Origin: Arminella tubonensis | Lineage (GTDB): Bacteria; Pseudomonadota; Alphaproteobacteria; Rhizobiales; Rhizobiaceae | Direction of reading: 5' to 3' | Assembly: GCF_003240585.1 (NCBI RefSeq) | Contig: NZ_PCDP01000019.1 | Span: 1 to 64,000 of the forward strand | Length of the DNA: 64,000 nucleotides | In this document: positions 1 through 64,000 of the stretch, one piece after another | How positions within the stretch are numbered: the first letter of the stretch is position 1 | Layout of the letters: the number at the start of each line of letters is the position of its first letter | Notes under the pieces: model-generated | Database searches by the model: none | Told to the model about the DNA's origin: nothing | The model's input: only the letters and a program-made list of their open reading frames with translations | Position numbers and translations under genes: made by a program

Positions 1-593
1 GCCTTTAATAGATCCTCTCCCATGTGGAAACGCTCGGCCAATCCTTCGGTGACTGTCGCATATCCGAGGTATTTCATCTCCGCCATCCGAGCATAATCCT
101 TGGGGATCGGGCCGACGACCACCGCGATGTCCTGCGCTTCAATCACGTAACTGCCAATGACCTGATTGACGCCGTCAATCGCGGCGATGACCTGGGGCCC
201 AATCTTGGCGTCTTCCGGCAGCCGCTTCATCGCTTCGAACGCTGAGACGGCGTTGCGAAAATTGGCGCCGTCCAAACCGTCGATGACGCCCGGAGATGCT
301 CCGGCCCGGTCGAGAAGAACCTGAAGCTTCGCGACCGCTGCCGATGGTACCTCTGCTTCGGACTTCCGTACGAGCGTTGCGACCTGCGCGGACGTCGCTG
401 ATGCGCCGATGCTACCTGTTGCGATTGGATCTACGTTATTGGGCGCAGGCTCATAAGAGGCGGGGATGGCGTCAAGCCGGGCTGCATTGATCGACGTCGC
501 GGAGATTGGTTCTGCCCCCGAGGCAGCCGAAGCGGCGAGCGGGAAACACACCATGGTCGTTGTAAAAGCCAGAAGGCATACGGTGCGGGACAT
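1..593 (-). CDS. L,D-transpeptidase-like exported protein, N-terminal part (cut by window edge)
   Basis: Reading leftward from 593 there is an open frame of about 197 codons that runs off the left edge. It begins MSRTVCLLAF with a Sec-type signal peptide ending near ASAASGAEP, then a low-complexity Ala/Ser/Pro linker. A short domain follows around residues 75-125 (AAVAKLQVLLDRAGASPGVIDG...) that has the pattern of a peptidoglycan-binding-1 repeat. This order is typical of large rhizobial ErfK/YbiS L,D-transpeptidases, which cross-link periplasmic peptidoglycan. The catalytic Cys-containing domain would lie outside the window, so the assignment rests on the N-terminus only. GAAGGA sits 8 bases before the ATG. 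A broken second copy of the first ~40 codons lies at 7371-7514. Confidence 0.6.
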   Translation of the reverse strand, partial: MSRTVCLLAFTTTMVCFPLAASAASGAEPISATSINAARLDAIPASYEPAPNNVDPIATGSIGASATSAQVATLVRKSEAEVPSAAVAKLQVLLDRAGASPGVIDGLDGANFRNAVSAFEAMKRLPEDAKIGPQVIAAIDGVNQVIGSYVIEAQDIAVVVGPIPKDYARMAEMKYLGYATVTEGLAERFHMGEDLLK

Positions 594-1020
594 TGGTGCA
601 TTCCTTCGAGAGCGGACGAATCGCCGAGTGATCACACTTGGCGGAAATGGTTAACGGATCGATAAGACGCAACCGCGCCTCACAGGCCCGCCCGCTAAAT
701 CTCCGTGGCTGCCCCGCGACGGAACCAAACGGAGACTTGGCGATTGAGGGGCAGGCCGTATCCCATCATGCGGGCCTAAGACAGCCAGGCGTCGCGCTCC
801 GCACAGATGCGACGCCTGGTTGCCTCTTGCCCTCTGCGAATACGCAGTTGCTGCTTCACCAGCTCGTCCTTTGGATTCGCAGTTCCAGCACGCCGGCCGA
901 TCGCCCCACGTTTCTGGAGCCGACGGCGCGTTCAAGGCGTTTGAGCTGAATGCGCGCTACCCGCAATAGAGCCCTGCGTCCGGGTGCCAGTGACTAACCC
1001 AGACGGCAGCCGCTTTATCC
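594..1020. other. Stretch without a convincing gene
   Basis: No frame here looks convincingly coding. A perfect 11-bp stem (CCAGGCGTCGC at 785-795, complement at 809-819, 13-base loop) is present, without a T-run. On the minus strand a short protein-like frame ending near KQQLRIRRGQEATRRRICAE lies around 778-920 but has no clear start. It may be a decayed fragment. Confidence 0.4.
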
Positions 1021-1045
1021 GGAACGATGTGCCTCCCCCCTAGTT
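1021..1045 (+). promoter_or_regulatory. EcfG-type general stress promoter (GGAAC-N16-AGTT)
   Basis: GGAAC at 1021-1025, a 16-base spacer and AGTT at 1042-1045 match the alphaproteobacterial EcfG consensus GGAAC-N16/17-cGTT except for the first base of the -10. Transcription would start near 1052, about 20 bases before the ATG of the 47-residue gene at 1073. Two more matches occur in the first 10 kb (1640 and 9154), which supports a stress-controlled region. Confidence 0.55.
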
Positions 1046-1072
1046 AGACAAGGAGCCATAGGAGATGCGTTG

Positions 1073-1216
1073 ATGACCGAAGAGAAGACCGATCCCGCTA
1101 GTGATGCCGCCCGAACCGATCCGAAGACGGCGGACGAATCTCGTGACAAGCTGAAGGAACAGGCCGAGAAGGGCCTGCGTAGCGCTAGGGACGAACCACC
1201 CAAAGATCGGGTATAG
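1073..1216 (+). CDS. Small highly charged protein, unknown function (47 aa)
   Basis: The product (MTEEKTDPASDAARTDPKTA...) is hydrophilic, rich in Asp, Glu and Lys, and looks disordered or helical, with no membrane segment. GGAG lies 8 bases before the ATG, and an EcfG-like promoter lies directly upstream. The next gene's Shine-Dalgarno (TAGGAGG) overlaps this gene's stop codon, so the two are probably translated from one mRNA. The gene is not recognised. General stress induction is inferred from the promoter alone. Confidence 0.55.
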   Translation: MTEEKTDPASDAARTDPKTADESRDKLKEQAEKGLRSARDEPPKDRV

Positions 1217-1225
1217 GAGGCATTC

Positions 1226-1381
1226 ATGGCAAGAGTTCAGGATGCCTCATCGCGCCACGTTCCCGCCGAGAGCCGGTCGTCCTGGCCACAGATGGACGCT
1301 CGGGTTGCAGCAGTCTTGTGGAGCATCTGCGTGGCAATGGCAGGGCTGATCGTCATCGGGGCGGTGGTCTCAAATGTCTGA
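1226..1381 (+). CDS. Small single-span membrane protein (51 aa)
   Basis: The first ~25 residues are polar (MARVQDASSRHVPAESRSSW), followed by one hydrophobic segment at about residues 26-48 (AAVLWSICVAMAGLIVIGAVV) that would cross the inner membrane. AGGAGG is ideally placed 6 bases before the ATG and overlaps the stop of the preceding gene, so this is the second gene of a two-gene stress operon. No family is recognised. Length, leader and spacing argue for a real gene despite its size. Confidence 0.6.
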   Translation: MARVQDASSRHVPAESRSSWPQMDARVAAVLWSICVAMAGLIVIGAVVSNV

Positions 1382-1639
1382 AGTCGGCTACTCAGATCCT
1401 GTACGAGCGCTGGTCAGAGCAAGCGCTACATCGTGGTTGAAGAGCAGGCTGGGCCTGGCAGATTATAGACACCTCTACCAGTCTTCCGGCTGCTAGCGAC
1501 GGCAGGGAGTTCGTTCAGCTCGGTGCTCGGGATGCAAACGACCTTTGCTGAGGAATTGAACCGATGCGACGCCGAGGGAAGCAAGAGCCCTCTCCTATAG
1601 CACCCAACATAGCCGTTCAGAGACACTTTCGATGCGGTT
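1382..1639. other. Stretch without a convincing gene
   Basis: Only short frames with no good start are visible between the small membrane protein and the next promoter. No repeat or strong hairpin was seen. Confidence 0.4.
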
Positions 1640-1664
1640 GGAACAAAGGCGTAGCGGCGAGGTT
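1640..1664 (+). promoter_or_regulatory. EcfG-type promoter (GGAAC-N16-GGTT)
   Basis: GGAAC at 1640-1644 and GGTT at 1661-1664 are separated by 16 bases. The site lies about 70 bases upstream of the ATG at 1735 and has the same form as the 1021 promoter. Confidence 0.45.
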
Positions 1665-1734
1665 AGCCATCATACCTTCCTCCATGATCTGCGTACGCCG
1701 ACGTCGTGGTGACCGCGGTCCGAAAGACAATTTC

Positions 1735-2250
1735 ATGAACCGATACGTTACGCAGTCCCTGTCGATTGCGACCACTGCGCTCGCGCTCCTGTCGGGCATC
1801 GCCCATGCCGACGAGGCCCCATTCCTTAAATCACTTGCAGGAAGCTGGAGCGGACAAGGCACCGTCAAGGTTCGCGTCAACGCCCCGACTATTAATGTCA
1901 CCTGCCGCTTCACGTCGGATACGACAGCCGCCTCGCTGTCCCTCGGCGGCAAATGCACGAGCCTCGCCATCTTCTCCCGCGCGATCTCCGCAGACCTCGA
2001 GGCGAACGGCCCCACCTATTCCGGATCCTATGTCGGCGCCGGGACTGGCACTGCCGGCCTCAGCGGGAAGCGTGCCGGTGACACGATCAACCTAGGCATC
2101 ACGTGGGCGAAAGACGTGAACGGGGATCGGAAAGCGCAGATGACAATAGAAAAAATTGGAGCGTCCGGCATGCGTCTCACCACGATCGATACGGACCCGA
2201 AGACCGGCAAGCCGGTGGTCACAAGCCGCATCGATCTCCGCCGAAGCTGA
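1735..2250 (+). CDS. Exported hypothetical protein (171 aa)
   Basis: The protein starts MNRYVTQSLS, has a clear signal peptide with a cleavage site after AHA near residue 24, and continues with a mature domain of about 147 residues beginning DEAPFLKSLAGSWSGQGTV. The Gly/Ser/Thr-rich beta pattern (SGSYVGAGTGTAGL) suggests a small periplasmic beta-barrel or lipocalin-like fold, but no named family is recognised. The frame is open from 1564. The ATG at 1735 was chosen because it opens the signal peptide and GAAAGA precedes it. The EcfG-like site upstream suggests stress induction. Confidence 0.65.
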   Translation: MNRYVTQSLSIATTALALLSGIAHADEAPFLKSLAGSWSGQGTVKVRVNAPTINVTCRFTSDTTAASLSLGGKCTSLAIFSRAISADLEANGPTYSGSYVGAGTGTAGLSGKRAGDTINLGITWAKDVNGDRKAQMTIEKIGASGMRLTTIDTDPKTGKPVVTSRIDLRRS

Positions 2251-2372
2251 TGCGAGCGGAAACGACCCAAGTGTCGTTCGTATCTAAAGCGTCAGATTTT
2301 TCAAAAGGAGCCGCATTTGGCCGAGATGGAACAAGTTCAGATCGGCGACATCGAAAAGGAGATCGGATCGCG

Positions 2373-2633
2373 TTGCCGATCTGGGGGACGGAGGCGAACG
2401 ATCTCGTCGAACTTGCCAACAACGCGGAAAGAGCCGGGATGCAGATGGACGAGCGGACCCTGCAGCGGATGCGGGGCCTGCTCCAAACGGCTGCAGGTTG
2501 GCACGACACGCTTTTGTACTGGGAGGAGCACGATGCCGCACCCGCTTTCAGTGCCGACATTCGGGTTCTCCGGAGTTCGCTGGAGGCGATGCGCACCGAG
2601 GTTGCTGCAGCCTCAGCGTTGTTCCCACAATAG
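2373..2633 (+). CDS. Small hypothetical protein, start uncertain (about 86 aa)
   Basis: The product (PIWGTEANDLVELANNAERAGMQMD...) is soluble and mainly helical. The only start close to a ribosome site (AAAAGGAG, 11 bases upstream) is a TTG at 2373. A second frame starting at 2317 gives MAEMEQVQIGDIEKEIGS and reads into this gene's 5' end. That looks like the true N-terminus, joined through a frameshift near 2370. The gene may therefore be a full-length protein of about 105 residues with one indel, or one translated from the TTG. Function unknown. Confidence 0.45.
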   Translation: MPIWGTEANDLVELANNAERAGMQMDERTLQRMRGLLQTAAGWHDTLLYWEEHDAAPAFSADIRVLRSSLEAMRTEVAAASALFPQ

Positions 2634-2781
2634 GCGTGATGCCATTGGGTCGCACCGGGCGCCACAAGAGGCCTTCAATCGCTATACAGCGATCCAATGA
2701 AATCCAAATTCGGGCTCGTGCCTCGTCAAAAGGCCAAGTTCCAACTCTGCGTCCGGTGCTGCTTGACAGGGGGCGCCGCTG

Positions 2782-3858
2782 TCAATCGGAGTTTCTTCCA
2801 ATGGTATCGGCAACATGCGCGCCTCGTTCGCCCATCGGTCGCGGCGGGCCGACCGTCGAATCCTTTGCGGTCTGATGCTCGAGCTCCGCATTCAGCTCCG
2901 CTCCGACGATGAGGATAATGATCAATATCCAGACCCATACCATGAATGCGATGAGCGCGCCCAACGTTCCATAGGTGGCGTTGTAATTGGCAAAGTGATC
3001 GAGGTAGAAGGAAAATGCGATCGATGCGAGCAACCAGAGCAGCGTTGTCAACGCTGCTCCCCAGCTCAACCAGCGCAGCTTTGCCTGTTCGCGGCTTGGC
3101 CCATAGCGGTAGAGCAGGACGATCCCCGACAGGGTCAATCCCAGGATGGCAGGCCAACGAGCGAGGCGTATTAGGATTTCGGCCCAGCGATCAAGCCAGA
3201 GGTAGCTGAGCACCGCGGGCACGACGCCGATGGCAGCGATCAATGCGGCGGCGATGACAACAGCACCAAACGTAAAGACGAGTGAAATCAAGTTGTATCG
3301 AATGAAGCCTCTCGATTCCGCTTCTTTGTAAGCAACGTTCATCGCGTCGCAGAGAGCCTTGATGCCGTTGTTTGCGCTCCACAATGCGATAACCAGCCCG
3401 GTCACAAAGCCGATGCTGAGGGTCTGGGGCTTCTGCTCTGTCAGCGCCGTCAACTGGTTGTTGATGAGATCAAAGGACCCACGCGGGAAAAGCTGTGAAA
3501 GGAAGCCGATGTGAGTGGCGATGGTCGTTGTATCTGCGACGAAGCCATAGAGCGAGACCAGTGCGCCGAGCGCCGGGAACAATGCGAGAAGCAGATAGTA
3601 GGTTACGCCGGCAGCAATCAACGTTACGCGGTCCTCTAGGACACCCGACGTCACCCTATAGAGCACGTCCTTCAATCCCTTTGCGGGTATCTCGTTCGGC
3701 GTTTCGGCAGCGCGTCCCCGCCCCTGCTCATTCACCGCATCAACCGGCGCCCCTGTCTCAATGTGCTTGCTCACCGAATACTCCGGAGCGCGATTGGCGC
3801 AATTCCCACAAACACCTGGGAGGCGGGTAAGTTCCCTATATTGGTCAGTAAAGCGCAT
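2782..3858 (-). CDS. YihY/virulence factor BrkB family membrane protein
   Basis: The 358-residue protein has a polar N-terminus of about 60 residues, then the family core: an amphipathic segment (GLKDVLYRVTSGVLEDRVT, 61-79) followed by six hydrophobic segments starting AAGVTYYLLLALFPALGALVSLYGF. It keeps the typical LWSANNGIKALCDAMNVAY motif and the closing YGTLGALIAFMVWVWI helix. Length and layout match the YihY/BrkB family of inner-membrane proteins of unsettled function. It was once called ribonuclease BN, a misassignment. AAAGG lies 5 bases before the ATG at 3858. It stands alone, tail to tail with the small gene at 2373. Confidence 0.88.
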   Translation of the reverse strand: MRFTDQYRELTRLPGVCGNCANRAPEYSVSKHIETGAPVDAVNEQGRGRAAETPNEIPAKGLKDVLYRVTSGVLEDRVTLIAAGVTYYLLLALFPALGALVSLYGFVADTTTIATHIGFLSQLFPRGSFDLINNQLTALTEQKPQTLSIGFVTGLVIALWSANNGIKALCDAMNVAYKEAESRGFIRYNLISLVFTFGAVVIAAALIAAIGVVPAVLSYLWLDRWAEILIRLARWPAILGLTLSGIVLLYRYGPSREQAKLRWLSWGAALTTLLWLLASIAFSFYLDHFANYNATYGTLGALIAFMVWVWILIIILIVGAELNAELEHQTAKDSTVGPPRPMGERGAHVADTIGRNSD

Positions 3859-4038
3859 GTCGGCCTTTGACTCCGAGGCTTAGATCCCCTGCAGACCATT
3901 GATAGGTCCATCACCCGGGAGACGTCCGGCGGTGCTGGACGATGACATGCATCCTTCGAGCGGCTGCGGCCGGGATCGTTGCAGCTAGTTAATTTTCCGT
4001 AAAGGGCCCACTGAGAGGCTTCCCCATCGAGGGAGGAT

Positions 4039-4512
4039 TCAATCGTACTGTTCGCCACGGCCGATCTGTTCCCGAATAGGGTCGCGGCCTAAAGGATCAT
4101 CAGCCGGATCCGGATCGGCCTGGTTGGCATCCGTTAGCGATCGAACCACCTCAATTAAAGCGTCGGTGATTTCCCGTGTCGCCCAGCCGGCCTCGTTTGC
4201 CGAGGCCACGATTTCCTCCAGCACGTTGCGGACGGCGGCCCTCGCTTCCTCTGAGCGATCCTCAGCATCTTCACCTATGGGCGCCGGAAACCGGATCCTG
4301 ACTGGCGCTATCCAAGCCTCCGTCAGAGTTCGAAGCTCGTCCCGACCCATCAATTCGTCGTTTGTTCCGGTCTCGCGATCGGGGTGGGAAACGGTAACTT
4401 CCATCTCCTCGGGAAGAGATAGGGCCTGCTTCGCATTCATGATGCCGACGGGAACCTGTTCTCCGACATCGTTCGTCACCGTCACTTCGACGATCTTCCT
4501 GTCCTCGGCCAT
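4039..4512 (-). CDS. Acidic hypothetical protein (157 aa)
   Basis: The frame is open from 4536, but the ATG at 4512 has GGAG 7 bases upstream, giving MAEDRKIVEVTVTNDVGEQV. The protein is acidic throughout, with a basic-poor helical middle (ARAAVRNVLEEIVASANEAGWATREITDALIEVVRSL) and a charged tail ending REQIGRGEQYD. The middle segment is the sort of small amphipathic helix bundle seen in many orphan rhizobial proteins. No family is recognised and no membrane segment or signal peptide is visible. Confidence 0.6.
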   Translation of the reverse strand: MAEDRKIVEVTVTNDVGEQVPVGIMNAKQALSLPEEMEVTVSHPDRETGTNDELMGRDELRTLTEAWIAPVRIRFPAPIGEDAEDRSEEARAAVRNVLEEIVASANEAGWATREITDALIEVVRSLTDANQADPDPADDPLGRDPIREQIGRGEQYD

Positions 4513-4778
4513 GACTGTTCTCCAATGAAAGAACACAAGGGGTAAAACACCAGCATTTGCGGGCTTTTCCTTGGGTTCTGTTGTTATTTGACCGGCATTT
4601 TCGCCGATCGACTAAAGTCTCTCGTCCGCTGGACAAACATGTCCTTCGGTTCTTGAACCATGCTCCAATTCGTGACCCTGATGCCTCTCGGCTTCGGTCA
4701 CAGAGTGGCGTTCGGCTCCCGGTTTCCCATTCTCCTAAATGAGCGCAGCCCAGTCCTGCCGGGCTCGCTAGCACATCA

Positions 4779-5843
4779 TCAGGACAACCGGGATATCGTC
4801 GACGCGCCTTCCGTTGCGGTGCTGCGCGGCTCGTAAGCGCGCTGGTCACGCAGAATCTGGAAGGCGATCGTCAAAAGCTTGCGCGCGACGGCAACCCGCG
4901 CCTTGTTTGTTCCTCTAATCTTCAATTGTTCATATTGGGCACGAAGTTGCGCATCGCTGGCGATGGCGGGAGAAACCGCTTCCACGAAGGCCCAGCGCAG
5001 CCACTTGTTGCCCTGCCTGATGATCTTGCGATGATAGGTCTTGCCGCCGCTCGAATAGGTCGACGGCACAAGCCCGGCATAGGCGGCAAGCTTCTTGGCA
5101 TTGCGGAAGCGGCGGACGTCGTCGATCTCCGCATCGATCAGCCGGGCGAAGAACTCGCCAATGCCGGGGATCGTCTTCAACAGCTTCACATTGGCATTGG
5201 CCTTGGTCATCGCCCGGATCGTCGTCTCCGACTGTTTGATCCGTTCATTGATGTCGCCGATGAACTCGAGGCCGCGGTCGATCTGAATGCGGTCGATTTC
5301 CGAGACGTTGACCTGTGCCAGTTGGACACGGCCCGCTTTGCCAAACAGGTCGCCGAGCTTCTTGAGCTGGGCTGTCTGCTCCGGATACCGGTCAAACACG
5401 GTAACAACCCGGTTCTTGGTCATTGTGCGCAGCCGCACGTAAAACATCCGCTCGCGCAGGGCGACGCGCAGCTCCCGTGACTTCTCGCTTGGCGCCCAGG
5501 CTTCGGGTACCAGGTCGGCGCGCAGCAGATGCGCCAAGACCGTGGCGTTGATCTTGTCGGTCTTGATCTTGGCGTCGGCGATAGCCTTCACCTTCAATGG
5601 ATGGGCGAGAACGACATCATCACAAATGTCGTCGAGCCAATCGTACATCACCATCCAGTTGCGGGTCGCCGCGACAACGGCATGCGAGTTCTCACGGTAC
5701 CGCTCAAGGAACCCAACAAGCGACGGGCGGTCATTCTTCACACGACCAGAGCGCAGCGTTATACCCGCCGAATCCTGCACCACCAGATGGCTGTAGGATT
5801 TGTGGTCCTCGACGCCGATATGGAAATCATAAGAGGCAGTCAT
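4779..5843 (-). mobile_element. IS110-family transposase with degraded DEDD residues
   Basis: The 354-residue frame has the two IS110 domains: an N-terminal RuvC-like DEDD domain (about 5-150) and a C-terminal Transposase_20 domain (about 220-310: LLKTIPGIGEFFARLIDAEI, AAYAGLVP, SSGGK, IIRQGNKWLRW). Compared by eye with family signatures, three of the four acidic positions are altered: GIDVHK reads GVEDHK (position 12), the E of VEATRNW is A58, and the second D of KTDRIDA is N99. Only D96 and the C-terminal serines remain. The frame is uninterrupted. The ATG at 5843 was chosen because homology begins there; an in-frame ATG also lies at 5933. No inverted repeats were found, as expected for this family. 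Confidence 0.8.
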
Positions 5844-6120
5844 GCTTCCAACTCCCTTGTTGAGATCTGCGAAACCCCAATAAGGTAAGCCGAAAGGCTG
5901 GAAGTGTGACTGTCCCTCGATCATCACCTGCATCTCAGTGATCCGTTCTCTCAGCGGGCGCGGCCTCTTTCATGCCACCTCCTTCCAAGGGGAAACTATC
6001 CGGTTCCGTTCAGTTCCGGACGGCGCCTTCGAGATCCCGCGACCGCGCTCCGGCGAAGTCGTCGAATGTTTCCGATCACCCGGTATGGGGTATGCATGCT
6101 CCTGGTAGCGAGCTGATAAC
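5844..6120 (-). other. Non-coding 5' flank of the IS110 element, possible bridge-RNA region
   Basis: In IS110-group elements the left non-coding end, upstream of the transposase, encodes a bridge RNA that pairs with target and donor DNA. This flank has no convincing gene and is the expected place for such an RNA here. The element boundary and the guide loops cannot be fixed from one copy. Confidence 0.35.
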
Positions 6121-6121
6121 C

Positions 6122-6141
6122 AGAGACAGCGAGAGACAGCG
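6122..6141. repeat. Two tandem copies of AGAGACAGCG
   Basis: AGAGACAGCG at 6122-6131 is repeated exactly at 6132-6141, between the IS110 flank and the end of the DUF982 gene. It is a short tandem duplication and could be a relic of insertion or slippage. Confidence 0.6.
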
Positions 6142-6153
6142 AGCGTCCTCGCC

Positions 6154-6396
6154 CTATTTGTAATCCAGGTGAGCCTCAGAGGCCGCAATCAGGAGTGCCG
6201 ACCGAACCTCCTCCGGCGACTTTGCTTCATTCATGGCATCGAGAACGGTCATCTGGGCTCTGTGGCGTGCGGGACCGGTTTCATTCGGCCATTCATCCAA
6301 AAGCATCTTGCCGGCGCCCAAGACGGTGTGAACTGTCTTGTACTTGCCGGCGACAAGTATCCGAACGGGCTTGAAGGTTCGACGGTCTTTTTCCAT
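6154..6396 (-). CDS. DUF982 domain protein (80 aa)
   Basis: The product has the whole DUF982 pattern: a PVRILVAGKYKTVHTVLGA strand pair, a conserved EWP motif (about 35-37), a helix with DAMNEAKSPEEVRSALLIAASEA, and almost nothing beyond the domain. DUF982 proteins are short, soluble, nearly confined to rhizobia, and of unknown role. A 29-residue open frame ends 3 bases before this ATG and may be a coupled leader. The gene ends close to the IS110 flank. Confidence 0.75.
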   Translation of the reverse strand: MEKDRRTFKPVRILVAGKYKTVHTVLGAGKMLLDEWPNETGPARHRAQMTVLDAMNEAKSPEEVRSALLIAASEAHLDYK

Positions 6397-6399
6397 GGA

Positions 6400-6489
6400 T
6401 CAATCAATCATCAACGCAAATTCAGCCAGGCGGCTAACGACAACGCTGCACCAGACGACGGTCATTCCGGCCATCAGAATCCGACACAT
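6400..6489 (-). CDS. Possible 29-residue membrane leader peptide
   Basis: This short frame encodes one hydrophobic span (MCRILMAGMTVVWCSVVVSR...) and ends 3 bases before the DUF982 start, so the two could be translationally coupled. A purine-rich stretch upstream (GAAGAAAAC) could act as a weak ribosome site. It is too small to judge by composition alone. Confidence 0.3.
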   Translation of the reverse strand: MCRILMAGMTVVWCSVVVSRLAEFALMID

Positions 6490-6701
6490 ATAGCTATCTG
6501 AGTTTTCTTCACCGGTTCGCCCTCTTCCTCGGGTCGTCCTCGATATGAAACGAATGCGACTCAATGGAGCACGAAGTGATTCGTTCCGGGGTCACTCGAA
6601 AGGACTACCCCCCGCATAACGGGTAGAGCGCCCGACCAAAAGCGGTAGAAGTCCGCCCGGGTCTTGCCCTTCCCATGTTTCGGATATCCCGTAACTTGGA
6701 C

Positions 6702-6765
6702 CGGTCCCGATTTTGGCGGGACCGAGACCGCAATCCTCCAACTCGCAGATGGAGGATTGCGGTCT
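6702..6765. repeat. Two adjacent palindromes, RIME-like element
   Basis: The first hairpin has 8-bp arms (CGGTCCCG 6702-6709 and CGGGACCG 6717-6724). It is followed with no gap by a second with perfect 15-bp arms (AGACCGCAATCCTCC 6725-6739 and its complement 6751-6765, 11-base loop). Two large neighbouring palindromes in a short intergenic block is the hallmark of rhizobium-specific intergenic mosaic elements. The match to RIME is by architecture only. It lies just past the end of the glycoside-hydrolase remnant. Confidence 0.5.
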
Positions 6766-6835
6766 GCTTCCTCCGGGGGAAAGCCGCTAGGAAATGTAAT
6801 ATGCAATCTCGGCCGAAAGGTTTGGTCCACCGACA

Positions 6836-7400
6836 GGTCCGACGGATGAGACCATGGCTCCAGCGGCTACGAGAGTACGGCGCATGCCAGGGCGGGCAGT
6901 CGACGATCGGATACCAGCACACCCCGACCACGACGACCCCATGGAATCTCGCAACATCGACCTGGTCGATGACATGCTGGAGCCAGCCTCCCTTATGTAA
7001 GCTGGGATGTCGCCGGTGATGGATTGGGTGGCCATCGTGCCAGCTCGTCTCGGACACCATGATGGGCTTACGATACCGCCGCCAAGTCGCGAGCAGGACC
7101 TTGGCGAGCGAAGTCCTCGCCGTATGCGGATCGTAGTTTACCCCGATGACGTCTTGACCGCCGAGACGATCGCATCGGTCGCCTCGAACTGACGCTCGCC
7201 AGCTCCGGCGATGGGATCATTAGTAAGAATGCCGACGTCGGGATGATGGTTGCGGGCGACGCGGCGCGGCATTCCAGCAATCGTTTGATAGAGAGACGGC
7301 TCGTTTACTGGACAAAGCCAGAGCTTCTCGTGGCCGTTCACCGAGAGCGCGGCCTCGGCGTCGCCGGCGCCTATGCTGTTCGTCCATTCCGGTGCCTAGC
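6836..7400 (-). pseudogene. Frameshifted glycoside hydrolase (beta-glucosidase-like) remnant
   Basis: Frame one (about 7400-7138) reads EWTNSIGAGDAEAALSV, LWLCPVNEPSLYQ and VGILTNDPIAGAGERQFEAT before a stop. The same protein resumes one base over near 7150 with DVIGVNYDPHTARTSL, KPIMVSETSWHDGHP, GGWLQHVIDQVDVARFHGV, VCWYPIVDCPPW and SHGLI. PVNEP and VSETS carry the expected acid/base and nucleophile glutamates of a TIM-barrel glycosidase, and the YPIVD motif is common in beta-glucosidase-like proteins near polysaccharide genes. The N-terminal half is missing: at about 7400 the sequence joins the remnant of an L,D-transpeptidase gene. It cannot make a working enzyme. Confidence 0.65.
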
Positions 7401-7514
7401 CTCGTAGGAAGCAGGAATGGCGTCGAGCTGCGCCAAATTGATCGAGGTCGCGGAAATGGAGTCCGCCGCAGACCCATAATTTGCGAACGCCAGGAAGCTG
7501 ATCGTGCAGGACAT
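7371..7514 (-). pseudogene. Truncated copy of the left-edge L,D-transpeptidase N-terminus
   Basis: This 47-codon frame reads MSCTISFLAFANYGSAADS followed by ISATSINLAQLDAIPASYE. It matches residues 1-48 of the gene at 593 (ISATSINAARLDAIPASYE). Similarity extends into the upstream DNA (cattggt, ttcctt, aatcgccga on both). It diverges right after PASYE, where the glycoside-hydrolase remnant begins. It is best read as a decayed duplicate, or a scar of recombination between two degraded genes. Confidence 0.6.
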
Positions 7515-7650
7515 TGGTTCGTTCCTTTGAGGGCCGCAAATCGCCGAACCACCGCCTTCGCTGAATTGGTTGACCAATCTATGAAGCACGACGTTCTCTC
7601 AATCAGGACCGTGACCCGTCAATAATAAAAGAACAACAGGAGGGCTCTTT

Positions 7651-7728
7651 ATGGAGTGTGGGGAGACCTCGATTTGTTCGCTATCCCTAAAGGTTGATCC
7701 ATTCGAAGCAACTACTTGTAATGATTGA
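7651..7728 (+). CDS. Possible 25-residue leader ORF
   Basis: The ATG follows a strong AGGAGGG at 7 bases spacing. The frame ends at 7728, where its stop overlaps another in-frame start (ATGATTGA, 7721-7728) of the next gene. The peptide (MECGETSICSLSLKVDPFEA...) is not recognised. The ribosome site is better than that of most genes nearby, so a leader or coupling role is plausible. Confidence 0.35.
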   Translation: MECGETSICSLSLKVDPFEATTCND

Positions 7729-7759
7729 GGCGCATGTTGAGACGCTCGGAGGTGGCGTC

Positions 7760-7951
7760 ATGCACGACCTGTCATTCAATTGTTACGAAGACGACGCTGA
7801 AGTCATCATTGCCGCGCTGTCCGAATGGTGTCGCTCGACATCCAGCGAGCCCGATGCGCTATTAATGTCGCGGGCGATATTCTTGTTCAATCGCGGCAAC
7901 GACAGCGTCGTCCGCTTAGTCGACGCTCTGAGGACCGACCTGCTGCATTAG
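7760..7951 (+). CDS. Small hypothetical protein (63 aa)
   Basis: The product is a soluble acidic protein (MHDLSFNCYEDDAEVIIAALSEWC...) with a helix-rich pattern. The frame opens at 7694, but the ATG at 7760 has GGAGG 7 bases upstream and is preferred. ATG 7721, which overlaps the leader ORF stop, is the alternative and would add 13 residues. No family is recognised. Confidence 0.5.
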   Translation: MHDLSFNCYEDDAEVIIAALSEWCRSTSSEPDALLMSRAIFLFNRGNDSVVRLVDALRTDLLH

Positions 7952-8151
7952 CTCTTCAATCCATGAGATCCGGCTGCAGCGTGTGACTCCTGGCGGACCT
8001 TTTCAGGCGGTCACGCCCCTATCAAAAGGCTCCCCCACAGACGGAGGGCGGCGCCCTTCTCCTGTATACTCGCAAATCCACGGTTGTTTAACTCGACAAG
8101 GCACCCTCTACGCGTTACTCCTAGGACTTCCAGGATGTAAGAGGAACAGCC

Positions 8152-8439
8152 ATGCTCACAACACGTAAGCACCTCCTCCCACCCCCCTCCGATCTGGTCT
8201 TCCCAGTCGCCCGGTACTACTGGAGCGGCATGGCCATCGCCGACGCTGAGGAGCTCAGGCGGCTCCGCATGCTCTGCCGCGGCTTTTACGAGCAGCTTCT
8301 CATGTTCAGGAAGCTGCAGCGCATCAGAGCGCTGACCCACGACGAGCAACGGACCAGAACCTCGGTCTTCGAACTGTTGATGATCGCATCTGGAGAGATT
8401 GTCGACCTTGAGACCGGCCCCTCGCCGGAACGGTCCTGA
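8152..8439 (+). CDS. Hypothetical helical protein (95 aa)
   Basis: The protein has a central amphipathic region (EELRRLRMLCRGFYEQLLMFRKLQRIRALTHDEQ) that looks like a helical hairpin, and an acidic tail. AGAGGA stands 6 bases before the ATG. The opposite strand is open over 8011-8349, but its translation is low-complexity and less protein-like. Nothing marks a function. Confidence 0.5.
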   Translation: MLTTRKHLLPPPSDLVFPVARYYWSGMAIADAEELRRLRMLCRGFYEQLLMFRKLQRIRALTHDEQRTRTSVFELLMIASGEIVDLETGPSPERS

Positions 8440-8635
8440 ACGTCACGCGGTTCGCGGCCGCTCAAGAGTTATGAAAGTACCGCGAGATGGGTGACGGCGG
8501 GGACCTGTCCCTCGCACCCGTATAAGGCAGCGAAGGCATTGGTTGCAAACTTCCTCCAATCCTCAGCGCCCCTCAGCGCTCGCAGCCAACGACCGCATGT
8601 CGATGCACGCGAGGAGTTGCGTTAACCTGTCAGGC

Positions 8636-8962
8636 CTACAGGGTCTGTCCTGCTCTCTGACGGCGCCACCTTTCTCGAAGCGCCAGCCGACGGACTTCGT
8701 CCTGGCCGCTCGCAAGGAGAATGAAAATTCGCTCCTTCCCGTCAGGAGCTTGGACTTCGGCAACGGCGTTTCTGCCGATCAACTCCTCCATGGTTATGTC
8801 CGACACGCCTGGGATCACGGAGGTGGGCTGCGGTTCAGGATGGTAGCGGTCGAGAAATATGATCGCTGTGTTCTGCCTGTTCGTAAGCCAAAGCTGGGGA
8901 ACGGCGTCGGGATGATCTTCAGGCTCGCGCTGAACTCGACTGTTCACGACTGGACGACGCAT
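8636..8962 (-). CDS. Hypothetical protein (108 aa), EcfG-controlled
   Basis: The frame opens at 9043, but the ATG at 8962 has GGAGG 6 bases upstream and gives MRRPVVNSRVQREPEDHPDA. A beta-rich middle (PQLWLTNRQNTAIIFLDRY) is followed by a region resembling a short regulatory domain (AVAEVQAPDGKERIFILLASG) and a basic tail. No family is recognised. A consensus EcfG promoter lies about 160 bases upstream on the same strand, so general-stress expression is likely. Confidence 0.55.
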   Translation of the reverse strand: MRRPVVNSRVQREPEDHPDAVPQLWLTNRQNTAIIFLDRYHPEPQPTSVIPGVSDITMEELIGRNAVAEVQAPDGKERIFILLASGQDEVRRLALRERWRRQRAGQTL

Positions 8963-9129
8963 GTCTTTCCTCCAGCGTTTTGCGTTATCCTGGACGTCGG
9001 CGAGCTGCAGACCAGGAGGTCGAAAACTCGTCTGCCCATTCATCGATCATAGGAAGAAAACGGGAAAATCCCTATGCTCTTCGCGCCAGACCCGCTCAAC
9101 TTTCGGAGGCGTGCGGCTAATGCACGGAC

Positions 9130-9154
9130 AACGTTCCGTTGCAGAAGTCGTTCC
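9130..9154 (-). promoter_or_regulatory. EcfG promoter with full consensus (GGAAC-N16-CGTT)
   Basis: On the minus strand GGAAC (9154-9150), 16 bases and CGTT (9133-9130) match the EcfG consensus exactly. It lies just after the stop (9170-9172) of a short minus-strand frame and before the gene at 8962. Confidence 0.65.
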
Positions 9155-9169
9155 ACTTTTATTTGAATT

Positions 9170-9928
9170 TTAGGCAAGGACGAGCGGTTCGATATCCTCC
9201 ACGAGACGCCGGATGGCGTGGTCAACGCTCTCAGTCGAGTCCACCGCTTTTACGATACGCTCTTGCAAGAGCCTTGGGAGGCGATATGGGAGGGGTCTGA
9301 TAGGATGAGATCGCGGCGGACGGATAAGATGCTCGTCTGGCGTTTCGTTGCCCGCAGCGAGAAATCGGAAAAACCGATGCGTTCACCCTCTCGGGTGGTG
9401 AACCGCCAGCCGCAGTGAAGGTTCCAGGCTGAAGGACGGCGGATGACAAGCAGGAAATCGGCCATGCCCTGGGGGCTCGTCAACTTAGAGTTCTGATGAG
9501 GAAGCCTTCGCTATCCCTGCGCCTTCGGAGGATGCGAGCGGCAGCATGCTCGCCCCGGCTTCGCCGATGCCATGCAAGAAGACGATGAGCCGCTGATTGA
9601 GGGTGTTACGATGTTCATTCAATGTCCGCTATGAACGGCGTTCGAGAGGCTTCGATACTTGAGATACGGCCGAGCCGCGGTATTGATCGCCAGGCTGTCG
9701 TCAGGGCAGAGCGCCTGGCCATTCGTTGGAGGGTTGGATAATAAGCGACCCAAAGGTTTTGCGGAGAATTTGCGGCATTGGAGCTTTTTGCCTCGTTGGA
9801 AACATAACGTCGATGAAATACCCCTCATCATCGATCGAGGCGTGCGGGCAGATAGAGCGCTTGTCGAGCCATGTCTCTAACACTCTAAAAGTCACCTTAG
9901 CGTCTTTGATGGAAAAACGCCCCAGAGT
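9170..9928. other. Stretch with gene fragments only
   Basis: No complete gene is convincing here. Three minus-strand pieces read like protein: a tail ending KAVDSTESVDHAIRRLVEDIEP (9170 to about 9290, no ATG); a 45-codon frame from TTG 9622 to 9485 containing LIVFLHGIGEAGASMLPLA, which resembles the N-terminus of a carboxylesterase/phospholipase; and a GTG-started 64-codon frame (9701-9895). They may be decayed genes. Confidence 0.35.
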
Positions 9929-10537
9929 ATGCTACTGGTGGGGATGCGATGGTTTCTGATGTTATTGGTGGCTGGGTCTGCTGTGGGGAGCATGGCTGCG
10001 TCTGGGCAGTCGCTGTTCGATGCGATAGCGACTGGCGATACACAGGCCGTTGAGCGGGCGCTGGGTAGTGGTGCCAATGTCGACAGCCGAGGTCCTGATC
10101 AGGCGACGCCGCTCATCAATGCAACATTGAGCAACCAACCTTCCACAGTCGAATTGCTTCTGAGCAAGGGGGCAGACGTGACTGCGCGCAACTCTGGCGG
10201 CTTCACGCCGTTGCACGCGGCTGCCTACGTCGGCAGCGCGACGATAGCGCGACAACTGCTCGCGAAAGGCGCTCCCCTTGAAGATGCAGCCAACAAGGCT
10301 GGCGTCACGCCGCTGATGGTGGCCGGGGAGACAAATCATGCCGATGTTGCCGAGTTGCTGATCGCGCGGGGCGCCGACCCCGGCCACCCGGAAATCCATG
10401 GTTACCTTCCGATTACCCGCGCTCTTTGGAAAGGCAACAAGGATATCGTTCACCTTTACAAACAGCATGGGGTCACGTGCCCGCCGGTAAATATTCTCGG
10501 CAGCGAAGAGTGGTACCAAAAGTGCGTGAGCGACTGA
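9929..10537 (+). CDS. Exported ankyrin-repeat protein
   Basis: The 202-residue protein has a hydrophobic signal segment (MRWFLMLLVAGSAVGSMAASG) and about four ankyrin repeats (GDTQAVERALGSGANVDSR, TPLINATLSNQPSTVELLLSKGADV, FTPLHAAAYVGSATIARQLLAKGA, VTPLMVAGETNHADVAELLIARGADP). Such repeats bind other proteins, here probably in the periplasm. The start could be 9929 or 9944; the latter opens the signal peptide directly. The next gene, a YHS protein, starts 14 bases after the stop, so the two form an operon. Confidence 0.8.
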   Translation: MLLVGMRWFLMLLVAGSAVGSMAASGQSLFDAIATGDTQAVERALGSGANVDSRGPDQATPLINATLSNQPSTVELLLSKGADVTARNSGGFTPLHAAAYVGSATIARQLLAKGAPLEDAANKAGVTPLMVAGETNHADVAELLIARGADPGHPEIHGYLPITRALWKGNKDIVHLYKQHGVTCPPVNILGSEEWYQKCVSD

Positions 10538-10551
10538 TTGGAGGAAGGATC

Positions 10552-11067
10552 ATGGTCAAAACGATTTCGAGCCGCAAACTCGCAAAGTCAATGCATTTAA
10601 TCACGGGAACGGCCTTCTTGGCTCTCGTGCTGGCTTATTCTGGACCGGTGCTGGCGGACGGCAGGGTCAATACGGGTTATTTCGGTGGTGTTGCCATCGA
10701 TGGCTACGACCCGGTCGCCTATTTCCTGGATAATCGGGCGGTCAAAGGGTCGGAGAAAATTTCCTACGATTGGCTGGGGACACCCTGGTATTTTGCCAGC
10801 GACGAGCACCGCGAGCTGTTCAAGAAAAATCCCGTGAAATATGCGCCGCAGTATGGGGGCTACTGTGCTGCAGAGGTTGCCGGTTCAGGATCGGTCACCG
10901 TCAACATTAACCCGGAGGCTTTCGCAATCATCGACGGTAAGCTCTATTTTACATATGGTAAAGAGGCTACCCAGGCTTTTGCGATGCATGCCAGCGAAGC
11001 CGTGCCGAAGGCCGATGCGAATTGGCCGAAAAAGCAGGATGAACTGGCTAAGAATGATTATCACTGA
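10552..11067 (+). CDS. Exported YHS-domain protein
   Basis: The 171-residue protein starts at an ATG preceded by GGAGGAAGG. It carries a signal peptide to about residue 34 (YSGPVLADG) and a YHS-type domain: GYDPVAYFLDNRAVKGSEKI, WYFASDEHRELFKKNPVKYAPQYGGYCA. The family is small, often periplasmic, and thought to bind metal or act in redox stress; the conserved Cys in GGYCA is present. It follows the ankyrin gene and converges on the cyclase gene with a 12-base gap. Confidence 0.8.
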   Translation: MVKTISSRKLAKSMHLITGTAFLALVLAYSGPVLADGRVNTGYFGGVAIDGYDPVAYFLDNRAVKGSEKISYDWLGTPWYFASDEHRELFKKNPVKYAPQYGGYCAAEVAGSGSVTVNINPEAFAIIDGKLYFTYGKEATQAFAMHASEAVPKADANWPKKQDELAKNDYH

Positions 11068-11079
11068 GGTTACGGCGGT

Positions 11080-13278
11080 CTAGTTGACCGCGGCGAAGTG
11101 GAACACCGTGCCCGAGTTGACATAGGTATAGTCTTCGCCAGTTTCTCCATTGCGTTTGTAAACGGGACCGCAATCAGGCCGCCCAAACATGTTCTCGCTC
11201 TGCTCGCACAACAGGTCGCGATCGACATAGAGTTTTGCGGTATACATTCGGGTCATGGAGCGAAATCCGGCATTGCCATCCTGTCCGATCTGTAGGATGG
11301 CCGGTTGACCGCCCGGTTCGAGTTTGCCCTGCAACGTGTGGCCGAGAACGAGGGGCGCCAGGACCGCGCCCCTCACCCGGTCCTTTTCGTCAGCGGTGAA
11401 CCCGAACGGCCACTCGGGCAAGCCAGCCTGGTGCAGCGCGTCTATGATCAGTGCCAAATCCTCAGCATTGCGAAAATGCGCATAGCCGATCCGCCATGCA
11501 GCCAAAGACCGCTCATTGAACGATTCGGATCCGGATAGCAGTTGTAACCCCCCGGCAAGTGCCGTCCGCGCATCCGGCAGGCGATTGGCGCGGGCGTAGG
11601 CCGCGGCGAGCACTATCCTAAATTCGCTAACCGCCGGTGCGTCGTCGCGAGTGCGTTCGAGCGTTTCGATGGCGTTGGAGGTGTCTCCTTTCAGGAGAAA
11701 GACGAGGCCGGCGATTTCCCGGTCGATAGCAGATAGATTGGGGTCGAGCCTCAGTGCCGTTTCGACGGCCGCACCCGCCTCGGCGTGATTACCTGCAAAC
11801 AACTGGACGTAGCCTAGTGCGATCTGTGCTGCTGCGTCGCCCGGACTGAGCGCGACGGCGCGCTCCGCAGATGCGATCGCTTCCTCGTAGCGACGATCCA
11901 CGACCTGCATGATGCCGAGAATGGCGTAGGGCGACGAGAGGTCCGGATCGAGCTTCAAGGCGAGGCTCGCCTTCTCATACGCCCTCTTCCGCGCAGGGGC
12001 GCTCTGAATTATGTCGTTGAAGTTAGCGCGCCAGACATTGACGGTTGTGCGCGCGTCCAAAGCAAAGGCCTCGGCGAAAGAAGGATCAAGCTCCTCTGCC
12101 TTGTCATAAAACGCCAGCGCCTGTTGCAGCGCGTTGCGTTCGCCGTTGCGTGCTGCCTGCTCGCCACGCAGAAAGTAGTCGTAGGCTTCAAGATTTGCCG
12201 TCGGCGCGCGCGACAGGCGCTTAGCTTCAGTAGCCGAAGGCTCTATGCCGAGCGCGCTGACCAGCTCTCGCCGCAAGTCGTCCTGAATGGCGAATACATC
12301 CGCTGCGCGGCGGTCGAAGCGGTCAGCCCAGACATTCTTGCCGCTCGTCATGTCGACGAGATGCGCGTTGATGCGGAGCTGTTCGCCGGCCCGCCGAACG
12401 CTGCCTTCGACCAAATAGCGCACCCCCAGCTCGCGCGCCGCGTCTGCAAGGACGACAGGCTTGCCCTTATAGGGGAAGACGGAATCGCGGGCGATGACAT
12501 CTACGCCGGCAAGTTTGGCGAGGTCGGTGATCAGATCTTCAGTGATGCCGTCTGAGACATAGTCCTCCTTCGGATCGCCGCTCAGGTTGGCAAATGGCAG
12601 GATAGCGACCGAAGTCCGCTGCGGAGCTAAAGGCTTGCGCCAATCGAACTGGAACGCAACAGTTGCGACGGCAATCAGCAGCGCCGCAATTCCGATCGCC
12701 GGCAGGATCACCGTGCGAGCGCTCGGCCGATGGGACGTCCCGGTGACCTCTCCCGCCGCGCTGGAATCGAGCAGAACGCGGTAAACGCGAACCGGGTCAA
12801 CAATGTTCTTGAGCCTCTTCTCGCCAAGGCTAGTGAATTCAACATCGGCCTTGTGAACGACATGATCGAAGGCTGTGCCCGAGATGCAAATGCCGCCGGG
12901 CTCAGCCAAACCCTCGAGCCGCGCGGCGACGTTGACGCCGTCACCGTAAAGATCGTCGTCCTCGACGATAACATCGCCTAGATTTACGCCAATGCGGAAG
13001 CGAATTTTCCGCGCCTCCGGGACGGCCGGATCGTGCTCGGCCATCTTTCGTTGGATCGCTACGGCGCACTGCACTGCATCGACCACGCTGGCAAACTCGA
13101 CCAGCGCACCATCGCCCATGAGTTTGATGAGGCGGCCTCGAAACTCTGCGACGGCGGGGTCGAACAACTCGCGGCGGCAGATCTTTAGCCGCTCCAGTGT
13201 TCCGACCTCTTCCTTCCCCATAAGGCTGCTGTAGCCGACTACGTCAGCGGCCAGGATCGCGGTAAGCCGTCGCTCCAT
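11080..13278 (-). CDS. Class III adenylate/guanylate cyclase with TPR domain
   Basis: The 732-residue protein has a cytoplasmic cyclase domain first (about 5-165). It keeps the two metal Asp residues (D12 in AADVVGYS, D56 in MGDGALVEF) and the YGDGVNVAARLEG stretch with the Asn and Arg used in catalysis. One membrane helix (about 189-211) follows, then a TolB-like region (VAILPFANLSGDPKEDYVSDGITEDLITDLAKL) and TPR repeats to the C-terminus. This layout is common in rhizobia, which carry many such proteins. The Asp in YGDG suggests ATP as substrate. The gene stands alone. Confidence 0.88.
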   Translation of the reverse strand: MERRLTAILAADVVGYSSLMGKEEVGTLERLKICRRELFDPAVAEFRGRLIKLMGDGALVEFASVVDAVQCAVAIQRKMAEHDPAVPEARKIRFRIGVNLGDVIVEDDDLYGDGVNVAARLEGLAEPGGICISGTAFDHVVHKADVEFTSLGEKRLKNIVDPVRVYRVLLDSSAAGEVTGTSHRPSARTVILPAIGIAALLIAVATVAFQFDWRKPLAPQRTSVAILPFANLSGDPKEDYVSDGITEDLITDLAKLAGVDVIARDSVFPYKGKPVVLADAARELGVRYLVEGSVRRAGEQLRINAHLVDMTSGKNVWADRFDRRAADVFAIQDDLRRELVSALGIEPSATEAKRLSRAPTANLEAYDYFLRGEQAARNGERNALQQALAFYDKAEELDPSFAEAFALDARTTVNVWRANFNDIIQSAPARKRAYEKASLALKLDPDLSSPYAILGIMQVVDRRYEEAIASAERAVALSPGDAAAQIALGYVQLFAGNHAEAGAAVETALRLDPNLSAIDREIAGLVFLLKGDTSNAIETLERTRDDAPAVSEFRIVLAAAYARANRLPDARTALAGGLQLLSGSESFNERSLAAWRIGYAHFRNAEDLALIIDALHQAGLPEWPFGFTADEKDRVRGAVLAPLVLGHTLQGKLEPGGQPAILQIGQDGNAGFRSMTRMYTAKLYVDRDLLCEQSENMFGRPDCGPVYKRNGETGEDYTYVNSGTVFHFAAVN

Positions 13279-13407
13279 TTATGTGCCTCGCGCGTTCGAC
13301 GCTGGCTCAGGCAGTTTGCCAAAAGGCGTATTCGACTCGTATTCCGGAAACCGGAATGTGTCCAGCCGGCACACCGTCCGGCCGTCTGACCGTTCGCAGT
13401 TCTTCAA

Positions 13408-13731
13408 TTAGGGGACCGTCTCGGCCCATTTTCGCTTCAATTCGTCCCTTACGGCGAAATGGAAACCCTTCCGGATATCAAACAGAACTGCGACGAGGGC
13501 GTCATCTGGGGTCGTTAATTCCGACAGTAGGACGTCTCTCGTTTTGATCACTTCTGCATGCCATGCGGGGCGAAGCTCTCCAGCGGGATGTCGGTAAGAA
13601 TTTATTTGTTCAAGTCCTTCGTCGCCATTTAACGTGCGCATACCTGTTTTTGATCGCGCATAGTACCTCACCTCAAACTCAGTCGAGGCGTTATCAAATT
13701 TCTTGGGAATTCTTATCCCAATGCCAGTCAT
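13408..13731 (-). CDS. Hypothetical protein (107 aa)
   Basis: The frame has balanced composition (MTGIGIRIPKKFDNASTEFEVRYYARSK...) and an acidic helical C-terminus (TTPDDALVAVLFDIRKGFHFAVRDELKRKW). AGGAG is only 2 bases from the ATG, which is close for a ribosome site, so the start or the gene itself is uncertain. No family is recognised. Confidence 0.4.
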   Translation of the reverse strand: MTGIGIRIPKKFDNASTEFEVRYYARSKTGMRTLNGDEGLEQINSYRHPAGELRPAWHAEVIKTRDVLLSELTTPDDALVAVLFDIRKGFHFAVRDELKRKWAETVP

Positions 13732-14248
13732 TACTCCTGCCCCTTGAATTTTCTAGGCTCGTGAGAGCCGCGGCGGGTATAACAATCGTCCGTAATTCAA
13801 GATTTGCGAGATCGATCGCTTTCTGAGTAATCGTCGATTGGTTTGGCAAATGTCGTTGCCAAGTCAGCAAGCTGGCGAGGGCAGTGCACTGGGAAGTAGG
13901 CTGGGACACAAGAGTGGATATTTGGTCCCCCGGCACCCTGATCTGGCACCTTGGCAATGCCGGCCTGGGTCCAGTTATCCACCGCGACAGTTGCCTGAAG
14001 TTCATACGGGCCGCGCGATGGCGATCTCCTGACAAACATGCAGTCTCTGAACTCAGGCCTTACTCGTCAGCCTTTCTACCGAGTAACGCCGAGGCCGCTC
14101 CCTTAAAATGTTTCAAATCAGTGGCTTAAGAGATGGGTTCGGTCGAGTGCTCAAAGGTTAGGGCTATCGTCAAAGGTACTTCGAGGCCATTCCGGAGGTC
14201 CAAAAGGACATTGCGAGCGACCCGGACCAGCCGCTCGCCGATCCGCAC
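13732..14248. other. Stretch without a convincing gene
   Basis: Two overlapping minus-strand frames (13694-14035 and 13797-14039) look partly protein-like but lack ribosome sites and share the same DNA, as a frameshifted relic would. Nothing else was seen before the FadR-type regulator's promoter. Confidence 0.35.
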
Positions 14249-14296
14249 TTGACATTAGCAAGACGGCACATAATGCTAGGATGTCAGACCAATTTT
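14249..14296 (+). promoter_or_regulatory. Promoter and possible operator of the FadR-type regulator operon
   Basis: TTGACA (14249-14254), a 16-base spacer and TAATGC (14271-14276) form a good housekeeping promoter. Just downstream, TGTCAGACCA (14282-14291) contains the palindrome GTCAGAC and resembles half of the TGGTCnGACCA sites bound by FadR-subfamily GntR proteins. Overlap with the start site would allow autorepression. Confidence 0.5.
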
Positions 14297-14331
14297 GTGA
14301 TCGGCCTGTATCAAAAGAATATCGGGGAACG

Positions 14332-15054
14332 ATGAAGGCGAACCACCTAGACAGGCCGGCGATAGCGCCGCTTCCAGCGATCGATCGTGCCCGCCAGGTC
14401 ACCGAGGCGCTGGCAAGCTATGTGCAGCGGGCGAGCCTCAAGGCCGGCGACCGCTTACCTGCCGAGCGCGAGCTGATGACCGCACTGGCTGTCGGACGCT
14501 CGACGATCCGCGAGGCGATCAGCCATTTCCAGGCATTGGGCGTCATCGAAACCCGAAAGGGAAGCGGAACCTATCTGCTGAAGCCCGTTTCCTCGGCAAC
14601 AATCCACATGCCCTTGTCGTTCGACCCCGTGCATCTGCGCGACGCCTTGCTGCAGACACTCGAAGTTCGCCGCGGCATCGAAGTCGAGGCGGGCATGGTC
14701 GCCGCTCGAAAGCGAACCGCCGAAGACCTTGTCATCATCGAGGCGAAGCTGGTTGAAATGGAGCGGGTTCAGATATTGAAGGGCGCCGCCGGTCCGGAAG
14801 ACCTCGCATTTCACCTTGCCGTCTACGACGCCACCCACAACCCGCTGTTCAAGCAATTGCTCGAGCAGATGCGCGAGGCCTTCGAGCGCTTCTGGACCCA
14901 TCCTTTCGACCGGCTGGACTTTGCCCGCCGGTCCTTTCCCTTTCACCGCACCCTTTTCAACGCCATCGTCGCCGGGCATCCCGAGGCCGCCCGTCTGGAA
15001 ACGTTGAAGATTCTCGAAATTGTCGAAGAAGACATCAAGGACATGTCCCAATGA
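14332..15054 (+). CDS. FadR-subfamily GntR transcriptional regulator
   Basis: The protein (240 aa from ATG 14332) has an N-terminal winged helix (about 20-85: LKAGDRLPAERELMTALAVGRSTIREAISHFQALGVIETRKGSGTYL) and an all-helical FCD effector domain with metal-type His residues (DLAFHLAVYDATHN, FPFHRTLFNAI). It probably represses the downstream transport operon and responds to the imported compound or a metabolite. Its stop overlaps the next ATG (ATGA). An ATG at 14281 in the same frame was rejected because the promoter's start site lies on it. Confidence 0.88.
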   Translation: MKANHLDRPAIAPLPAIDRARQVTEALASYVQRASLKAGDRLPAERELMTALAVGRSTIREAISHFQALGVIETRKGSGTYLLKPVSSATIHMPLSFDPVHLRDALLQTLEVRRGIEVEAGMVAARKRTAEDLVIIEAKLVEMERVQILKGAAGPEDLAFHLAVYDATHNPLFKQLLEQMREAFERFWTHPFDRLDFARRSFPFHRTLFNAIVAGHPEAARLETLKILEIVEEDIKDMSQ

Positions 15055-16226
15055 GCAACGGCTCCGATCCGTTCGATCTTGCTTCCCTCATCGTCGCGCA
15101 TGACGAAGGCAACGCCTTCGAAGCAGTGGTGCCGCCGATCGTGCAGACCTCACTTTTCACTTTCACCGACTACGATGACATGATCGCCTCCTATCGCGGC
15201 GAAAAGGTTCGGCCGATCTATACGCGGGGCCTCAACCCCACCGTCCGCATGTTCGAGGAAATGCTCGCAAAGCTCGAGGGCGGCGAAGACGCGCTCGGTT
15301 TCGCAAGCGGCATGGCCGCCATATCGTCGACGGTTTTGAGTTTCGTCGAGCCGGGAGATCGCATTGTCGCGGTCAAGCATGTCTATCCTGACGCGTTCCG
15401 GCTTTTCGGCACCATCCTTCAACGCATGAGGGTCGAGGTTACCTATGTCGACGGCCGCGACGAAGAGGCCGTCGCCCGGGCTCTTCCCGGCGCCAAGCTG
15501 TTTTACATGGAAAGCCCAACCAGCTGGGTGATGGAGGCACATGACGTCGGGGCGCTTGCAGCGCTTGCCAAGGCCCATGGCGTCCTGACCGTCATCGACA
15601 ACAGCTGGGCAAGCCCTATCTTCCAGCAGCCCCTGGCGCTCGGCGTCGATCTTGTCATTCATTCCGCTTCAAAATATCTCGGCGGCCATAGCGACGTCGT
15701 CGCCGGCATTGTCGTCGGGTCGAAGGCGCTGATTGGTCGGGTCCGCGCCGAAGCCTACCCATATCTTGGCGGCAAGCTGTCGCCCTTCGACGCCTGGCTG
15801 CTGATCCGTGGCCTCAGGACCCTGCCCATCCGCATGAAGGCGCACGAAGCATCGGCGATGACCATCGCCAAACGTCTCCAGGATCTCGATATCGTCGAAA
15901 CCGTCTGCCATCCGGGTCTCGCCAACCGACTGCCGAACGGCTTGACCGGCACATCAGGCCTGTTCTCGTTTATCTTCCGCGAAGGCATCGATATCCGCGC
16001 CTTCGCCGATCGTCTGAAGCTCTTCAAACTCGGCGTCAGCTGGGGCGGCCATGAAAGCCTGATCGTGCCGGGCCAAGTCGTCCTTCAGCAAAAGGCCCAG
16101 CCGAATTCCGCGCATGCCTTCGGCATTCATCCGCGGTCCGTGCGTCTCCATGTCGGCCTTGAAGGAACCGAGGCGCTGTGGAGCGATCTTGAAGCTGCGA
16201 TGGCTGCTTCTTCTGGTTCCAACTGA
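15051..16226 (+). CDS. Cys/Met-metabolism PLP-dependent enzyme
   Basis: The 391-residue protein belongs to the cystathionine gamma-synthase/beta-lyase fold. It has the YTRGLNPTVRMFEEMLAKLEGGEDALGFASGMAAI substrate/PLP region, the VIDNSWASP Asp that holds the pyridine nitrogen, and the Schiff-base Lys in HSASKYLGGHSD. The specific reaction (C-S lyase, gamma-elimination or replacement) cannot be read from the sequence. Its place between a FadR regulator and a sugar importer, with 4-bp overlap to the regulator, implies that it acts on the imported compound, perhaps a sulfur-containing conjugate. Confidence 0.85.
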   Translation: MSNGSDPFDLASLIVAHDEGNAFEAVVPPIVQTSLFTFTDYDDMIASYRGEKVRPIYTRGLNPTVRMFEEMLAKLEGGEDALGFASGMAAISSTVLSFVEPGDRIVAVKHVYPDAFRLFGTILQRMRVEVTYVDGRDEEAVARALPGAKLFYMESPTSWVMEAHDVGALAALAKAHGVLTVIDNSWASPIFQQPLALGVDLVIHSASKYLGGHSDVVAGIVVGSKALIGRVRAEAYPYLGGKLSPFDAWLLIRGLRTLPIRMKAHEASAMTIAKRLQDLDIVETVCHPGLANRLPNGLTGTSGLFSFIFREGIDIRAFADRLKLFKLGVSWGGHESLIVPGQVVLQQKAQPNSAHAFGIHPRSVRLHVGLEGTEALWSDLEAAMAASSGSN

Positions 16227-16269
16227 AAAATCAGGAACTTAAACCTAGCTCATAAAAGGGGGAACTACC

Positions 16270-17532
16270 ATGAAAAGACTTTTGACTGCCGCATTGTTCG
16301 CCGCCCTGATGTCCGGCACTGCATTTGCCGACACAACGATCAAGCTGGTGGAAGTGATCACCAGCCCGGAGCGAACCGAGACCCTGAAATCGATCGTCGG
16401 CAAATTCGAAGCCGCCAATCCCGGCACGAAGGTGGAAATCACCTCCCTGCCCTGGAACGAAGCCTTCCAGAAATTCGCAACCATGGTGTCTGCGGGTGAA
16501 ATTCCCGACGTCGTCGAGATGCCCGATACATGGCTTTCGCTCTATGCCAATAACGGAATGCTTGAAAGCCTCGAGCCCTATATCGCCAAGTGGCAATACA
16601 CGTCAGGCCTGACCGACCGTGCCCTCGAGCTCGGCCGCTATGTCAACAACACCGCCTACATGCTGCCCTACGGGTTCTATCTCCGCGCGCTGTTCTACAA
16701 CAAGAAGCTCCTCGCCGAAGCAGGCGTCACCGAGCCTCCAAAGACGATGGACGAGTTCGTTTCTGACTCGGAGAAGGTATCGAAGATCCAGGGCAAATAC
16801 GGCTACTGCATGCGTGGCGGACCGGGCGGCCTCAACGGCTGGATGATCTTCGCTGCCTCGATGGCCGGCTCGAACACGTATTTCAACGACGACGGCACGT
16901 CGACGATGAACAGCCCGGGCTGGGGCAAGGGCATCTCCTGGATGGTCGACCTCTATAAGAAGGGCCTGGCGCCGAAGGATAGCGTCAACTGGGGTTTCAA
17001 CGAAGTTGTCGCCGGCTTCTACAGCGGCACCTGCGCCTTCCTCGACCAGGATCCGGATGCGCTTATCGCCATCGCCGACCGCATGAAGCCGGAAGACTTC
17101 GGCGTCACACCTCTCCCGAAGGGCCCGGATGGCAAATCTTTCCCGACCATCGGTTACGCCGGTTGGTCGATGATGACGGCCAGCCAGAACAAGGACCTGT
17201 CCTGGAAGCTGATCGCGACGCTTGAGGGCCCGGAGGGCAATGTCGAGTGGAACAAGAAGATCGGCGCATTGCCGATCCATAAGGCGGCTGAAAAGGACCC
17301 GTTCTATGCGGGCGACCAGTTCAAAGGTTGGTTCGAAGAGCTTGCCGACAAGAACGTCGTCCCGACTGTCATGCCGACCTATCTCGAGGAGTTCGCCTAC
17401 TTCAAGGATTCGCTTGCTATCAAGACCAGCGAGCAGGCGCTGCTTGGCGACATTTCGCCGGAGGACCTGTCCAACCAGTGGGCGGATTACCTGACAAAGG
17501 CCCAGCAGAAATTTCTCGCGACCAAAAAATAA
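16270..17532 (+). CDS. Sugar ABC transporter, family 1 solute-binding protein
   Basis: The 420-residue protein has a signal peptide (MKRLLTAALFAALMSGTAFA) and the family 1 extracellular binding fold, including ERTETLKSIVGKFEAANPGTKVEI, the VVEMPDTW strand and YGFYLRALFYNKKLLAEAGV. The family binds mono- and oligosaccharides or polyols in the periplasm. AAAAGGGGGAA precedes the ATG. It is the first transport gene after the PLP enzyme, and a stem-loop follows it, which would favour high SBP expression. Confidence 0.9.
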   Translation: MKRLLTAALFAALMSGTAFADTTIKLVEVITSPERTETLKSIVGKFEAANPGTKVEITSLPWNEAFQKFATMVSAGEIPDVVEMPDTWLSLYANNGMLESLEPYIAKWQYTSGLTDRALELGRYVNNTAYMLPYGFYLRALFYNKKLLAEAGVTEPPKTMDEFVSDSEKVSKIQGKYGYCMRGGPGGLNGWMIFAASMAGSNTYFNDDGTSTMNSPGWGKGISWMVDLYKKGLAPKDSVNWGFNEVVAGFYSGTCAFLDQDPDALIAIADRMKPEDFGVTPLPKGPDGKSFPTIGYAGWSMMTASQNKDLSWKLIATLEGPEGNVEWNKKIGALPIHKAAEKDPFYAGDQFKGWFEELADKNVVPTVMPTYLEEFAYFKDSLAIKTSEQALLGDISPEDLSNQWADYLTKAQQKFLATKK

Positions 17533-17550
17533 TCTGGGCCTGACAAACAT

Positions 17551-17576
17551 GCCGGAGCGAAGAAATTCGCTTCGGC
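17551..17576 (+). terminator. Intercistronic stem-loop after the binding-protein gene
   Basis: GCCGGAGCGAA (17551-17561), a GAAA tetraloop and TTCGCTTCGGC (17566-17576) pair with one G-T wobble. It has no T-run, so it is more likely an mRNA-stabilising or attenuating hairpin than a full terminator. Confidence 0.55.
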
Positions 17577-17667
17577 ACCGGCGGCAACAACGCCAGCAAG
17601 ACCTCCATTCCATGAATTGGCCGGCATGCTCCAGGGCAGATGCCGGCAAACGGGAAACACCTGCCTG

Positions 17668-18603
17668 ATGACGATTTCCGCCGTCCCGATCGATCCGCGA
17701 CCCGTCAGGAGACCCCTGAGGAAGCGGATCGCCATTGCGACCGAGGCCTATCTGTATAGCGCCCCAACCTTGATCCTGATCGTGGCCGTCATGCTTGTGC
17801 CACTCGTCCTTGGCATCTCTTATGCCTTCCGCGACATTCAGCTTCTGAAGCCGTTCTCCGGCGGTTATGTCGGCCTTGAACACTTTCGGGAGCTTGCCAA
17901 GGACAAGGCATTTTACGGAGCGCTTAAAAACACACTGTGGTGGACCGGCGCGTCTGTCTTCCTGCAATTTATCTTCGGACTGATTCTGGCTCTGCTGCTC
18001 GACAAGCCTTTTTGGGGGCGAGGCGTCGTCCAGGCATTGGTCTTCCTGCCCTGGGCGGTACCGACATTCCTGACCGGCCTCAACTGGGCGTGGCTTTTCA
18101 ACCCCGTCATCGGACCCATTCCCCATTGGCTTTATGCTCTCGGTTTAATGGACCAGCCGGACAATATCCTGTCCAGTCCCTACTATGCGATGTGGGGTCC
18201 GATCATCGCCAATGTCTGGTGGGGCATCCCGTTTTTCGCGATCACCCTGCTCGCCGCATTGCAGGCCATTCCGCGCGACCTCTACGAGGCCGCAGCGATC
18301 GATGGCGCCGGCGGTTTTCAGCGCTTTCGCTCCATCACCCTGCCCTTCCTGGCCCCCACAATCGCCATCACAGTCCTGTTGCGGACGGTCTGGATTGCCA
18401 ATTTTGCCGATTTGATCGTCGTCATGACCAATGGCGGTCCCGCCGACCGGACGCAGATCGTCGCAAGCTATATCTTCACCCAGGCTTTCAAGCGGCTGGA
18501 CTTCGGCTACGCGTCCGCAATCGCCCTCGTGCTGCTCGTCTTGCTGATGATTTATTCAATGCTTGTCGTGTTGTTGCGCCAGACGCTGCTGAACAAGGAT
18601 TGA
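17668..18603 (+). CDS. Sugar ABC transporter permease 1 (MalF type)
   Basis: The 311-residue protein has six hydrophobic segments (first at about 29-51, TLILIVAVMLVPLVLGISYAF) and the EAA-loop motif EAAAIDGAGGFQRFRSITLPFL near residue 210. That loop docks to the ATPase. ATG 17668 was chosen over 17617 because it opens a typical short cytoplasmic tail. The second permease starts 4 bases after the stop. Confidence 0.88.
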   Translation: MTISAVPIDPRPVRRPLRKRIAIATEAYLYSAPTLILIVAVMLVPLVLGISYAFRDIQLLKPFSGGYVGLEHFRELAKDKAFYGALKNTLWWTGASVFLQFIFGLILALLLDKPFWGRGVVQALVFLPWAVPTFLTGLNWAWLFNPVIGPIPHWLYALGLMDQPDNILSSPYYAMWGPIIANVWWGIPFFAITLLAALQAIPRDLYEAAAIDGAGGFQRFRSITLPFLAPTIAITVLLRTVWIANFADLIVVMTNGGPADRTQIVASYIFTQAFKRLDFGYASAIALVLLVLLMIYSMLVVLLRQTLLNKD

Positions 18604-18607
18604 CGCA

Positions 18608-19441
18608 ATGAGAGCCAAACCCGTCCTCCTCACAGTTGCCCATCGGCTTGCAATCCTCGCCTATGTCGTCTTCGCCCTTTTTCCGCTGTTCTGGCTGCTG
18701 AAGGTCTCGCTGACACCAAATGACCTCCTTTATACCGAAGGCGTGCGGATGTGGCCGTCGCGGATCACCTTCGATCATTTCGCTTTCGTACTGAAGCACA
18801 GCGACTTTCCGATCTTCTTCCGCAACAGCCTGATCGTTGCCGGCTCCACGTCGGTCGTGGTGACGATCCTGGCATCGCTGTCGGGCTATGCTCTTTCGCG
18901 CTTCACGTTCAAGGGGAAATACTGGATCGTCGGGCTGATGCTGCTGACGCAGATGTTTCCGCTTGTCATGCTGGTTGCGCCGATTTTCAAGATCCTGTCG
19001 CCGCTCGGCTTGACCAACAGCCTTACGGGGCTGGTCATCGTCTACACGGCCTTCAACCTGCCTTTCGCGACATTCCTGATGCAATCCTTCTTCGACGGCA
19101 TTCCCAAGGACCTGGAAGAGGCCGCCATGATCGACGGCGCAACCCAGTTCATCGCCTTCCGCCAGATCATCCTGCCGTTGACCTTGCCCGGCATCGCAGC
19201 AACGCTCGGCTTCGTCTTTACCGCCGCCTGGAGCGAACTGCTCTTTGCGTTGATGCTGATTTCCAGCAATTCGGCATCGACCTTCCCGGTCGGCCTTTTG
19301 ACCTTCGTATCGAAATTCTCCGTCGACTTCGGACAGATGATGGCCGCGGGCGTCCTAGCGCTGATCCCGGCCTGCATCTTCTTCCTGCTCATCCAACGCT
19401 ATCTCGTTCAGGGCCTGACGGCCGGCGCGGTCAAAGGTTAG
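18608..19441 (+). CDS. Sugar ABC transporter permease 2 (MalG type)
   Basis: The 277-residue protein has six membrane segments and the MalG-type ending. Its EAA loop reads EEAAMIDGATQFIAFRQIILPLTLPG (about 175-200). It forms the heterodimeric channel with the preceding permease. The ATPase gene starts 4 bases later. Confidence 0.9.
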   Translation: MRAKPVLLTVAHRLAILAYVVFALFPLFWLLKVSLTPNDLLYTEGVRMWPSRITFDHFAFVLKHSDFPIFFRNSLIVAGSTSVVVTILASLSGYALSRFTFKGKYWIVGLMLLTQMFPLVMLVAPIFKILSPLGLTNSLTGLVIVYTAFNLPFATFLMQSFFDGIPKDLEEAAMIDGATQFIAFRQIILPLTLPGIAATLGFVFTAAWSELLFALMLISSNSASTFPVGLLTFVSKFSVDFGQMMAAGVLALIPACIFFLLIQRYLVQGLTAGAVKG

Positions 19442-19445
19442 AAAA

Positions 19446-20516
19446 ATGGCATCCATCGATATCCGCAACATCCAGAAATCCTACGGCAAGGTCCCCGTGC
19501 TGCACGGCGTCGACCTCGAGATCAAAGACGGCGAGTTCGTCGTGCTGGTCGGGCCGTCGGGATGCGGAAAATCGACGCTGCTGCGGATGATCGCCGGGCT
19601 CGAGGACGTCACCTCGGGCGAAATCCGGATCGCCGGAAATCGCGTCAACGACCTCGCCCCCAAGGATCGCGACATCGCCATGGTGTTCCAGTCCTATGCG
19701 CTCTATCCGCATATGAGCGTTGCCGACAATATGAGCTACAGCCTCCGCCTGAAGAAGACGCCGCGCGAGCGCATTGCCTCCGTCATCGCCGGCGCCGCCG
19801 CCAAACTTGGTCTCGGTCCATTGATGGAGAGGCGCCCCAAGGCATTGTCCGGCGGACAGCGCCAGCGCGTCGCCATGGGCCGCGCCATCGTGCGTGAACC
19901 AAAGGCCTTTCTCTTCGACGAGCCGCTCTCCAACCTCGATGCCCGACTTCGCGAGCAAATGCGCGCCGAGATCAAGAAGCTGCACGCGGATCTGAAGGCC
20001 ACGTCCATCTATGTCACCCACGACCAGATCGAGGCAATGACGCTGGCCGACAGGATCGTTGCCATGCATGCGGGCATCGTCCAGCAGGTCGGCAGCCCGC
20101 TCGAGCTATACGACCGCCCTGCCAATCTCTTCGTGGCGGGCTTCATCGGTTCTCCAGGCATGAATTTTCTGGAGGCTACCTACGAGCTGTCGGGCGACAA
20201 CGCCGGCATCAGGCTGAAAGATGGAACGCTCGTCGCGCTCGCAGAGCCGGCGCCACTGGCGAACGGGTCGGCCGTGACGCTTGGCATCAGGCCAGAGCAT
20301 GTCGTGATGACCGAGGATGGAAGCGGCATGGCCGCCAATCTCGAATTGATCGAGCCGACCGGTTTTGGCATCATCCTGCATTTGAGCCTTCATGGCCTGC
20401 CGTTCAAGATATTCACGCTCGATCGGGAGGCGCTCAAAGTCGCGTCATCCGTCCTGGTTTCCTTTCCGCAGCAATACCTGCATATCTTCGACGAGAGCGG
20501 CAACCGGGCCGGTTAG
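19446..20516 (+). CDS. Sugar ABC transporter ATPase (MalK/UgpC type)
   Basis: The 356-residue protein has Walker A GPSGCGKST (about 37-45), the Q-loop MVFQSYALYPHMSV, the signature LSGGQRQRVAMGRA, Walker B FLFDEPLSNLDA and the switch His in YVTHDQIEAM. A C-terminal TOBE/MOI-type beta domain (about 240-356) with IRPEHVVM is present, as in the carbohydrate-uptake-1 subfamily. It closes the operon; the convergent lactonase gene ends 15 bases away. Confidence 0.92.
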   Translation: MASIDIRNIQKSYGKVPVLHGVDLEIKDGEFVVLVGPSGCGKSTLLRMIAGLEDVTSGEIRIAGNRVNDLAPKDRDIAMVFQSYALYPHMSVADNMSYSLRLKKTPRERIASVIAGAAAKLGLGPLMERRPKALSGGQRQRVAMGRAIVREPKAFLFDEPLSNLDARLREQMRAEIKKLHADLKATSIYVTHDQIEAMTLADRIVAMHAGIVQQVGSPLELYDRPANLFVAGFIGSPGMNFLEATYELSGDNAGIRLKDGTLVALAEPAPLANGSAVTLGIRPEHVVMTEDGSGMAANLELIEPTGFGIILHLSLHGLPFKIFTLDREALKVASSVLVSFPQQYLHIFDESGNRAG

Positions 20517-20531
20517 GCATCGGAACGTCGA

Positions 20532-21626
20532 TCAGCGGACGATGCGCACGCACATCGGGGTGCCGATCTCTATTGTGACTTCGGTGTCCATCAGCGCCCC
20601 GGTCTGGGCATCTCGTTCGAAAATCGAAATGCGGTCGCTGTTCTGATTGGCGCAGAAGAGGTGCCGGCCCGAGGGCGTGAGCGCCAGATTGCGCGGCGTG
20701 GCGCCGCCGCAGGGAAAGAAGCCGACTTGCGACAGCTTGCCGCTGGCGGGGTCCGTCTCAAAGACAACGATGCTGTCATGACCGCGATTGGAGCCATAGA
20801 GGAAGCGGCCATCCGGCGAGATCTGGATGTCGGCGCAATGGTTTTCCTCAAGGTTCTCCTCAGGCACGGCCGGCTGTGCGTCGATGGCCGTCAGCTTGCC
20901 CGTATGACTATCGATGGCGAAGCTTGAGATCGTCGAATTCAGCTCGTTCATGACGAAGAGGAATTCTCCGTTCGGATGGACCGCGATATGGCGAGGTCCG
21001 GCGCCCGGCGCGGTCTTCGTCAAGGCCAGCGCCTGCAGCGCGCCACCTTCGCTCAGCCGATAGGACACCAGGCTATCGGTGCCAAGGTCCGCGACGACAA
21101 CGATCCCGCCGGCCAGTTCGGCGACGCTGTGGGCGTGGCTGCGCTCCTGCCGGCTTTCATTCGGGCCGGTGCCTTCATGGGCAACACTGGTGATCGGCGG
21201 CGCCAACCCGCCGTCGTCGCGGATGCTATAGACCACGACTGCCTGGTCCGGGCCGCCGCTGCCCATGCCGTAGTTGGCGACTATAAGCTTGCGGTTGTCA
21301 CGCGTCACGGCGTTGTGCGCAGTTATGCTGCCGAGCGTCGGCTGCATGTTGAGATAGGTCAATGTCCCCGCCTCGCGATCGAAGCGGAACGCGCTGACGA
21401 GACCTTCCTTCCAACCATAAATCTCCGAATTGGCGTAGATATGTGTGCCGCCCGCGTCGACGGACAGGAAGGTCGGGTTTTCAATTTCCGGCGCCACGTC
21501 CAGCTTTTGGACCTCGAGCGTTTCCTCGTCGAAGCTATAGGCGGCAAGGCCATTGCCACGCGCGCCCTGGAAGTAGGGTGCTTCGCGATTGAGCGTTCCG
21601 ACGAAGGCGATATATTGAGAACCCAT
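20532..21626 (-). CDS. Lactonase family beta-propeller protein
   Basis: The 364-residue protein is built of repeated propeller blades (VSYRLSEGGALQAL, HIAVHPNGEFLFVMNELNSTISSFAID, DIQISPDGRFLYGSNRGHDSIVVFE, NLALTPSGRHLFCANQNSDRISIFE). It matches the YbhE/6-phosphogluconolactonase-like lactonase family, cytosolic since no signal peptide is seen. GGAGG stands 6 bases before ATG 21626; an upstream ATG at 21638 would place that site inside the gene. It converges on the sugar importer and may hydrolyse a lactone made from its substrate. Confidence 0.85.
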   Translation of the reverse strand: MGSQYIAFVGTLNREAPYFQGARGNGLAAYSFDEETLEVQKLDVAPEIENPTFLSVDAGGTHIYANSEIYGWKEGLVSAFRFDREAGTLTYLNMQPTLGSITAHNAVTRDNRKLIVANYGMGSGGPDQAVVVYSIRDDGGLAPPITSVAHEGTGPNESRQERSHAHSVAELAGGIVVVADLGTDSLVSYRLSEGGALQALALTKTAPGAGPRHIAVHPNGEFLFVMNELNSTISSFAIDSHTGKLTAIDAQPAVPEENLEENHCADIQISPDGRFLYGSNRGHDSIVVFETDPASGKLSQVGFFPCGGATPRNLALTPSGRHLFCANQNSDRISIFERDAQTGALMDTEVTIEIGTPMCVRIVR

Positions 21627-21758
21627 GCTTTCCTCCAATAGATGCAGTCGAATTCCAAGAGCAATCTTAAATTGCGTAAGCGTCTTCCACGGTTGCGGTA
21701 TAGACTTCGGTAAACGAAGAGGCTAGCGCCTTCTGTCAGGACTTGCAAAAGCGATCCA

Positions 21759-21781
21759 TATGTGAAAATATTCTTCACATA
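21759..21781. promoter_or_regulatory. Palindromic operator TATGTGAA-N7-TTCACATA
   Basis: The 8-bp arms (21759-21766 and 21774-21781) are perfect and lie between the divergent lactonase and CoA-transferase genes. A TTGCAA box 17 bases before AAATAT (from 21743) overlaps it on the plus strand. The cognate regulator is not encoded next to it. Confidence 0.5.
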
Positions 21782-21861
21782 AGAAGAGTTGAGCGAGGCG
21801 TGGTGCCTCCGGAAGTCCACCTTTTGCCCCGGCTTGGCAAGACGACGGGAGGTGCGTGTCG

Positions 21862-23022
21862 ATGAGTGTGGGTCGTGATTTGCCGCTGGCCGGCCTCGTT
21901 GTTGTTGACATGAGCCAGTTCCTTTCCGGTCCCTATTGCACCCTGCGCCTGATGGACCTCGGCGCGCGGGTCATCAAGATCGAACGACCGGATGGTGGCG
22001 ATCTCTCACGCGGGCTTTATCTCAGCGATGGCGAAAGCGGCGATTCGACCATCTTTCACGCCATCAACCGATCGAAGGAGAGCCTGGCGATCGATTTGAA
22101 GAGCGAACGCGACATGCGGGCGCTGAAGACCTTGATCGCCAAGGCCGACGTGCTCGTCCAGAACTTTCGCCCCGGCGTGATCGAGCGGCTGGGCCTCGAC
22201 TACCAAGCCGTGCAGGCGGTCAACCCGCGCCTCGTCTATTGCTCGATCAGCGGCTATGGCGCCGAAGGCCCATGGGTCAAGCGTCCGGGCCAGGATCTCC
22301 TGGCCCAGGCGCGCTCCGGCGTCATGTGGCTGAACGGCGACGAGGGCCAGGGGCCGGTGCCGTTCGGGCTGGCGATCGGCGACATGCTTGCCGGCGCCGA
22401 TGCGGCACAGGGCATCCTGGCCGCATTGGTGCGCAGAGGCATGACCGGCAAGGGCAGCCTGGTGGAAACCAGCTTGTTCGAGGCGCTGATCGATTTCCAG
22501 GTCGAAGTTCTGACGGTCCATATGAACAGCGGCCACAAGCTGCCGAAGCGCTCCTCGGTTCAGGGCGCGCACGCTTACCTCTCGGCACCCTATGGGGTCT
22601 ATCAGGCGACCGATGGCTTCATCGCAATCGCAATGACGCCAATTCCCAAACTCGCGGAGCTTCTGGACATGCCAGAGCTTGCGCCCTATCGCGACGATCC
22701 GACAACATGGCTCACGGCGCGCGACGAGATCAAGGCGTTGATCGCCGGTCGCATCGCGGCCGGGACTGTCGATCGATGGCTGGCCATTCTCGAGCCTGCT
22801 GACATCTGGTGCGCTCGCGTCCTGAACTGGAATGAGCTATTGGCCAGCGAAGCGTTCCAGGTCCTCGACATGCTGCAAACGGTAAAGCGCGAAGACGGCG
22901 TCTCGATCACCACGACGCGTTCGCCCGTCCGCATCAACGGGGCACGCGCAAAATTCGATCGGGCAGCGCCGCGCGTCGGCGAACACAATGACGCGATCTG
23001 GAAAGAGTTCGGACTGGACTAG
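21862..23022 (+). CDS. CaiB/BaiF family (class III) CoA-transferase
   Basis: The 386-residue protein has the family N-terminus (LAGLVVVDMSQFLSGPYCTLRLMDLGARVIKIERP), the NRSKESLAIDLKSE region and the catalytic Asp in RPGQDLLAQARSG that carries the CoA acyl anhydride. It transfers CoA between carboxylic acids. ATG 21862 has GGAGG 9 bases upstream; the GTG at 21856 would be too close. It heads an operon with a ribose-type importer, an unusual pairing, so its substrate may be an acid derived from the imported molecule. Confidence 0.85.
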   Translation: MSVGRDLPLAGLVVVDMSQFLSGPYCTLRLMDLGARVIKIERPDGGDLSRGLYLSDGESGDSTIFHAINRSKESLAIDLKSERDMRALKTLIAKADVLVQNFRPGVIERLGLDYQAVQAVNPRLVYCSISGYGAEGPWVKRPGQDLLAQARSGVMWLNGDEGQGPVPFGLAIGDMLAGADAAQGILAALVRRGMTGKGSLVETSLFEALIDFQVEVLTVHMNSGHKLPKRSSVQGAHAYLSAPYGVYQATDGFIAIAMTPIPKLAELLDMPELAPYRDDPTTWLTARDEIKALIAGRIAAGTVDRWLAILEPADIWCARVLNWNELLASEAFQVLDMLQTVKREDGVSITTTRSPVRINGARAKFDRAAPRVGEHNDAIWKEFGLD

Positions 23023-23072
23023 CGTGCCGGCCCGGGAGAGGGGCTGGATCAACAAGGTGGAGGAGAACCAAC

Positions 23073-24260
23073 ATGAGGAAAACAATGGGTGGCCTTGTGG
23101 CCGCGGCGGCAATGCTGTCGGTGACGACGCATGTCTATGCGCAGGATGTGACAGCCGTCGTCAAAGGCCTGCCGGACCTGCTGAAAGCGCAATATGACGG
23201 CGCGCCGCAGAAGGTGCTGCCATCGGCATGGGACAACTGGACGCCGCCGCCAAAGCCCTGGAAATGGTGCCACTCGGAATCCTACCAGGGCAATCCGTGG
23301 CGCGTCACCGTCACCAAGGAACTGAAGCGCCTCGTCGACGGCCTGATCGCCGACGGTACGGTTTCAAGCTTCGAAGTCTCCGATTCCAACAACGATGTCA
23401 GCCAGCAGATCAATCAGATCCGCGCCTTCATCGACAAGAAATGCTCGATCATCACCTCGATCCCCGGCTCGGCGACCGCGCTGGACGATGCGATCGCGGC
23501 TGCGGCCAAGGCGGGTATTCCGTTCATCACCGCCGCCGGCTCGGTCACCAGCCCGAACGCGATCAATGTCGATTCCAACTATGCCCGCTGGGGCTACGAC
23601 ATGATGACCGCGATCAACAAGTCGCTGCCGAGCGGCGGCAGCGTGTTGATGGTCGAAGGCATCGCCGGCCACCCGATCGTCGCGCAGGAACGCAAGGGCG
23701 GCGACAAGGCGCTGGCCGAAGACAAGGGCCTCAAGGTGTCGCGCAGCGTCAACGGCAACTGGACGGCCAACGTTACCAAGACGGTCGTGCTGCAGGCGAT
23801 CGCCACCAATCCGGCGAAGATTGATGCTGTATGGTCGACGGGAAGCGAGAGCCGCGTCATCGCCGAGGCTTTTGCCCAGGCCGGCCGCCCGGCCCCGCTG
23901 ATCACCGGCTCGCTCACCGGCGACGCGCTCGGCTACTGGAAGGCCAATCCGGACAAGTACCGCTTCGAGGGCCATGCTCTCCTGCCGCACTGGACGGCCC
24001 AGACCTTGTTCCGGGTCGGAGCCCGCATGCTCGACGGCCAGAAGCCGAAGCTCAACACGCTGATGATCGCGATCCCGGCCGTGCATGAAGCCGACCTCGG
24101 AAAATGGTACAAGGACTGCATGACGCCGGACGCGGTTTCCATCTTCCCGGTTCCGCCGACCGATCCGATGCCTGAAGACCTGCTGGACGCCTATTTCGCG
24201 GGCGCCAAGCCGACCATCGGCTGGGATTATTCGAAGACGCCGGACGCTTGCGCCAAGTGA
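23073..24260 (+). CDS. Ribose-type ABC transporter substrate-binding protein
   Basis: The 395-residue protein has a signal peptide to VYAQ (about residue 24) and a type I periplasmic fold. It shows VTVTKELKRLVDGLIADGTVSSFEVSDSNNDVSQQINQIRAFIDKKCSIITSIP and the inner strand AAAKAGIPFITAAGSV typical of RbsB-like proteins. An insert near the N-terminus (LPSAWDNWTPPPKPWKWCHS) makes it longer than RbsB. Ligand unknown. A perfect hairpin follows the stop. Confidence 0.85.
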   Translation: MRKTMGGLVAAAAMLSVTTHVYAQDVTAVVKGLPDLLKAQYDGAPQKVLPSAWDNWTPPPKPWKWCHSESYQGNPWRVTVTKELKRLVDGLIADGTVSSFEVSDSNNDVSQQINQIRAFIDKKCSIITSIPGSATALDDAIAAAAKAGIPFITAAGSVTSPNAINVDSNYARWGYDMMTAINKSLPSGGSVLMVEGIAGHPIVAQERKGGDKALAEDKGLKVSRSVNGNWTANVTKTVVLQAIATNPAKIDAVWSTGSESRVIAEAFAQAGRPAPLITGSLTGDALGYWKANPDKYRFEGHALLPHWTAQTLFRVGARMLDGQKPKLNTLMIAIPAVHEADLGKWYKDCMTPDAVSIFPVPPTDPMPEDLLDAYFAGAKPTIGWDYSKTPDACAK

Positions 24261-24268
24261 CCGAACCA

Positions 24269-24304
24269 GGATCGCAGCTCCCGTTCGGGCTGCGATCCGT
24301 TCTT
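24269..24304 (+). terminator. Stem-loop terminator/attenuator after the binding-protein gene
   Basis: GGATCGCAGC (24269-24278) pairs perfectly with GCTGCGATCC (24289-24298) over a 10-base loop. TTCTTTT follows from 24300. It would lower transcription of the ATPase and permease genes relative to the binding protein. Confidence 0.65.
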
Positions 24305-24318
24305 TTCAAGAGTGATCA

Positions 24319-25056
24319 ATGCTTGAAGTAGAAGATGTTTCCAAGCGATACGGAGAGACGGTTGCTCTGTCAGGCGCCACCATCTCCTTTCGCGCCGGCA
24401 CGGTGCATACAATCCTTGGCGAAAACGGTTCGGGAAAAAGCACGCTGGTGAAACTGCTGTCAGGCATCGTCCAGCCGGACGGCGGCCTGATCAAGCTGGA
24501 TGGCAAGCCGTTCTCCGGCCGCAGCCCGGCCGATTTTCAGGCGGCAGGCTTTGCCACGGTGTTCCAGGAGGTGCTGATTGCACCTGACCGATCGGTGACT
24601 GACAATATCCTCCTTGGGCTCGACGGCTTGATCAAGCGCCGGATCGCGCGCGACCGGCGTCGCGAGACGGCCGCCGCAGCACTCGGTCGTTTTGCCATCA
24701 CCGACGTGCCGCTGGATGCGCCGGCCGGCTCTCTGCCGCTCGCAGCTCAGCAACTGATCGTGCTGGCCCGCGCCGTGGTACGCCGCCCGCGCATCCTCGT
24801 CCTCGACGAGGTCACCGCGGCGCTCGACTATGCCGACCGCGAGTCCGTCTTCACATTGATGCGGCAGCTCGCCGGCGAAGGATCGCTTCTGCTGTTCATC
24901 ACACACCGCATGGACGAGGTCATGGCACTGTCCGACCGCATTTCGGTCCTGCGCGCCGGCCAGGTCGTCAGAACCGAGGACTGTGGTGGCTCGACTGCGA
25001 CGGAGCTTTTGAAGGCGATGGCGCCGCAGACCGCCGCGGAGCTGCTTCATGTCTGA
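24319..25056 (+). CDS. ABC ATPase, N-terminal half of a split RbsA-type protein
   Basis: The 245-residue protein equals the first nucleotide-binding domain of RbsA-like ATPases. Walker A GENGSGKST (about 35-43) is intact. The signature normally LSxGQQQ reads LPLAAQQ, and Walker B is LVLDEVTAAL (V for P). The switch His is present (FITHRMDEV). RbsA proteins are normally one chain of about 500 residues with two such domains. Here the chain stops and the second domain begins in the next gene with an 8-bp overlap. Confidence 0.85.
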   Translation: MLEVEDVSKRYGETVALSGATISFRAGTVHTILGENGSGKSTLVKLLSGIVQPDGGLIKLDGKPFSGRSPADFQAAGFATVFQEVLIAPDRSVTDNILLGLDGLIKRRIARDRRRETAAAALGRFAITDVPLDAPAGSLPLAAQQLIVLARAVVRRPRILVLDEVTAALDYADRESVFTLMRQLAGEGSLLLFITHRMDEVMALSDRISVLRAGQVVRTEDCGGSTATELLKAMAPQTAAELLHV

Positions 25057-25792
25057 TCCCATCTCGATCGCGACGACAGAGCTGGTCATAGGCATTGCCG
25101 CTGCGCCGATCTCGCAGGCGATCCGCCCGGGAGAAATTGTCGGCCTTGCCGGCCTCGATGGCCACGGGCAGGAGCGCTTTCTGGAAATACTCGCAGGGCT
25201 GAAGGCCCCTCTCTCGGGAAGGGTCGTGCTCGATGGGCCAACCGGCCGGACAGAGGTGACGGGCTTTCGCAAGGCGGTTGCAAACGGTGTCGCCTATCTG
25301 CCGCGCGATAGACGCGCAACCGGAATTTTCCCGACCCAATCGGTGCTCGACAATTTTGCGATCTCGACGGTTGGACGAGACACCATGCTTGGCCTCATCA
25401 GAACGCAACACCGTCGCCGGCGCTACGAGACATATCGCGACAAGCTGTCGATTTCCGCGCCGCGGCCGGACGCGGCGATTACCACGCTTTCCGGCGGCAA
25501 CCAGCAAAAGGTGCTGCTGGCCCGCGCGCTGGCGCTGGAGCCGGGCGTCCTGTTGCTCAACGATCCGACGCGGGGCGTCGATGTCGCAACCCGACACGTT
25601 CTCTATGACGTCTTTCGAAATCTGGCGCGCGAGGGGATGACATTGGTGATCCTGTCAAGCGAGATCGAGGAGATCCTGCTTCTCTGCAGCCGGGTCCTTG
25701 TGTTCCGCGAGAACGAGGTGACCGCCGAAATGACGGGAGACAGCATGACCGCAGACAACGTCATCGCCGCAATGTTCGGGCGGGCGAAATGA
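25049..25792 (+). CDS. ABC ATPase, C-terminal half of a split RbsA-type protein
   Basis: The 247-residue protein equals the second RbsA domain. The Walker A site is the degenerate GLDGHGQER usual in this half, the signature is perfect (TLSGGNQQKVLLARAL), and Walker B is LLLNDPTRGVDV (Asp in place of the catalytic Glu). The start overlaps the preceding stop (ATGTCTGA), and its own stop overlaps the permease ATG. Both halves must associate to give one functional dimer side. It could also be a one-time fission of a fused gene. Confidence 0.85.
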   Translation: MSDPISIATTELVIGIAAAPISQAIRPGEIVGLAGLDGHGQERFLEILAGLKAPLSGRVVLDGPTGRTEVTGFRKAVANGVAYLPRDRRATGIFPTQSVLDNFAISTVGRDTMLGLIRTQHRRRRYETYRDKLSISAPRPDAAITTLSGGNQQKVLLARALALEPGVLLLNDPTRGVDVATRHVLYDVFRNLAREGMTLVILSSEIEEILLLCSRVLVFRENEVTAEMTGDSMTADNVIAAMFGRAK

Positions 25793-26748
25793 GCCCGGTG
25801 GTTTCGTCTTCAAGGTCATCGACCATCCTGCGCAGCGCCGGCTTTGCCGTTGTGCTTCTGGTCGTGCTCCTGGTCACCAACCTGCTTTTCAATCCGGCCC
25901 GCTTTCAGCCCTCCGCCTGGGGCACGCTGATCGGGCTCGCGGCGCCGTTGGTTGGCGCAGCACTCGCCTCTGCCCCCGTCATCCTCGGTGGCCGTGGCGG
26001 TATCGATATTTCCATCGGTCCGCAAATGGGCTTTGTCAACGCCGTCGTCATCCAGGGAATTTTCCTTTCGGCCGGCATTTCGTCGCCATTGGTGATCGTT
26101 CCGGCAGCACTGCTGATCGGCGCCGGCATCGGTGCCGTCAACGGGTTCATGGCGACGATCATCCGCATCCAGCCTATCGTCGCGACGCTCGGAACATATC
26201 TTGTCCTGACCGGCGTGACGCTGACGATCCTGCCGGCTCCGATCGGTCCGGCGCCGGAGTGGCTGAAGGCGATGTCGGGGACCTATTCGATCTTGCCGCT
26301 GGCGGTGATGGCGATTGCCTGGTGGTTGATCCGGCGCCTGCCATATTACGATCAGTTGATGGCGATTGGCAGCGACGACCGCGCCGCCTACACGGCCGGT
26401 GTAGATGTCACCAAGGTCCGCTTCATCGCCTATGTTGTCACCGGTCTGTTTGCAGGTATCGCCGGGCTGATGCTGACGGCGCTGATCGGCTCGGCCGATC
26501 CGAATATCGGCCAGAACTACACGCTGATTGCCATCGCCGCGGTGGCGCTTGGCGGTGTCAGCCTGGCCGGTGGACGGGGAGGACTGATCGGAGCAGCGAT
26601 CGGCGCCATCGACATCTTCCTGCTGCAGAGCGTGCTGACATCTTTCAACGTGTCCACCTATGTGCTGCAGATCGCCTACGGCGCCATCCTGGTCGCTGCA
26701 GTGGTCCTGACTGCAGTCCAGGAGCGTGCGGTAAGGAGAGCGCTATGA
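25789..26748 (+). CDS. Ribose-type ABC transporter permease 1
   Basis: The 319-residue RbsC-like protein has eight or more hydrophobic segments and the family loop GSDDRAAYTAGVDVTKVRFIAYVVTGLFAGIAGL (about 195-225). The conserved GGVSLAGGRGGLIGAAIGA segment follows. The start overlaps the ATPase stop by 4 bp, and its stop overlaps the next permease start by 4 bp. Confidence 0.88.
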   Translation: MSPVVSSSRSSTILRSAGFAVVLLVVLLVTNLLFNPARFQPSAWGTLIGLAAPLVGAALASAPVILGGRGGIDISIGPQMGFVNAVVIQGIFLSAGISSPLVIVPAALLIGAGIGAVNGFMATIIRIQPIVATLGTYLVLTGVTLTILPAPIGPAPEWLKAMSGTYSILPLAVMAIAWWLIRRLPYYDQLMAIGSDDRAAYTAGVDVTKVRFIAYVVTGLFAGIAGLMLTALIGSADPNIGQNYTLIAIAAVALGGVSLAGGRGGLIGAAIGAIDIFLLQSVLTSFNVSTYVLQIAYGAILVAAVVLTAVQERAVRRAL

Positions 26749-27716
26749 TCCGGCTCAAGACATTCCTCACAAGCACCAACGGACGCGTCTTCGGCGCCTT
26801 TGTCATTGCCGCGGCTCTGCATCTGATCGGCTCCATCCTCATCCCTGGCTATTCGTCTCCTTTCGCCATTCGGGCGATGCTCGTTATAGCGTCGCTGCTG
26901 GCAGTTGCCTCTATCGGCCAGACGCTGGTGGTCATCCTGGGTGGCATCGATCTTTCCATCCCCTTCCTCATCGGTTTCGCCAATGTCGTTGCTGCCCAGC
27001 TCTATGGCGACGGCTGGAATTTTGGGCTTGTCTGCATTTTCGTGGCGGTGCTCGCCATGTTGATCGGGGCCTTCAACGGCTATGTGGCACGCAAGCTCGA
27101 TATCCATCCGCTGATCGTGACGCTTGGCACCGGCATGGTGGTCCAGGGTAGCGTTCTGCTGTGGACCGCAGGCTTCCCTTCGGGCTCTGCGCCGCAATCG
27201 GTTTCCGACTTCGTCTCCATCGGCGGCTCTGTTGGTCCGTTGCCGGTTCCGTGGCTGGTGCCGAGCCTCGTCGTTGTCGCAGCCTTCATCATCCTCGTGC
27301 TTTCCCGCTCACCCTACGGCCGCAGGCTCTACGCACTCGGCAGCAATCCGGGTGCCGCTCCCTTGGCACTGATCGACCCGGTAGCGATGTGGGCCACCAC
27401 CTTTGCCATCAGCGCGCTCTTTGCCGCCGTTGCCGGTGTGCTGCTGCTCGGCTTTACCGGCTCGGCCTATGGCGACGTCGGACAGCCATATCTGTTCCAG
27501 ACCATCGCAGCCGTCGTCGTCGGCGGCGCGGCGCTGGTCGGTGGTCGCGGCAGCTTTCTCGGCACGATCGCTGGTGTACTGGTGCTGACGGAGATCAACA
27601 CGCTTTTGATCGGGATGGGATTTCAACCGGCAGCCGTGCAGGCGGCGCTCGGCCTGATCATCGTTCTTCTTGTGTCGCTCTATGGACGCGAACAGCATGT
27701 CAGCACGACGATCTGA
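26745..27716 (+). CDS. Ribose-type ABC transporter permease 2
   Basis: The 323-residue protein is a second RbsC-family permease, showing GQTLVVILGGIDLSIP, GSNPGAAPLALIDPVAMWATTFAISALFAAVAGVLLLG and GGAALVGGRGSFLGTIAGVLVL. The start at 26745 forms an ATGA overlap with permease 1. The frame is open far upstream (from 26259), but that part is a shadow of permease 1. Two different permeases imply a heterodimeric channel. Confidence 0.88.
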   Translation: MIRLKTFLTSTNGRVFGAFVIAAALHLIGSILIPGYSSPFAIRAMLVIASLLAVASIGQTLVVILGGIDLSIPFLIGFANVVAAQLYGDGWNFGLVCIFVAVLAMLIGAFNGYVARKLDIHPLIVTLGTGMVVQGSVLLWTAGFPSGSAPQSVSDFVSIGGSVGPLPVPWLVPSLVVVAAFIILVLSRSPYGRRLYALGSNPGAAPLALIDPVAMWATTFAISALFAAVAGVLLLGFTGSAYGDVGQPYLFQTIAAVVVGGAALVGGRGSFLGTIAGVLVLTEINTLLIGMGFQPAAVQAALGLIIVLLVSLYGREQHVSTTI

Positions 27717-27723
27717 CATCCAT

Positions 27724-27751
27724 GAAAAAGCGCCCGCCTGGGCGGACGCTT
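27724..27751 (-). terminator. Rho-independent terminator of the hydrolase gene
   Basis: AAGCG-c-CCGCC / GGCGG-a-CGCTT (27728-27751) forms a stem with one internal mismatch and a 2-base loop. Read on the minus strand it ends in CTTTTTC, 22 bases after the hydrolase stop. It may also slow read-through from the convergent permease gene. Confidence 0.7.
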
Positions 27752-27772
27752 CGGGTCGGTTGCCGCAGAAGA

Positions 27773-28744
27773 TCAGGACTTGAAGAAAGCCAGCAGGTCG
27801 GCGTTGATGACGTCTGCGTGGGTCGTGGCCATGCCGTGTGGAAAGCCTTTGTAGACCTTCAGCGTGCCCTTTTTGAGCAGCTTGGACGACAACAGTGCCG
27901 CGTCGGCGATCGGCACGATCTGGTCGTCATCCCCATGCATGACGAGCACAGGCACATCGATCTTCTTGAGATCTTCGGTAAAGTCGGTCTCCGAAAATGC
28001 CTTGATGCAATCGTAGTGAGCCTTGGTCCCGCCCATCATGCCCTGGCGCCACCAATTGTCGATCACGCCCTGCGAGATTTTAGCGTCCGGGCGGTTGAAG
28101 CCGTAGAACGGTCCGGTCGGAATATCGAGGTAGAGCTGGGCGCGGTTGGCGGCAAGCGCGGCGCGGAAGCCGTCGAACACCTCGATGGGAGTACCACCCG
28201 GATTCTTGTCGGATTTGACCATGATCGGAGGCACGGCGCCGATGAGGACGGCCTTCGCCACCCGGCCGTTGCCGCCATGCTGGGCTACGTAGCGGGCGAC
28301 TTCGCCGCCGCCTGTCGAATGGCCAACGTGGATGGCGCCCTTCAGTTCGAGGTGGGCCGCAAGTGCAGCCATGTCGGCGGAATAGGTGTCCATGTCGTTG
28401 CCGGTCGCCGTCTGGCTTGAACGGCCGTGTCCGCGGCGATCATGCGCGATGACACGATAGCCCTTGTCCAGGAAGAACAGCATCTGGTTGTCCCAGTCAT
28501 CCGCGCTCAATGGCCAGCCATGGTGGAAGACGATCGGCTGACCTGTCCCCCAGTCCTTAAAATAGATCTGCGTGCCGTCCTTGGTGGTGATGGTGCTGCT
28601 GCTCATGATGTCCTTGCCTTTCGAATTTGATTGCGTGGAAGCTTGGGCGGGCTTGACGAAGGGCAAGGCCGCCGCCGTGACGGCGAGGCCAAGCCCGGCA
28701 GTCATTACGCCGCGGCGAGTGGCTTGATTGTTCGACTGACTCAT
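27773..28744 (-). CDS. Tat-exported alpha/beta hydrolase (non-heme chloroperoxidase-like)
   Basis: The 323-residue protein begins with a twin-arginine signal ([15 protein letters not shown], cleavage near AQA at about 35). A hydrolase of about 280 residues follows with the oxyanion motif [11 protein letters not shown], nucleophile Ser in GHSTGGGE, acid Asp in [10 protein letters not shown] and base His in [10 protein letters not shown]. These match cofactor-free haloperoxidase/esterase proteins. A later ATG ([10 protein letters not shown]) may be the start in cytosolic relatives. It is divergent from an OhrR-like regulator, so induction by organic oxidants is plausible. Confidence 0.85.
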
Positions 28745-28760
28745 TGCGACCTCCTGTTGA

Positions 28761-28793
28761 TTGATATCGCGATATTAATTATCGCGGTATCAA
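28761..28793. promoter_or_regulatory. Inverted-repeat operator with TATCGCGATA units, hydrolase side
   Basis: TTGATATCGCGATA (28761-28774) is repeated inverted at 28780-28793 with one mismatch and a 5-base spacer. Each arm itself holds a TATCGCGATA-type palindrome, and the units are spaced 15 bases. The site lies 16 bases upstream of the hydrolase ATG. Confidence 0.6.
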
Positions 28794-28834
28794 TATGCTA
28801 GAGCTGTTTTAGAATTTTGTCCATCGAAAACTCT

Positions 28835-28860
28835 TATCGCGATATTCTTTTTCGTGATAT
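28835..28860. promoter_or_regulatory. Second TATCGCGATA operator pair, regulator side
   Basis: TATCGCGATA (28835-28844) is followed 15 bases later by a weaker unit, TTCGTGATAT (28851-28860). It lies 35 bases upstream of the MarR-type regulator's ATG, matching the pair on the hydrolase side, and suggests control of both genes. Confidence 0.55.
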
Positions 28861-28894
28861 GAAACTGGCAGTGAACATTGTCAGGAGAAATTTG

Positions 28895-29335
28895 ATGTCC
28901 GGCGTCGCACCCGTCCCGTTGGATAACCAACTATGCTTTTCGCTTTACGCGGCAAGCATGGCGATCAACCGCACCTACAAGCCGATGCTGGATGCGATGG
29001 GGATCACCTATCCGCAATATCTGGTGCTGAATGTCTTGGGAGAGCAGGACGGAGTGACGATCGGTGCCATTGCCGATCGGCTTGCCTTGGAGTCGAGCAC
29101 GGTTACACCGCCGGTAAAGCGACTGGAACAGGCAGGCTTCGTCGAACGCCGGCGCAGCAAGGTCGATGAGCGACAGGTCCACGTTTGGCTCACCGACGTC
29201 GGGCGGACCTTGCTCGTACAGAGCAGTTGTCTCGGCGAAACACTGATGGAGCGCTCCGGCATGACGCCGGAACAATTCGACGCGCTGAACCAACAGGTCC
29301 GGGCGCTGCGCGGCGCGCTGGGCCGAGATAGTTAG
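28895..29335 (+). CDS. OhrR-like MarR-family regulator
   Basis: The 146-residue protein begins VPLDNQLCFSLYAASMAINRTYKPMLDAMGITYPQYLVL, the OhrR N-terminal pattern with the reactive Cys (C14). The winged helix follows (TIGAIADRLALESSTVTPPVKRLEQAGFVERRRSKVDERQVHVWLT). OhrR proteins release DNA when this Cys is oxidised by organic peroxides. ATG 28895 has AGGAG 6 bases upstream; the frame opens earlier, at 28817. It is divergent from the hydrolase and flanked by palindromic sites. Confidence 0.88.
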   Translation: MSGVAPVPLDNQLCFSLYAASMAINRTYKPMLDAMGITYPQYLVLNVLGEQDGVTIGAIADRLALESSTVTPPVKRLEQAGFVERRRSKVDERQVHVWLTDVGRTLLVQSSCLGETLMERSGMTPEQFDALNQQVRALRGALGRDS

Positions 29336-29389
29336 AGTAACGACGAGCCGCTGGAAGAACCGCTCGTCGCAACACTAGTCATAGTTCGG

Positions 29390-30496
29390 TCATTCGGCCG
29401 CAATACGCTCCTTAAAGGCCGCGAAGTCCGTATAGCCCCGGTGATCGCCGCCCCAGAAGGTATCGCGGTCATAGGGCGTCAGCGGAAGATTTTCGCGCAG
29501 CCGGCGCGGCAGGTCGGGATTGGACGAAAAGTGTCGGCCAAAGGCGACCAGGTCCGCATCACCGTGGTCGACGATCTCCTCCGCACCGCGGCGATCAAAG
29601 CCGCCGGCAGCAATGATCGTGCCCTTGTAGACCTTGCGAATATTGGCGGCGGCCACCGGCGGCTTGCCCTCGATCGGCGCTTCGGCGCCGACGATCCGCG
29701 GCTCGATGATGTGCAGATAGGCCAGATCGAAGCGGCTCAACTGCTCGGCCGCATAGCCGAAAATCCGTTCCGGATTGCTGTCGGACATGGACGCCCAGGT
29801 CCCGCTCGGGCCAAGGCGAACGCCGACGCGATGCGGCCCCCAGACGGAGACGACGGCCTCCACAACTTCCAGCAGGAAGCGCGCCCGATTTTCAACGGAA
29901 CCGCCATACCGGTCCGTGCGCTTGTTGGTGCCGTCTTGGAGGAACTGATCGATCAGGTAGCCATTGGCGCCGTGAATTTCGACGCCGTCGAAGCCGGCTG
30001 CCTTTGCACGCACGGCGCCGCGACGGAATTCTTCGACGATGCCAGGGATCTCATCCGTCTCAAGCGCCCTGTTCGGCGAGACCGGAACCCAGCCATCCTT
30101 GGTCATGACGACCTGTTCATACTGCACGGCGGACGGTGCCACCGGCGCAACGCCGCCGGTCATGTCGACATGGCTCTGGCGGCCGACATGCCAGATCTGC
30201 AGGAAGATACGGCCACCCTTGGCGTGAACGGCATCCGTCACCCTTTTCCAGCCGGCGACCTGTTCGTCGGAATAGATGCCGGGAGCGCCGAGATATCCCC
30301 GCCCGACGATTGAGACCGGCGTTGCCTCGGCAACCTGCAAGCCTCCTTCAGAGGCGCGCTGGCCATAGAAGTCGACCATGATATCGCCGGGGACGTCACC
30401 CAGCTGCTCGGAGCGAAGGCGCGTCATTGGCGCCTGCACGACGCGGTGTGACAAGGTGAAGGCGCCGAGATCGATTGGCTGATAAAGCTTGGTCAT
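29390..30496 (-). CDS. nemA: Old yellow enzyme, alkene reductase (NemA type)
   Basis: The 368-residue protein is an FMN TIM barrel: YQPIDLGAFTLSHRVVQAPMTRLRS at the start, LQIWHVGRQSH, the substrate-binding GVEIHGANGYLIDQFLQDGTNKRTDRYGGSVENRARFLLEVV, and FGRHFSSNPDLPRRL near the end. It reduces activated C=C bonds and nitro compounds with NAD(P)H. ATG 30496 was chosen because GGAG lies 7 bases before it; an ATG at 30508 has none. It is divergent from a LysR regulator that probably controls it. Confidence 0.9.
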   Translation of the reverse strand: MTKLYQPIDLGAFTLSHRVVQAPMTRLRSEQLGDVPGDIMVDFYGQRASEGGLQVAEATPVSIVGRGYLGAPGIYSDEQVAGWKRVTDAVHAKGGRIFLQIWHVGRQSHVDMTGGVAPVAPSAVQYEQVVMTKDGWVPVSPNRALETDEIPGIVEEFRRGAVRAKAAGFDGVEIHGANGYLIDQFLQDGTNKRTDRYGGSVENRARFLLEVVEAVVSVWGPHRVGVRLGPSGTWASMSDSNPERIFGYAAEQLSRFDLAYLHIIEPRIVGAEAPIEGKPPVAAANIRKVYKGTIIAAGGFDRRGAEEIVDHGDADLVAFGRHFSSNPDLPRRLRENLPLTPYDRDTFWGGDHRGYTDFAAFKERIAAE

Positions 30497-30609
30497 AATA
30501 GTCTCCATCGGTTGATGATGGAGCGTAGATATGCCCTCTCCGTTCGCGGAAAATCAGGCTACAGTTCGAAACACAACGGACATTTCTGTCGCTAATTCTG
30601 AGAGGTCGC

Positions 30610-31503
30610 ATGGATAGCCTTGGATCCCTTGGTGTCTTCGTCCAAGCAGCGGAGACGCGCAGTTTTACGGCGGCGGCGCAGCAGCTCGGTGTTTCACCAT
30701 CAGCTGTCGGCAAGGCCATAGCGCGGCTGGAAAGCCGGCTCGGGGTGCGCCTGTTTCACCGCAGCACACGGAGCATCACACTCACCGCAGAAGGCGCCAT
30801 CTTTCTCAGCAGGTGCAAGCGGATCTTCGACGAGGTCGAGGCAGCGGAGACGGAGATCGCCCGAACGATGTCCGCTCCACGCGGCAGACTGCGCGTCAGC
30901 CTGCCCCAGCTCAACATGCTGCTGATGCCGGTCATCGGCGAATTCGTGCGCGCTTACCCCGAGATTGAACTCGAACTCGATTATAGCGATCGGATGGTCG
31001 ATGTCATCGAAGAAGGTTTCGACGCGGTCCTGCGGACAGGCGACGCCACTGACTCGCGGCTGAAGACGCGAACGCTTGGCAATTTTTCGCACAAGATCGT
31101 CGGTTCGCCGGCCTATTTTCAAAGGGCAGGATTTCCGGCCGAACCCGTCGCGTTGACCAAGCACGCCTGTCTCCACCACCGCTTCCCGTCGACCGGAAAA
31201 CTGGAGCCGTGGCCGCTCAATCAAAATGGCGTTGCCATCGACATCGAGCTGCCGAAGACCGTCCTTGCAAGCACGCTTGAACCGTTGATATCGCTCGTAG
31301 AACAAGGGCTTGGTCTTACCTGCGTTCCACTCTTCACCGTCCGCCGGCAGCTCGAAGGCGGCCAGCTGGTAGCAGTCCTTGACGAATATCTGCGCAACAG
31401 CCGCCCGTTTCGCATCATGTGGCCGGCCAATCGCCATGCGTCCCCGAAGGTCGAGGCTTTCGTCAATTTCATGGCCAAGAATCTGTTCCGCGACGGAGCC
31501 TAG
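30610..31503 (+). CDS. LysR-family transcriptional regulator
   Basis: The 297-residue protein has the LysR helix-turn-helix (MDSLGSLGVFVQAAETRSFTAAAQQLGVSPSAVGKAIARLESRLGVRLFHRSTRSITLTAEG, 1-62) and a two-lobed effector domain (GRLRVSLPQLNMLLMPVIGEFVRAYPEIELELDYSDRMVD). It belongs to the large DsdC/AaeR-like group that regulates neighbouring reductases. The 113-base gap to the reductase gene would hold a shared promoter. Effector unknown, probably an electrophile. Confidence 0.9.
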   Translation: MDSLGSLGVFVQAAETRSFTAAAQQLGVSPSAVGKAIARLESRLGVRLFHRSTRSITLTAEGAIFLSRCKRIFDEVEAAETEIARTMSAPRGRLRVSLPQLNMLLMPVIGEFVRAYPEIELELDYSDRMVDVIEEGFDAVLRTGDATDSRLKTRTLGNFSHKIVGSPAYFQRAGFPAEPVALTKHACLHHRFPSTGKLEPWPLNQNGVAIDIELPKTVLASTLEPLISLVEQGLGLTCVPLFTVRRQLEGGQLVAVLDEYLRNSRPFRIMWPANRHASPKVEAFVNFMAKNLFRDGA

Positions 31504-31542
31504 TACGCACAGACGATTGCGATCGCTGGCCGTGATGTCGTC

Positions 31543-31568
31543 GATGCCGGATTTATTTTTCCGGCATC
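31543..31568. terminator. Stem-loop between convergent genes
   Basis: GATGCCGGA (31543-31551) pairs with TCCGGCATC (31560-31568) across an 8-base AT-rich loop. It overlaps the stop of the minus-strand gene and lies 40 bases after the LysR gene. No T-run outside the stem, so termination is only possible. Confidence 0.4.
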
Positions 31569-32008
31569 ATCGAAGAGTGGTGCGACGTGATCAGCCACTG
31601 ACCGTTTTCGAACTCATAGGTATAGGTGTAACGAGCCGGGACCTTCGAACCGTCCTTAAGGGTAAAAGTGTAGGTCCCCACGTCCACCGCCCAATTGCAT
31701 CCAATCTTGATGTCGCGGCTGTCGATATGCCCCCTCGGCTTCTTCTCAAGGAAATGCTCGAAGTATTCGAGCCGTTCGGCATGCGTGAGACGCGGTTTGT
31801 TCGCCAGGGTCGCGAGAAGAACAGAGTTTTCGCTGTAATTCTTGACAACCGCCTCCGGTTTGAGCGTCGCAAGCGATGTATTCCACCGGTCGAAAAGCTT
31901 TGCTATTTCCTTTTCGCTCACGGGCGCGCACTTGGCGGTCTCAGCCGCCGCGACCGGCTGGATCTGTGCAAGACCGAGAATGAGAGTGGCTGCGATCATA
32001 ATGCGCAT
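31553..32008 (-). CDS. Exported SgcJ/SnoaL-like protein (DUF4440 type)
   Basis: The 151-residue protein has a signal peptide (MRIMIAATLILGLAQIQPVAAAE) and a cone-shaped alpha+beta barrel domain of the NTF2-like superfamily. That domain shows EKEIAKLFDRWNTSLATLKPEAVVKNYSENSVLLATL, HIDSRDIKIGCNWAVDVGTYTFTLKDG and a closing YTYTYEFENGQWLITSHHSSMMP. The fold is that of SgcJ/EcaC and CaMKII-association domains. It probably binds a small ligand in the periplasm. ATG 32008 has AGAGGA 7 bases upstream; a TTG at 32014 is less likely. Confidence 0.75.
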   Translation of the reverse strand: MRIMIAATLILGLAQIQPVAAAETAKCAPVSEKEIAKLFDRWNTSLATLKPEAVVKNYSENSVLLATLANKPRLTHAERLEYFEHFLEKKPRGHIDSRDIKIGCNWAVDVGTYTFTLKDGSKVPARYTYTYEFENGQWLITSHHSSMMPEK

Positions 32009-32204
32009 GTTCAATTCCTCTCAGCCGATCCGCTGAATGGCATAGACGACACTCAGGCCAGACCGCATATGGTACCAAAGGCAACATCAATTTCAGGAGC
32101 ATGGCTGCTTAGGCAAGGAGCAAGTATCGATATAGCACATCTTGCGACGCTGCGGGAGCTGGGTACAGACGCCTGTCGCTTTGCGACGGCGGGTCGAATC
32201 GACG

Positions 32205-33251
32205 CTAAGCCGGCTGTCTGGAACGGTTCAATGTCTGGCGGGGTATCTCGCCAAATGCATTGACGTACATGGCGGAAAACCGTCCCATGTGTGAAAACCC
32301 CCACCGCTTTGCGATGTCGGAAATAAGCACATCCTGCTGCGTGCTTGACTTGAGATCTCGCCTGGCGCCATCAAGGCGCAGCTGGCGCAGATAGGTCATG
32401 GGGGTCATATCCTTGAACTGCTGGAACGCCATCTGCAGCCCCCGAACACTGACGCCAGCTTCGCGGGCGATTTCCTCGATCGTTAGGGGCGACGCCACCT
32501 GGGCGACCATGTAGTCGATCGCGCGCTTGACGTGCCTCGGCACTGCAGGCGACTGGCGTCGATCCAGCAGCGAGGAATATTTGTGGGGCAAGGTCTCAAG
32601 CAGCGTCACCATAATTGCCCGGATCAGCATCTTGTTCGAGTGCGAACCAGCGGCGTCCTCCACGTTGGTGACGAGGTCGGTCCAAAGCAGCTTGCACATG
32701 GTAGCGAGTTTCCTACCGGGACCGCTGGCGGCATCGATTGTCGCAAGCAGCTCGATGTCCTGGATGACTGGCGCGTCAATCATCTCGCTCAGTTGTTGCG
32801 TCAGTGCCTTCCGGCTGAATCCCATGCCGATATGACTACGGTTGGGATGAAAACGCAGCGAGCTCGACTGGGCAAGATCGCACGCCGTGAGTGTTTCCGG
32901 TGTCGACAAATATTTTCGTCCACCCAACTCGAATTCCAACCCTCCAGCTAGCGGAAAATACATCGCGTACACATCGGGAGCCTCGGAGAAACAAACTTCC
33001 ATGCCGGACTGGCAGTTCCCCGCCCAGATGTCGAACTCGCCAATGGTAAAGTGCAGATCCTCGACGGAGATTGTCTTGCTGCCCGCGAGCGGATTAACAT
33101 GCGCTGATGCTATAGTTCTTGTGTAGTGCTGACGGAGTTGGTCGACATCGGCTTCGATTACCTTGAAACGGGAAACGTGCTCGCCTGCGCCCACTCTTTC
33201 AGTTCTCCTGCGTAGCCAACCGCTTTTTCGTTCGCATCGCCGCGCACCCAT
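32205..33251 (-). CDS. AraC-family transcriptional regulator
   Basis: The 348-residue protein has an N-terminal AraC-binding-like domain (about 70-200: SVEDLHFTIGEFDIWAGNCQSGMEVCF, YAMYFPLAGGLEFELGG) and a C-terminal double helix-turn-helix (about 245-340: AIDYMVAQVASPLTIEEIAREAGVSVRGLQMAFQQFKDMTPMTYLRQLRLDGARRDL, ISDIAKRWGFSHMGRFSAMYVNAFGEIPRQT). The start is uncertain because the first ~27 residues are basic and unlike the family; MSRFKVIEAD-like context suggests a later start. Target genes are not evident, since both neighbours are single genes. Confidence 0.85.
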   Translation of the reverse strand: MGARRCERKSGWLRRRTERVGAGEHVSRFKVIEADVDQLRQHYTRTIASAHVNPLAGSKTISVEDLHFTIGEFDIWAGNCQSGMEVCFSEAPDVYAMYFPLAGGLEFELGGRKYLSTPETLTACDLAQSSSLRFHPNRSHIGMGFSRKALTQQLSEMIDAPVIQDIELLATIDAASGPGRKLATMCKLLWTDLVTNVEDAAGSHSNKMLIRAIMVTLLETLPHKYSSLLDRRQSPAVPRHVKRAIDYMVAQVASPLTIEEIAREAGVSVRGLQMAFQQFKDMTPMTYLRQLRLDGARRDLKSSTQQDVLISDIAKRWGFSHMGRFSAMYVNAFGEIPRQTLNRSRQPA

Positions 33252-33332
33252 TGGAGAGCGGCTCCACGCATGAGCCCAAATGGCGCTCCATTCCAGCGTC
33301 GCTCGCTGCGCTTCAGCTATTTGATGCCAGTG

Positions 33333-33345
33333 TGTAACGTTTACA
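33333..33345. promoter_or_regulatory. LacI-type operator TGTAACGTTTACA
   Basis: The site lacks one A of the TGTAAACGTTTACA consensus of LacI-family proteins and keeps the central CG. It lies 85 bases upstream of the LacI-family gene, in the gap to the divergent AraC gene, which fits autoregulation. Confidence 0.5.
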
Positions 33346-33429
33346 TAAATTAGCGCTTGAAAATTTCCCTGTCAAACCTCTATTCACAGCTATTGCCCAT
33401 CGAATGTGCATGAAAAATAAGAGCGGTTG

Positions 33430-34452
33430 ATGGTTGGAATTCGGGATATCGCGGCTCATTTGAACGTCTCGGTCGCAAGCGTGTCGCGGGCGCTCAACAA
33501 TCATCCCTATGTCAACGAGGAACTGCGACGACGTGTCGTCGAAAGCGCGAAGTTGCTTGGATATCAACCAAAGCAGTCGGGCCGCAGCCTTCGGCAGGGT
33601 GTCTCAAAAACCGTCGGTTTCATGATCGAGACCCACCCCAAGCTCACTAGCAATATCGATCTCTTCCTGATGTCGATCTTCGACGGCGTTCAAACGGTCA
33701 TGCGGCGCCACGCGCTTAGTCTCGTCGTCCTTCCCTGTAGTGGTGACGAAGACCCGGTGGAGTACCTGAGAGGCGTTGTGGAGCGGCGGTTTGTGGATGC
33801 CCTCATTCTTTCAGCCACGCGCCCAAATGACAAGCGCGTCGCTCTGCTGACGAAAGAGGGGATGCCCTTCATTACCCTTGGCCGAACGGGATTTCGCGAC
33901 AAGCAGCCATGGATCGATCTCGATTTTGAAAGTTTCGCAGAGCAATCGGTTGACCGGCTTTACCGGAGCGGAAATCGGAGAATTGCGATCATGGTGCCAG
34001 CCGGCCCATTGAATTTCGGGCAGATAACACTGGTTGGATACCAACGCGCCCTGGAAAAACGTGGCATTGCCTTCGATCCTGCACTTGTCGCCCATGTTGT
34101 GCTTGACGAGGCAAGCGCTGCATCCGCCTGCAACACACTATTGATGAATGCCGACCCGCCGACCGGTATCATCCTTATCAACGAAGCTTTGGCGTCCGGT
34201 GTCTATACGTGCCTGCGCCAATCCAATCTGGAGCCGGGTCGCGATGTCGAAATAGTCAGTCTCGAGGATGGTCGGTTGCGGAGCCTGCCCTCGCCCCTTA
34301 CGAGGTTTCGATTTGCGACCCACGACATCGGTATCGCGCTTGGGGAGTCCCTTCTTTCCCTCGTGCCTGCCTTTGCGCACTATTACGCAGGCACAGAATT
34401 TCAGCGACTTTGGCAATTTGAGGTCGTCGAGCCGACCGATCTGAACACCTGA
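33430..34452 (+). CDS. LacI-family transcriptional regulator
   Basis: The 340-residue protein has the LacI headpiece (VGIRDIAAHLNVSVASVSRALNNHPYVNEELRRRVVESAKLLGYQPKQSGRSLRQG, 2-57) with the hinge helix, then a periplasmic-binding-like effector domain (TVGFMIETHP..., NRRIAIMVPAGPLNFGQITLVGYQRAL). Such proteins sense a sugar or sugar derivative. No transport or sugar operon is adjacent, so it either controls distant genes or only itself. An in-frame TTG at 33427 is less likely than ATG 33430. Confidence 0.9.
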   Translation: MVGIRDIAAHLNVSVASVSRALNNHPYVNEELRRRVVESAKLLGYQPKQSGRSLRQGVSKTVGFMIETHPKLTSNIDLFLMSIFDGVQTVMRRHALSLVVLPCSGDEDPVEYLRGVVERRFVDALILSATRPNDKRVALLTKEGMPFITLGRTGFRDKQPWIDLDFESFAEQSVDRLYRSGNRRIAIMVPAGPLNFGQITLVGYQRALEKRGIAFDPALVAHVVLDEASAASACNTLLMNADPPTGIILINEALASGVYTCLRQSNLEPGRDVEIVSLEDGRLRSLPSPLTRFRFATHDIGIALGESLLSLVPAFAHYYAGTEFQRLWQFEVVEPTDLNT

Positions 34453-34923
34453 CGCTGGATCTTCGCGCGAGTGCGCGAGGCAGCCCTACAGTTTGGACCT
34501 GACTGCCAAAGCAAAGCCGCCCATCGGCTTTGGGGGTGATCGATGGGCGGCTTATTGCTGCGGCGCGTACGGCCATCATGGCCATCGCATTGCCTCCCAA
34601 TGGGTGCCGAGAGGATGGCAAGAATTCAAGGCCATGAAGGCCTTGCTCCGGTGATAGCTGTGCACAGCTTCTATTTTGCTTCGTTTTTTGTACAGACTTG
34701 CGCGATGCGCACATAGTTGCAGCCGGACGCTGTCATGGCTGCCGCGGCGAGCGACATTTCTGCCGCTCACCGACGTGGTAGTTCGGCTTGGCTCCTTCGT
34801 AGATTTTCCAGGAGACGTTTATTCGATCCGGCGAAAAAACGCACTGCTTTGCGGATTGCGGTGCAATGTGGATAGGGCCTGCGCAATGGGAATTCTGTAA
34901 CCGATCCCTGTTTACTTCAGGAT
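34453..34923. other. Stretch with a terminator but no gene
   Basis: Apart from the hairpin at 34514-34553 no gene-like frame was found. The frames present have poor composition. Confidence 0.4.
34514..34553. terminator. Perfect 13-bp stem-loop downstream of the LacI gene
   Basis: AAGCCGCCCATCG (34514-34526) pairs perfectly with CGATGGGCGGCTT (34541-34553) around a 14-base loop. It lies 61 bases after the stop. The T-run is short (CTTATT), so it may be a weak bidirectional terminator. Confidence 0.55.
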
Positions 34924-35560
34924 AAACTTTTGCCGCCTGCATTGAAGTCAATCCAAAAGTACGGGACCGGTGGTGTTGTGAATCCCGATTTACTGCTGTC
35001 GCAACTGCCCGCGTCCCTACCACCTTCATGGAAATTGCCGACATCCATTCGGTGAATGTCTCCGCCACATCGTCGGTCGCGGGTCCGGCGACATCCTATA
35101 TGAATGTCTATCTGGTGCTGGATAGGTCCGCATCGATGTTGCTTGCCGCCACTGCCGCCGGCCAATCCTCATTGAGGAACACGGCAAGCTGCAAATTTGC
35201 TTGTCACACCGTGGACAGTTCGGCCTAGAAATATAATGGCAAGAGCTATGGTACCGTCTACCAGGTGGCCGAGGCGATGGGGATAACCCTGCGCGCGGAC
35301 GTGACCGTTGAGGCGGTCGACGAAGTCCCGGACATGATTGACGATGCAAACATATCGAGCAGTCACATCAAACGGCGCTCTATACGATTGGTGCGAGCGC
35401 CGCTCGAGTTCTTGCCCCAACCTATTCCACGTCAACGACGCGGTCATATTCCAAGGATGATTCCGAAGGAGTCAACAGCGCCACGTCGGAAACAGGAAAT
35501 GGAAAATTCGGATTCGTGGTCATCGGAACTCCGATGCACAACTTGACAGTGCCAGCGGTG
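34924..35560 (+). pseudogene. Decayed TadG-like vWA pilus-assembly gene
   Basis: One frame reads TAVATARVPTTFMEIADIHSVNVSATSS and YMNVYLVLDRSASMLLAATAAG. The second includes a von Willebrand MIDAS motif (DRSAS) in the setting typical of TadG/Flp-pilus assembly proteins. A TAG at about 35227 breaks the frame, which resumes as YGTVYQVAEAMGITLRADVT, then shifts frame with ALYTIGASAARVLAPTYSTS. Both ends are missing. TadG proteins act in Flp pilus secretion at the envelope, and no other tad gene is nearby. Confidence 0.6.
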
Positions 35561-35735
35561 CTGAAAGCTGACAGACTAGGCCTTGCAAGAGCATTTTTCG
35601 TCGTTTTGTCCTTCACCGCGTGTTCTTCTGCCCGTCAGAGGCTGACGTCAGCATTTGAGCTGCTACGGGGGATCGTGCTAGACAGGTATCAGACCAGCGC
35701 CCAAAGCAAGATCCCGTATTGTCGAGGAAACTGCC

Positions 35736-36188
35736 ATGCCCAGGATTGACGTTGCCGCTATCCCGGAAGGAAAAGACAGCCCTTCTCCCTCTCAACTGAT
35801 AGATGCGAGAATCGAGGAGCTGAGTGATTGGCGGGGCGAGACGCTCGCGCGGATCCGAAGTCTCATCAGGGAGGCCGACCCGGAAGTGGTCGAGGAGTGG
35901 AAGTGGAGAGGAGTTCCCGTGTGGTCGCACGCCGGAATCATCTGCACCGGTGAGACTTACAAAAATGCCGTGAAGATGACCTTCGCCAAGGGCGCTTCTT
36001 TGGAGGACCCTTCGGGCCTCTTCAACTCAAGCCTCGAAGGCAACACCAGGCGTGCCATCGATTTTCATGAGGGCGACAAGATCGACGAAAGGGCGTTGAA
36101 GGCGCTCATTCGCGCCGCCGTGGCATTGAACCCGTTGGCGCGTGCCGCTGGCCCCGTCCGCTCTCAGAAGAGACCAGGGACCGCTTGA
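35736..36188 (+). CDS. DUF1801 domain protein (150 aa)
   Basis: The protein has the DUF1801 (YdhG-like) core: LIDARIEELSDWRGETLARIRSLIREADPEVVEEWKWRGVPVWSHAGIICTGETYKNAVKMTFAKGA, with the trailing LFNSSLEGNTRRAIDFHEGDKIDERALKALIRAAVALN. The fold is small, cytosolic and of unknown function, sometimes linked with iron-related proteins. A GAGGAAAC ribosome site stands just before the ATG. It is transcribed towards the minus-strand isomerase gene and is apparently a single gene. Confidence 0.85.
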   Translation: MPRIDVAAIPEGKDSPSPSQLIDARIEELSDWRGETLARIRSLIREADPEVVEEWKWRGVPVWSHAGIICTGETYKNAVKMTFAKGASLEDPSGLFNSSLEGNTRRAIDFHEGDKIDERALKALIRAAVALNPLARAAGPVRSQKRPGTA

Positions 36189-36276
36189 GGCGCGTTGAAA
36201 GAACGGCTGCAACAGGCCAATGCCGGCTGCGTGGCCCATTGTGTGAAGACTATGGTCACAAGGCGAGGCAGGGTGC

Positions 36277-36873
36277 CTATAGCCTATCGCCGCCGAAATG
36301 GCGTTCGAGGAAGGGCAGATTGTCCTGACCCCAATAGATCTCGCCGTCGTAGACGAATGTCGGAAACCCAAAGACACCTCTTTTGATCGCATGGTCGCGA
36401 TCGCCCGCCCATTTGGCCTTTACGTCTTCCTCGGCCTCCCGCCTGAGGAGCCCTGCGCCATCGAAGCCGGCGGCATCGGCAATCGCCTTGCGCACCTCCG
36501 GCTTGCCGATGTCTTCACCACGCACCCAGAAAGCCGCCTGCAGGGCGCGGGTGAGCGCAACCCAGTCATGGCCGTCTAAATAGGCGGCGATCACAGAGAG
36601 CGAGGCCGGGGCCGGATCGCCGAGCGCCGGGCGACTTTCAAGAAGAAGCTCCTTGCCTCGGACCTTGGCCCAGCGCTTCAGATCCCGCGTCCAATAGGCG
36701 CGGCGGGCCTCCGGGCGGTTGCGCGAGAAGATGCCGCCGTTCTCCTCGACGACGGTGGTGAGGAACGGCTTGATCTCGACGTCGTTCTTTCGGGCCAGAT
36801 CGAGGAAGGCGTCGAGGCCGATGAAGGACCACGGAGAGCCGATTGAAAAGAAGTATTCAACGATTTTCGTCAC
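36277..36873 (-). CDS. DsbA-like 2-hydroxychromene-2-carboxylate isomerase family protein
   Basis: The 198-residue protein has the thioredoxin-like start IVEYFFSIGSPWSFIGLDAFLDLARKNDVEIKPF, the Ser-containing SPWSF in place of the CxxC motif, and the C-terminal KRGVFGFPTFVYDGEIYWGQDNLPFLERHF, where FPTF is the cis-Pro loop. These define the HCCA isomerase/kappa glutathione transferase family, which uses glutathione. It is on the same strand as the organosulfur operon, 67 bases downstream, and could be its last gene. Confidence 0.85.
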   Translation of the reverse strand: MTKIVEYFFSIGSPWSFIGLDAFLDLARKNDVEIKPFLTTVVEENGGIFSRNRPEARRAYWTRDLKRWAKVRGKELLLESRPALGDPAPASLSVIAAYLDGHDWVALTRALQAAFWVRGEDIGKPEVRKAIADAAGFDGAGLLRREAEEDVKAKWAGDRDHAIKRGVFGFPTFVYDGEIYWGQDNLPFLERHFGGDRL

Positions 36874-36940
36874 TGATTGCAGTTCCTATAGGCGATGACT
36901 GAAGAATGAAATTTCCTAGCGGAGGTAACCTAACGGCAGC

Positions 36941-37993
36941 TCAGGCACGGCGTTTTTCGTTCGCCGACACCGTGGGAGACGTCGCTTTCCAACCGAGCTC
37001 CGGTGCGATCAGCGTAACGAAGTCATGCAGTATCTGGCAATATTCCTCGTGTTCGAATTCATAGGGAAGTTCGAGGCGCAATTCGCCGACATGTGGCAAG
37101 ATCGGATCCGCCAACAGTCGTCCGAGGATTTCATCCGATGTGCCGACGAGATCGCCGGCAAAAAGCGTACGGCGCTCACCCTGCGGCGTCAACGTCCGTT
37201 CGTGGCGCCCGCCGGCATAGTCGCGGTAGCGGCGGCGCGTGGTGGCGTCGGCGCTGTCGAGGGGAACGATAACCCGGCCAAGCGCGACGCGCCTTCCGGC
37301 TCCCCCAGCTGTCCGGTAGGTTTCAAGCTGACGCGACTGGGCGAGAAAGAAATCATCGGTCTCCTCGCCGGTGGTGACATTGCCGATCAGGAGATTGAAG
37401 CCGTTGCCACCTGCGAAGCGCGCCGAGCGCAACGACCCGCCACCATACCAGATCCGATTGACCAAACCCTTGGCATGCGGCTGCAGGCGCGGCCTTTGCG
37501 GACCGAAGGGCGTCTTGATGAACGTATTTTCGTCGCCGAGATACGTGCCGCGTAGATTGTCGGCGAACCGCAGGACGCGGTCATGGGAGAAATCATAAGT
37601 CGCCCAGTCGCCGTCAAAGGCAAGCGGCCCGATCAGATCGGCATGCAGCGGACGGCCGGCGCTGAGCCCGAGGTTCAATCGCCCACGCGAAAGCACATCG
37701 ACGGTCGAAAGGTCTTCGGCCAGCCGATAGGGGCTTTCGTAACCCATTGGGATCACCGCGGTTCCAAGCTGGATGCGGCTCGTCCTCTGCGTCGCCGCCG
37801 CCAGGAAAGCGGTTGCTGACGATATGCCGGGCTCCAGATGGCGCTGGCGAACCCAGGCGCTCTGAAAGCCGAGACCCTCGCCATATGCGAGAAGCTGCAG
37901 CGTCTTTTCAAGGCCGGAAAGCGGGTCCTCGTCTGGATAGTTGCCGGGCGTAAGGAAGCCGATATGGCCGATCGACGGGGCGCTGACGTTCAT
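36941..37993 (-). CDS. LLM class flavin-dependent oxidoreductase (luciferase-like monooxygenase)
   Basis: The 350-residue protein is a bacterial-luciferase-type TIM barrel with IGHIGFLTPGNYPDEDPLSGLEKTLQLLAYGEGLGFQSAWVRQRHLEPGISS, IQLGTAVIPMGYESPYRLAEDLSTVDVLSRGRLNLGLSAG, and WYGGGSLRSARFAGGNGFNLLIGN. It oxidises an organic substrate with reduced FMN and O2. It starts 13 bases after the second binding-protein gene. ATG 37993 was chosen over the long upstream frame because homology begins there. Its likely role is S-oxygenation in the operon. Confidence 0.88.
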   Translation of the reverse strand: MNVSAPSIGHIGFLTPGNYPDEDPLSGLEKTLQLLAYGEGLGFQSAWVRQRHLEPGISSATAFLAAATQRTSRIQLGTAVIPMGYESPYRLAEDLSTVDVLSRGRLNLGLSAGRPLHADLIGPLAFDGDWATYDFSHDRVLRFADNLRGTYLGDENTFIKTPFGPQRPRLQPHAKGLVNRIWYGGGSLRSARFAGGNGFNLLIGNVTTGEETDDFFLAQSRQLETYRTAGGAGRRVALGRVIVPLDSADATTRRRYRDYAGGRHERTLTPQGERRTLFAGDLVGTSDEILGRLLADPILPHVGELRLELPYEFEHEEYCQILHDFVTLIAPELGWKATSPTVSANEKRRA

Positions 37994-38006
37994 TTTCGTA
38001 TTTCTC

Positions 38007-38948
38007 TCAATATTTCGGCAGGCCAGGCGGATTGGTTTCCGACTTTGGTAGCGCTTCCTCCGCCAGATGCCAGTGGGCAAGAATCCTGGCATAGGTGCCG
38101 TTGGCGATCAGGCCATTGGTGGCGAGCGTCAGGCCATTGGCCAATCCGCTTGCCTTGCGCGTCGTGATCGCAACATCGGAACGATCGGGCCACCCCGCGC
38201 TCAACGTGCCGACACTTCTAATGTTCTTGTCACGCGCGGCGATGTAGACCAACTGCGCGTGCGGCTGGACGATCACATCGGCGCGGCCCGATGCCAACGC
38301 CAGCAGACTTGCCGCATCGTCGTCGTAATATTGCAGCGTCAGCGGCTTCAGCCCGGCGGCGACATTCTCCTTGTTCCATTCGACCAGGATACGCTCCTGA
38401 TTGGTCCCAGCGCCAACGATGATTGTCAGGCCGGCCGCGTCCTTCGGTTGCTTGATCGAGGTAACCCTGCTGTCAGACCTGACATAGATACCGTGCAAGC
38501 CCCGGCGATAGGTTGAGAAATCGAACTTTTCCTTACGCTGCTCCGTGACGCCGACATTGGAGATCACCGCGTCGTATTTGCCGGATGCGAGACCCAGCGG
38601 CCAGTCGATCCAGGCCACCGGTACGAGCTCCAGTTGAAGTCCGAGACTATCGGCGATGGCGGAGGCATAGTCTGGATCGGCACCAACGACCGTTGCAGCG
38701 TCGGTGGCGTAGGTTGCAAGCGGCGGGCCACCCGGACTGACGGCGACTGTGAATTTGCCTTTTGTGACGAACTTGAAATCCTTCGCAACAGCAGCGATGG
38801 CCGCATCATCCCGTTGGGCGTGGACACGGCCCGATTGCTCCGGACTCAGGTCGAAACCGACATCATCGGCGCGGGCCGCACCATAGTCCATCAGCGCTAA
38901 CATCATTAATGCGAGAGTGCATGCCCAAACTGCCGGTATGCTTGCCAT
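38007..38948 (-). CDS. Amino-acid ABC transporter substrate-binding protein (second copy)
   Basis: The 313-residue protein has a signal peptide (MASIPAVWACTLALMMLALMDYGAARAD) and the family 3 binding fold: KGKFTVAVSPGGPPLATYATDAATVVGADPDYASAIADSLGLQLELV, SGKYDAVISNVGVTEQRKEKFDFSTYRRG. It closely resembles the next binding protein upstream (SGKYDAVISNVTVTEERKEKFDFSTYRK). The pair may bind related substrates for one transporter. Family 3 binds polar amino acids and cystine-like compounds. Confidence 0.88.
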   Translation of the reverse strand: MASIPAVWACTLALMMLALMDYGAARADDVGFDLSPEQSGRVHAQRDDAAIAAVAKDFKFVTKGKFTVAVSPGGPPLATYATDAATVVGADPDYASAIADSLGLQLELVPVAWIDWPLGLASGKYDAVISNVGVTEQRKEKFDFSTYRRGLHGIYVRSDSRVTSIKQPKDAAGLTIIVGAGTNQERILVEWNKENVAAGLKPLTLQYYDDDAASLLALASGRADVIVQPHAQLVYIAARDKNIRSVGTLSAGWPDRSDVAITTRKASGLANGLTLATNGLIANGTYARILAHWHLAEEALPKSETNPPGLPKY

Positions 38949-39051
38949 TGGATCATCTCCGTATCAAAGTCTTCGTCATCAAATCAGGGGTTGCGGGCCG
39001 GTCGACAATTGCCGGGACCGGCCCGCGCTGGGCCCCACACCCAGGGACAGG

Positions 39052-39990
39052 TCAGGACTTTGGCAGGCCAGGCGGGTTGCTCAACGACTTGTCGATGGCT
39101 TCGGCCGCAAGGCTCCAGTGCTTCAGCACCTCGGCATACTTGCCGTCTTTGATCAGGCCATTGAGTGCGATGGTGACCGGATCGGCAAGGCCGCTGCCTT
39201 TGCGCGTCGTCACCGCAATTTCCGCCGTCAGCGGCCAGCCACCGCTGACTGTGCCGACCAGCTTGGTCTTGCCGGTGATCCCGGCGCTATAGGCGAGCGT
39301 CGCATTCGGATTGAACTCGACATCGGCGCGGCCCGATTGGATTGCCAGCTGGCTGGCGGCGGCATCGTCGTAATATTGCACCTCGATCGGCTTCAGGCCC
39401 TTGGCAATATTTTCCTTGTCCCAAGCCAGAATGATTTTTTCCTGGTTGGTGCCAGCGCCGGTAATCACCTTTAGTCCGGCAACATCCTTCGGCTCCTTGA
39501 TCGCCCCGATCGGGCTGTCGGACTTGACATAAAAGCCGAGCACGTCCTTGCGGTAGGTCGAAAAGTCGAACTTCTCCTTGCGCTCCTCGGTGACGGTGAC
39601 GTTGCTGATCACGGCATCATATTTGCCAGAGGCAACACCGAGCGGCCAGTCGGCCCAGGCGACCGACACCAGCTCCAACTCTAGGCCGAGACTGTCGGCG
39701 ATGAGTGAGGCGATGTCAGGATCGGCGCCGACAACAGTTTTCGCGTCGGAGGCATAGGTGGCGATCGGCGGGTCCCAGGCGTTGATCGCTACAGTGAATT
39801 TGCCCGGCGTTACGAATTTGAAGCTTGAGGGAATGGCCTTGACTGCCGCCTCGTTCTTTTCAGCGCGGACCCGGTTCGAAGTATCAGGGCTGAGATCGAA
39901 CTTTTCCGCCGCCTGCGCGGCACCGAGCCCAAGTGCAGCGAGAACAACGACCCCTGCCACGAGTGATTTCGTCGTGTTGAAAATTTTCAT
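39052..39990 (-). CDS. Amino-acid ABC transporter substrate-binding protein (first copy)
   Basis: The 312-residue protein has a signal peptide (MKIFNTTKSLVAGVVVLAALGLGAAQAAE) and the same family 3 fold as the next gene (TVVGADPDIASLIADSLGLELELVSVAWADWPLGVASGKYD). ATG 39990 was chosen because GGAG lies upstream and it opens the signal peptide. The gene lies between the fused permease-ATPase and the second binding protein, as paired SBPs do in the B. subtilis ytmJK arrangement. Confidence 0.88.
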   Translation of the reverse strand: MKIFNTTKSLVAGVVVLAALGLGAAQAAEKFDLSPDTSNRVRAEKNEAAVKAIPSSFKFVTPGKFTVAINAWDPPIATYASDAKTVVGADPDIASLIADSLGLELELVSVAWADWPLGVASGKYDAVISNVTVTEERKEKFDFSTYRKDVLGFYVKSDSPIGAIKEPKDVAGLKVITGAGTNQEKIILAWDKENIAKGLKPIEVQYYDDAAASQLAIQSGRADVEFNPNATLAYSAGITGKTKLVGTVSGGWPLTAEIAVTTRKGSGLADPVTIALNGLIKDGKYAEVLKHWSLAAEAIDKSLSNPPGLPKS

Positions 39991-40066
39991 GTATCCCGTC
40001 TCCATTTCATCTTATGGTTGAGTATACGCTTGGACCCGTCGTCCCCGCTGCGCATCGCGGCATTCA

Positions 40067-41872
40067 CTAGAGAACTTTTGCGAGGAATTCCCGGGTCCTG
40101 GGATGCTCGGCTTGCCCAAAGATCCGGGCGGGCGGTCCCGCTTCGAGGACGCGCCCGCCTTCCATGAAGATCACCGTATCGGCAACCTCCCGGGCAAAGC
40201 CGATCTCGTGCGTGACGATCACCAGCGTCGTCCCAGTGCGGGCGAGTTCCTTGATGACGTCCAGCACTTCGCCGACCAATTCAGGATCGAGCGCTGAGGT
40301 CGGCTCGTCGAAAAGCAGCACCGTCGGCCGCAGCGCCAGCGCGCGGGCAATCGCGACGCGCTGCTGCTGACCGCCGGAGAGCTGACGAGGATAAGCATCG
40401 ATCTTGTCGCCGAGGCCAACGCGGGCTAGGAGCTCCTTCGCCAGAAGCACCGCCTCCTCGCGCCTAACGCCGCGCACATAGACGGGAGCCTCGACCAGAT
40501 TCTCAAGGACAGTCAGATGCGGGAAGAGATTGAAGCTCTGGAAAACCATGCCGATGTCAGCTCGCCGCTTGAGAACATCCCTCTCCTTCAATTCGTAAAG
40601 CGTATCGCCCTTCTGGCTATAGCCCACGAGTTCGCCGTCAACCGAGATGAAGCCGTCATCGACGGGTTCAAGATGATTGATACTGCGCAGCAGTGTCGAC
40701 TTGCCGGAGCCGGAGGGGCCGAGGATGGCGGTAACACTGCCGGAAAGCAGCGTCAGGTCAATGTTGTCGAGGACCTGCAGCGAGCCGAACCGTTTGGAAA
40801 TCCCATGAATTCGTACGGTTCCGCCCTTGCGGAAAACACCGGCCTCGCGCAGAGAACCGGAAGCCCGGGCCGGTGCTCCGGTGCTGGCGCTGATGGCCGC
40901 GGTCAAGAGAAGTGGACGCCGGAAGCGCCGCAGGAATGCTTGAAATGGCGCTGGCGCCGGATTGCGCACCGCGCCCTTGGAAAAGTGGCGTTCGATGTAA
41001 TACTGGATCACTGACAGCACCGTCATGATCACCAGGTACCAGGCAGTCGCGACCATCAGCAGCGGAATGACTTCCAGATTGCGGCGGTAGATGACCTGGA
41101 CGGTATAAAACAGCTCCGGCAACGCCAGGACGTAGACGACCGACGTGCTTTTCGCAAGGCCGATGACTTCGTTGAAGCCCGTCGGCAAGATCGACCGCAT
41201 CGCCTGCGGCAGCACGATCTTGAAGACCTGACGATACCTGGGCAGACCGAGCGCGGCGGCGGCCTCCAGTTGCCCCTGATCGACGGACAAAATGCCGCCG
41301 CGCACGACTTCGGCCGAAAAAGCCGATTGATTGAGCGTCAACCCGAGAAAGGCTGCGGCAAACGGTGTCAGCAGCTGAACCGTGGGATAGTCGATGAGCA
41401 CCACATTGGTGAAGGGCACGCCGACATGGATCGTCTGGTAGAGATAACCGAGATTATTGAGCACCAAGAGCAGCACGATCATCGGAATTGAGCGCAATAG
41501 CCAGATATAGCCCCAGGATAGACCCGACAGCAGCGGCGATTTTGATACGCGGGCAAGCGCCAGCGCCGTTCCAAGGATCGACCCGGACACGGTCGCAAGC
41601 ACCGTCAGCAGCAGTGTCCGCCCCAGCCCTGCCAGGACGGGGGCCGCAAAAAACCATTCGGCAAAGATGTTCCAACCCCATTGCGGATTGGTGAATGTCG
41701 AATAGAGGATCGAACCGATGACCGCGACCGCAAATACCGAGCCCACCTGCCGGCTCGGATACCGGGCCGGGACGATCTTGTAGTGCGAATAGTCTGACCT
41801 CTGTTCGGCAGGCCTCTGCAAATTGGGTTGTCCGCTCGGCTCGATGCCGGCAAAATCCGTCGTAAGTGCCAT
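40067..41872 (-). CDS. Natural fusion of polar amino-acid ABC permease and ATPase
   Basis: The 601-residue protein has a HisM-type permease (about 45-295, EAA loop LEAAAALGLPRYRQVFKIVLPQAMRSILP). A linker rich in Ala and Arg (300-350) leads to a complete ATPase: Walker A GPSGSGKST (385-393), Q-loop MVFQSFNLFPHLTV, signature LSGGQQQRVAIARAL (498-512), Walker B LLFDEPTSALDP (519-530), switch His in IVTHEIGF. Permease and ATPase are usually separate genes. It partners two binding proteins downstream. Confidence 0.9.
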   Translation of the reverse strand: MALTTDFAGIEPSGQPNLQRPAEQRSDYSHYKIVPARYPSRQVGSVFAVAVIGSILYSTFTNPQWGWNIFAEWFFAAPVLAGLGRTLLLTVLATVSGSILGTALALARVSKSPLLSGLSWGYIWLLRSIPMIVLLLVLNNLGYLYQTIHVGVPFTNVVLIDYPTVQLLTPFAAAFLGLTLNQSAFSAEVVRGGILSVDQGQLEAAAALGLPRYRQVFKIVLPQAMRSILPTGFNEVIGLAKSTSVVYVLALPELFYTVQVIYRRNLEVIPLLMVATAWYLVIMTVLSVIQYYIERHFSKGAVRNPAPAPFQAFLRRFRRPLLLTAAISASTGAPARASGSLREAGVFRKGGTVRIHGISKRFGSLQVLDNIDLTLLSGSVTAILGPSGSGKSTLLRSINHLEPVDDGFISVDGELVGYSQKGDTLYELKERDVLKRRADIGMVFQSFNLFPHLTVLENLVEAPVYVRGVRREEAVLLAKELLARVGLGDKIDAYPRQLSGGQQQRVAIARALALRPTVLLFDEPTSALDPELVGEVLDVIKELARTGTTLVIVTHEIGFAREVADTVIFMEGGRVLEAGPPARIFGQAEHPRTREFLAKVL

Positions 41873-41905
41873 GATGCTTATCCCCGCAGGTACTGTCGGC
41901 TATCT

Positions 41906-42484
41906 TCAGGCGTTTCCCGCCGCACGCCGCAATCGCGGTCCAGCCGCATCTTCTAGAGCGACGTCCGCGAGATGGCCGACATCCTTTTCGAAGGGCAGCG
42001 TCCTGTGGATTTCGGGATCGATCGCCTGGTCGAACAGCGCCGTGTAGCCGTAGCCGAGATAAAGGCCCACTGCCTCGGGCTGCCTGAACCCTGTTGTCAG
42101 ATAGATGCGGGAATAGCCTTGCCGCGCCGCCTGGGTTTCCAGCTCGACCAGAATCCTTTTCGCCAGGCCCTGACGGCGTAAATCGTGGCGGGTCCAGATG
42201 CGCTTGAACTCGGCCGTGCGCTCATCATAGCGCCTGAAGGCGCCGCCACCGATTGTCTCGCCATCACGGATCAACAATAGGAAATTGCCGTCCGGCGGCG
42301 CAAAAGCTTCGGGCGGATAGCGATTTAGCTCCGCGGCAGCCCCTTCGGCATTGAAGAAAGTGCCGTAGCGGCTGTCATATTCGACGATTAGCTCGTCGAT
42401 CAGCGGCTTGGCGCGTGGATCAATTGGGCTCGTATAGAGAAAAGTATCGGTCATGTTGGTTGCCAATCCCTTTGCCGTCTTCAT
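41906..42484 (-). CDS. GNAT-family N-acetyltransferase
   Basis: The 192-residue protein has the acetyl-CoA fold: a central strand FLLLIRDGETIGGGAFRRYDERTAEFKRIWTRHDLRRQGLAKRILVELETQAARQGYSRIYLTTGFRQPEAVGLYLGYGY, where RRQGLAKRI (about 125-133) is the motif A loop. In the ytmI/yxe-type pathways this enzyme N-acetylates an S-alkylcysteine as the first step. ATG 42484 overlaps the M20 stop (ATGA); ATG 42454 (MTDTFLYTS) is the alternative start and looks equally good. It is co-transcribed with the fused ABC gene. Confidence 0.85.
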   Translation of the reverse strand: MKTAKGLATNMTDTFLYTSPIDPRAKPLIDELIVEYDSRYGTFFNAEGAAAELNRYPPEAFAPPDGNFLLLIRDGETIGGGAFRRYDERTAEFKRIWTRHDLRRQGLAKRILVELETQAARQGYSRIYLTTGFRQPEAVGLYLGYGYTALFDQAIDPEIHRTLPFEKDVGHLADVALEDAAGPRLRRAAGNA

Positions 42485-43668
42485 TTGAGGAAGGTCTCAA
42501 CAAGCCGCACCCAGTAGTGGGCGGCGGGCGCGATGATCGCGTCGTTGAAATCATAGTAGGCGCTGTGGAGCGGCGCGCTGTCGCCATTGCCGACGAAGAG
42601 GTAGCTGCCCGGCTGCGCCTGCAGCATGAAGGCGAAGTCCTCGCTCGCCGTGCGCGGCCTGAAACCCTGTTCGATCCGACTGTCGCCGAACGTTTCAAGC
42701 GCCACTAGGCGGGCAAAGGCGGTCTCGTCGCGATGATTGAGGAGGGCCGGAAAACCAAGCCGGTAGTCGACTTCGGCATGGGCGCCAAAACTTTCGGCCT
42801 GCGCTCGGGCAAGCGCCGGAATGCGCTCCTTGAGCTGTTCCCGGATGCTTTCCTTGAAGGCCCGCATGGTCAGCTTCAACTCGACATTCTCGGGGATGAC
42901 GTTCGAGGCTGAGCCACCATGGATGGAGCCGACGGTGACGACCGCCATGTCCTGCGGATCGACATTGCGCGACACCACGCTTTGCAACGCCGTGATGAAG
43001 GAAGCGGACGCAAGCACCGGGTCGACCGCCTTCTGCGGTTCGGCTCCATGACCGCCCTTGCCGACAATGCGGATTTTCGCCTGATCGACGGAAGCCATGG
43101 CAGGACCCTCGACGAAGCCGAACTGGCCAAGGGATACGCCCGGCCAATTGTGCAGCCCGAACACAGCATCAACAGGAAACCGCACGAACAGCCCTTCGGA
43201 AATCATCGTGCGGGCGCCGGCGCCGATCTCCTCGGCTGGCTGGAAGATCAGGCGAAGCGTGCCATTAAAATTTCCGCTGTCTGTAAGGTAGCGAGCCGCT
43301 GCCAGCAGGATCGACGTGTGGCCGTCGTGGCCGCAGGCATGCATGACGCCAGGATTGTTGCTGGCATAGGCGAGCCCCGTTGCCTCCTCGATCGGCAAAG
43401 CGTCCATATCGGCGCGGATACCGATCCGCTTTTCACCGTCTCCGCGCCTGAGGGTGGCAACAATGCCGGTGCCGGCAATGCCCGTGGCCACTTCGTAGCC
43501 CCAGGAGGAAAGATGGGACGCGATGATCTTGCTCGTCCGACGCTCCTGGAAGGCGAGCTCGGGATATTGATGGAAGTCGCGGCGCAGTGCGATGATCTCG
43601 TCGAGATAGCTGGCAATTTTCCTCTCGACCGGGTCGCTTGCAGCGTGGCTCGGGGCGATGACGTCCAT
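42481..43668 (-). CDS. M20-family amidohydrolase (N-deacylase)
   Basis: The 395-residue protein has the peptidase M20D layout: EIIALRRDFHQYPELAFQERRTSKIIASHLSSWGYEV, GIRADMDALPIEE, the metal ligands in HACGHDGHTSILLAAARYL and LIFQPAEEIGAGARTMISEGLF. A dimerisation domain follows (KIRIVGKGGHGAEPQKAVDPVLASASFI). Family members remove acyl groups from N-acyl amino acids, here probably N-acetylcysteine after S-dealkylation. GGGGAG lies 7 bases before ATG 43668; the upstream ATG at 43689 has none. Confidence 0.9.
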   Translation of the reverse strand: MDVIAPSHAASDPVERKIASYLDEIIALRRDFHQYPELAFQERRTSKIIASHLSSWGYEVATGIAGTGIVATLRRGDGEKRIGIRADMDALPIEEATGLAYASNNPGVMHACGHDGHTSILLAAARYLTDSGNFNGTLRLIFQPAEEIGAGARTMISEGLFVRFPVDAVFGLHNWPGVSLGQFGFVEGPAMASVDQAKIRIVGKGGHGAEPQKAVDPVLASASFITALQSVVSRNVDPQDMAVVTVGSIHGGSASNVIPENVELKLTMRAFKESIREQLKERIPALARAQAESFGAHAEVDYRLGFPALLNHRDETAFARLVALETFGDSRIEQGFRPRTASEDFAFMLQAQPGSYLFVGNGDSAPLHSAYYDFNDAIIAPAAHYWVRLVETFLK

Positions 43669-43685
43669 GGCAATCTCCCCGGCGC

Positions 43686-45032
43686 TCACGCGCCGACGAC
43701 CTTTCCATGTTCAACGTCTTCCCGAGCGGCATAGCGGCTTTCGCGGTAGGGCAAGCCCAGATGGTCGCGCAGCGTCTCGCCCTTTAGCACCGGGTCGAAA
43801 TAGCCGCGTTTTGCAAGGATCGGAAGAACGTATTTGGCGAAGTCGTCGAAACCTTCCGCGATCACGGGAAAGCCGAGGATGAAGCCATCGGCGGCGTCTC
43901 CGTCCACCCAGCGGACGATCTCATCGGCGATATGGTCCGCCGTGCCGATGAAACTCGTCCGCGGGGTAGCGACATCGAGAGCAATCTCGCGCAGCGTGAG
44001 CCCCTTCTCGCGTGCCGTCTTCTTGATGCGATCGGTGGTGGCGCGGAAATTGTTGCGGCCAATATCGCCCAGATCAGGAAACGGCTCGTCCAGCGGATAG
44101 ACACTGAAATCGTGATGGTCGAAGAAGCGACCGAGGTAGAGCAGCGCCTCCTCGATAGTGACAAGGTTGCGGATCGCCTGATACTTCGCTTCCGCCTCTT
44201 CAGCCGTCGCCCCGACGATCGGGCCGATGCCCGGATAAATGCCGACCTCCGCGGCCGGCCGGCCGTGCGCGATCACGCTGTCCTTGAGCTGTCGATAGAA
44301 CGCCCTCGCTTCCTCGATCGGGCCGCCGTTCGTGAAGACGGCATCGGCATGCTTGCCTGCAATCCGGATACCCGAGTCTGAGGCGCCTGCCTGGAAGACG
44401 ACCGGCTGGCCTTGCTTGGATCGGCCGATATTCAGCGGCCCTTCGATCCGGAAGAAGCGGCCCCTGTGGTTGAGGCGGTGCAACTTCGCCTTGTCGACAT
44501 AGACGCCTGTTTCGCGGTTGCGGATGAAAGCATCGTCATCCCATGAATCCCAGAGCCCCTTGATGGCATCGAGATATTCATCGGCGATCTCGTAACGCAG
44601 CTCGTGCTCGGGATGTTCGCGGCTGTAGTTGCGGCCCGAACCTTCGAGAGGCGAGGTGACGGCATTCCAGCCCGCCCTGCCCCCGCTTATCAGATCGATC
44701 GTCGCGAACTGCCGGGCAATCGTGAAAGGGTCGCTATAGGAGGTCGAGACCGTACCCACCAGGCCGATCTTCGAGGTCGAGGCGGCCAGCGCCGAAAGGA
44801 TGGAAATCGGTTCGAAGCGATTGAGGAAATGCGGGATCGACTGCTCGTTGATGTAAAGACCGTCGGCGACGAAAGCAAAAGCGATACCCGCCGCTTCGGC
44901 CTTGCGGGCGGTGTTGACGAAGAACTCGAAATTGACGCTTGCATCCGGCGGCCCGCTCGGATGCTTCCATGCGTTCATGTGGCCACCAGGCCCCTGCAGC
45001 ATGATGCCGAACGTGATGCGTTTCTTTGCCAT
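43686..45032 (-). CDS. NtaA/DmoA-family FMN-dependent monooxygenase
   Basis: The 448-residue protein belongs to the NtaA/SnaA/DszA/SoxA group: ITFGIMLQGPGGHMNAWKHP, FVADGLYINEQSIPHFLNRFEPISILSALAASTSKIGLVGTVSTSYSDPFTIARQFATIDLISGGRAGWNAVTS, QPVVFQAGASDSGIRIAGKHADAVFTNG, GTADHIADEIVRWVDGDAADGF. Such proteins use FMNH2 for oxidative C-S or C-N cleavage. In the cysteine-salvage pathway this is the CmoJ/YtnJ-type step. ATG 45032 has AGGA 8 bases upstream; an ATG at 45059 overlaps the previous stop. A flavin reductase is not present in the operon. Confidence 0.9.
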   Translation of the reverse strand: MAKKRITFGIMLQGPGGHMNAWKHPSGPPDASVNFEFFVNTARKAEAAGIAFAFVADGLYINEQSIPHFLNRFEPISILSALAASTSKIGLVGTVSTSYSDPFTIARQFATIDLISGGRAGWNAVTSPLEGSGRNYSREHPEHELRYEIADEYLDAIKGLWDSWDDDAFIRNRETGVYVDKAKLHRLNHRGRFFRIEGPLNIGRSKQGQPVVFQAGASDSGIRIAGKHADAVFTNGGPIEEARAFYRQLKDSVIAHGRPAAEVGIYPGIGPIVGATAEEAEAKYQAIRNLVTIEEALLYLGRFFDHHDFSVYPLDEPFPDLGDIGRNNFRATTDRIKKTAREKGLTLREIALDVATPRTSFIGTADHIADEIVRWVDGDAADGFILGFPVIAEGFDDFAKYVLPILAKRGYFDPVLKGETLRDHLGLPYRESRYAAREDVEHGKVVGA

Positions 45033-45055
45033 GGGATCAGTCCTTTCGAAGAATA

Positions 45056-46048
45056 TCATGCGGCCAGCAAATGCCGTTCCTTGGCGAGCAATTCGATGGA
45101 GGAGAAGCGTTCGGCAGCAGTCAACGCCGGCGTATCGAGAATGAATTCCTTGACGCCGTAGCGCTGATGCAATTGGTCGAGTTCCTTACGGATCTGCGGC
45201 GCCGTGCCGTGCAACACGCTCGGGATCTTCTCCTCGACGCGATAATCGCTGATGCCGGATTGGCGAGCGAATTCGGCCGCCTGCTCCTCGGTGCCGACAT
45301 TGACGCTCTGGCCGTTGGATAGAAAAACCTTGAAGATGCGGAGATCGCCCACGCGTTGGCGCGCCTGCTCCTCGCTCTCGGCGGCAAAGGCCGCCAGTGC
45401 CAGGATCGGGCTCTTGCCGCCGCTCGCCACCTCGTAGGCCTCGAAGGTCTTCTTCAGGTTTTCCGGATCCCCGTTCAAATGGCCAGCAAAAACCAGCTCC
45501 CAACCCTTTTCCGCGGCAAGCTTCGCGCTCTCGACGGAAGCACCCAGCAGGAAGCGTTCGGCGGCGACCGAGGGAAGCGGCGTAGCGACGATGCCCTCCG
45601 AACCGAAATCGGCCGCGAGATAGCTATTGATGTCAGACAGTTGGTCGGCAAAGCTCGGCTTGCGTGCCGGATCGACCGCAGCCTGCAGCGCATTCGTCGA
45701 CAGCGGGAAGCCGCCTGGCGCCTTGCCGACCCCGAGATCCACGCGGCCGGGTGCAAGCGATGCCAGAAGATTGAAGGTCTCAGCCACCTTGTACGCGCTA
45801 TAGTGCTGCAACATGACCCCACCGGAGCCGATACGGATGCGTGATGTCTTGGCGAGCAGATAGGCGATCAGCGTCTCGGGCGCCGAGCTTGCGAGAGTGG
45901 CCGTGTTGTGGTGCTCGGCCACCCAAAACCTGTGATAGCCGAGCTGCTCGGCCTTCATGGCTAGCCGCACCGTCGACTGCAGGGCGTCGCTGGCATCTTT
46001 TCCAGGCTCGGTGGGGCTCTTGTCGAGAAGACTAAGGAGGTAGGTCAT
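45056..46048 (-). CDS. LLM flavin-dependent oxidoreductase (CmoO/YtmO-like)
   Basis: The 330-residue protein is a small luciferase-like barrel: MTYLLSLLDKSPTEPGKDASDALQSTVRLAMKAEQLGYHRFWVAEHHNTATLASSAPETLIAYLLAKTSRIRIGSGGVMLQHYSAYKVAETFNLLASLAPGRVDLGVGKAPGG, then EFILDTPALTAAERFSSIELLA. It is the first gene of the minus operon; its AAGGAGG ribosome site lies just before ATG 46048. In B. subtilis a similar protein (YtmO) accompanies YtnJ. Probable role: oxidising S-alkylated N-acetylcysteine. Confidence 0.88.
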   Translation of the reverse strand: MTYLLSLLDKSPTEPGKDASDALQSTVRLAMKAEQLGYHRFWVAEHHNTATLASSAPETLIAYLLAKTSRIRIGSGGVMLQHYSAYKVAETFNLLASLAPGRVDLGVGKAPGGFPLSTNALQAAVDPARKPSFADQLSDINSYLAADFGSEGIVATPLPSVAAERFLLGASVESAKLAAEKGWELVFAGHLNGDPENLKKTFEAYEVASGGKSPILALAAFAAESEEQARQRVGDLRIFKVFLSNGQSVNVGTEEQAAEFARQSGISDYRVEEKIPSVLHGTAPQIRKELDQLHQRYGVKEFILDTPALTAAERFSSIELLAKERHLLAA

Positions 46049-46409
46049 TTCATCGAAACCATCTGTAATTGCTATAGTCTATAAAATCAGTAGATATTAT
46101 CAATTATAAGAAAAGACGTTCTATTTCCGGCCGCAGCCGGAGAATAAAGTCGCTGTCAACCGCGATGGAAGGATCGACAGCCGGCGCATCCGATGTCGTG
46201 CGGGATCCATGAGCGCGCAGCGACGTCAGCGGCGCGACAGTTTATCGCGTCGCGCGTGGACGACATCGACGGCCCTGAACCGTTGGGCAAAAACAGCTTG
46301 GTTCGCCATCTCAATATATGAGGAATGTCGGATGCTCGATCTGCCGGACATAAAAAAGTGCTCCGCCAGCTAACGATCTTTGAACTTTACACTAGGTAGT
46401 GAATGTAAC
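46049..46409. other. Intergenic region between the organosulfur operon and the GGDEF gene
   Basis: The DNA next to the operon is AT-rich (46060-46120), holds the shared sulfur motif, and carries a TTGATA / TAGACT pair spaced 16 on the minus strand. The rest (about 46120-46400) shows no gene. Confidence 0.5.
46074..46110 (-). promoter_or_regulatory. Putative sulfur-control element A
   Basis: ATAGTCTATAAAATC (46074-46088) and the next 22 bases match the block upstream of the sulfonate operon at 57828 (13 of 15 in the core, 27 of 37 over the block by eye). ATAG-T-CTAT is a palindromic core. It overlaps the likely -10 region of the minus operon, whose first ATG is 26 bases away. Confidence 0.5.
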
Positions 46410-47984
46410 ATGTCCTACCACCTGCGAGAGCTCTACATGCGCCACCGTGTCAGCATCAACGATCTGGGCATCATCGTCGCGTCCCTACTGGTATTGATAT
46501 TCGTGGCATACGAAGTCGACATATTCGCGAACGAAGCCTCCGTCACGTTTCGACAAGAGACAATTGAACTTGATGAGGTTTTGTTGCTCGGCGGCTGCCT
46601 CGCGGTTGGCCTGCTCGGGTTTTCGGTGCGTCGCTATATCGAGCAGAAGCGGGAGATGAACCGCCGCGTCGAAGCTGAACGTTATGCCCGACAATTGGCG
46701 TTCCAGGATCCATTGACCGGTCTTGCCAATCGCAGGCAGTTTGACGACGCACTGAGAGTTGCGATCGCGTCGCCGCCGGCTGCCGGGGCAGCGCATGCTC
46801 TGTTGATGCTCGATCTGAACGGGTTCAAAAAAATCAATGATAGCTTTGGCCACGGCACAGGCGACGAGCTTCTTGTCATAGTGGCGCAACGGCTCTCCGC
46901 GGCCATGAGGCCGGGCGATCTCATCGCCAGACTGGGTGGCGACGAGTTTGCGGTCCTGGCGCTGCACGTGTCTGGACCAGAGGCAGCAAGCAACATCGCT
47001 CACCGGATTGTCCAGGCTTTATCTGAACCGGTGACCATTGCACAAAGCCAACACCATATCGGGACAGGAATTGGAATAGCACTCCTTCCGAGCGATGCTC
47101 AAACCGCTCAGGAGGGGATTCGAAAAGCCGATGTCGCACTTTATCGCGCCAAGACCGAACACCGCTCTGCAACTCGGTTTTTCGAGGAGCAGATGGATGT
47201 GGTCTTGCGGGAGCGCGCGGAGATGGAGCTGCATCTCAGGGCCGCGATAGCGTCAGATCTGATCTATCCACGCTTTCGACCATCGTTCGATCTGTTGGGT
47301 GGAAGCGTTGCGGCCTTCGAAGCGATACCCTCCTGGCTGCTGCCTGGCGCCGCGGAAGTTCCGGTTGAGCGGCTAGTCGCAATTGCCGAGGAAAGTGGCC
47401 TGATCCATGCGATCGGCGAAACTGTCCTGCGCAAGGCTTGCCTGGCCGCCAGATCCTGGCCGACGCATACCAAGCTGTCGATCGATATCTATCCCGGGCA
47501 GCTGAGCGATCCGTCTTTCGGTGCGACGACGCTTAGAGTATTGCATGAGACAGGGTTCGATCCTGCCCGACTTGAGGTAGAAATCGCCGAAAGCATGCTC
47601 GTTCGCGAACTTGATGCTGCGAAGGTGGCGCTTGCGCCGCTGCGACAGGCTGGAGTGACCATCACGCTTGACCACTTCGGGACCGGCTATTCAAGCCTTT
47701 ACCACATGAACGAGTTCAAGATCGACAAGGTGAAGATCGACCGTCGCTTTGCCGAACACCTGGATGGGCAGGGCGCCGATCGGATGGTCCGAGCTTTGGC
47801 AGGATTTGGCCATGGCCTCGGCCTGCTCGTCAGCGCAGAGGGCTCATCGGATCTGATGGGCCAGGTCTCGCTCCTAAGCTCCGGCGTCCAGCAAAACCAA
47901 CCCGTGTCTGAGCCGATCTCCTCCGAAGATGCGCTGGCGATGAGTTTTGCGGATTTGCATGTGTCTCCGCGTTCAGGATCGTGA
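46410..47984 (+). CDS. Membrane diguanylate cyclase with degenerate EAL domain
   Basis: The 524-residue protein has two membrane helices (about 19-37 and 55-75), a GGDEF domain (about 95-258) and an EAL-like domain (about 275-510). GGDEF is perfect (RLGGDEFAVL, 176-180), with an RxxD inhibitory site (RPGD, 167-170). The EAL part is altered at several catalytic positions: EAL reads FEAI (303-306), the Asn of xNLS is Asp359 (SIDI), DDFGTGYS reads DHFGTGYSSL (421-430), and the QGY motif is QQNQP. It should make c-di-GMP, and its EAL domain is probably not a working phosphodiesterase. ATG 46410 was preferred to a TTG at 46380. Confidence 0.85.
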   Translation: MSYHLRELYMRHRVSINDLGIIVASLLVLIFVAYEVDIFANEASVTFRQETIELDEVLLLGGCLAVGLLGFSVRRYIEQKREMNRRVEAERYARQLAFQDPLTGLANRRQFDDALRVAIASPPAAGAAHALLMLDLNGFKKINDSFGHGTGDELLVIVAQRLSAAMRPGDLIARLGGDEFAVLALHVSGPEAASNIAHRIVQALSEPVTIAQSQHHIGTGIGIALLPSDAQTAQEGIRKADVALYRAKTEHRSATRFFEEQMDVVLRERAEMELHLRAAIASDLIYPRFRPSFDLLGGSVAAFEAIPSWLLPGAAEVPVERLVAIAEESGLIHAIGETVLRKACLAARSWPTHTKLSIDIYPGQLSDPSFGATTLRVLHETGFDPARLEVEIAESMLVRELDAAKVALAPLRQAGVTITLDHFGTGYSSLYHMNEFKIDKVKIDRRFAEHLDGQGADRMVRALAGFGHGLGLLVSAEGSSDLMGQVSLLSSGVQQNQPVSEPISSEDALAMSFADLHVSPRSGS

Positions 47985-48053
47985 CGGAAATATCCCACTG
48001 TCATCGCCGGAGGACGGTTTTTGCGCAGGATAAAATCATCTCCACTCGGCTTC

Positions 48054-49334
48054 CTACCGAAAGATATCCTGGATGAACATGGAGGTTTCCGGCACCAGCG
48101 TCACGATCATGAGCGTCACCCAAAGTGCCAGCATGAACGGCCATATCGACCGCACGACCTTGCTCACGGGCACTTCGCCGATGGCACAGCCGAGATAGAA
48201 GGCAGCGCCGACCGGTGGGGTGTTCAACCCGATGGTGGAATTGAGCAGGACGATGATCCCGAACTGCACGGGATCCATGCCGTAGTGGGTAACGATGGGC
48301 AGGAAAATGGGCGTGCAAACCAGGATGTGTGCCGCCATGTCGAGAAAAATGCCGAATATAAAGAGCGCCAGGTTTACAAGTATGAAGATCACCCAGGGCT
48401 GGGTGCTGACGTGGCTGAGCGCTTCGCCTGCCATGTCGGCAACACCATATATGCTCATCAGATAGCCGAACATCGTCGATATCCCGATCAGCAACAGCAC
48501 GACGCCGGTGGTTTTCGTCGCCTTCGCCACGGCTTTTAGAAAACTTTCAAATGTCAGGCTTCGATAGACCAGAACAGTCAGAAATAGCGCATACAGCACG
48601 GCAACCGCACCGGCTTCCGCTGCCGTGAAGACGCCCGACAGGATGCCGCCCACGATGATGACGATGATGAAGAGACCGGGAACCGCAGCAGCAAGGCTTC
48701 GCCACACTTCGTTCCATCCCGGAAACACGCCTTTGCTGTAGCCCCGCGACCGAGCGACGAAATAGGCGGTCAAAAGATTGGCGACGGTGAGTATCAATGC
48801 GGGAATTGCCCCGGCCATGATCAGGGCATTCATTGATACAAGGCCGCCAGCGGCCAAGGAATAGATGATCATGTTGTGGCTTGTCGGCATCAGGGCGCCG
48901 ACAAGCGAGGAATAGGTCGTGACGTTGACCGCGTAATCCGCATCGATCCCTTCCCTTTTCATCAGGGGGATGAGCGCTGAACCCATCGCAGAGACATCCG
49001 CCACCGGCGACCCTGAGACACCACCGAACATCGTGCAGGCCACGACATTGGTCATGCCGAGACCCCCGCGGACATGACCGACCATCGCCTTCGAACAACG
49101 GATAAGACGGTCGGCAATGCCGCCATACATCATCAATTCGCCCGTAAAGATGAAAAACGGGATGGTCAGGAAGGAGAAGGTACCCATGCCCGAGGCCATG
49201 CGCTGGAAGACAACGGCCAGGGGCAATCCCTCGTAGAGAACCGTCGCGATCGACGAAAGACCAATGGCGAAAACCACCGGCATGCCGAGCGCCAGCCCGA
49301 CCACGAATGTGCCGCAGAGTATAATCAATGCCAT
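48054..49334 (-). CDS. dctM: TRAP transporter large permease (DctM)
   Basis: The 426-residue protein has about 12 hydrophobic segments and the DctM pattern (LALGMPVVFAIGLSSIATVL, IPFFIFTGELMMYGGIADRLI, GVSGSPVADVSAMGSALIPLMKREGIDADYAVNVTTYSSLVGALMPTSHNMIIY, LNTPPVGAAFYLGCAIGEVPV). It forms the Na+-driven channel with DctQ. ATG 49334 overlaps the end of dctQ by 10 bases. The long upstream frame is a shadow. Confidence 0.92.
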   Translation of the reverse strand: MALIILCGTFVVGLALGMPVVFAIGLSSIATVLYEGLPLAVVFQRMASGMGTFSFLTIPFFIFTGELMMYGGIADRLIRCSKAMVGHVRGGLGMTNVVACTMFGGVSGSPVADVSAMGSALIPLMKREGIDADYAVNVTTYSSLVGALMPTSHNMIIYSLAAGGLVSMNALIMAGAIPALILTVANLLTAYFVARSRGYSKGVFPGWNEVWRSLAAAVPGLFIIVIIVGGILSGVFTAAEAGAVAVLYALFLTVLVYRSLTFESFLKAVAKATKTTGVVLLLIGISTMFGYLMSIYGVADMAGEALSHVSTQPWVIFILVNLALFIFGIFLDMAAHILVCTPIFLPIVTHYGMDPVQFGIIVLLNSTIGLNTPPVGAAFYLGCAIGEVPVSKVVRSIWPFMLALWVTLMIVTLVPETSMFIQDIFR

Positions 49335-49891
49335 GAGGGTATTACCTTGATTTTCAAAATGGCAGCGACGATCCGTTCGATCGCGAAGAGCGCGATCAAG
49401 ACCCCACCCACCGCCAGCGGCACATAGCTCCAGGCCTGCGAAATTGGCAGGCCCGCGTTGATATACGGCGCCATCTCGACAGCCAGTTCGGCGCCACTCC
49501 ACGCCATCGACAGCCCGAAGACCACCATCCCGAGATAAACGATGATTTCGGCTGCCAAGCGAAACGGCTCTGGCGCTAGATTCAGCAATGAATCCATGCC
49601 GATATGACGACCATCCCGCACACCGACAGCAGCCGCGAGACACGTGACGTAAAGAATGACGACGAGAGCGAATATCTCCGTCCACGCCGGTGAATCGTTC
49701 AGCACATAGCGCCCGAAGATCTGATAGAGCACGGCGGCAACGATCAGGAGTGTTCCAGCGACTGCAGTTTTGAGGCATATCCGCGAGAGCCAAGCATGAA
49801 ACGCGAAGTAGGCCCCAAGCTTCCCCCTGGTGTTGGTCGTGGTCCTGGCATTGTCGAGATTTGCCGGCGGCGCGTCAAATGGCGTGGCCAT
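49325..49891 (-). CDS. dctQ: TRAP transporter small permease (DctQ)
   Basis: The 188-residue protein has four membrane helices (TAVAGTLLIVAAVLYQIFGRYV, WTEIFALVVILYVTCLAAAVGV, GMVVFGLSMAWSGAE, SYVPLAVGGVLIALFAIERI) with a conserved RDGRHIGMDSLLNLAP loop typical of DctQ. The longer N-terminal tail (about 40 residues) is unusual. It lies between dctP and dctM in the usual order P-Q-M. Confidence 0.88.
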   Translation of the reverse strand: MATPFDAPPANLDNARTTTNTRGKLGAYFAFHAWLSRICLKTAVAGTLLIVAAVLYQIFGRYVLNDSPAWTEIFALVVILYVTCLAAAVGVRDGRHIGMDSLLNLAPEPFRLAAEIIVYLGMVVFGLSMAWSGAELAVEMAPYINAGLPISQAWSYVPLAVGGVLIALFAIERIVAAILKIKVIPSWH

Positions 49892-50011
49892 GACCTGTCT
49901 CTTTCGATGGAAGGGTTAAGCGAAACTCGCGCATTCCCGGCGACCGTCTCAGCCGCCGGAACTGGTGATCGAACGCAGTACGAGGCACCCGAGCGGCACC
50001 AGCCGAAACGG

Positions 50012-50989
50012 CTATTTCATCGCCTTGATCTGGGTGATCATGTCTTTCAGCGCCGGATCGCTGACGAACTGGTCGTAGATCGGCTTCATCGCTGTTTCGA
50101 AAGGCGCCTTGTCGATCGTGATGGCTTCCACACCTGCCTGCTTCACTTTTTCCTGCGACGTGGTTTCCATCGCATCCCAAAGCTGACGCATATAGGTGAC
50201 CGACTGCTTGGCCAGTTTGCGCACCAGCACCTGCTCCTCAGGCGTGAAACCGTCATAGACGGTCTTCGACATCAGAAGCACGTCGGGCGACATAGAGTGC
50301 TCGGTCAGGGTGTAGAATTTGGCCAGCTCATAGTGATGAAAATTATAGTAGCTCGGCCAGTTGTTCTCCGCGCCGTCGATCAGCCCGGTCTTGAGACCGG
50401 TGTAAACCTCACCGGTCGGCATTGGGGTGGCATTTGCGCCGAGCGCCTTCATCATGGCCACCCAGACGTCCGACTGCTGGACGCGGATTTTCATGCCCTT
50501 CAGGTCTTCCATCTTCCGCACCGGTTTTGTGGTGTAGAAAGAACGGGAGCCGGAATCGTAGAAGGCAAGTCCAACAAGGCCATGCGCGTCGCAATCAGCC
50601 AGGATCTTGTCGCCGATCGGCCCATCGAGCACTTCGCGCATCTGCGCTTTGTCATGAAACATAAAGGGCAGCACCGGAACCATCATCGCCGGGCAGATGG
50701 TGTTCAACGTCCCGGCATTGACCCGAATAAAATCGAGCGCACCCAGTTTGACTTGCTCGATGGTGTCTTTTTCGCTGCCGAGCTGCGAATTTGGAAAGAC
50801 CTTGATCGTATATTTGCCTTCGGTCGCCTTGCTGAGCTCGTCGCTCATATATTGCACGGCCTTGACGGTTGGATAGTCCGGTGGCTGGACGTCTGCCGAG
50901 CGGAACTGCCGAGCCTCAGCCGCGGTAAGCGAACCCAGTGCCATAAACGCGGAAAATGCAGCCACGATGATCTTGTTGTGATGTTCCAT
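50012..50989 (-). CDS. dctP: TRAP transporter substrate-binding protein (DctP)
   Basis: The 325-residue protein has a signal peptide to about LTAAEA and the DctP fold: YPTVKAVQYMSDELSKATEGKYTIKVFPNSQLGSEKDTIEQVKLGALDFIRVNAGTLNTI. The conserved binding Arg (GMKIRVQQSDVW, about 170) and Asn (LIDGAENNWPSYY, about 212) are present. Such proteins with a uronate-type TRAP neighbour bind sugar acids. It precedes dctQ and follows the isomerase-like gene. Confidence 0.9.
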   Translation of the reverse strand: MEHHNKIIVAAFSAFMALGSLTAAEARQFRSADVQPPDYPTVKAVQYMSDELSKATEGKYTIKVFPNSQLGSEKDTIEQVKLGALDFIRVNAGTLNTICPAMMVPVLPFMFHDKAQMREVLDGPIGDKILADCDAHGLVGLAFYDSGSRSFYTTKPVRKMEDLKGMKIRVQQSDVWVAMMKALGANATPMPTGEVYTGLKTGLIDGAENNWPSYYNFHHYELAKFYTLTEHSMSPDVLLMSKTVYDGFTPEEQVLVRKLAKQSVTYMRQLWDAMETTSQEKVKQAGVEAITIDKAPFETAMKPIYDQFVSDPALKDMITQIKAMK

Positions 50990-51054
50990 TGTCTCTCTCT
51001 CCCAAATTACAAAATAGTTCTGTCGGACCGAAACCTCCTCGTTCCGGTAAGATG

Positions 51055-51957
51055 TCAGCCAGGCGCCCGCACCTTCGAAAACCCATAGAGCCCCTCCGGA
51101 TTGTCAACCAGCGCCCGCTTTCGCGCGCTTGCATCCGGAAACCAGCCCAGCACGGTGTCCGTCAATGCGGCGTCGTCGGGGTATTGCGACTGTTCCTTGG
51201 CAAGGTTGTGGGGCCAGTTGGTTCCCCAGACGATCCGTTCAGGCGCATGGGCCGATATGGATCGCGCTACCGCTGCAACGTCTTCATAGAATGGCGCGCC
51301 ACTCTTCGACGATTCATAGCAGCCCGCGAACTTGAACCAGCATTTCCCTTTGTCAATAAGACGTTTCAAAGCGCCGATCTGAGGGCTCTCGGGATCATTT
51401 CCTGAAAAGAACTTGCCGTGGTGATCGAGCACCCAGCGCGATTTCAGCCGCGAAAGCCGCAGTTCATGGGTGAGGATATCGCCACCATCAAACTGCACGG
51501 CCAGCATCCAGCCCCGCTCACTTGCCTGGGCGTCGACGACTTCAAGCTGGTCGAGGCCGACCGCACCGCCGGGAAGATCCATGATGCGTGCGCCCACCAC
51601 ACCGGCCTTGGAAAGCCGGTCGAGTTCCACCTCAGAAGTCTTCCCGCTGATTACCCCTACGCCACGGGCGAGGTCACCCATTTCGGCCAGGCAGGCGAGA
51701 AGATTTCCATTGTCGCCTTGGTGGGAATTGCCCTGAGTGATGACTACGCGCCCGATGCCCAGCCACTTCATCATAAGGCGATATTGATCGGGCGTGGGCA
51801 GGCTGCCAGACGGAAGGTCCGGTCCGGGGGGCAGCGACGGAAATCCATGCAGATACATGTGTGTCTGAGCATCGATCGCGCCTTCTGGAAGAGCGGTGCG
51901 CGGTGGATCTCCAGAAAGAGTGCGCACCAGATTGGCTTCAATTCCTAGCGGCGTCAT
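51055..51957 (-). CDS. gli: Amidohydrolase-family protein, D-galactarolactone isomerase-like
   Basis: The 300-residue TIM-barrel protein matches the metal-free lactone-isomerase/PDC-lactonase branch: LPEGAIDAQTHMYLHGFPSLPPGPDLPSG, GIGRVVITQGNSHQGDNGNLLACLAEM, RIMDLPGGAVGLDQLEVVDAQASERGWMLAVQFDG, SRWVLDHHGKFFSGNDPESPQIGALKRLIDKGKCWFKFAGCYES, ERIVWGTNWPHN. In Agrobacterium the enzyme Gli converts D-galactaro-1,4-lactone into the 1,5-lactone in hexuronate oxidation and lies beside a TRAP transporter, as here. The named function is inferred from context and pattern. A FadR regulator lies upstream. Confidence 0.75.
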   Translation of the reverse strand: MTPLGIEANLVRTLSGDPPRTALPEGAIDAQTHMYLHGFPSLPPGPDLPSGSLPTPDQYRLMMKWLGIGRVVITQGNSHQGDNGNLLACLAEMGDLARGVGVISGKTSEVELDRLSKAGVVGARIMDLPGGAVGLDQLEVVDAQASERGWMLAVQFDGGDILTHELRLSRLKSRWVLDHHGKFFSGNDPESPQIGALKRLIDKGKCWFKFAGCYESSKSGAPFYEDVAAVARSISAHAPERIVWGTNWPHNLAKEQSQYPDDAALTDTVLGWFPDASARKRALVDNPEGLYGFSKVRAPG

Positions 51958-52019
51958 TAAGCCTCCCCACTCTCCTCCATCAAGGTTGTCGTATATCTAC
52001 TGCCGCCTTCTGTCAATGT

Positions 52020-52028
52020 CATCATACA
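52020..52028 (-). promoter_or_regulatory. Operator copy 1 (TGTATGATG) before gli
   Basis: The minus-strand 9-mer TGTATGATG (part of TGTATGATGACA) overlaps the end of the FadR gene. It is shared with the site 88 bases upstream of that gene, so a FadR-regulated gli-dctPQM unit is plausible. Confidence 0.45.
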
Positions 52029-52789
52029 TGTTTTCGCTGCTCTCGCAGCAGCGCGCGGTAGCGTTCCTGGCTTCCCTTCAAGTGCCTCCGCATTGCCGCG
52101 CGGGCTCCCTCTTCGTCGCCGGTGGATATCGCCTGAACAATCTGCCGATGCTCGTCATCGATAAGCATGATGTAGGCTGACTGATCTGCGTCCAGCTCAC
52201 CACCGCCCATGGCTGCGCGCGGGATGAGGCTCGGCCCCAGTGCGGAGAGGAATTCTCTGAAACGAACATTGTTCGTCGCCTCGGCTATGGAAAGATGCAG
52301 GGCGAAGTCGGCCCCACTCGTCGGCGTCCCCGCGTCAAGACATTCCCGAACCGCATGATGTTTTTCGAAGATCGCTTCCTCCTGGGCGGGAGACCTGCGC
52401 AGGGCCGCAAGGCCGGCTGCCTCGACCTCTACGGCGGTTCTTAGCTCCAGAAGCTCGATCACTGAAGATACCTGCGCAGGATCGAGTTTCCCGAAAGACG
52501 GTATCGACGGCGATGCCGGTGGACTGAGAACGAAGACCCCCGCCCCTTGGCGAGCCTCCACCAGGCGATCTGCCCTGAGAGCCGAGATCGCCTCCCGCAC
52601 AACCGTGCGGCTGACGCCATGGATTTCCGCCAAGCGCAACTCGCTTGGGATTTTGCTTCCAGGCGGAAACTGGCCGGCTGCGATTGCCTCGCGCAAGCTC
52701 GCGCTAAGGCGGCCCACCAGCGTTTGAGATTTCGTCTCCCATTGCGGCTTTTGCTGTACAGCCAATTCGGTGTCTCCTTCGCGCGGCAC
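52022..52789 (-). CDS. FadR-subfamily GntR transcriptional regulator
   Basis: The 255-residue protein has a GntR winged helix (about 20-85: SLREAIAAGQFPPGSKIPSELRLAEIHGVSRTVVREAISALRADRLVEARQGAGVFVL) and a FCD domain with Asp/His metal ligands (DFALHLSIAEATNN, IDDEHRQIVQAI). FadR-type proteins of this kind regulate sugar-acid uptake and catabolism. It stands upstream of the gli-dctPQM genes on the same strand, 64 bases away. TGTATGATG sites flank it. Confidence 0.9.
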   Translation of the reverse strand: MPREGDTELAVQQKPQWETKSQTLVGRLSASLREAIAAGQFPPGSKIPSELRLAEIHGVSRTVVREAISALRADRLVEARQGAGVFVLSPPASPSIPSFGKLDPAQVSSVIELLELRTAVEVEAAGLAALRRSPAQEEAIFEKHHAVRECLDAGTPTSGADFALHLSIAEATNNVRFREFLSALGPSLIPRAAMGGGELDADQSAYIMLIDDEHRQIVQAISTGDEEGARAAMRRHLKGSQERYRALLREQRKHV

Positions 52790-52859
52790 GGATGCATCGA
52801 GGCGCTACGGAAGTCGTACATCAAGTTGCCGGGCGAGGCCACGCCTTCATGTGACACAG

Positions 52860-53574
52860 TGAAAAAAATCCAAACTTGTATGATGCCTTGCCGGCTCAGT
52901 GCTGGGATGCGCAGCGCGTTTCAATTGATCGCGAGGATGACCGGGCATGTAGAACAGTGCGTTGATCGCAGAGACGGTCATACCCTCGGGCCCGGATGCG
53001 ATCTGAGTGACCTCATCGCGCCTCCACTTCCCCTTCCTCGAGCACGCGGAGATAGAATCCAGGCCGACCGTGTGACCAGCAGGGCGGCCATTTCCGGCTC
53101 GTTCATGGGTATCCCCAGCCGGTAGCAGGTGACGCGCGGCTGCGTCACCTCGAACAGAGCGCCGCCGATCCGGTAGCGGTCTCCGATGCAGACATCTGTG
53201 TCCAACGACCCATCGACGGGAATTCTCTCCGAAATGCCCGTAAACGAAGTCGTTTCCGTTCAATTGGTTCTGCCAATATCGATAGGAAGCAATCTGATAG
53301 ACAAATACGGCACGACATTCACCGCCGTGGCCAGCCAAGTCGGCTTGTCCGTCACCGTCTATGTTCAATCGCCGCCCAGGCGCGGGCCATCAACCGGCGT
53401 TTTCCAAATGGCGGTGTTGACGGCCTTGCCTTGCCACATTGCGTCGCGCGGCAGGCCGACATTGACCGAAAGCAGGCGTATCACGACATCTCTCCCCGAT
53501 GGTGTCACCGAGACTGCAGAGTTCGAGACTTCTACGGCAGAGCCTGATGCAGGTGAATTTACGTCAAGAAACAA
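52860..53574 (-). pseudogene. Decayed MOSC-domain protein gene
   Basis: Pieces in different frames make one protein: GLPRDAMWQGKAVNTAIWKTPVDGP (53574-53365), LNIDGDGQADLAGHGGECRAVFVYQIASYRYWQNQLN, DVCIGDRYRIGGALFEVTQPRVTCYRLGIPMNEPEMAALLV, GRPGFYLRVLEEGEVEA and SGPEGMTVSAINALFYMPGHPRDQLKR. This is the MOSC fold (molybdenum-cofactor sulfurase C-terminal type) of YiiM-like proteins. At least three frameshifts and a stop break it. The usual C-terminal oxidoreductase part is absent. Confidence 0.8.
52877..52885 (+). promoter_or_regulatory. Operator copy 2 (TGTATGATG) upstream of the FadR gene
   Basis: The plus-strand 9-mer is identical to the site at 52020-52028 in inverted orientation. It lies 88 bases upstream of the regulator's ATG inside the MOSC remnant, so it could serve autoregulation. 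Confidence 0.4.
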
Positions 53575-53736
53575 CGTGTGAAGTCTTGCGATAGATACGT
53601 CCGATTGTTGACCACGTGTTTGCGCACAATGTTCATTTTAGGATTGTCACAGTCATTTCCGTCCAGTCGGCACCCGGTAATCCGACCCTGCGGTTTCCCT
53701 GTTGATCCGCGATAGGCACTGAGCTACGCCTGTTAA

Positions 53737-54351
53737 ATGACAACAAAGCCGAAGCCCCTCCCAGCCAAAAAGCGAACGTCCATTGGATCTCGCCGCAACC
53801 CGGAAGCCGAGGCCGCGGTCCTTGCGGCGGCCAGGGAACTGATAAACGAAAGAGGCTATGCCGGCTTTTCAGTCGATGAAGTCGCGCGCCGAGCCGGGGC
53901 GGGAAAGACAACAATCTATCGCTGGTACCCGACGAAAGCAGACTTGTTCATCGCGATTTACACTGCTGAAAGAACGACCTTCGTGGCGATTCCCGATACA
54001 GGATCCTTGGTCGAGGATCTTGTGGGATATACAACAAGCCTATGGCGATTTTGGCGGTCGAATTCTGCAGGAGCCGCCTTGCGAGGCCTCATCGCTGAAG
54101 CACAGGGCACGAAAGAAGCCCTGGCAGCTTTGCGCGAGAGGTTTCTTCCGGAACGCACCGCTGACGTCAGACAAATGCTCTCAACTGCTGCAAGCCGTGA
54201 CGAGATCGGCGTTGAGGAAATCAACGGCAAGCTTTCACTTTGGGTTGGTTATAGCTGGTTTCGCCTTCTGACAGATGAACTTCATGACGAGAGCCCGCTC
54301 GTGTCAATCATGGCTCAGATCGCGGGGACACCCAGCGATCGCGCCTCCTGA
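53737..54351 (+). CDS. TetR-family transcriptional regulator
   Basis: The 204-residue protein has the TetR helix-turn-helix (about 20-70: AAVLAAARELINERGYAGFSVDEVARRAGAGKTTIYRWYPTKADLFIAIY) and a helical ligand domain (TSLWRFWRSNSAGAALRGLIAEAQG). It probably represses the efflux pair that starts 0.5 kb downstream, where a palindrome sits in the promoter. The ATG at 53737 is the first in frame, with no strong ribosome site. Confidence 0.88.
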   Translation: MTTKPKPLPAKKRTSIGSRRNPEAEAAVLAAARELINERGYAGFSVDEVARRAGAGKTTIYRWYPTKADLFIAIYTAERTTFVAIPDTGSLVEDLVGYTTSLWRFWRSNSAGAALRGLIAEAQGTKEALAALRERFLPERTADVRQMLSTAASRDEIGVEEINGKLSLWVGYSWFRLLTDELHDESPLVSIMAQIAGTPSDRAS

Positions 54352-54644
54352 TCGAACAAGCTGCAGCGTCTTTCTATGGCCGATGAAGGTCTGTGACGAG
54401 CCGGCGCCAGCTGACGGCGCAGCTTTATCACGTAGTACATCAGCCCGGTATAAATCCTAGCCCAACTGCCACGCGTCATCCTACGTCCCTGTTTCGCAGG
54501 ATTGAGCGATAGGGTCTCGTTGTTCCGCTTGCTTCAAGATAAACGGGACTCTCCTTCCGTGCCCGCTCGCGCACAAGTCAAAAACTTCAGTTCTCTATTG
54601 TCCAATTATCCGGCTCCATACCAGCCCTCTTTTTTGGGCATCCA
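54352..54644. other. Stretch without a gene
   Basis: No frame of convincing composition was seen between the TetR gene and the efflux promoter. No hairpin stands out. Confidence 0.4.
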
Positions 54645-54673
54645 TTGACGAAACGATACGGATCGTTTATATA
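54645..54673 (+). promoter_or_regulatory. Promoter with TetR-type palindrome in its spacer
   Basis: TTGACG (54645-54650) and TATATA (54668-54673) are spaced exactly 17 bases. The spacer holds the palindrome AAACGATACGGATCGTTT (54651-54668; perfect 7-bp arms). A repressor bound there would block RNA polymerase. Transcription would start near 54680, giving a leader of about 195 bases to the efflux gene. Confidence 0.75.
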
Positions 54674-54816
54674 GAGCATACTTCCTTGTGCCGGTGGTTT
54701 GAGGCGACGCATTTGTCCCGCTTGAAAGACGGCTGTCCAAGAACGGGTCCTGAAAGGATCCATGCGGCGGCGACCGACACGGGAAGCTGTCCCACGATGA
54801 GGAAGGACGCTCATCA

Positions 54817-54870
54817 ATGAGTGGAACGACCCCGAAACGATTTCCAAAGCATGGACCCCTGGTCCTCTGA
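54817..54870 (+). CDS. Possible 17-residue leader peptide
   Basis: AGGAAGGACGC precedes this ATG, and the frame (MSGTTPKRFPKHGPLVL) ends 4 bases before ATG 54875, the proposed start of the efflux membrane fusion gene. It may couple translation. Short, so uncertain. Confidence 0.3.
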   Translation: MSGTTPKRFPKHGPLVL

Positions 54871-54874
54871 ACGG

Positions 54875-56026
54875 ATGAAGAAAATGGCCTGGTTGAAAAA
54901 TAGAAAACCGTCGACTGAGCGGCCCTCCGATCTGGCGAATGTGACGCCGTTGGCACTAGCGAACCGTGAAAGCGTCGTGAACCCTGCTCACGCCAAACCT
55001 TTGCTCATTCCCGCGTCTGCGATCCTGATTGCAATTCTGGCTGTCGTTGGCGCGGCGTCGAACTGGGATTGGTGGATCGCAGGTCGGTCTGTCCAATCAA
55101 CCGACGATGCTGCCGTCTATGCCGACGTCTCGACCATAAGTGCCCGCGTCAATGGTACGGTCGAGGCTGTTTCCGTCGACGATTATACCAAGGTCAAAGC
55201 GGGAGACCTGCTGTTTTCGATCGATCGCGCTCCCTATGAAGTGGCGATGCGCTCCTCGAAAGCGAAACTCGAAGCAGTTCGGGCCCAATTGGAAAACAAT
55301 GCAAGCCAGCGCGCATTTCAACTTGCGCAGATCGAGGTGGCAGTGGCGCAGGAGCAAGCCTCTAATGCCGACGAGATTCAGACAAATAAAGAGCTGGAAC
55401 GGCAGATCAGACTGGCGAGCGACAGCGGTGCAAGCTCAATTCAAAATCTTGAAAAGGCAACGGCAGCTCACGAGCGAGCGCTGGCCAACTCTAAAATGAA
55501 TGAAGCAACCGTCGCTGCCCAGCGAGCACAGCTCGACGTCCTTGCAAAACAGCGAGACGCGTTGAGTGCGAACGTCGATACGGCTGTTGCAGACCTGGCC
55601 GCCACGGAGCTCGAGCTCAGCTATACCAACGTCCGGGCGCCGTTTGACGGGGTCGTCGCAAGACGAAATGTCCAACTTGGCACCTACGTCAACGCAGGAA
55701 CGAGCATGATCTCGATCGTTCCGCTGCCTCACGTTTTCGTACTGGCGAATTATAAGGAGAACCAGCTCGCCAACGTTAGAGAGGGCCAAGCTGTCGAAGT
55801 CTCGGTCGATACTTTTCCGGGACAAACTCTCCGAGGGACTGTCTCGAGGATCGCGCCAGCAAGTGGATCGACATTCGCGCTCCTTCCCTCCGATAACGCG
55901 TCCGGCAACTTCACAAAGGTCGCGCAACGGCTCAGCGTCCGTGTCGAACTCGACCCGGCCCAGCCGAATTTCGAACGCCTTCGTCCCGGCATGTCGGTCG
56001 TGACACGTATCGTCACCCGGAAGTGA
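54875..56026 (+). CDS. HlyD/EmrA-family membrane fusion protein
   Basis: The protein (383 aa from ATG 54875) has one membrane helix near the N-terminus (LLIPASAILIAILAVVGAASNWDWW), the biotinyl-lipoyl-like start VQSTDDAAVYADVSTISARVNGTVEAVSVDDYTKVKAGDLLFSIDRAPYEVA and a long coiled-coil hairpin (about 130-240). The YTNVRAPFDGVVARRNVQLGTYVNAGTSMISIVP repeat follows. It links an inner-membrane pump to an outer-membrane channel. Earlier in-frame starts exist (54821, 54851). Its stop is 17 bases before the pump gene's ATG. Confidence 0.88.
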   Translation: MKKMAWLKNRKPSTERPSDLANVTPLALANRESVVNPAHAKPLLIPASAILIAILAVVGAASNWDWWIAGRSVQSTDDAAVYADVSTISARVNGTVEAVSVDDYTKVKAGDLLFSIDRAPYEVAMRSSKAKLEAVRAQLENNASQRAFQLAQIEVAVAQEQASNADEIQTNKELERQIRLASDSGASSIQNLEKATAAHERALANSKMNEATVAAQRAQLDVLAKQRDALSANVDTAVADLAATELELSYTNVRAPFDGVVARRNVQLGTYVNAGTSMISIVPLPHVFVLANYKENQLANVREGQAVEVSVDTFPGQTLRGTVSRIAPASGSTFALLPSDNASGNFTKVAQRLSVRVELDPAQPNFERLRPGMSVVTRIVTRK

Positions 56027-56043
56027 CGGTTAAGGAAAACATC

Positions 56044-57552
56044 ATGTCTAACAATCAGTCGTTTCAAATCGATCGTTCACGGCCGGCATTGGTTGCCATC
56101 GCAGTGCTAATGGCGGCGATCCTGACCGCACTCGATCTGCGCACGGCCAGTGTCGGGTTGCCTGATCTGCGCGGAGCTTTCGGCTTGAGCTTCGACGAAG
56201 GTTCGTGGCTTGCCACGTTCGCCACCGCACCCCAGGTTCTCGTCGCTCCATGCGTTGCCTGGATGGTTGCCGTCTTCGGCGTCAAGAGAGTGCTGATCGG
56301 GCCGACAATCGTCTATTCGGTCATATCCATCGTCATCCCGTTTTTCCATGACTTCGGGGTTCTGCTCTCCCTGCATGCCGTTAGGGCGGCGCTGCTCGGT
56401 ATTTTCGTCGGAGCCACGCTTATGACGGCTTTTCGGAATCTCGACCGCAAATACTGGATCATAGCGCTTGCATTCTACGTGGTTAGAATCCCTTTCGCGC
56501 AAAACCTCGGCCTCTACACTGCCGGAAGCTATTCCCAGACGATAGGATGGCAATGGCTGTATTGGCAGGACGCCCTCATTGCACCTGTCATCGGCGTGCT
56601 CGTCTTGTTTGGCGCCAAGTCGGTAACGACCGATAAAGGCCTCCTCGAACGCGCCGACTGGGGCGGGATGGCGATCTTGGGCGTCGCGCTGACGATGCTG
56701 TTCGTCGCCTTGGACCAGGGCAACAGGCTCGATTGGTTGCAATCCGGCTTCATAGTGTCGATGGCGACCGCTTCGGCGTTCCTGCTCGTCGTGTTCCTGT
56801 TAAATGAGCATTTCGTGAGGGAACCCTGGGCGCATATCTCCATATTCACGAGAAACGTCGCCTTAGGTTTCCTGGCAATTTTCTCGTTTATGGCCGCCAG
56901 TCTTTCGAGTTCGCTCCTGACCCCGAACTTCCTCATTGCGGTTGCGCACCTGCGTCCGGAGCAAATTGGCAGCTTTTCCGCTCCCCATGCGATCCTGCTT
57001 CTGGTTTGCGCAACGGTTGGCGCAGTGCTGCTCGTACGGACGGTTGGACCGCGCGTCACCCTGATCACCGGCTTCAGCTGTTTCGCGTTATCCTCTTGGC
57101 TTGGAACGTCGTTGACCAGCCTTTGGTCGCTACCTGAATTCCAATCGATCGTTATCCTGCAGACGATCGCCGAAGAAGTGACCTTCCTTGCAGCCGTCAC
57201 AACGCTGTTCAGCAACGCGAACCCGGCCCGTGCAACAACCCTCACGGCCTACGTCCAGGTTCTGCGGCTAATTGGCCCTGAGATTGCCGCGACGGTGATG
57301 TCGACATGCATACGGCAGCGTGAACAGTTGCATTCATACCTGATCGGATTGCATGTCACTGATGGCACGCTGGGCTTGGATGCCGCGAAGAGGAGCATGG
57401 GCACACTGGCAAACGCCGTCCAAAGAGAGGCGAACGTTCTCGCCTACATTGATGGCTTCTGGATTACGTTTTTTGCGGCGATTCTTGGGCTGTGTGCAGT
57501 CGCGCTCATGGCACCGTCGCCGCATCATCCACTCACAAAACACCCCGGTTGA
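56044..57552 (+). CDS. DHA2-family (EmrB-like) drug efflux MFS transporter
   Basis: The 502-residue protein has about 14 membrane segments (ALVAIAVLMAAILTALDLRTASVGLPDL at the start, FLAIFSFMAASLSSSLL in the middle) and a GPTIVYSVISIVIPFFHDF loop of the DHA2 group. With the fusion protein it makes an EmrAB-type pump for hydrophobic toxins. AAGGA lies 7 bases before ATG 56044; a GTG at 56023 overlaps the previous stop. The TetR gene and palindromic promoter suggest induction by a ligand. Confidence 0.9.
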   Translation: MSNNQSFQIDRSRPALVAIAVLMAAILTALDLRTASVGLPDLRGAFGLSFDEGSWLATFATAPQVLVAPCVAWMVAVFGVKRVLIGPTIVYSVISIVIPFFHDFGVLLSLHAVRAALLGIFVGATLMTAFRNLDRKYWIIALAFYVVRIPFAQNLGLYTAGSYSQTIGWQWLYWQDALIAPVIGVLVLFGAKSVTTDKGLLERADWGGMAILGVALTMLFVALDQGNRLDWLQSGFIVSMATASAFLLVVFLLNEHFVREPWAHISIFTRNVALGFLAIFSFMAASLSSSLLTPNFLIAVAHLRPEQIGSFSAPHAILLLVCATVGAVLLVRTVGPRVTLITGFSCFALSSWLGTSLTSLWSLPEFQSIVILQTIAEEVTFLAAVTTLFSNANPARATTLTAYVQVLRLIGPEIAATVMSTCIRQREQLHSYLIGLHVTDGTLGLDAAKRSMGTLANAVQREANVLAYIDGFWITFFAAILGLCAVALMAPSPHHPLTKHPG

Positions 57553-57600
57553 GAAGAGAGAGCCGGAGGTTCGAGGTCACATCGGGGCGAGCTCGCCTGC

Positions 57601-57631
57601 ACTCGCTCGCCACTTCGGTCGAGCGAGTTTT
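57601..57631 (+). terminator. Rho-independent terminator of the efflux operon
   Basis: ACTCGCTCG (57601-57609) pairs perfectly with CGAGCGAGT (57620-57628), with a 10-base loop and TTTT (57628-57631) after. It sits 48 bases after the MFS stop. Confidence 0.7.
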
Positions 57632-57827
57632 AGTGCTATTCAGATAGCGGCTGGGAAGTGTCGACCCAGCAGATCCTCTGTTAAAGCCATCCTCGATTTA
57701 ACGGGCGTTGAAACGCACCAGTATATCGCTGTCGCATGGAGCAAAGTAACCACCGACGAGGTTTGGAGGCATGGCCCTTTCGCTTTGCAGGCCTGGAGGA
57801 AATAAAATTCCCAACAGCCTCCCTCAA

Positions 57828-57864
57828 ATAGTCTATCTAATCTATGGAAAATATCTATTTTAAA
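57828..57864 (+). promoter_or_regulatory. Putative sulfur-control element B
   Basis: ATAGTCTATCTAATC (57828-57842) and the next 22 bases match element A at 46074. It lies 38 bases upstream of the binding-protein ATG of the sulfonate operon. The ATAG-T-CTAT core suggests a LysR- or other dimeric regulator. Confidence 0.5.
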
Positions 57865-57902
57865 CTACACTGGCATGGATGAATTTTTGGAAGGGGACCT
57901 CC

Positions 57903-58931
57903 ATGACAGACCAAATTCCCACGAACCGCATTTTCTCTCGCCGCAATTTCCTCAAGGCCGCAGGCATTGCGGGAGCCGCGGCTACAGTTGGCGCGATCGG
58001 CGCTCGAACGACAAGCTACGCGATCGCCGGCAATCTCGACAAGGTCAAGCTCGAATGGACGGAGGTAGCAGCGTGTCACTCCCCGATCGGCTTTGGTGTT
58101 GACAGGGGCTTTTATACGAAACACGGCCTTGACGTGGAGCTGTTCTATCAAGGCGCCAGCGGCCAGACGCTGATCCAGTCGCTCGCCACTCACAAGGCAG
58201 AGGCTGGTCCCGGGCTCCTCTACGATTGGCTGAAGCCGATCGAGCAGGGCTTTGACGTCAAGCTCTTCGTAGGTTCACACGGCGGATGCCAGCGGCTTCT
58301 TGTCAAGAAAGATTCCGGCATCAAGTCGCTTGCGGACCTGAAGGGCAAGACCATCGGGACCTTCGATGTCGGCTCGCCTTCTCGGGTCGCCTTCTCGGTT
58401 GCGCTTGCCAAGGCTGGCATCAATCCGGAGCAGGATGTCACTTGGAAGGTCTTCCCGTTCGACCTGGTGGCAGAAGGCGTGGAGCGTGGCGAGGCGGACG
58501 CCGTCGCCCATATGGACCCATGGGCCTTTTCCTATGAGAAGAAATACGACCTCCTGAAGATCTATGACACCCAGACCGGCATCTTCGAAGACCGCGTCTG
58601 CTGCGTCCTCGGCGTGAACGGCGAATATTACAATTCCAACAAGGACATCATCCGCCGCGTCGCCGCCGCCAATCTGGATATTCATCAATATACCGGCGAA
58701 CACCCCGACGAAGTAGCGAAGTGGTATTTCGACAATCTGAAGCCAGGCATATCGGTCGAAGACCTGACCGAAGTCCTCTCAGGGCTCGTCTATCACAAGC
58801 ACTGGTTCGGCAAGGATCTGACCAGCGAGGTGCAGATCGCCTACGAAAATCTCAAGCTGACAGGTGTAATTGATCCGGGTACCGATCCGGAAGAAATCGC
58901 CCATCGCGTAACCCTCGATATCTTCGCGTGA
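57903..58931 (+). CDS. Sulfonate/taurine-type ABC transporter substrate-binding protein
   Basis: The 342-residue protein has a twin-arginine signal (IFSRRNFLKAAGIAGAAATVGAIGA) and the SsuA/TauA-type fold: HSPIGFGVDRGFYTKHGLDVELFYQGASGQTLIQSLATHKAEAGPGLLYDWL, KSLADLKGKTIGTFDVGSPSRVAFSVALAKAGINPEQDVTW. GAAGGGG lies 6 bases before the ATG. Tat rather than Sec export suggests a folded protein. The ligand is probably an organic sulfonate or other sulfur compound, given the downstream genes. Confidence 0.85.
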   Translation: MTDQIPTNRIFSRRNFLKAAGIAGAAATVGAIGARTTSYAIAGNLDKVKLEWTEVAACHSPIGFGVDRGFYTKHGLDVELFYQGASGQTLIQSLATHKAEAGPGLLYDWLKPIEQGFDVKLFVGSHGGCQRLLVKKDSGIKSLADLKGKTIGTFDVGSPSRVAFSVALAKAGINPEQDVTWKVFPFDLVAEGVERGEADAVAHMDPWAFSYEKKYDLLKIYDTQTGIFEDRVCCVLGVNGEYYNSNKDIIRRVAAANLDIHQYTGEHPDEVAKWYFDNLKPGISVEDLTEVLSGLVYHKHWFGKDLTSEVQIAYENLKLTGVIDPGTDPEEIAHRVTLDIFA

Positions 58932-58941
58932 GTTGGCTTCG

Positions 58942-59952
58942 ATGAGCGATGCAGTTCAGGGGAGGATATCCGATCAGGGGAAGGTTTTGGGAAAGGCCTC
59001 TCCCGCTTTCTCCAGCAACATCTGGAAGGATGGTCTCTATGCGGCCGCGAGCTGGTTCGCGGCAGCTGGGATCACGTACTTTCTGCCGGATGTTATCGTA
59101 TGGGGTGACACAGCCCTATTTGCCCTGCTGGTCGCGATCGGCGGCGCGATATTTTTGACACTTGCCGTCGTCGTCCCCAGAACCGGCGGGTCGCGCGGGA
59201 CGGTCGTCTACTACGGACCATGGTTCATCGCCATCGGCCTGTGGCTTGCCGGCTGGGAACTGGTGACGGCAAAATTCGGGTGGCTGCCAAAGCCATTCTT
59301 TTCGCCGCCGCAGGGATTGCTGCATGTTTATCTGACCGACTGGACCCGCATCCTGATCTGCATCGCCTATACCGGGCGGCTCTGGATTCTCGGTTTCACG
59401 TCGGGCGTCATTGTCGGCTTTGCAGGCGGCGTGGCGCTTGGATGGTCCAAGCGCTTTGCCTATTGGGGCATGCCTCTTTTGAAACTCATCGGTCCGGTGC
59501 CGGCCAGCGCCTGGATACCCTGCGCCTTTTTTATCTTCCCCTCGACGCTCCACGCCAGCATTTTCCTCGTGGCGCTGGCCTCCGGCATTCCGGTCGCCAT
59601 CCTGACGGCTGCCGGCGTCGGCCAGGTGAACAAGGTTCTTTACGACGTCGCCCGCACCCTGGGCGCCGACAACCGCTACCTCATCTTCAAGGTCGCAATC
59701 CCGGCCTCGCTGCCTAACGTGTTCGTCGGCCTGTTCATGGGCCTCTACTATTCCTTTGCTGTGCTGGTCGTTGCCGAAATGCTCGGCTCGAAATATGGCC
59801 TCGGCTGGTACCTGCAGTTCAACACCGCCTATTCCGCCTACGCCAATGTTTACGCAGCCCTCGTCGTCATGGCCCTCATCTGTGCGGGTCTGGTCAAACT
59901 GCTGTTTGTTGTCCGCGAGCAGCTTCTGGGCTGGCAGAAGGGAATCCTCTGA
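58942..59952 (+). CDS. Sulfonate-type ABC transporter permease (SsuC/TauC family)
   Basis: The 336-residue protein has a longer N-terminus than SsuC, with two extra hydrophobic segments (ASWFAAAGITYFLPDVIVW, ALLVAIGGAIFLTLAVVV), then six helices. The EAA loop reads DVARTLGADNRYLIFKVAIPASLPNVFVG. It is the sole permease, so it acts as a homodimer. ATG 58942 is preferred over the TTG at 58933. Its stop overlaps the ATPase start (ATG 59952) by one base. Confidence 0.85.
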   Translation: MSDAVQGRISDQGKVLGKASPAFSSNIWKDGLYAAASWFAAAGITYFLPDVIVWGDTALFALLVAIGGAIFLTLAVVVPRTGGSRGTVVYYGPWFIAIGLWLAGWELVTAKFGWLPKPFFSPPQGLLHVYLTDWTRILICIAYTGRLWILGFTSGVIVGFAGGVALGWSKRFAYWGMPLLKLIGPVPASAWIPCAFFIFPSTLHASIFLVALASGIPVAILTAAGVGQVNKVLYDVARTLGADNRYLIFKVAIPASLPNVFVGLFMGLYYSFAVLVVAEMLGSKYGLGWYLQFNTAYSAYANVYAALVVMALICAGLVKLLFVVREQLLGWQKGIL

Positions 59953-60746
59953 TGGTCGCAGCCCTCGCCCAAAAAATCGCATCCCGGTCCGGCAGCCTGC
60001 GGCTCGATATCGAGAATGTCTCCCACGAGTTCGATCTCGGCAACGGTCGGCTGTCCGTGCTCGACAATGTCACGATCCATATCCAGCCCGGCGAATTCGT
60101 CGCCTTGCTGGGCCCCTCCGGCTGCGGGAAATCGACCTTGCTTCGGCTTGCCGCCGGTCTTGAAACACCGACGAAGGGCAGGCTTCTCGAAGACGGTTCC
60201 CCGATCGAAAATCCAGACCCTTCGCGCATCCTGGTTTTCCAGGAGGCGACGCTGTTCCCTTGGCTGACGGTTCGGAAAAACGTTGCCTCCGGCCTTGATG
60301 CACGTGGCCTGCTGAAGCAGGAGGGACATCGCATCGACGAAGTCTTGAAACTGGTCAAGCTCGATGCCTTCGCCGATGCCTATCCGCACCAGCTCTCCGG
60401 CGGCATGGCCCAGCGAGCCTCAATCGCGCGCGCACTCGTCAATGACCCGAAGTTGCTGTTGCTCGATGAGCCCTTCGGCAAGCTCGACTCGCTGACACGG
60501 CTGAAGATGCAGAACGAACTTCTGGCACTGTGGAAGCGGGAAGGCTTTACCGCACTGCTCGTAACCCACGATGTGGAAGAGGCGATCCTCCTTGCCGACC
60601 GCGTCATTTTGTTCAGCGATCGCCCTGCCCGCATCATTGCCGACGTCGCCGTCGCGCAGCCGCATCCGCGCCGGCGCGACGATACCGATCTAGTTCGCTT
60701 GCGCCGTACTCTTTTAGAAAAGCTGGGGGTCTCCGATGGCGTCTGA
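59952..60746 (+). CDS. Sulfonate-type ABC transporter ATPase (SsuB/TauB family)
   Basis: The 264-residue protein has Walker A GPSGCGKST (about 54-62), the Q-loop LVFQEATLFPWLTVRKNV typical of the nitrate/sulfonate/taurine group, the signature LSGGMAQRASIARAL, Walker B LLLDEPFGKLDS and the switch His in LVTHDVEEAILLAD. The small membrane-protein gene starts 11 bases before its stop, so the two overlap. Confidence 0.9.
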   Translation: MVAALAQKIASRSGSLRLDIENVSHEFDLGNGRLSVLDNVTIHIQPGEFVALLGPSGCGKSTLLRLAAGLETPTKGRLLEDGSPIENPDPSRILVFQEATLFPWLTVRKNVASGLDARGLLKQEGHRIDEVLKLVKLDAFADAYPHQLSGGMAQRASIARALVNDPKLLLLDEPFGKLDSLTRLKMQNELLALWKREGFTALLVTHDVEEAILLADRVILFSDRPARIIADVAVAQPHPRRRDDTDLVRLRRTLLEKLGVSDGV

Positions 60747-61032
60747 CCGACGTTTGCCGATCATTATTTCCGCCGCGGGCGGGCTGGCCATCGCGCTCGG
60801 CCTTGCGTGGTGGTGGCTTGTCTTCAGCGAAGTCATCGCCGGCGACTACGTCACCTATCGCCAGGCCGCCTCATGCATCCTTGGCACCAACGATCTATGC
60901 AGCCTGGCCCAGGCGCTTTGCAAATCCAATCATTTCCTCGGAATCAAGCGGTACTCATCCGAGTTACTCTGGGTAGGTGTAGCAGTATCGAGTGCTGGGC
61001 TTTTCCTCGCGTCGCGGCAGCGGACAGCTTGA
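60736..61032 (+). CDS. Small two-span membrane protein with four Cys-rich loop residues (98 aa)
   Basis: The protein has a first hydrophobic segment (PIIISAAGGLAIALGLAWWWLVF, about 8-30), a loop with three Cys residues (SCILGTNDLCSLAQALCKS), and a second segment (SSELLWVGVAVSSAGLFLAS). It overlaps the ATPase gene, so it belongs to the operon. No family is recognised. The spacing of the Cys residues and the periplasmic loop suggest a disulfide or metal site. It may be a transporter accessory or a thiol/disulfide factor. Confidence 0.6.
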   Translation: MASDRRLPIIISAAGGLAIALGLAWWWLVFSEVIAGDYVTYRQAASCILGTNDLCSLAQALCKSNHFLGIKRYSSELLWVGVAVSSAGLFLASRQRTA

Positions 61033-61076
61033 TCCCTGGACGTCCTAAGAACAAGCCTATTCTAGGAGCTTCTCCC

Positions 61077-62111
61077 ATGTCTGAAACAGCCAGCACGCTA
61101 CCAATTTTCGACCTTCGTCGTTTTACTCCGGGCCATCCGAAGCGCAACGAGGCGCTTGACGCACTGCGTCAGGTGTCGCGCAGCACCGGTTTCTTCTACC
61201 TCACCGGCCATGGCATCGCCCAGGAAGAGATCGATCATCTGACAAGGCTGGCGCGTCGCTTCTTCTCGTTGCCCGCTGAAGAAAAGCTGGAAATCGAAAT
61301 GCGCAAATCGCCGCATTTTCGCGGCTACAACCGGGCCGGCTTCGAATATACCCGCGGGACGCAGGATTGGCGCGAACAGGTCGATTTTGGTGCCGAACGC
61401 GAAAAGCTCCAACTCACATCAGGCGATCCCCCTTGGAAGCGGCTGATCGGGCCAAACCAGTTTCCCACTGCCCTGCCCGAATTGCGTCCCGCCGTACTCA
61501 AATGGATCGATGACGTGACCGCGGTCGGCCTGAAGGTGCTGCAGGCATTCTCGGCAGCGCTGGGCCAGAAACCGGACGTCTTTGCGCCCATCTACAGCAA
61601 AGGGCCGAACCAGTTGCTCAAGATCGTCCGCTATCCCGGTCGCGACCAGACGGAGAGCGACCAAGGTGTCGGCGCGCATAAAGACGGTGGTTTCGTAACG
61701 ATCCTGCTGCAAGACGTCGTCGGCGGACTGCAGGTGGACGACGGCCAGGGTGGCTGGATCGATGCGCCGCCGCTGCGGGGCACCTTTGTCGTCAACATAG
61801 GCGAACTGCTGGAGCTGGCTTCGAACGGCTATCTCAAGGCCAATATCCACCGGGTTGTGACGCCGCCCGCCGGAGGCGATCGGCTTTCCATTCCGTTTTT
61901 CCTCGGCGCCAATCTTTCAGCCAGCATCCCGGTTCTCGATCTGCCGCCGGCCCTTGCGGCGGAGGTTCCCGGCGTTACTCAGGATCCGCTCAATCCGCTC
62001 TTTCGCGAGGTCGGCCGCAACGTCCTGAAGTCGCGTCTGCGCTCGCATCCAGACGTCGCCAAGGCCCACCACGCAGATCTGCTGGAGGAAAAGGAAAAAG
62101 CACTCTCCTGA
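61077..62111 (+). CDS. Isopenicillin-N-synthase-like 2-oxoglutarate/Fe(II) dioxygenase
   Basis: The 344-residue protein has the DIOX_N start (LPIFDLRRFTPGHPKRNEALDALRQVSRSTGFFYLTGHG) and a jelly-roll core with iron ligands H201 and D203 (GAHKDGGF) and H258 (NIHRV), plus R269 (RLSIPF) for the cosubstrate. The family hydroxylates or desaturates small molecules. Next to a sulfonate importer and a sulfhydrylase it may release sulfite or sulfide from an organosulfur substrate, like TauD in purpose but not in family. Confidence 0.88.
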   Translation: MSETASTLPIFDLRRFTPGHPKRNEALDALRQVSRSTGFFYLTGHGIAQEEIDHLTRLARRFFSLPAEEKLEIEMRKSPHFRGYNRAGFEYTRGTQDWREQVDFGAEREKLQLTSGDPPWKRLIGPNQFPTALPELRPAVLKWIDDVTAVGLKVLQAFSAALGQKPDVFAPIYSKGPNQLLKIVRYPGRDQTESDQGVGAHKDGGFVTILLQDVVGGLQVDDGQGGWIDAPPLRGTFVVNIGELLELASNGYLKANIHRVVTPPAGGDRLSIPFFLGANLSASIPVLDLPPALAAEVPGVTQDPLNPLFREVGRNVLKSRLRSHPDVAKAHHADLLEEKEKALS

Positions 62112-62168
62112 CCAGCTGTCCCGCGACGCCCCGAAGAACAATGCTCACATTCAAGAGAGGCGAATAGA

Positions 62169-63530
62169 ATGACCATCTACAATCCCCCCGCTCCTGAGGC
62201 AGTTGCGCTGCAGCCTGCCGGCACATCCGGGCCCCGTAGCCTCAGGCTGCACCCCGAAACGATTGCGCTGCATGGCGGCAGCTTTCGCTTCGATCCCGCA
62301 ACCGGCGCGATTGCAGTCCCGATCTACCAGACGACGTCGTTCCAACTGCCGGGTACGGAGGGAGCAGACAAGCTGTTCGCCCTCGAAGCTGCTGGCCATC
62401 TCTATACCAGGGTTTCGAACCCGACACAGGACGCCTTCGAGCAGCGTTTGGCCGAACTTGAAGGCGGAGCGGCCGCTCTTGCACTCGGCTCCGGTCAGGC
62501 GGCGTCCGCCTTTGCCGTACTCAACCTTGCACGCGCGGGCGACAACATCGTCAGTTCGGTCGGCCTTTACGGCGGCACCTGGGCGCTCTTTGCCTCAACG
62601 CTTAAGAATTTTGGCATAGAAGTGCGGTTCGTCGATGCCACCGATCCCGAAGCCTTCGCCAGGGCGACCGATGATCGAACTCGCGCCTACTACGCAGAAT
62701 CGCTGCCGAACCCGAAGCTCGAGGTCTTCCCGATCGCAGAAGTCGCTGCAATCGGCCGCCGTTTCGGTGTTCCGTTGATCGTCGACAACACGGCAGCACC
62801 GCTGATCATCCGGCCACTGGAACATGGAGCCGCCGTCGTCGTCTATTCGACGACCAAGTATATTGGCGGCCATGGCACGGCGATCGGCGGTGCAATCGTT
62901 GACGGCGGCAATTTTCCTTGGGCAGATTTGCCAGCTCGCCTACCAACGCTTCATGAGCCGGATCCGAGCTATCAGAACAAGAGCTGGATCGAGAAGGCCG
63001 CCCTCATCGATTTCCATCCGTATATCCTGCGCATCCGGGCCGTGCTTCTGCGTGACATCGGTGCCCCTATCAGCCCGCAGAATGCATTTTTGTTCATCCA
63101 GGGACTCGAGACGCTTCCGCTGCGTCTGCGCCAGCACAACGAGAATGCCGTCAAGGTCGCAGATTTCCTCCACAGGCATCCGAAGGTATCAAAGGTCATA
63201 TTTCCCAAGTTCCAGACGGGCATCGCCGCTGAACGGGCGGGGAAATACCTGCGTAACGGTTCCTTCGGGGCGCTGGTCGGTTTCGAATTGAAGCACGGCC
63301 GCGAGGCCGGGCGTCGCTTCATCGATTCCCTCCAATTGCTGTATCACGTGGCGAATATCGGAGACGCACGCTCCCTGGCGATCCATCCATCAACGACCAC
63401 GCATTCCCAGCTTTCGGCCGAGGACCAGCTGGCGGCGGGAGTAACGCCCGGCTATGTCCGTCTGTCGATCGGTATCGAGCATTCCGACGACATCATCGCG
63501 GATGTAGCACAGGCGCTCGAGGTGGCGTGA
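62169..63530 (+). CDS. metY: O-acetylhomoserine sulfhydrylase (MetY-like PLP enzyme)
   Basis: The 453-residue protein is of the Cys/Met PLP fold with ETIALHGGSFRFDPATGAIAVPIYQTTSF (MetY/MetZ start), YTRVSNPTQDAFEQRLAELEGG, the Lys in VYSTTKYIGGHGT, and the C-terminal HPSTTTHSQLSAEDQLAAGVTPGYVRLSIGIEH. MetY makes homocysteine from O-acetylhomoserine and sulfide. With the importer and dioxygenase it would capture the sulfur released from the imported compound. It is the last gene of the operon; a small separate gene follows. Confidence 0.9.
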   Translation: MTIYNPPAPEAVALQPAGTSGPRSLRLHPETIALHGGSFRFDPATGAIAVPIYQTTSFQLPGTEGADKLFALEAAGHLYTRVSNPTQDAFEQRLAELEGGAAALALGSGQAASAFAVLNLARAGDNIVSSVGLYGGTWALFASTLKNFGIEVRFVDATDPEAFARATDDRTRAYYAESLPNPKLEVFPIAEVAAIGRRFGVPLIVDNTAAPLIIRPLEHGAAVVVYSTTKYIGGHGTAIGGAIVDGGNFPWADLPARLPTLHEPDPSYQNKSWIEKAALIDFHPYILRIRAVLLRDIGAPISPQNAFLFIQGLETLPLRLRQHNENAVKVADFLHRHPKVSKVIFPKFQTGIAAERAGKYLRNGSFGALVGFELKHGREAGRRFIDSLQLLYHVANIGDARSLAIHPSTTTHSQLSAEDQLAAGVTPGYVRLSIGIEHSDDIIADVAQALEVA

Positions 63531-63682
63531 AGCGATAAAAAAGCGGGCCGCAGCCACCTTTGCCGCCGAGTTTGCGATTATTGGTATAAGATTTCCCATT
63601 CGACACGACGATTGGATAACGCGCTCTGCCGTTTCGGGGCTGGAAAATATAATCTCTTGCCAAGTGTTACGAGGAGTTGTTC

Positions 63683-63868
63683 ATGCCCGCCCAGACGGCC
63701 GATATCGTCGACTTTCAAGCTTACCGGCAATCGCGCAGCAAGTCCGCGAATGTCGAGCACAAAGCAGCCGCGCCAGTGTCGTTCTCGATGCACCCGATGT
63801 TGATGTGGATGCCGTTTTGGGGATTTGTGCCGGTTCTGGCAGTGGGCGTTGCGGGATATGGCAGCTGA
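63683..63868 (+). CDS. Small membrane-anchored protein (61 aa)
   Basis: GAGGAG lies 7 bases before the ATG. The N-terminus is polar (MPAQTADIVDFQAYRQSRSKSANVEHK), and one hydrophobic span ends the protein (LMWMPFWGFVPVLAVGVAGYG). The last codons overlap the next gene's start by 11 bp. Unknown function; the overlap suggests a partner of the regulator. Confidence 0.55.
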   Translation: MPAQTADIVDFQAYRQSRSKSANVEHKAAAPVSFSMHPMLMWMPFWGFVPVLAVGVAGYGS

Positions 63869-64000
63869 TCAAGCGCTTGATTTCGGCGGCGAAGAAAAAG
63901 ACTCCGCCGACGGCATCACCGTTCACACGGGCCAGAATTTGCGGCGTATCCGAACCCGCCGCGGCTATTCGCTGGATAGATTGGCGAAAATCGCAGGTGT
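63858..64000 (+). CDS. XRE-family transcriptional regulator, N-terminal part (cut by window edge)
   Basis: Only 47 complete codons are present. Residues 24-47 read VHTGQNLRRIRTRRGYSLDRLAKIAGV, the start of an XRE helix-turn-helix. Such proteins often carry a C-terminal cupin domain, which would lie outside the window. The ATG overlaps the small membrane gene, so they are one unit. It could regulate the upstream sulfur operon. Confidence 0.65.
   Translation, partial: MAADQALDFGGEEKDSADGITVHTGQNLRRIRTRRGYSLDRLAKIAG

Follow-up and report, generated by a model that had tools for sequence, protein, structure and literature searches.

The described system closest to the locus presented here is the ytm operon of Bacillus subtilis, which serves S-alkylcysteine salvage. 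Its gene order, ytmI tcyJKLMN ytmO ytnIJ rbfK ytnLM, is given in PMC2885750, with ytlI as the divergent activator in PMC9239247; PMC10863075 describes the chemistry of B. subtilis CmoO and CmoJ, including a sulfenic-acid product, and PMC12757645 describes the N-acetylcysteine deacetylases ScmP, YhaA and YtnL. For the yxe/scm system, the accessible text of PMC9706529 lists YxeK, L, MNO, P and Q, with no MsnO8-type enzyme among them. We analyzed a window of 64,000 nt (the whole stretch of DNA under study) from Arminella tubonensis (Rhizobiaceae; NZ_PCDP01000019.1, GCF_003240585.1), in which an operon runs from 46048 to 36277 on the minus strand. Arminella tubonensis is a soil bacterium, and we hold with good confidence that this operon would serve CmoO/CmoJ-type salvage of S-alkylcysteines, with a third luciferase-like monooxygenase (LLM3) and a GST-like protein as accessory members.

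Operon layout and gene families

Open-reading-frame checks and family profile searches of the window recovered nine closely spaced ORFs, all intact and all on the minus strand (Table 1), which confirms the one-strand row of named families, the permease-ATPase fusion and the paired family 3 binding proteins proposed in a sequence-only reading of this DNA. The first three gene junctions are 4-base overlaps, and the remaining five are gaps of 13–103 bases. The identical nine-gene order is annotated on p42c of R. etli CFN 42, in Rhizobium sp. Pop5 and on pRL10 of R. johnstonii 3841; the arrangement is therefore not due to chance, and the earlier caveat that the genes might prove unlinked in other rhizobia falls away. 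The next ORF beside the operon, on the side of its first gene (46380–47984), we take to be a GGDEF/EAL gene, and an Rfam search of positions 34000–48000 gave no match at gathering scores. Among the entries listed by a literature search with little coverage of subscription papers, none describes the operon or LLM3 in rhizobia in its title or abstract opening, a weak negative.

Table 1 Features of the operon and its upstream region in the window.
Feature	Position	Strand	Basis
Promoter-region element, putative	46078..46110	-	CTTATAA-N9-TCTAC-N3-TTTTATAGA, 33 bp; alignment upstream of first gene
CmoO-like (YtmO-like) MsnO8-family luciferase-like monooxygenase	45056..46048	-	TIGR03558, 327 bits vs cut-off 167; family level
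CmoJ-like (YtnJ-like) NtaA/DmoA-family monooxygenase	43686..45059	-	TIGR03860, 492 bits vs cut-off 280
M20 deacylase/amidohydrolase, proposed N-acetylcysteine deacetylase	42481..43689	-	TIGR01891, 347 bits vs cut-off 154
GNAT acetyltransferase, proposed S-alkylcysteine N-acetyltransferase	41906..42484	-	PF00583; role by position, family level
Fused amino-acid ABC permease + ATPase	40067..41872	-	PF00528 at 98-298, PF00005 at 368-526, one ORF
Family 3 periplasmic binding protein 1	39052..40005	-	PF00497
Family 3 periplasmic binding protein 2, paralogue of binding protein 1	38007..38948	-	PF00497; 187/312 aligned residues identical
LLM3	36941..37993	-	PF00296; 350 aa; start = Met at 37993
HCCA-isomerase/kappa-GST-like protein	36277..36873	-	PF01323, DSBA fold, Ser13, 0 Cys

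Structurally, the CmoO-like protein is matched best by MsnO8 (4us5), from the family (TIGR03558) to which YtmO presumably also belongs. Among solved structures, the CmoJ-like protein finds 3sdo first and then YtnJ (1tvl, 1yw1 and 6ask, E ~1e-163), with the next entry at E 3e-88, and by sequence likeness it qualifies as a YtnJ/CmoJ-like C-S monooxygenase. The M20 protein is closest to YxeP (1ysj, E 2.3e-72) and the GNAT is without a close solved relative (best E 1.3e-7), yielding, at family level, candidates for both an N-acetyltransferase and an N-acetylcysteine deacetylase within the operon. For the ATPase part of the fused transporter, the nearest models are EhuA and TcyN, both under their cut-offs.

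LLM3 and the GST-like protein

The ORF lister started LLM3 at 38092; once the start is set to match those of related proteins (Table 1), the overlap with the preceding gene disappears. Its nearest curated family and best model is TIGR04027 (KPN_01858), at 88 bits against a cut-off of 412.9, and because this score lies so far under the cut-off we place LLM3, which also sits in a different operon, in a sister group of that family rather than within it. The predicted LLM3 model has a pLDDT of 89 and its nearest solved structure is PCX02514 (PDB 8K74), the aligned part of which exceeds the TIGR04027 cut-off (518 versus 413 bits). PCX02514 is reportedly a poly(acrylic acid) monooxygenase.

Loci were gathered with LLM3 as bait, and those named here are the best 80 of at least 574 confirmed relatives; 62 of these 80 carry the core, a proportion that, given the bait, is the frequency of the core at LLM3 loci and not the reverse. 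No recognized core was found within the flanks at 12 Actinomycetota and two Rouxiella loci among these 80. LLM3 is likewise part of the operon in Bosea, Devosia, Labrys, Variovorax and other genera, and it is absent from the operon of one genome in the window's own genus (G474), so the earlier view of the extra monooxygenase as a rhizobial variant does not stand. Since the core occurs without LLM3 too (in G474, G542, G681, G727 and families f89 and f92), LLM3 is accessory; in G795 it lies ~31 kb away from the operon. Among 199 Rhizobiaceae genomes, LLM3 is present in eight, all of them within the 11 that have a CmoJ orthologue, and among 398 Pseudomonadota the same holds for six of six genomes with LLM3; in the reverse direction, LLM3 accompanies CmoJ in 6 of 11 of these Pseudomonadota at CmoJ identity ≥67% and in 6 of 26 at E 1e-120. 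The CmoJ tree takes in every fifth of the 34 closest loci and leaves out any locus lacking a 600-bit CmoJ-like stretch; L217 is labeled LLM3-positive there through an LLM3 carried by a different contig of the same genome, and the tree program issued a long-branch warning.

The protein read earlier as a "DsbA-like" isomerase is instead likened to 2-hydroxychromene-2-carboxylate (HCCA) isomerase and kappa-class GST. A fold search returned the DSBA fold as it occurs in those two enzymes, at ~20% identity, and Ser13 aligns with their serine. It is unchanged in all 24 rows of an alignment of the window protein with those of 23 loci; a 24th locus, where the gene is in two pieces, was left out. The corresponding serine in HCCA isomerase and kappa GST activates glutathione, and a glutathione-dependent role may likewise apply to the window protein. 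A thioredoxin-type redox role, as a sulfenic-acid reductase, is ruled out by the absence of cysteine, the protein having none of the redox cysteines of DsbA/thioredoxin-like oxidoreductases. The gene is found in 24 of the 62 LLM3 operons with the core (among the best 80 of at least 574), mainly in Rhizobium and Ensifer; of the two extra genes it is the more specific to these genera.

Relatives of both extra proteins also occur in a second, different rhizobial cluster. There, GST relatives of 57–61% identity were found in R. ruizarguesonis (L066), the source of most probes, and in five other rhizobial genomes, accompanied by a dipeptide importer, a further luciferase-like monooxygenase and an SfnB-like protein in six of six, an LLM3 homologue in five (34% identical in the single one compared) and an S/N-oxide reductase in four, a sulfur-looking assembly overall. 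We tentatively posit that LLM3-type and cysteine-free kappa-GST-like proteins could form a portable, uncharacterized organosulfur module that would serve at least two importer/cleavage systems by adding a reaction to them, perhaps on S-substituents or on aldehydes once released, and that the poly(acrylic acid) activity of 8K74 would be a side activity. The same separate cluster would also be expected if the pair were a pathway of its own for a different class of organosulfur compounds, sharing its importer and promoter with CmoO/CmoJ, but we judge this unlikely: in the sampled proteobacterial genomes LLM3 (≥57% identity) occurs only where there is a CmoJ orthologue (the two named Rouxiella loci having no core within their flanks), and, because most LLM3 operons are without the GST-like gene and G474 has that gene without LLM3, the two are not obligate partners.

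Conservation of the core and its upstream region

The order CmoO-CmoJ-M20-GNAT-permease/ATPase-binding protein is kept in most LLM3 loci among the best 80 of at least 574, and the core also occurs, with rearrangements, in operons without LLM3. Within the flanks of 6 of the 62 named core-bearing operons from this set no M20 gene was found; given this, and the persistence of the core without LLM3, not every part is needed. Linkage spans three proteobacterial classes: alpha (Rhizobium among others), beta (Variovorax) and gamma (Pantoea). All 61 named loci in which the CmoJ-like gene is intact (again among the best 80 of at least 574) have an MsnO8-type gene near it, as do 22 of a further 28 loci with CmoJ. 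This last association bears on whether the operon could be a scm/yxe-type S-(2-succino)cysteine pathway, with the NtaA-family enzyme as YxeK (ScmK) cleaving N-acetyl-2SC directly and the MsnO8-type enzyme unrelated: the remaining parts list is identical (GNAT, NtaA-family monooxygenase, M20, ABC importer) and the M20 protein's best solved relative is YxeP, yet no MsnO8-type enzyme is in the scm list in the accessible part of PMC9706529, and the nearest named PDB relatives of the monooxygenase are YtnJ chains, in a set of entries where no chain named YxeK offers a direct contrast. Such a pathway is improbable. General uptake of cystine/cysteine or amino acids with detoxifying monooxygenases and no dealkylation pathway is more improbable still: the binding proteins and ATPase do resemble cystine/polar amino-acid systems (all under curated cut-offs), but a GNAT, an M20 enzyme and two luciferase-like monooxygenases in a close gene row fit acetyl-protection chemistry specifically, and their linkage is found in all three proteobacterial classes. 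The families and closest solved relatives support an acetylate/oxidize/cleave/deacetylate operon of ytm type, as first suggested; of the ytmI/yxe parallel drawn with it, the ytm (CmoO/CmoJ) half is retained, whereas the yxe/scm half, without an MsnO8-type enzyme, fits less well.

The element upstream of the first gene is partly palindromic (TCTA...TAGA) and is likely an operator/promoter, its strict form recurring in 39 of 63 upstream regions (the window and 62 loci). At ≤2 mismatches it occurs once genome-wide, none being expected in window shuffles, and no genome-wide sulfur regulon sharing it was found at that tolerance. A weighted-matrix scan of the loci gave strong matches upstream of the operon; weak matches (19.2–24.7) fall partly elsewhere, at L119 and L067 (one Labrys sp. 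WJW contig, judged by length) and at L068.

Neighboring genes were counted in the best 80 of at least 574 loci by G+C-based gene picking, each family being named from one representative. MsuE-type FMN reductases occur in 13 of the 80, cystathionine beta-lyase-type genes in 9 and, downstream, ChaC-type genes in 11, the ChaC name coming from one representative and annotation in R. etli and R. johnstonii. ChaC enzymes degrade glutathione, and these downstream genes lend circumstantial backing to the earlier idea of glutathione-derived conjugates, though the substrate itself we infer.

Single neighborhoods offer further observations. In Labrys, a cysteine-synthase-like gene directly follows LLM3 (313 bits, under the cut-off of 344), and in Pantoea sp. 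SS70 a TIGR04028-type importer is three TRAP-transporter genes from the operon. A glutathione S-transferase gene adjoins the operon in Klebsiella, the record of which, with an incomplete gene table, lists no TIGR04028-type importer within 18 kb.

Proposed pathway and comparison with known systems

Gene families, order and conservation are established by the comparisons above; the core chemistry is transferred from B. subtilis. Functionally, the paired binding proteins and fused permease-ATPase would import S-substituted cysteines or close derivatives, which the GNAT would N-acetylate; the CmoO-like enzyme would make the sulfoxide, and the CmoJ-like enzyme would carry out oxidative C-S cleavage to N-acetylcysteine sulfenic acid and an aldehyde, with the sulfenic acid then being reduced and the M20 enzyme freeing cysteine. 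As to the substrates and the roles of the two extra proteins, we infer that LLM3 and the kappa-GST-like protein most likely widen the range or handle by-products, LLM3 perhaps oxidizing S-substituents or the aldehyde and the GST-like protein perhaps applying glutathione to the sulfenic acid or to the electrophile that is set free.

CmoO/CmoJ cysteine salvage, elucidated in B. subtilis, would then be a patchy, often plasmid-borne operon in rhizobia and other proteobacteria, tied closely in many to a third flavin enzyme whose role is testable by deletion. There is also a sulfur-metabolic lead here for TIGR04027-related luciferase-like enzymes and for rhizobial "DsbA family" proteins without the cysteines of thiol-disulfide oxidoreductases.

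Compared with scm/yxe, the window operon shares the four kinds of parts named above, and the parts list in the accessible text of PMC9706529 is without an MsnO8-type enzyme, LLM3 or a GST-like protein. With ytm, it shares the GNAT, paired binding proteins, amino-acid ABC importer, MsnO8-type and YtnJ-type monooxygenases and M20 enzyme, but the gene order differs and permease and ATPase are fused in the window; ytnI, rbfK and ytnM have no counterpart in the window's gene row, and no divergent activator similar to ytlI was recognized beside it. The window operon very probably takes up alkylated cysteine and turns it back into cysteine, an already known kind of sulfur recycling, and what it adds to ytm is two extra enzymes, LLM3 and the GST-like protein.

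Gene row, junctions and spread of the operon

Nine genes of named families on one strand had been claimed from sequence alone, and domain and family searches bore this out, with all nine ORFs intact. Three junctions overlap by 4 bases and the other five have gaps of 13–103 bases, a spacing as in one transcript, to judge from the sequence. For the third luciferase-like monooxygenase (LLM3), the ORF lister places the start too far upstream, at 38092, and the start of its relatives corresponds to 37993. ARAGORN found no tRNA in the whole window, and an Rfam search of 34000–48000 gave no match.

Features of the window and of a related rhizobial cluster (genes numbered in order of transcription)
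Feature	Position	Strand	Content or basis
Nine-gene row	46048 to 36277	−	
Genes 1–3		−	MsnO8-family luciferase-like monooxygenase (LLM; CmoO-like), NtaA/DmoA-family LLM (CmoJ-like), M20 amidohydrolase; domain and family searches
Genes 4–5		−	GNAT, fused amino-acid ABC permease–ATPase; domain and family searches
Genes 6–7		−	Two family 3 binding proteins; domain and family searches
Gene 8	36941–37993	−	Third LLM (LLM3); domain and family searches
Gene 9	36277–36873	−	DSBA-fold protein; domain and family searches
Upstream element	46078–46110		
Sulfur-looking cluster in window	57879–63530	+	SsuA/NMT1-like binding protein, permease, ATPase, 2OG-Fe(II) oxygenase, O-acetylhomoserine/O-acetylserine sulfhydrylase
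Cys/Met-metabolism PLP enzyme	15051–16226	+	PRK05968 model over cut-off
Second rhizobial cluster	L066 49–13267; L226–L239		

The row is kept in other rhizobia, the identical nine-gene order being annotated in R. etli CFN 42 (p42c), Rhizobium sp. Pop5 and R. johnstonii 3841 (pRL10). A search of named genomes baited with LLM3 confirmed at least 574 relatives, of which the best 80 were retained together with flanks of up to 10 kb, and core parts were called in these loci by fixed score limits. Among these best 80 of at least 574, CmoO-like, GNAT and permease–ATPase genes were found in 62, with hosts including Rhizobium, Ensifer, Phyllobacterium, Microvirga, Labrys, Mesorhizobium, Devosia, Bosea and Variovorax; within the 62, the CmoJ-like gene was intact in 61 (in two pieces in L111), M20 was present in 56, and the gene 9 homologue in 24, once (L085) in two pieces. 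Three of the 80 were cut by contig ends, with importer parts alone visible, and 15, some also on short contigs, showed no core part in the stretch covered: two from Rouxiella, 12 from Actinomycetota and one Variovorax contig starting at LLM3. Pantoea sp. SS70 has core parts annotated without LLM3 and in a different order. On plasmid pPAT9B03 of Pantoea sp. At-9b (L065, about 12000–12425 and upstream), the LLM3-like match is partial, split in two and lies where no gene is listed; it is probably a broken copy.

Linkage of LLM3 to the core, and operon neighbours

Eleven of 199 Rhizobiaceae genomes have a CmoJ orthologue (E 1e-170), and all eight with LLM3 (E 1e-60) are among them; the two genes lay within about 6 kb of each other in 7/8 and about 31 kb apart in G795. 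Across 249 genomes of the order, the same six carried a CmoJ orthologue (E 1e-170) and LLM3 (at least 60% identity), on two contigs in one of them (G203), and 40 further genomes held solely a relative of about 30% identity. Of 398 genomes sampled from the phylum, 26 hold CmoJ relatives (E 1e-120), and the six with LLM3 (E 1e-60) all belong to these 26; at a CmoJ identity of at least 67%, LLM3 accompanied six of 11. A CmoO-like gene lay near CmoJ in 22 of 28 fetched CmoJ loci. Core operons without LLM3 were found in G474, a member of the same genus (gene 9 homologue retained), f89, G542, f92, G681 and G727. Given these operons and the linkage counts, LLM3 is therefore a common but non-essential accessory of the operon. 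In a tree of 63 CmoJ proteins, many of them chosen with LLM3 as bait, the LLM3 label needed 4 changes, where shuffles averaged 19, a pattern compatible with LLM3 having been gained once and lost a few times. At the G474 locus (L190), the second binding-protein gene and the gene 9 homologue lie close together with LLM3 absent between them, a natural deletion.

In the best 80 of at least 574 loci, the operon's neighbours included an MsuE-type FMN reductase (13 loci), a ChaC-type gamma-glutamylcyclotransferase (11), a serine hydrolase (11) and a cystathionine beta-lyase-type enzyme (9), each family identified from one representative; nearly all lie downstream on the same strand, the FMN reductase and the serine hydrolase each lying upstream in a single case. 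The Listeria ytmI operon also includes an FMN reductase (PMC9239247). The gene after LLM3 in Labrys looks like a cysteine synthase. None of these neighbours was seen in the window between the operon end and 33.4 kb, a stretch that holds a LacI-type regulator gene and a DUF1801 gene. The upstream element is common to 39 of 63 upstream regions and occurs once in the genome. In Labrys sp. WJW, a weaker copy (L119 13357; 24.7 in the matrix scan) sits about 1.2 kb past the end of the cysteine-synthase-like gene.

The genome also encodes seven NtaA/DmoA-family monooxygenases over cut-off. A below-cut-off LLM match lies just past the window (G000:C83:68751), and the genes following the PLP enzyme read like a sugar-type ABC importer, judged from their translations.

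The two extra proteins and a second rhizobial cluster

The gene 9 product had been called a DsbA-like isomerase, of which the isomerase likeness stands and the disulfide type falls. It contains no cysteine, its Ser13 (invariant in 24/24 aligned rows) lines up with the HCCA isomerase and kappa GST serine, and its model (pLDDT 84) best matches HCCA isomerase/kappa GST, with disulfide oxidoreductases behind; a disulfide oxidoreductase is thus ruled out, and the protein is, on sequence and model, glutathione-transferase-like (GST-like). We infer its role. The 199 Rhizobiaceae genomes gave nine GST-like matches in eight genomes: three sit in the salvage operon (this genome, G780 and G474), one (L225, 74% identity) has no recognised neighbour, and five (57–61% identity) lie in a second cluster.

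LLM3 is strongly conserved (56 aligned rows, the window plus 55 of the best 80 loci), and its model is a luciferase-type barrel (pLDDT 89) nearest to 8k74. Against the nearest curated family, TIGR04027, it scored 88 bits, below the cut-off of 413, which the aligned stretch of 8k74 passes with 518 bits. The published description of 8k74 is that of a poly(acrylic acid) monooxygenase requiring NADPH but no added flavin, with a kcat of 0.002 per second (PMC11354265). Dipeptide-type importers adjoin LLM3 relatives in Streptomyces and Oerskovia, and a search with one of their binding proteins showed a likeness to TIGR04028, at 330 bits against a cut-off of 469. Here, too, we infer the role. The genome has a TIGR04027 member over cut-off elsewhere (L003).

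The second cluster, also present in R. ruizarguesonis (L066; GST 61% identical), combines a dipeptide importer with another LLM and an SfnB-like protein in 6/6 cases, several probes having been taken from L066 itself. An LLM3 homologue was found in five of the six (34% identical in L066) and not in the G727 cluster; a molybdopterin S/N-oxide reductase was found in four and not in the G720 and G623 clusters; L066 contains MsuE. Relatives of LLM3 and the GST-like protein therefore recur in another organosulfur-looking cluster.

Comparison with the B. subtilis pathways

Among solved structures, the NtaA-family enzyme matched B. subtilis YtnJ (PDB 1tvl/1yw1/6ask) at E about 1e-163, and only 3sdo, from Burkholderia, was closer; we take CmoJ to be YtnJ and CmoO to be YtmO. 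The M20 enzyme has as its best solved relative YxeP (1ysj), which, as ScmP, is a proven N-acetylcysteine deacetylase (PMC12757645). In B. subtilis, CmoO converts N-acetyl-S-alkylcysteine to its sulfoxide, whose cleavage by CmoJ yields N-acetylcysteine sulfenic acid plus an aldehyde (PMC10863075). Transferred to the operon by analogy, this would be its core chemistry, with S-alkylcysteines as putative substrates and glutathione conjugates as their possible source. The working parts resemble those of the B. subtilis ytm operon, whose order is ytmI tcyJKLMN ytmO ytnIJ rbfK ytnLM (PMC2885750), whereas here the order differs and the permease and ATPase are fused. The parallel drawn earlier to both ytmI and yxe narrows to ytm: the scm/yxe parts as listed (YxeK, L, MNO, P, Q; PMC9706529) lack an MsnO8-type enzyme, which the operon has, and this favours the ytm type, with YtmO and YxeK compared at the level of parts lists. 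The operon is a sound variant of a known pathway plus a testable extra pair, LLM3 and the GST-like protein.
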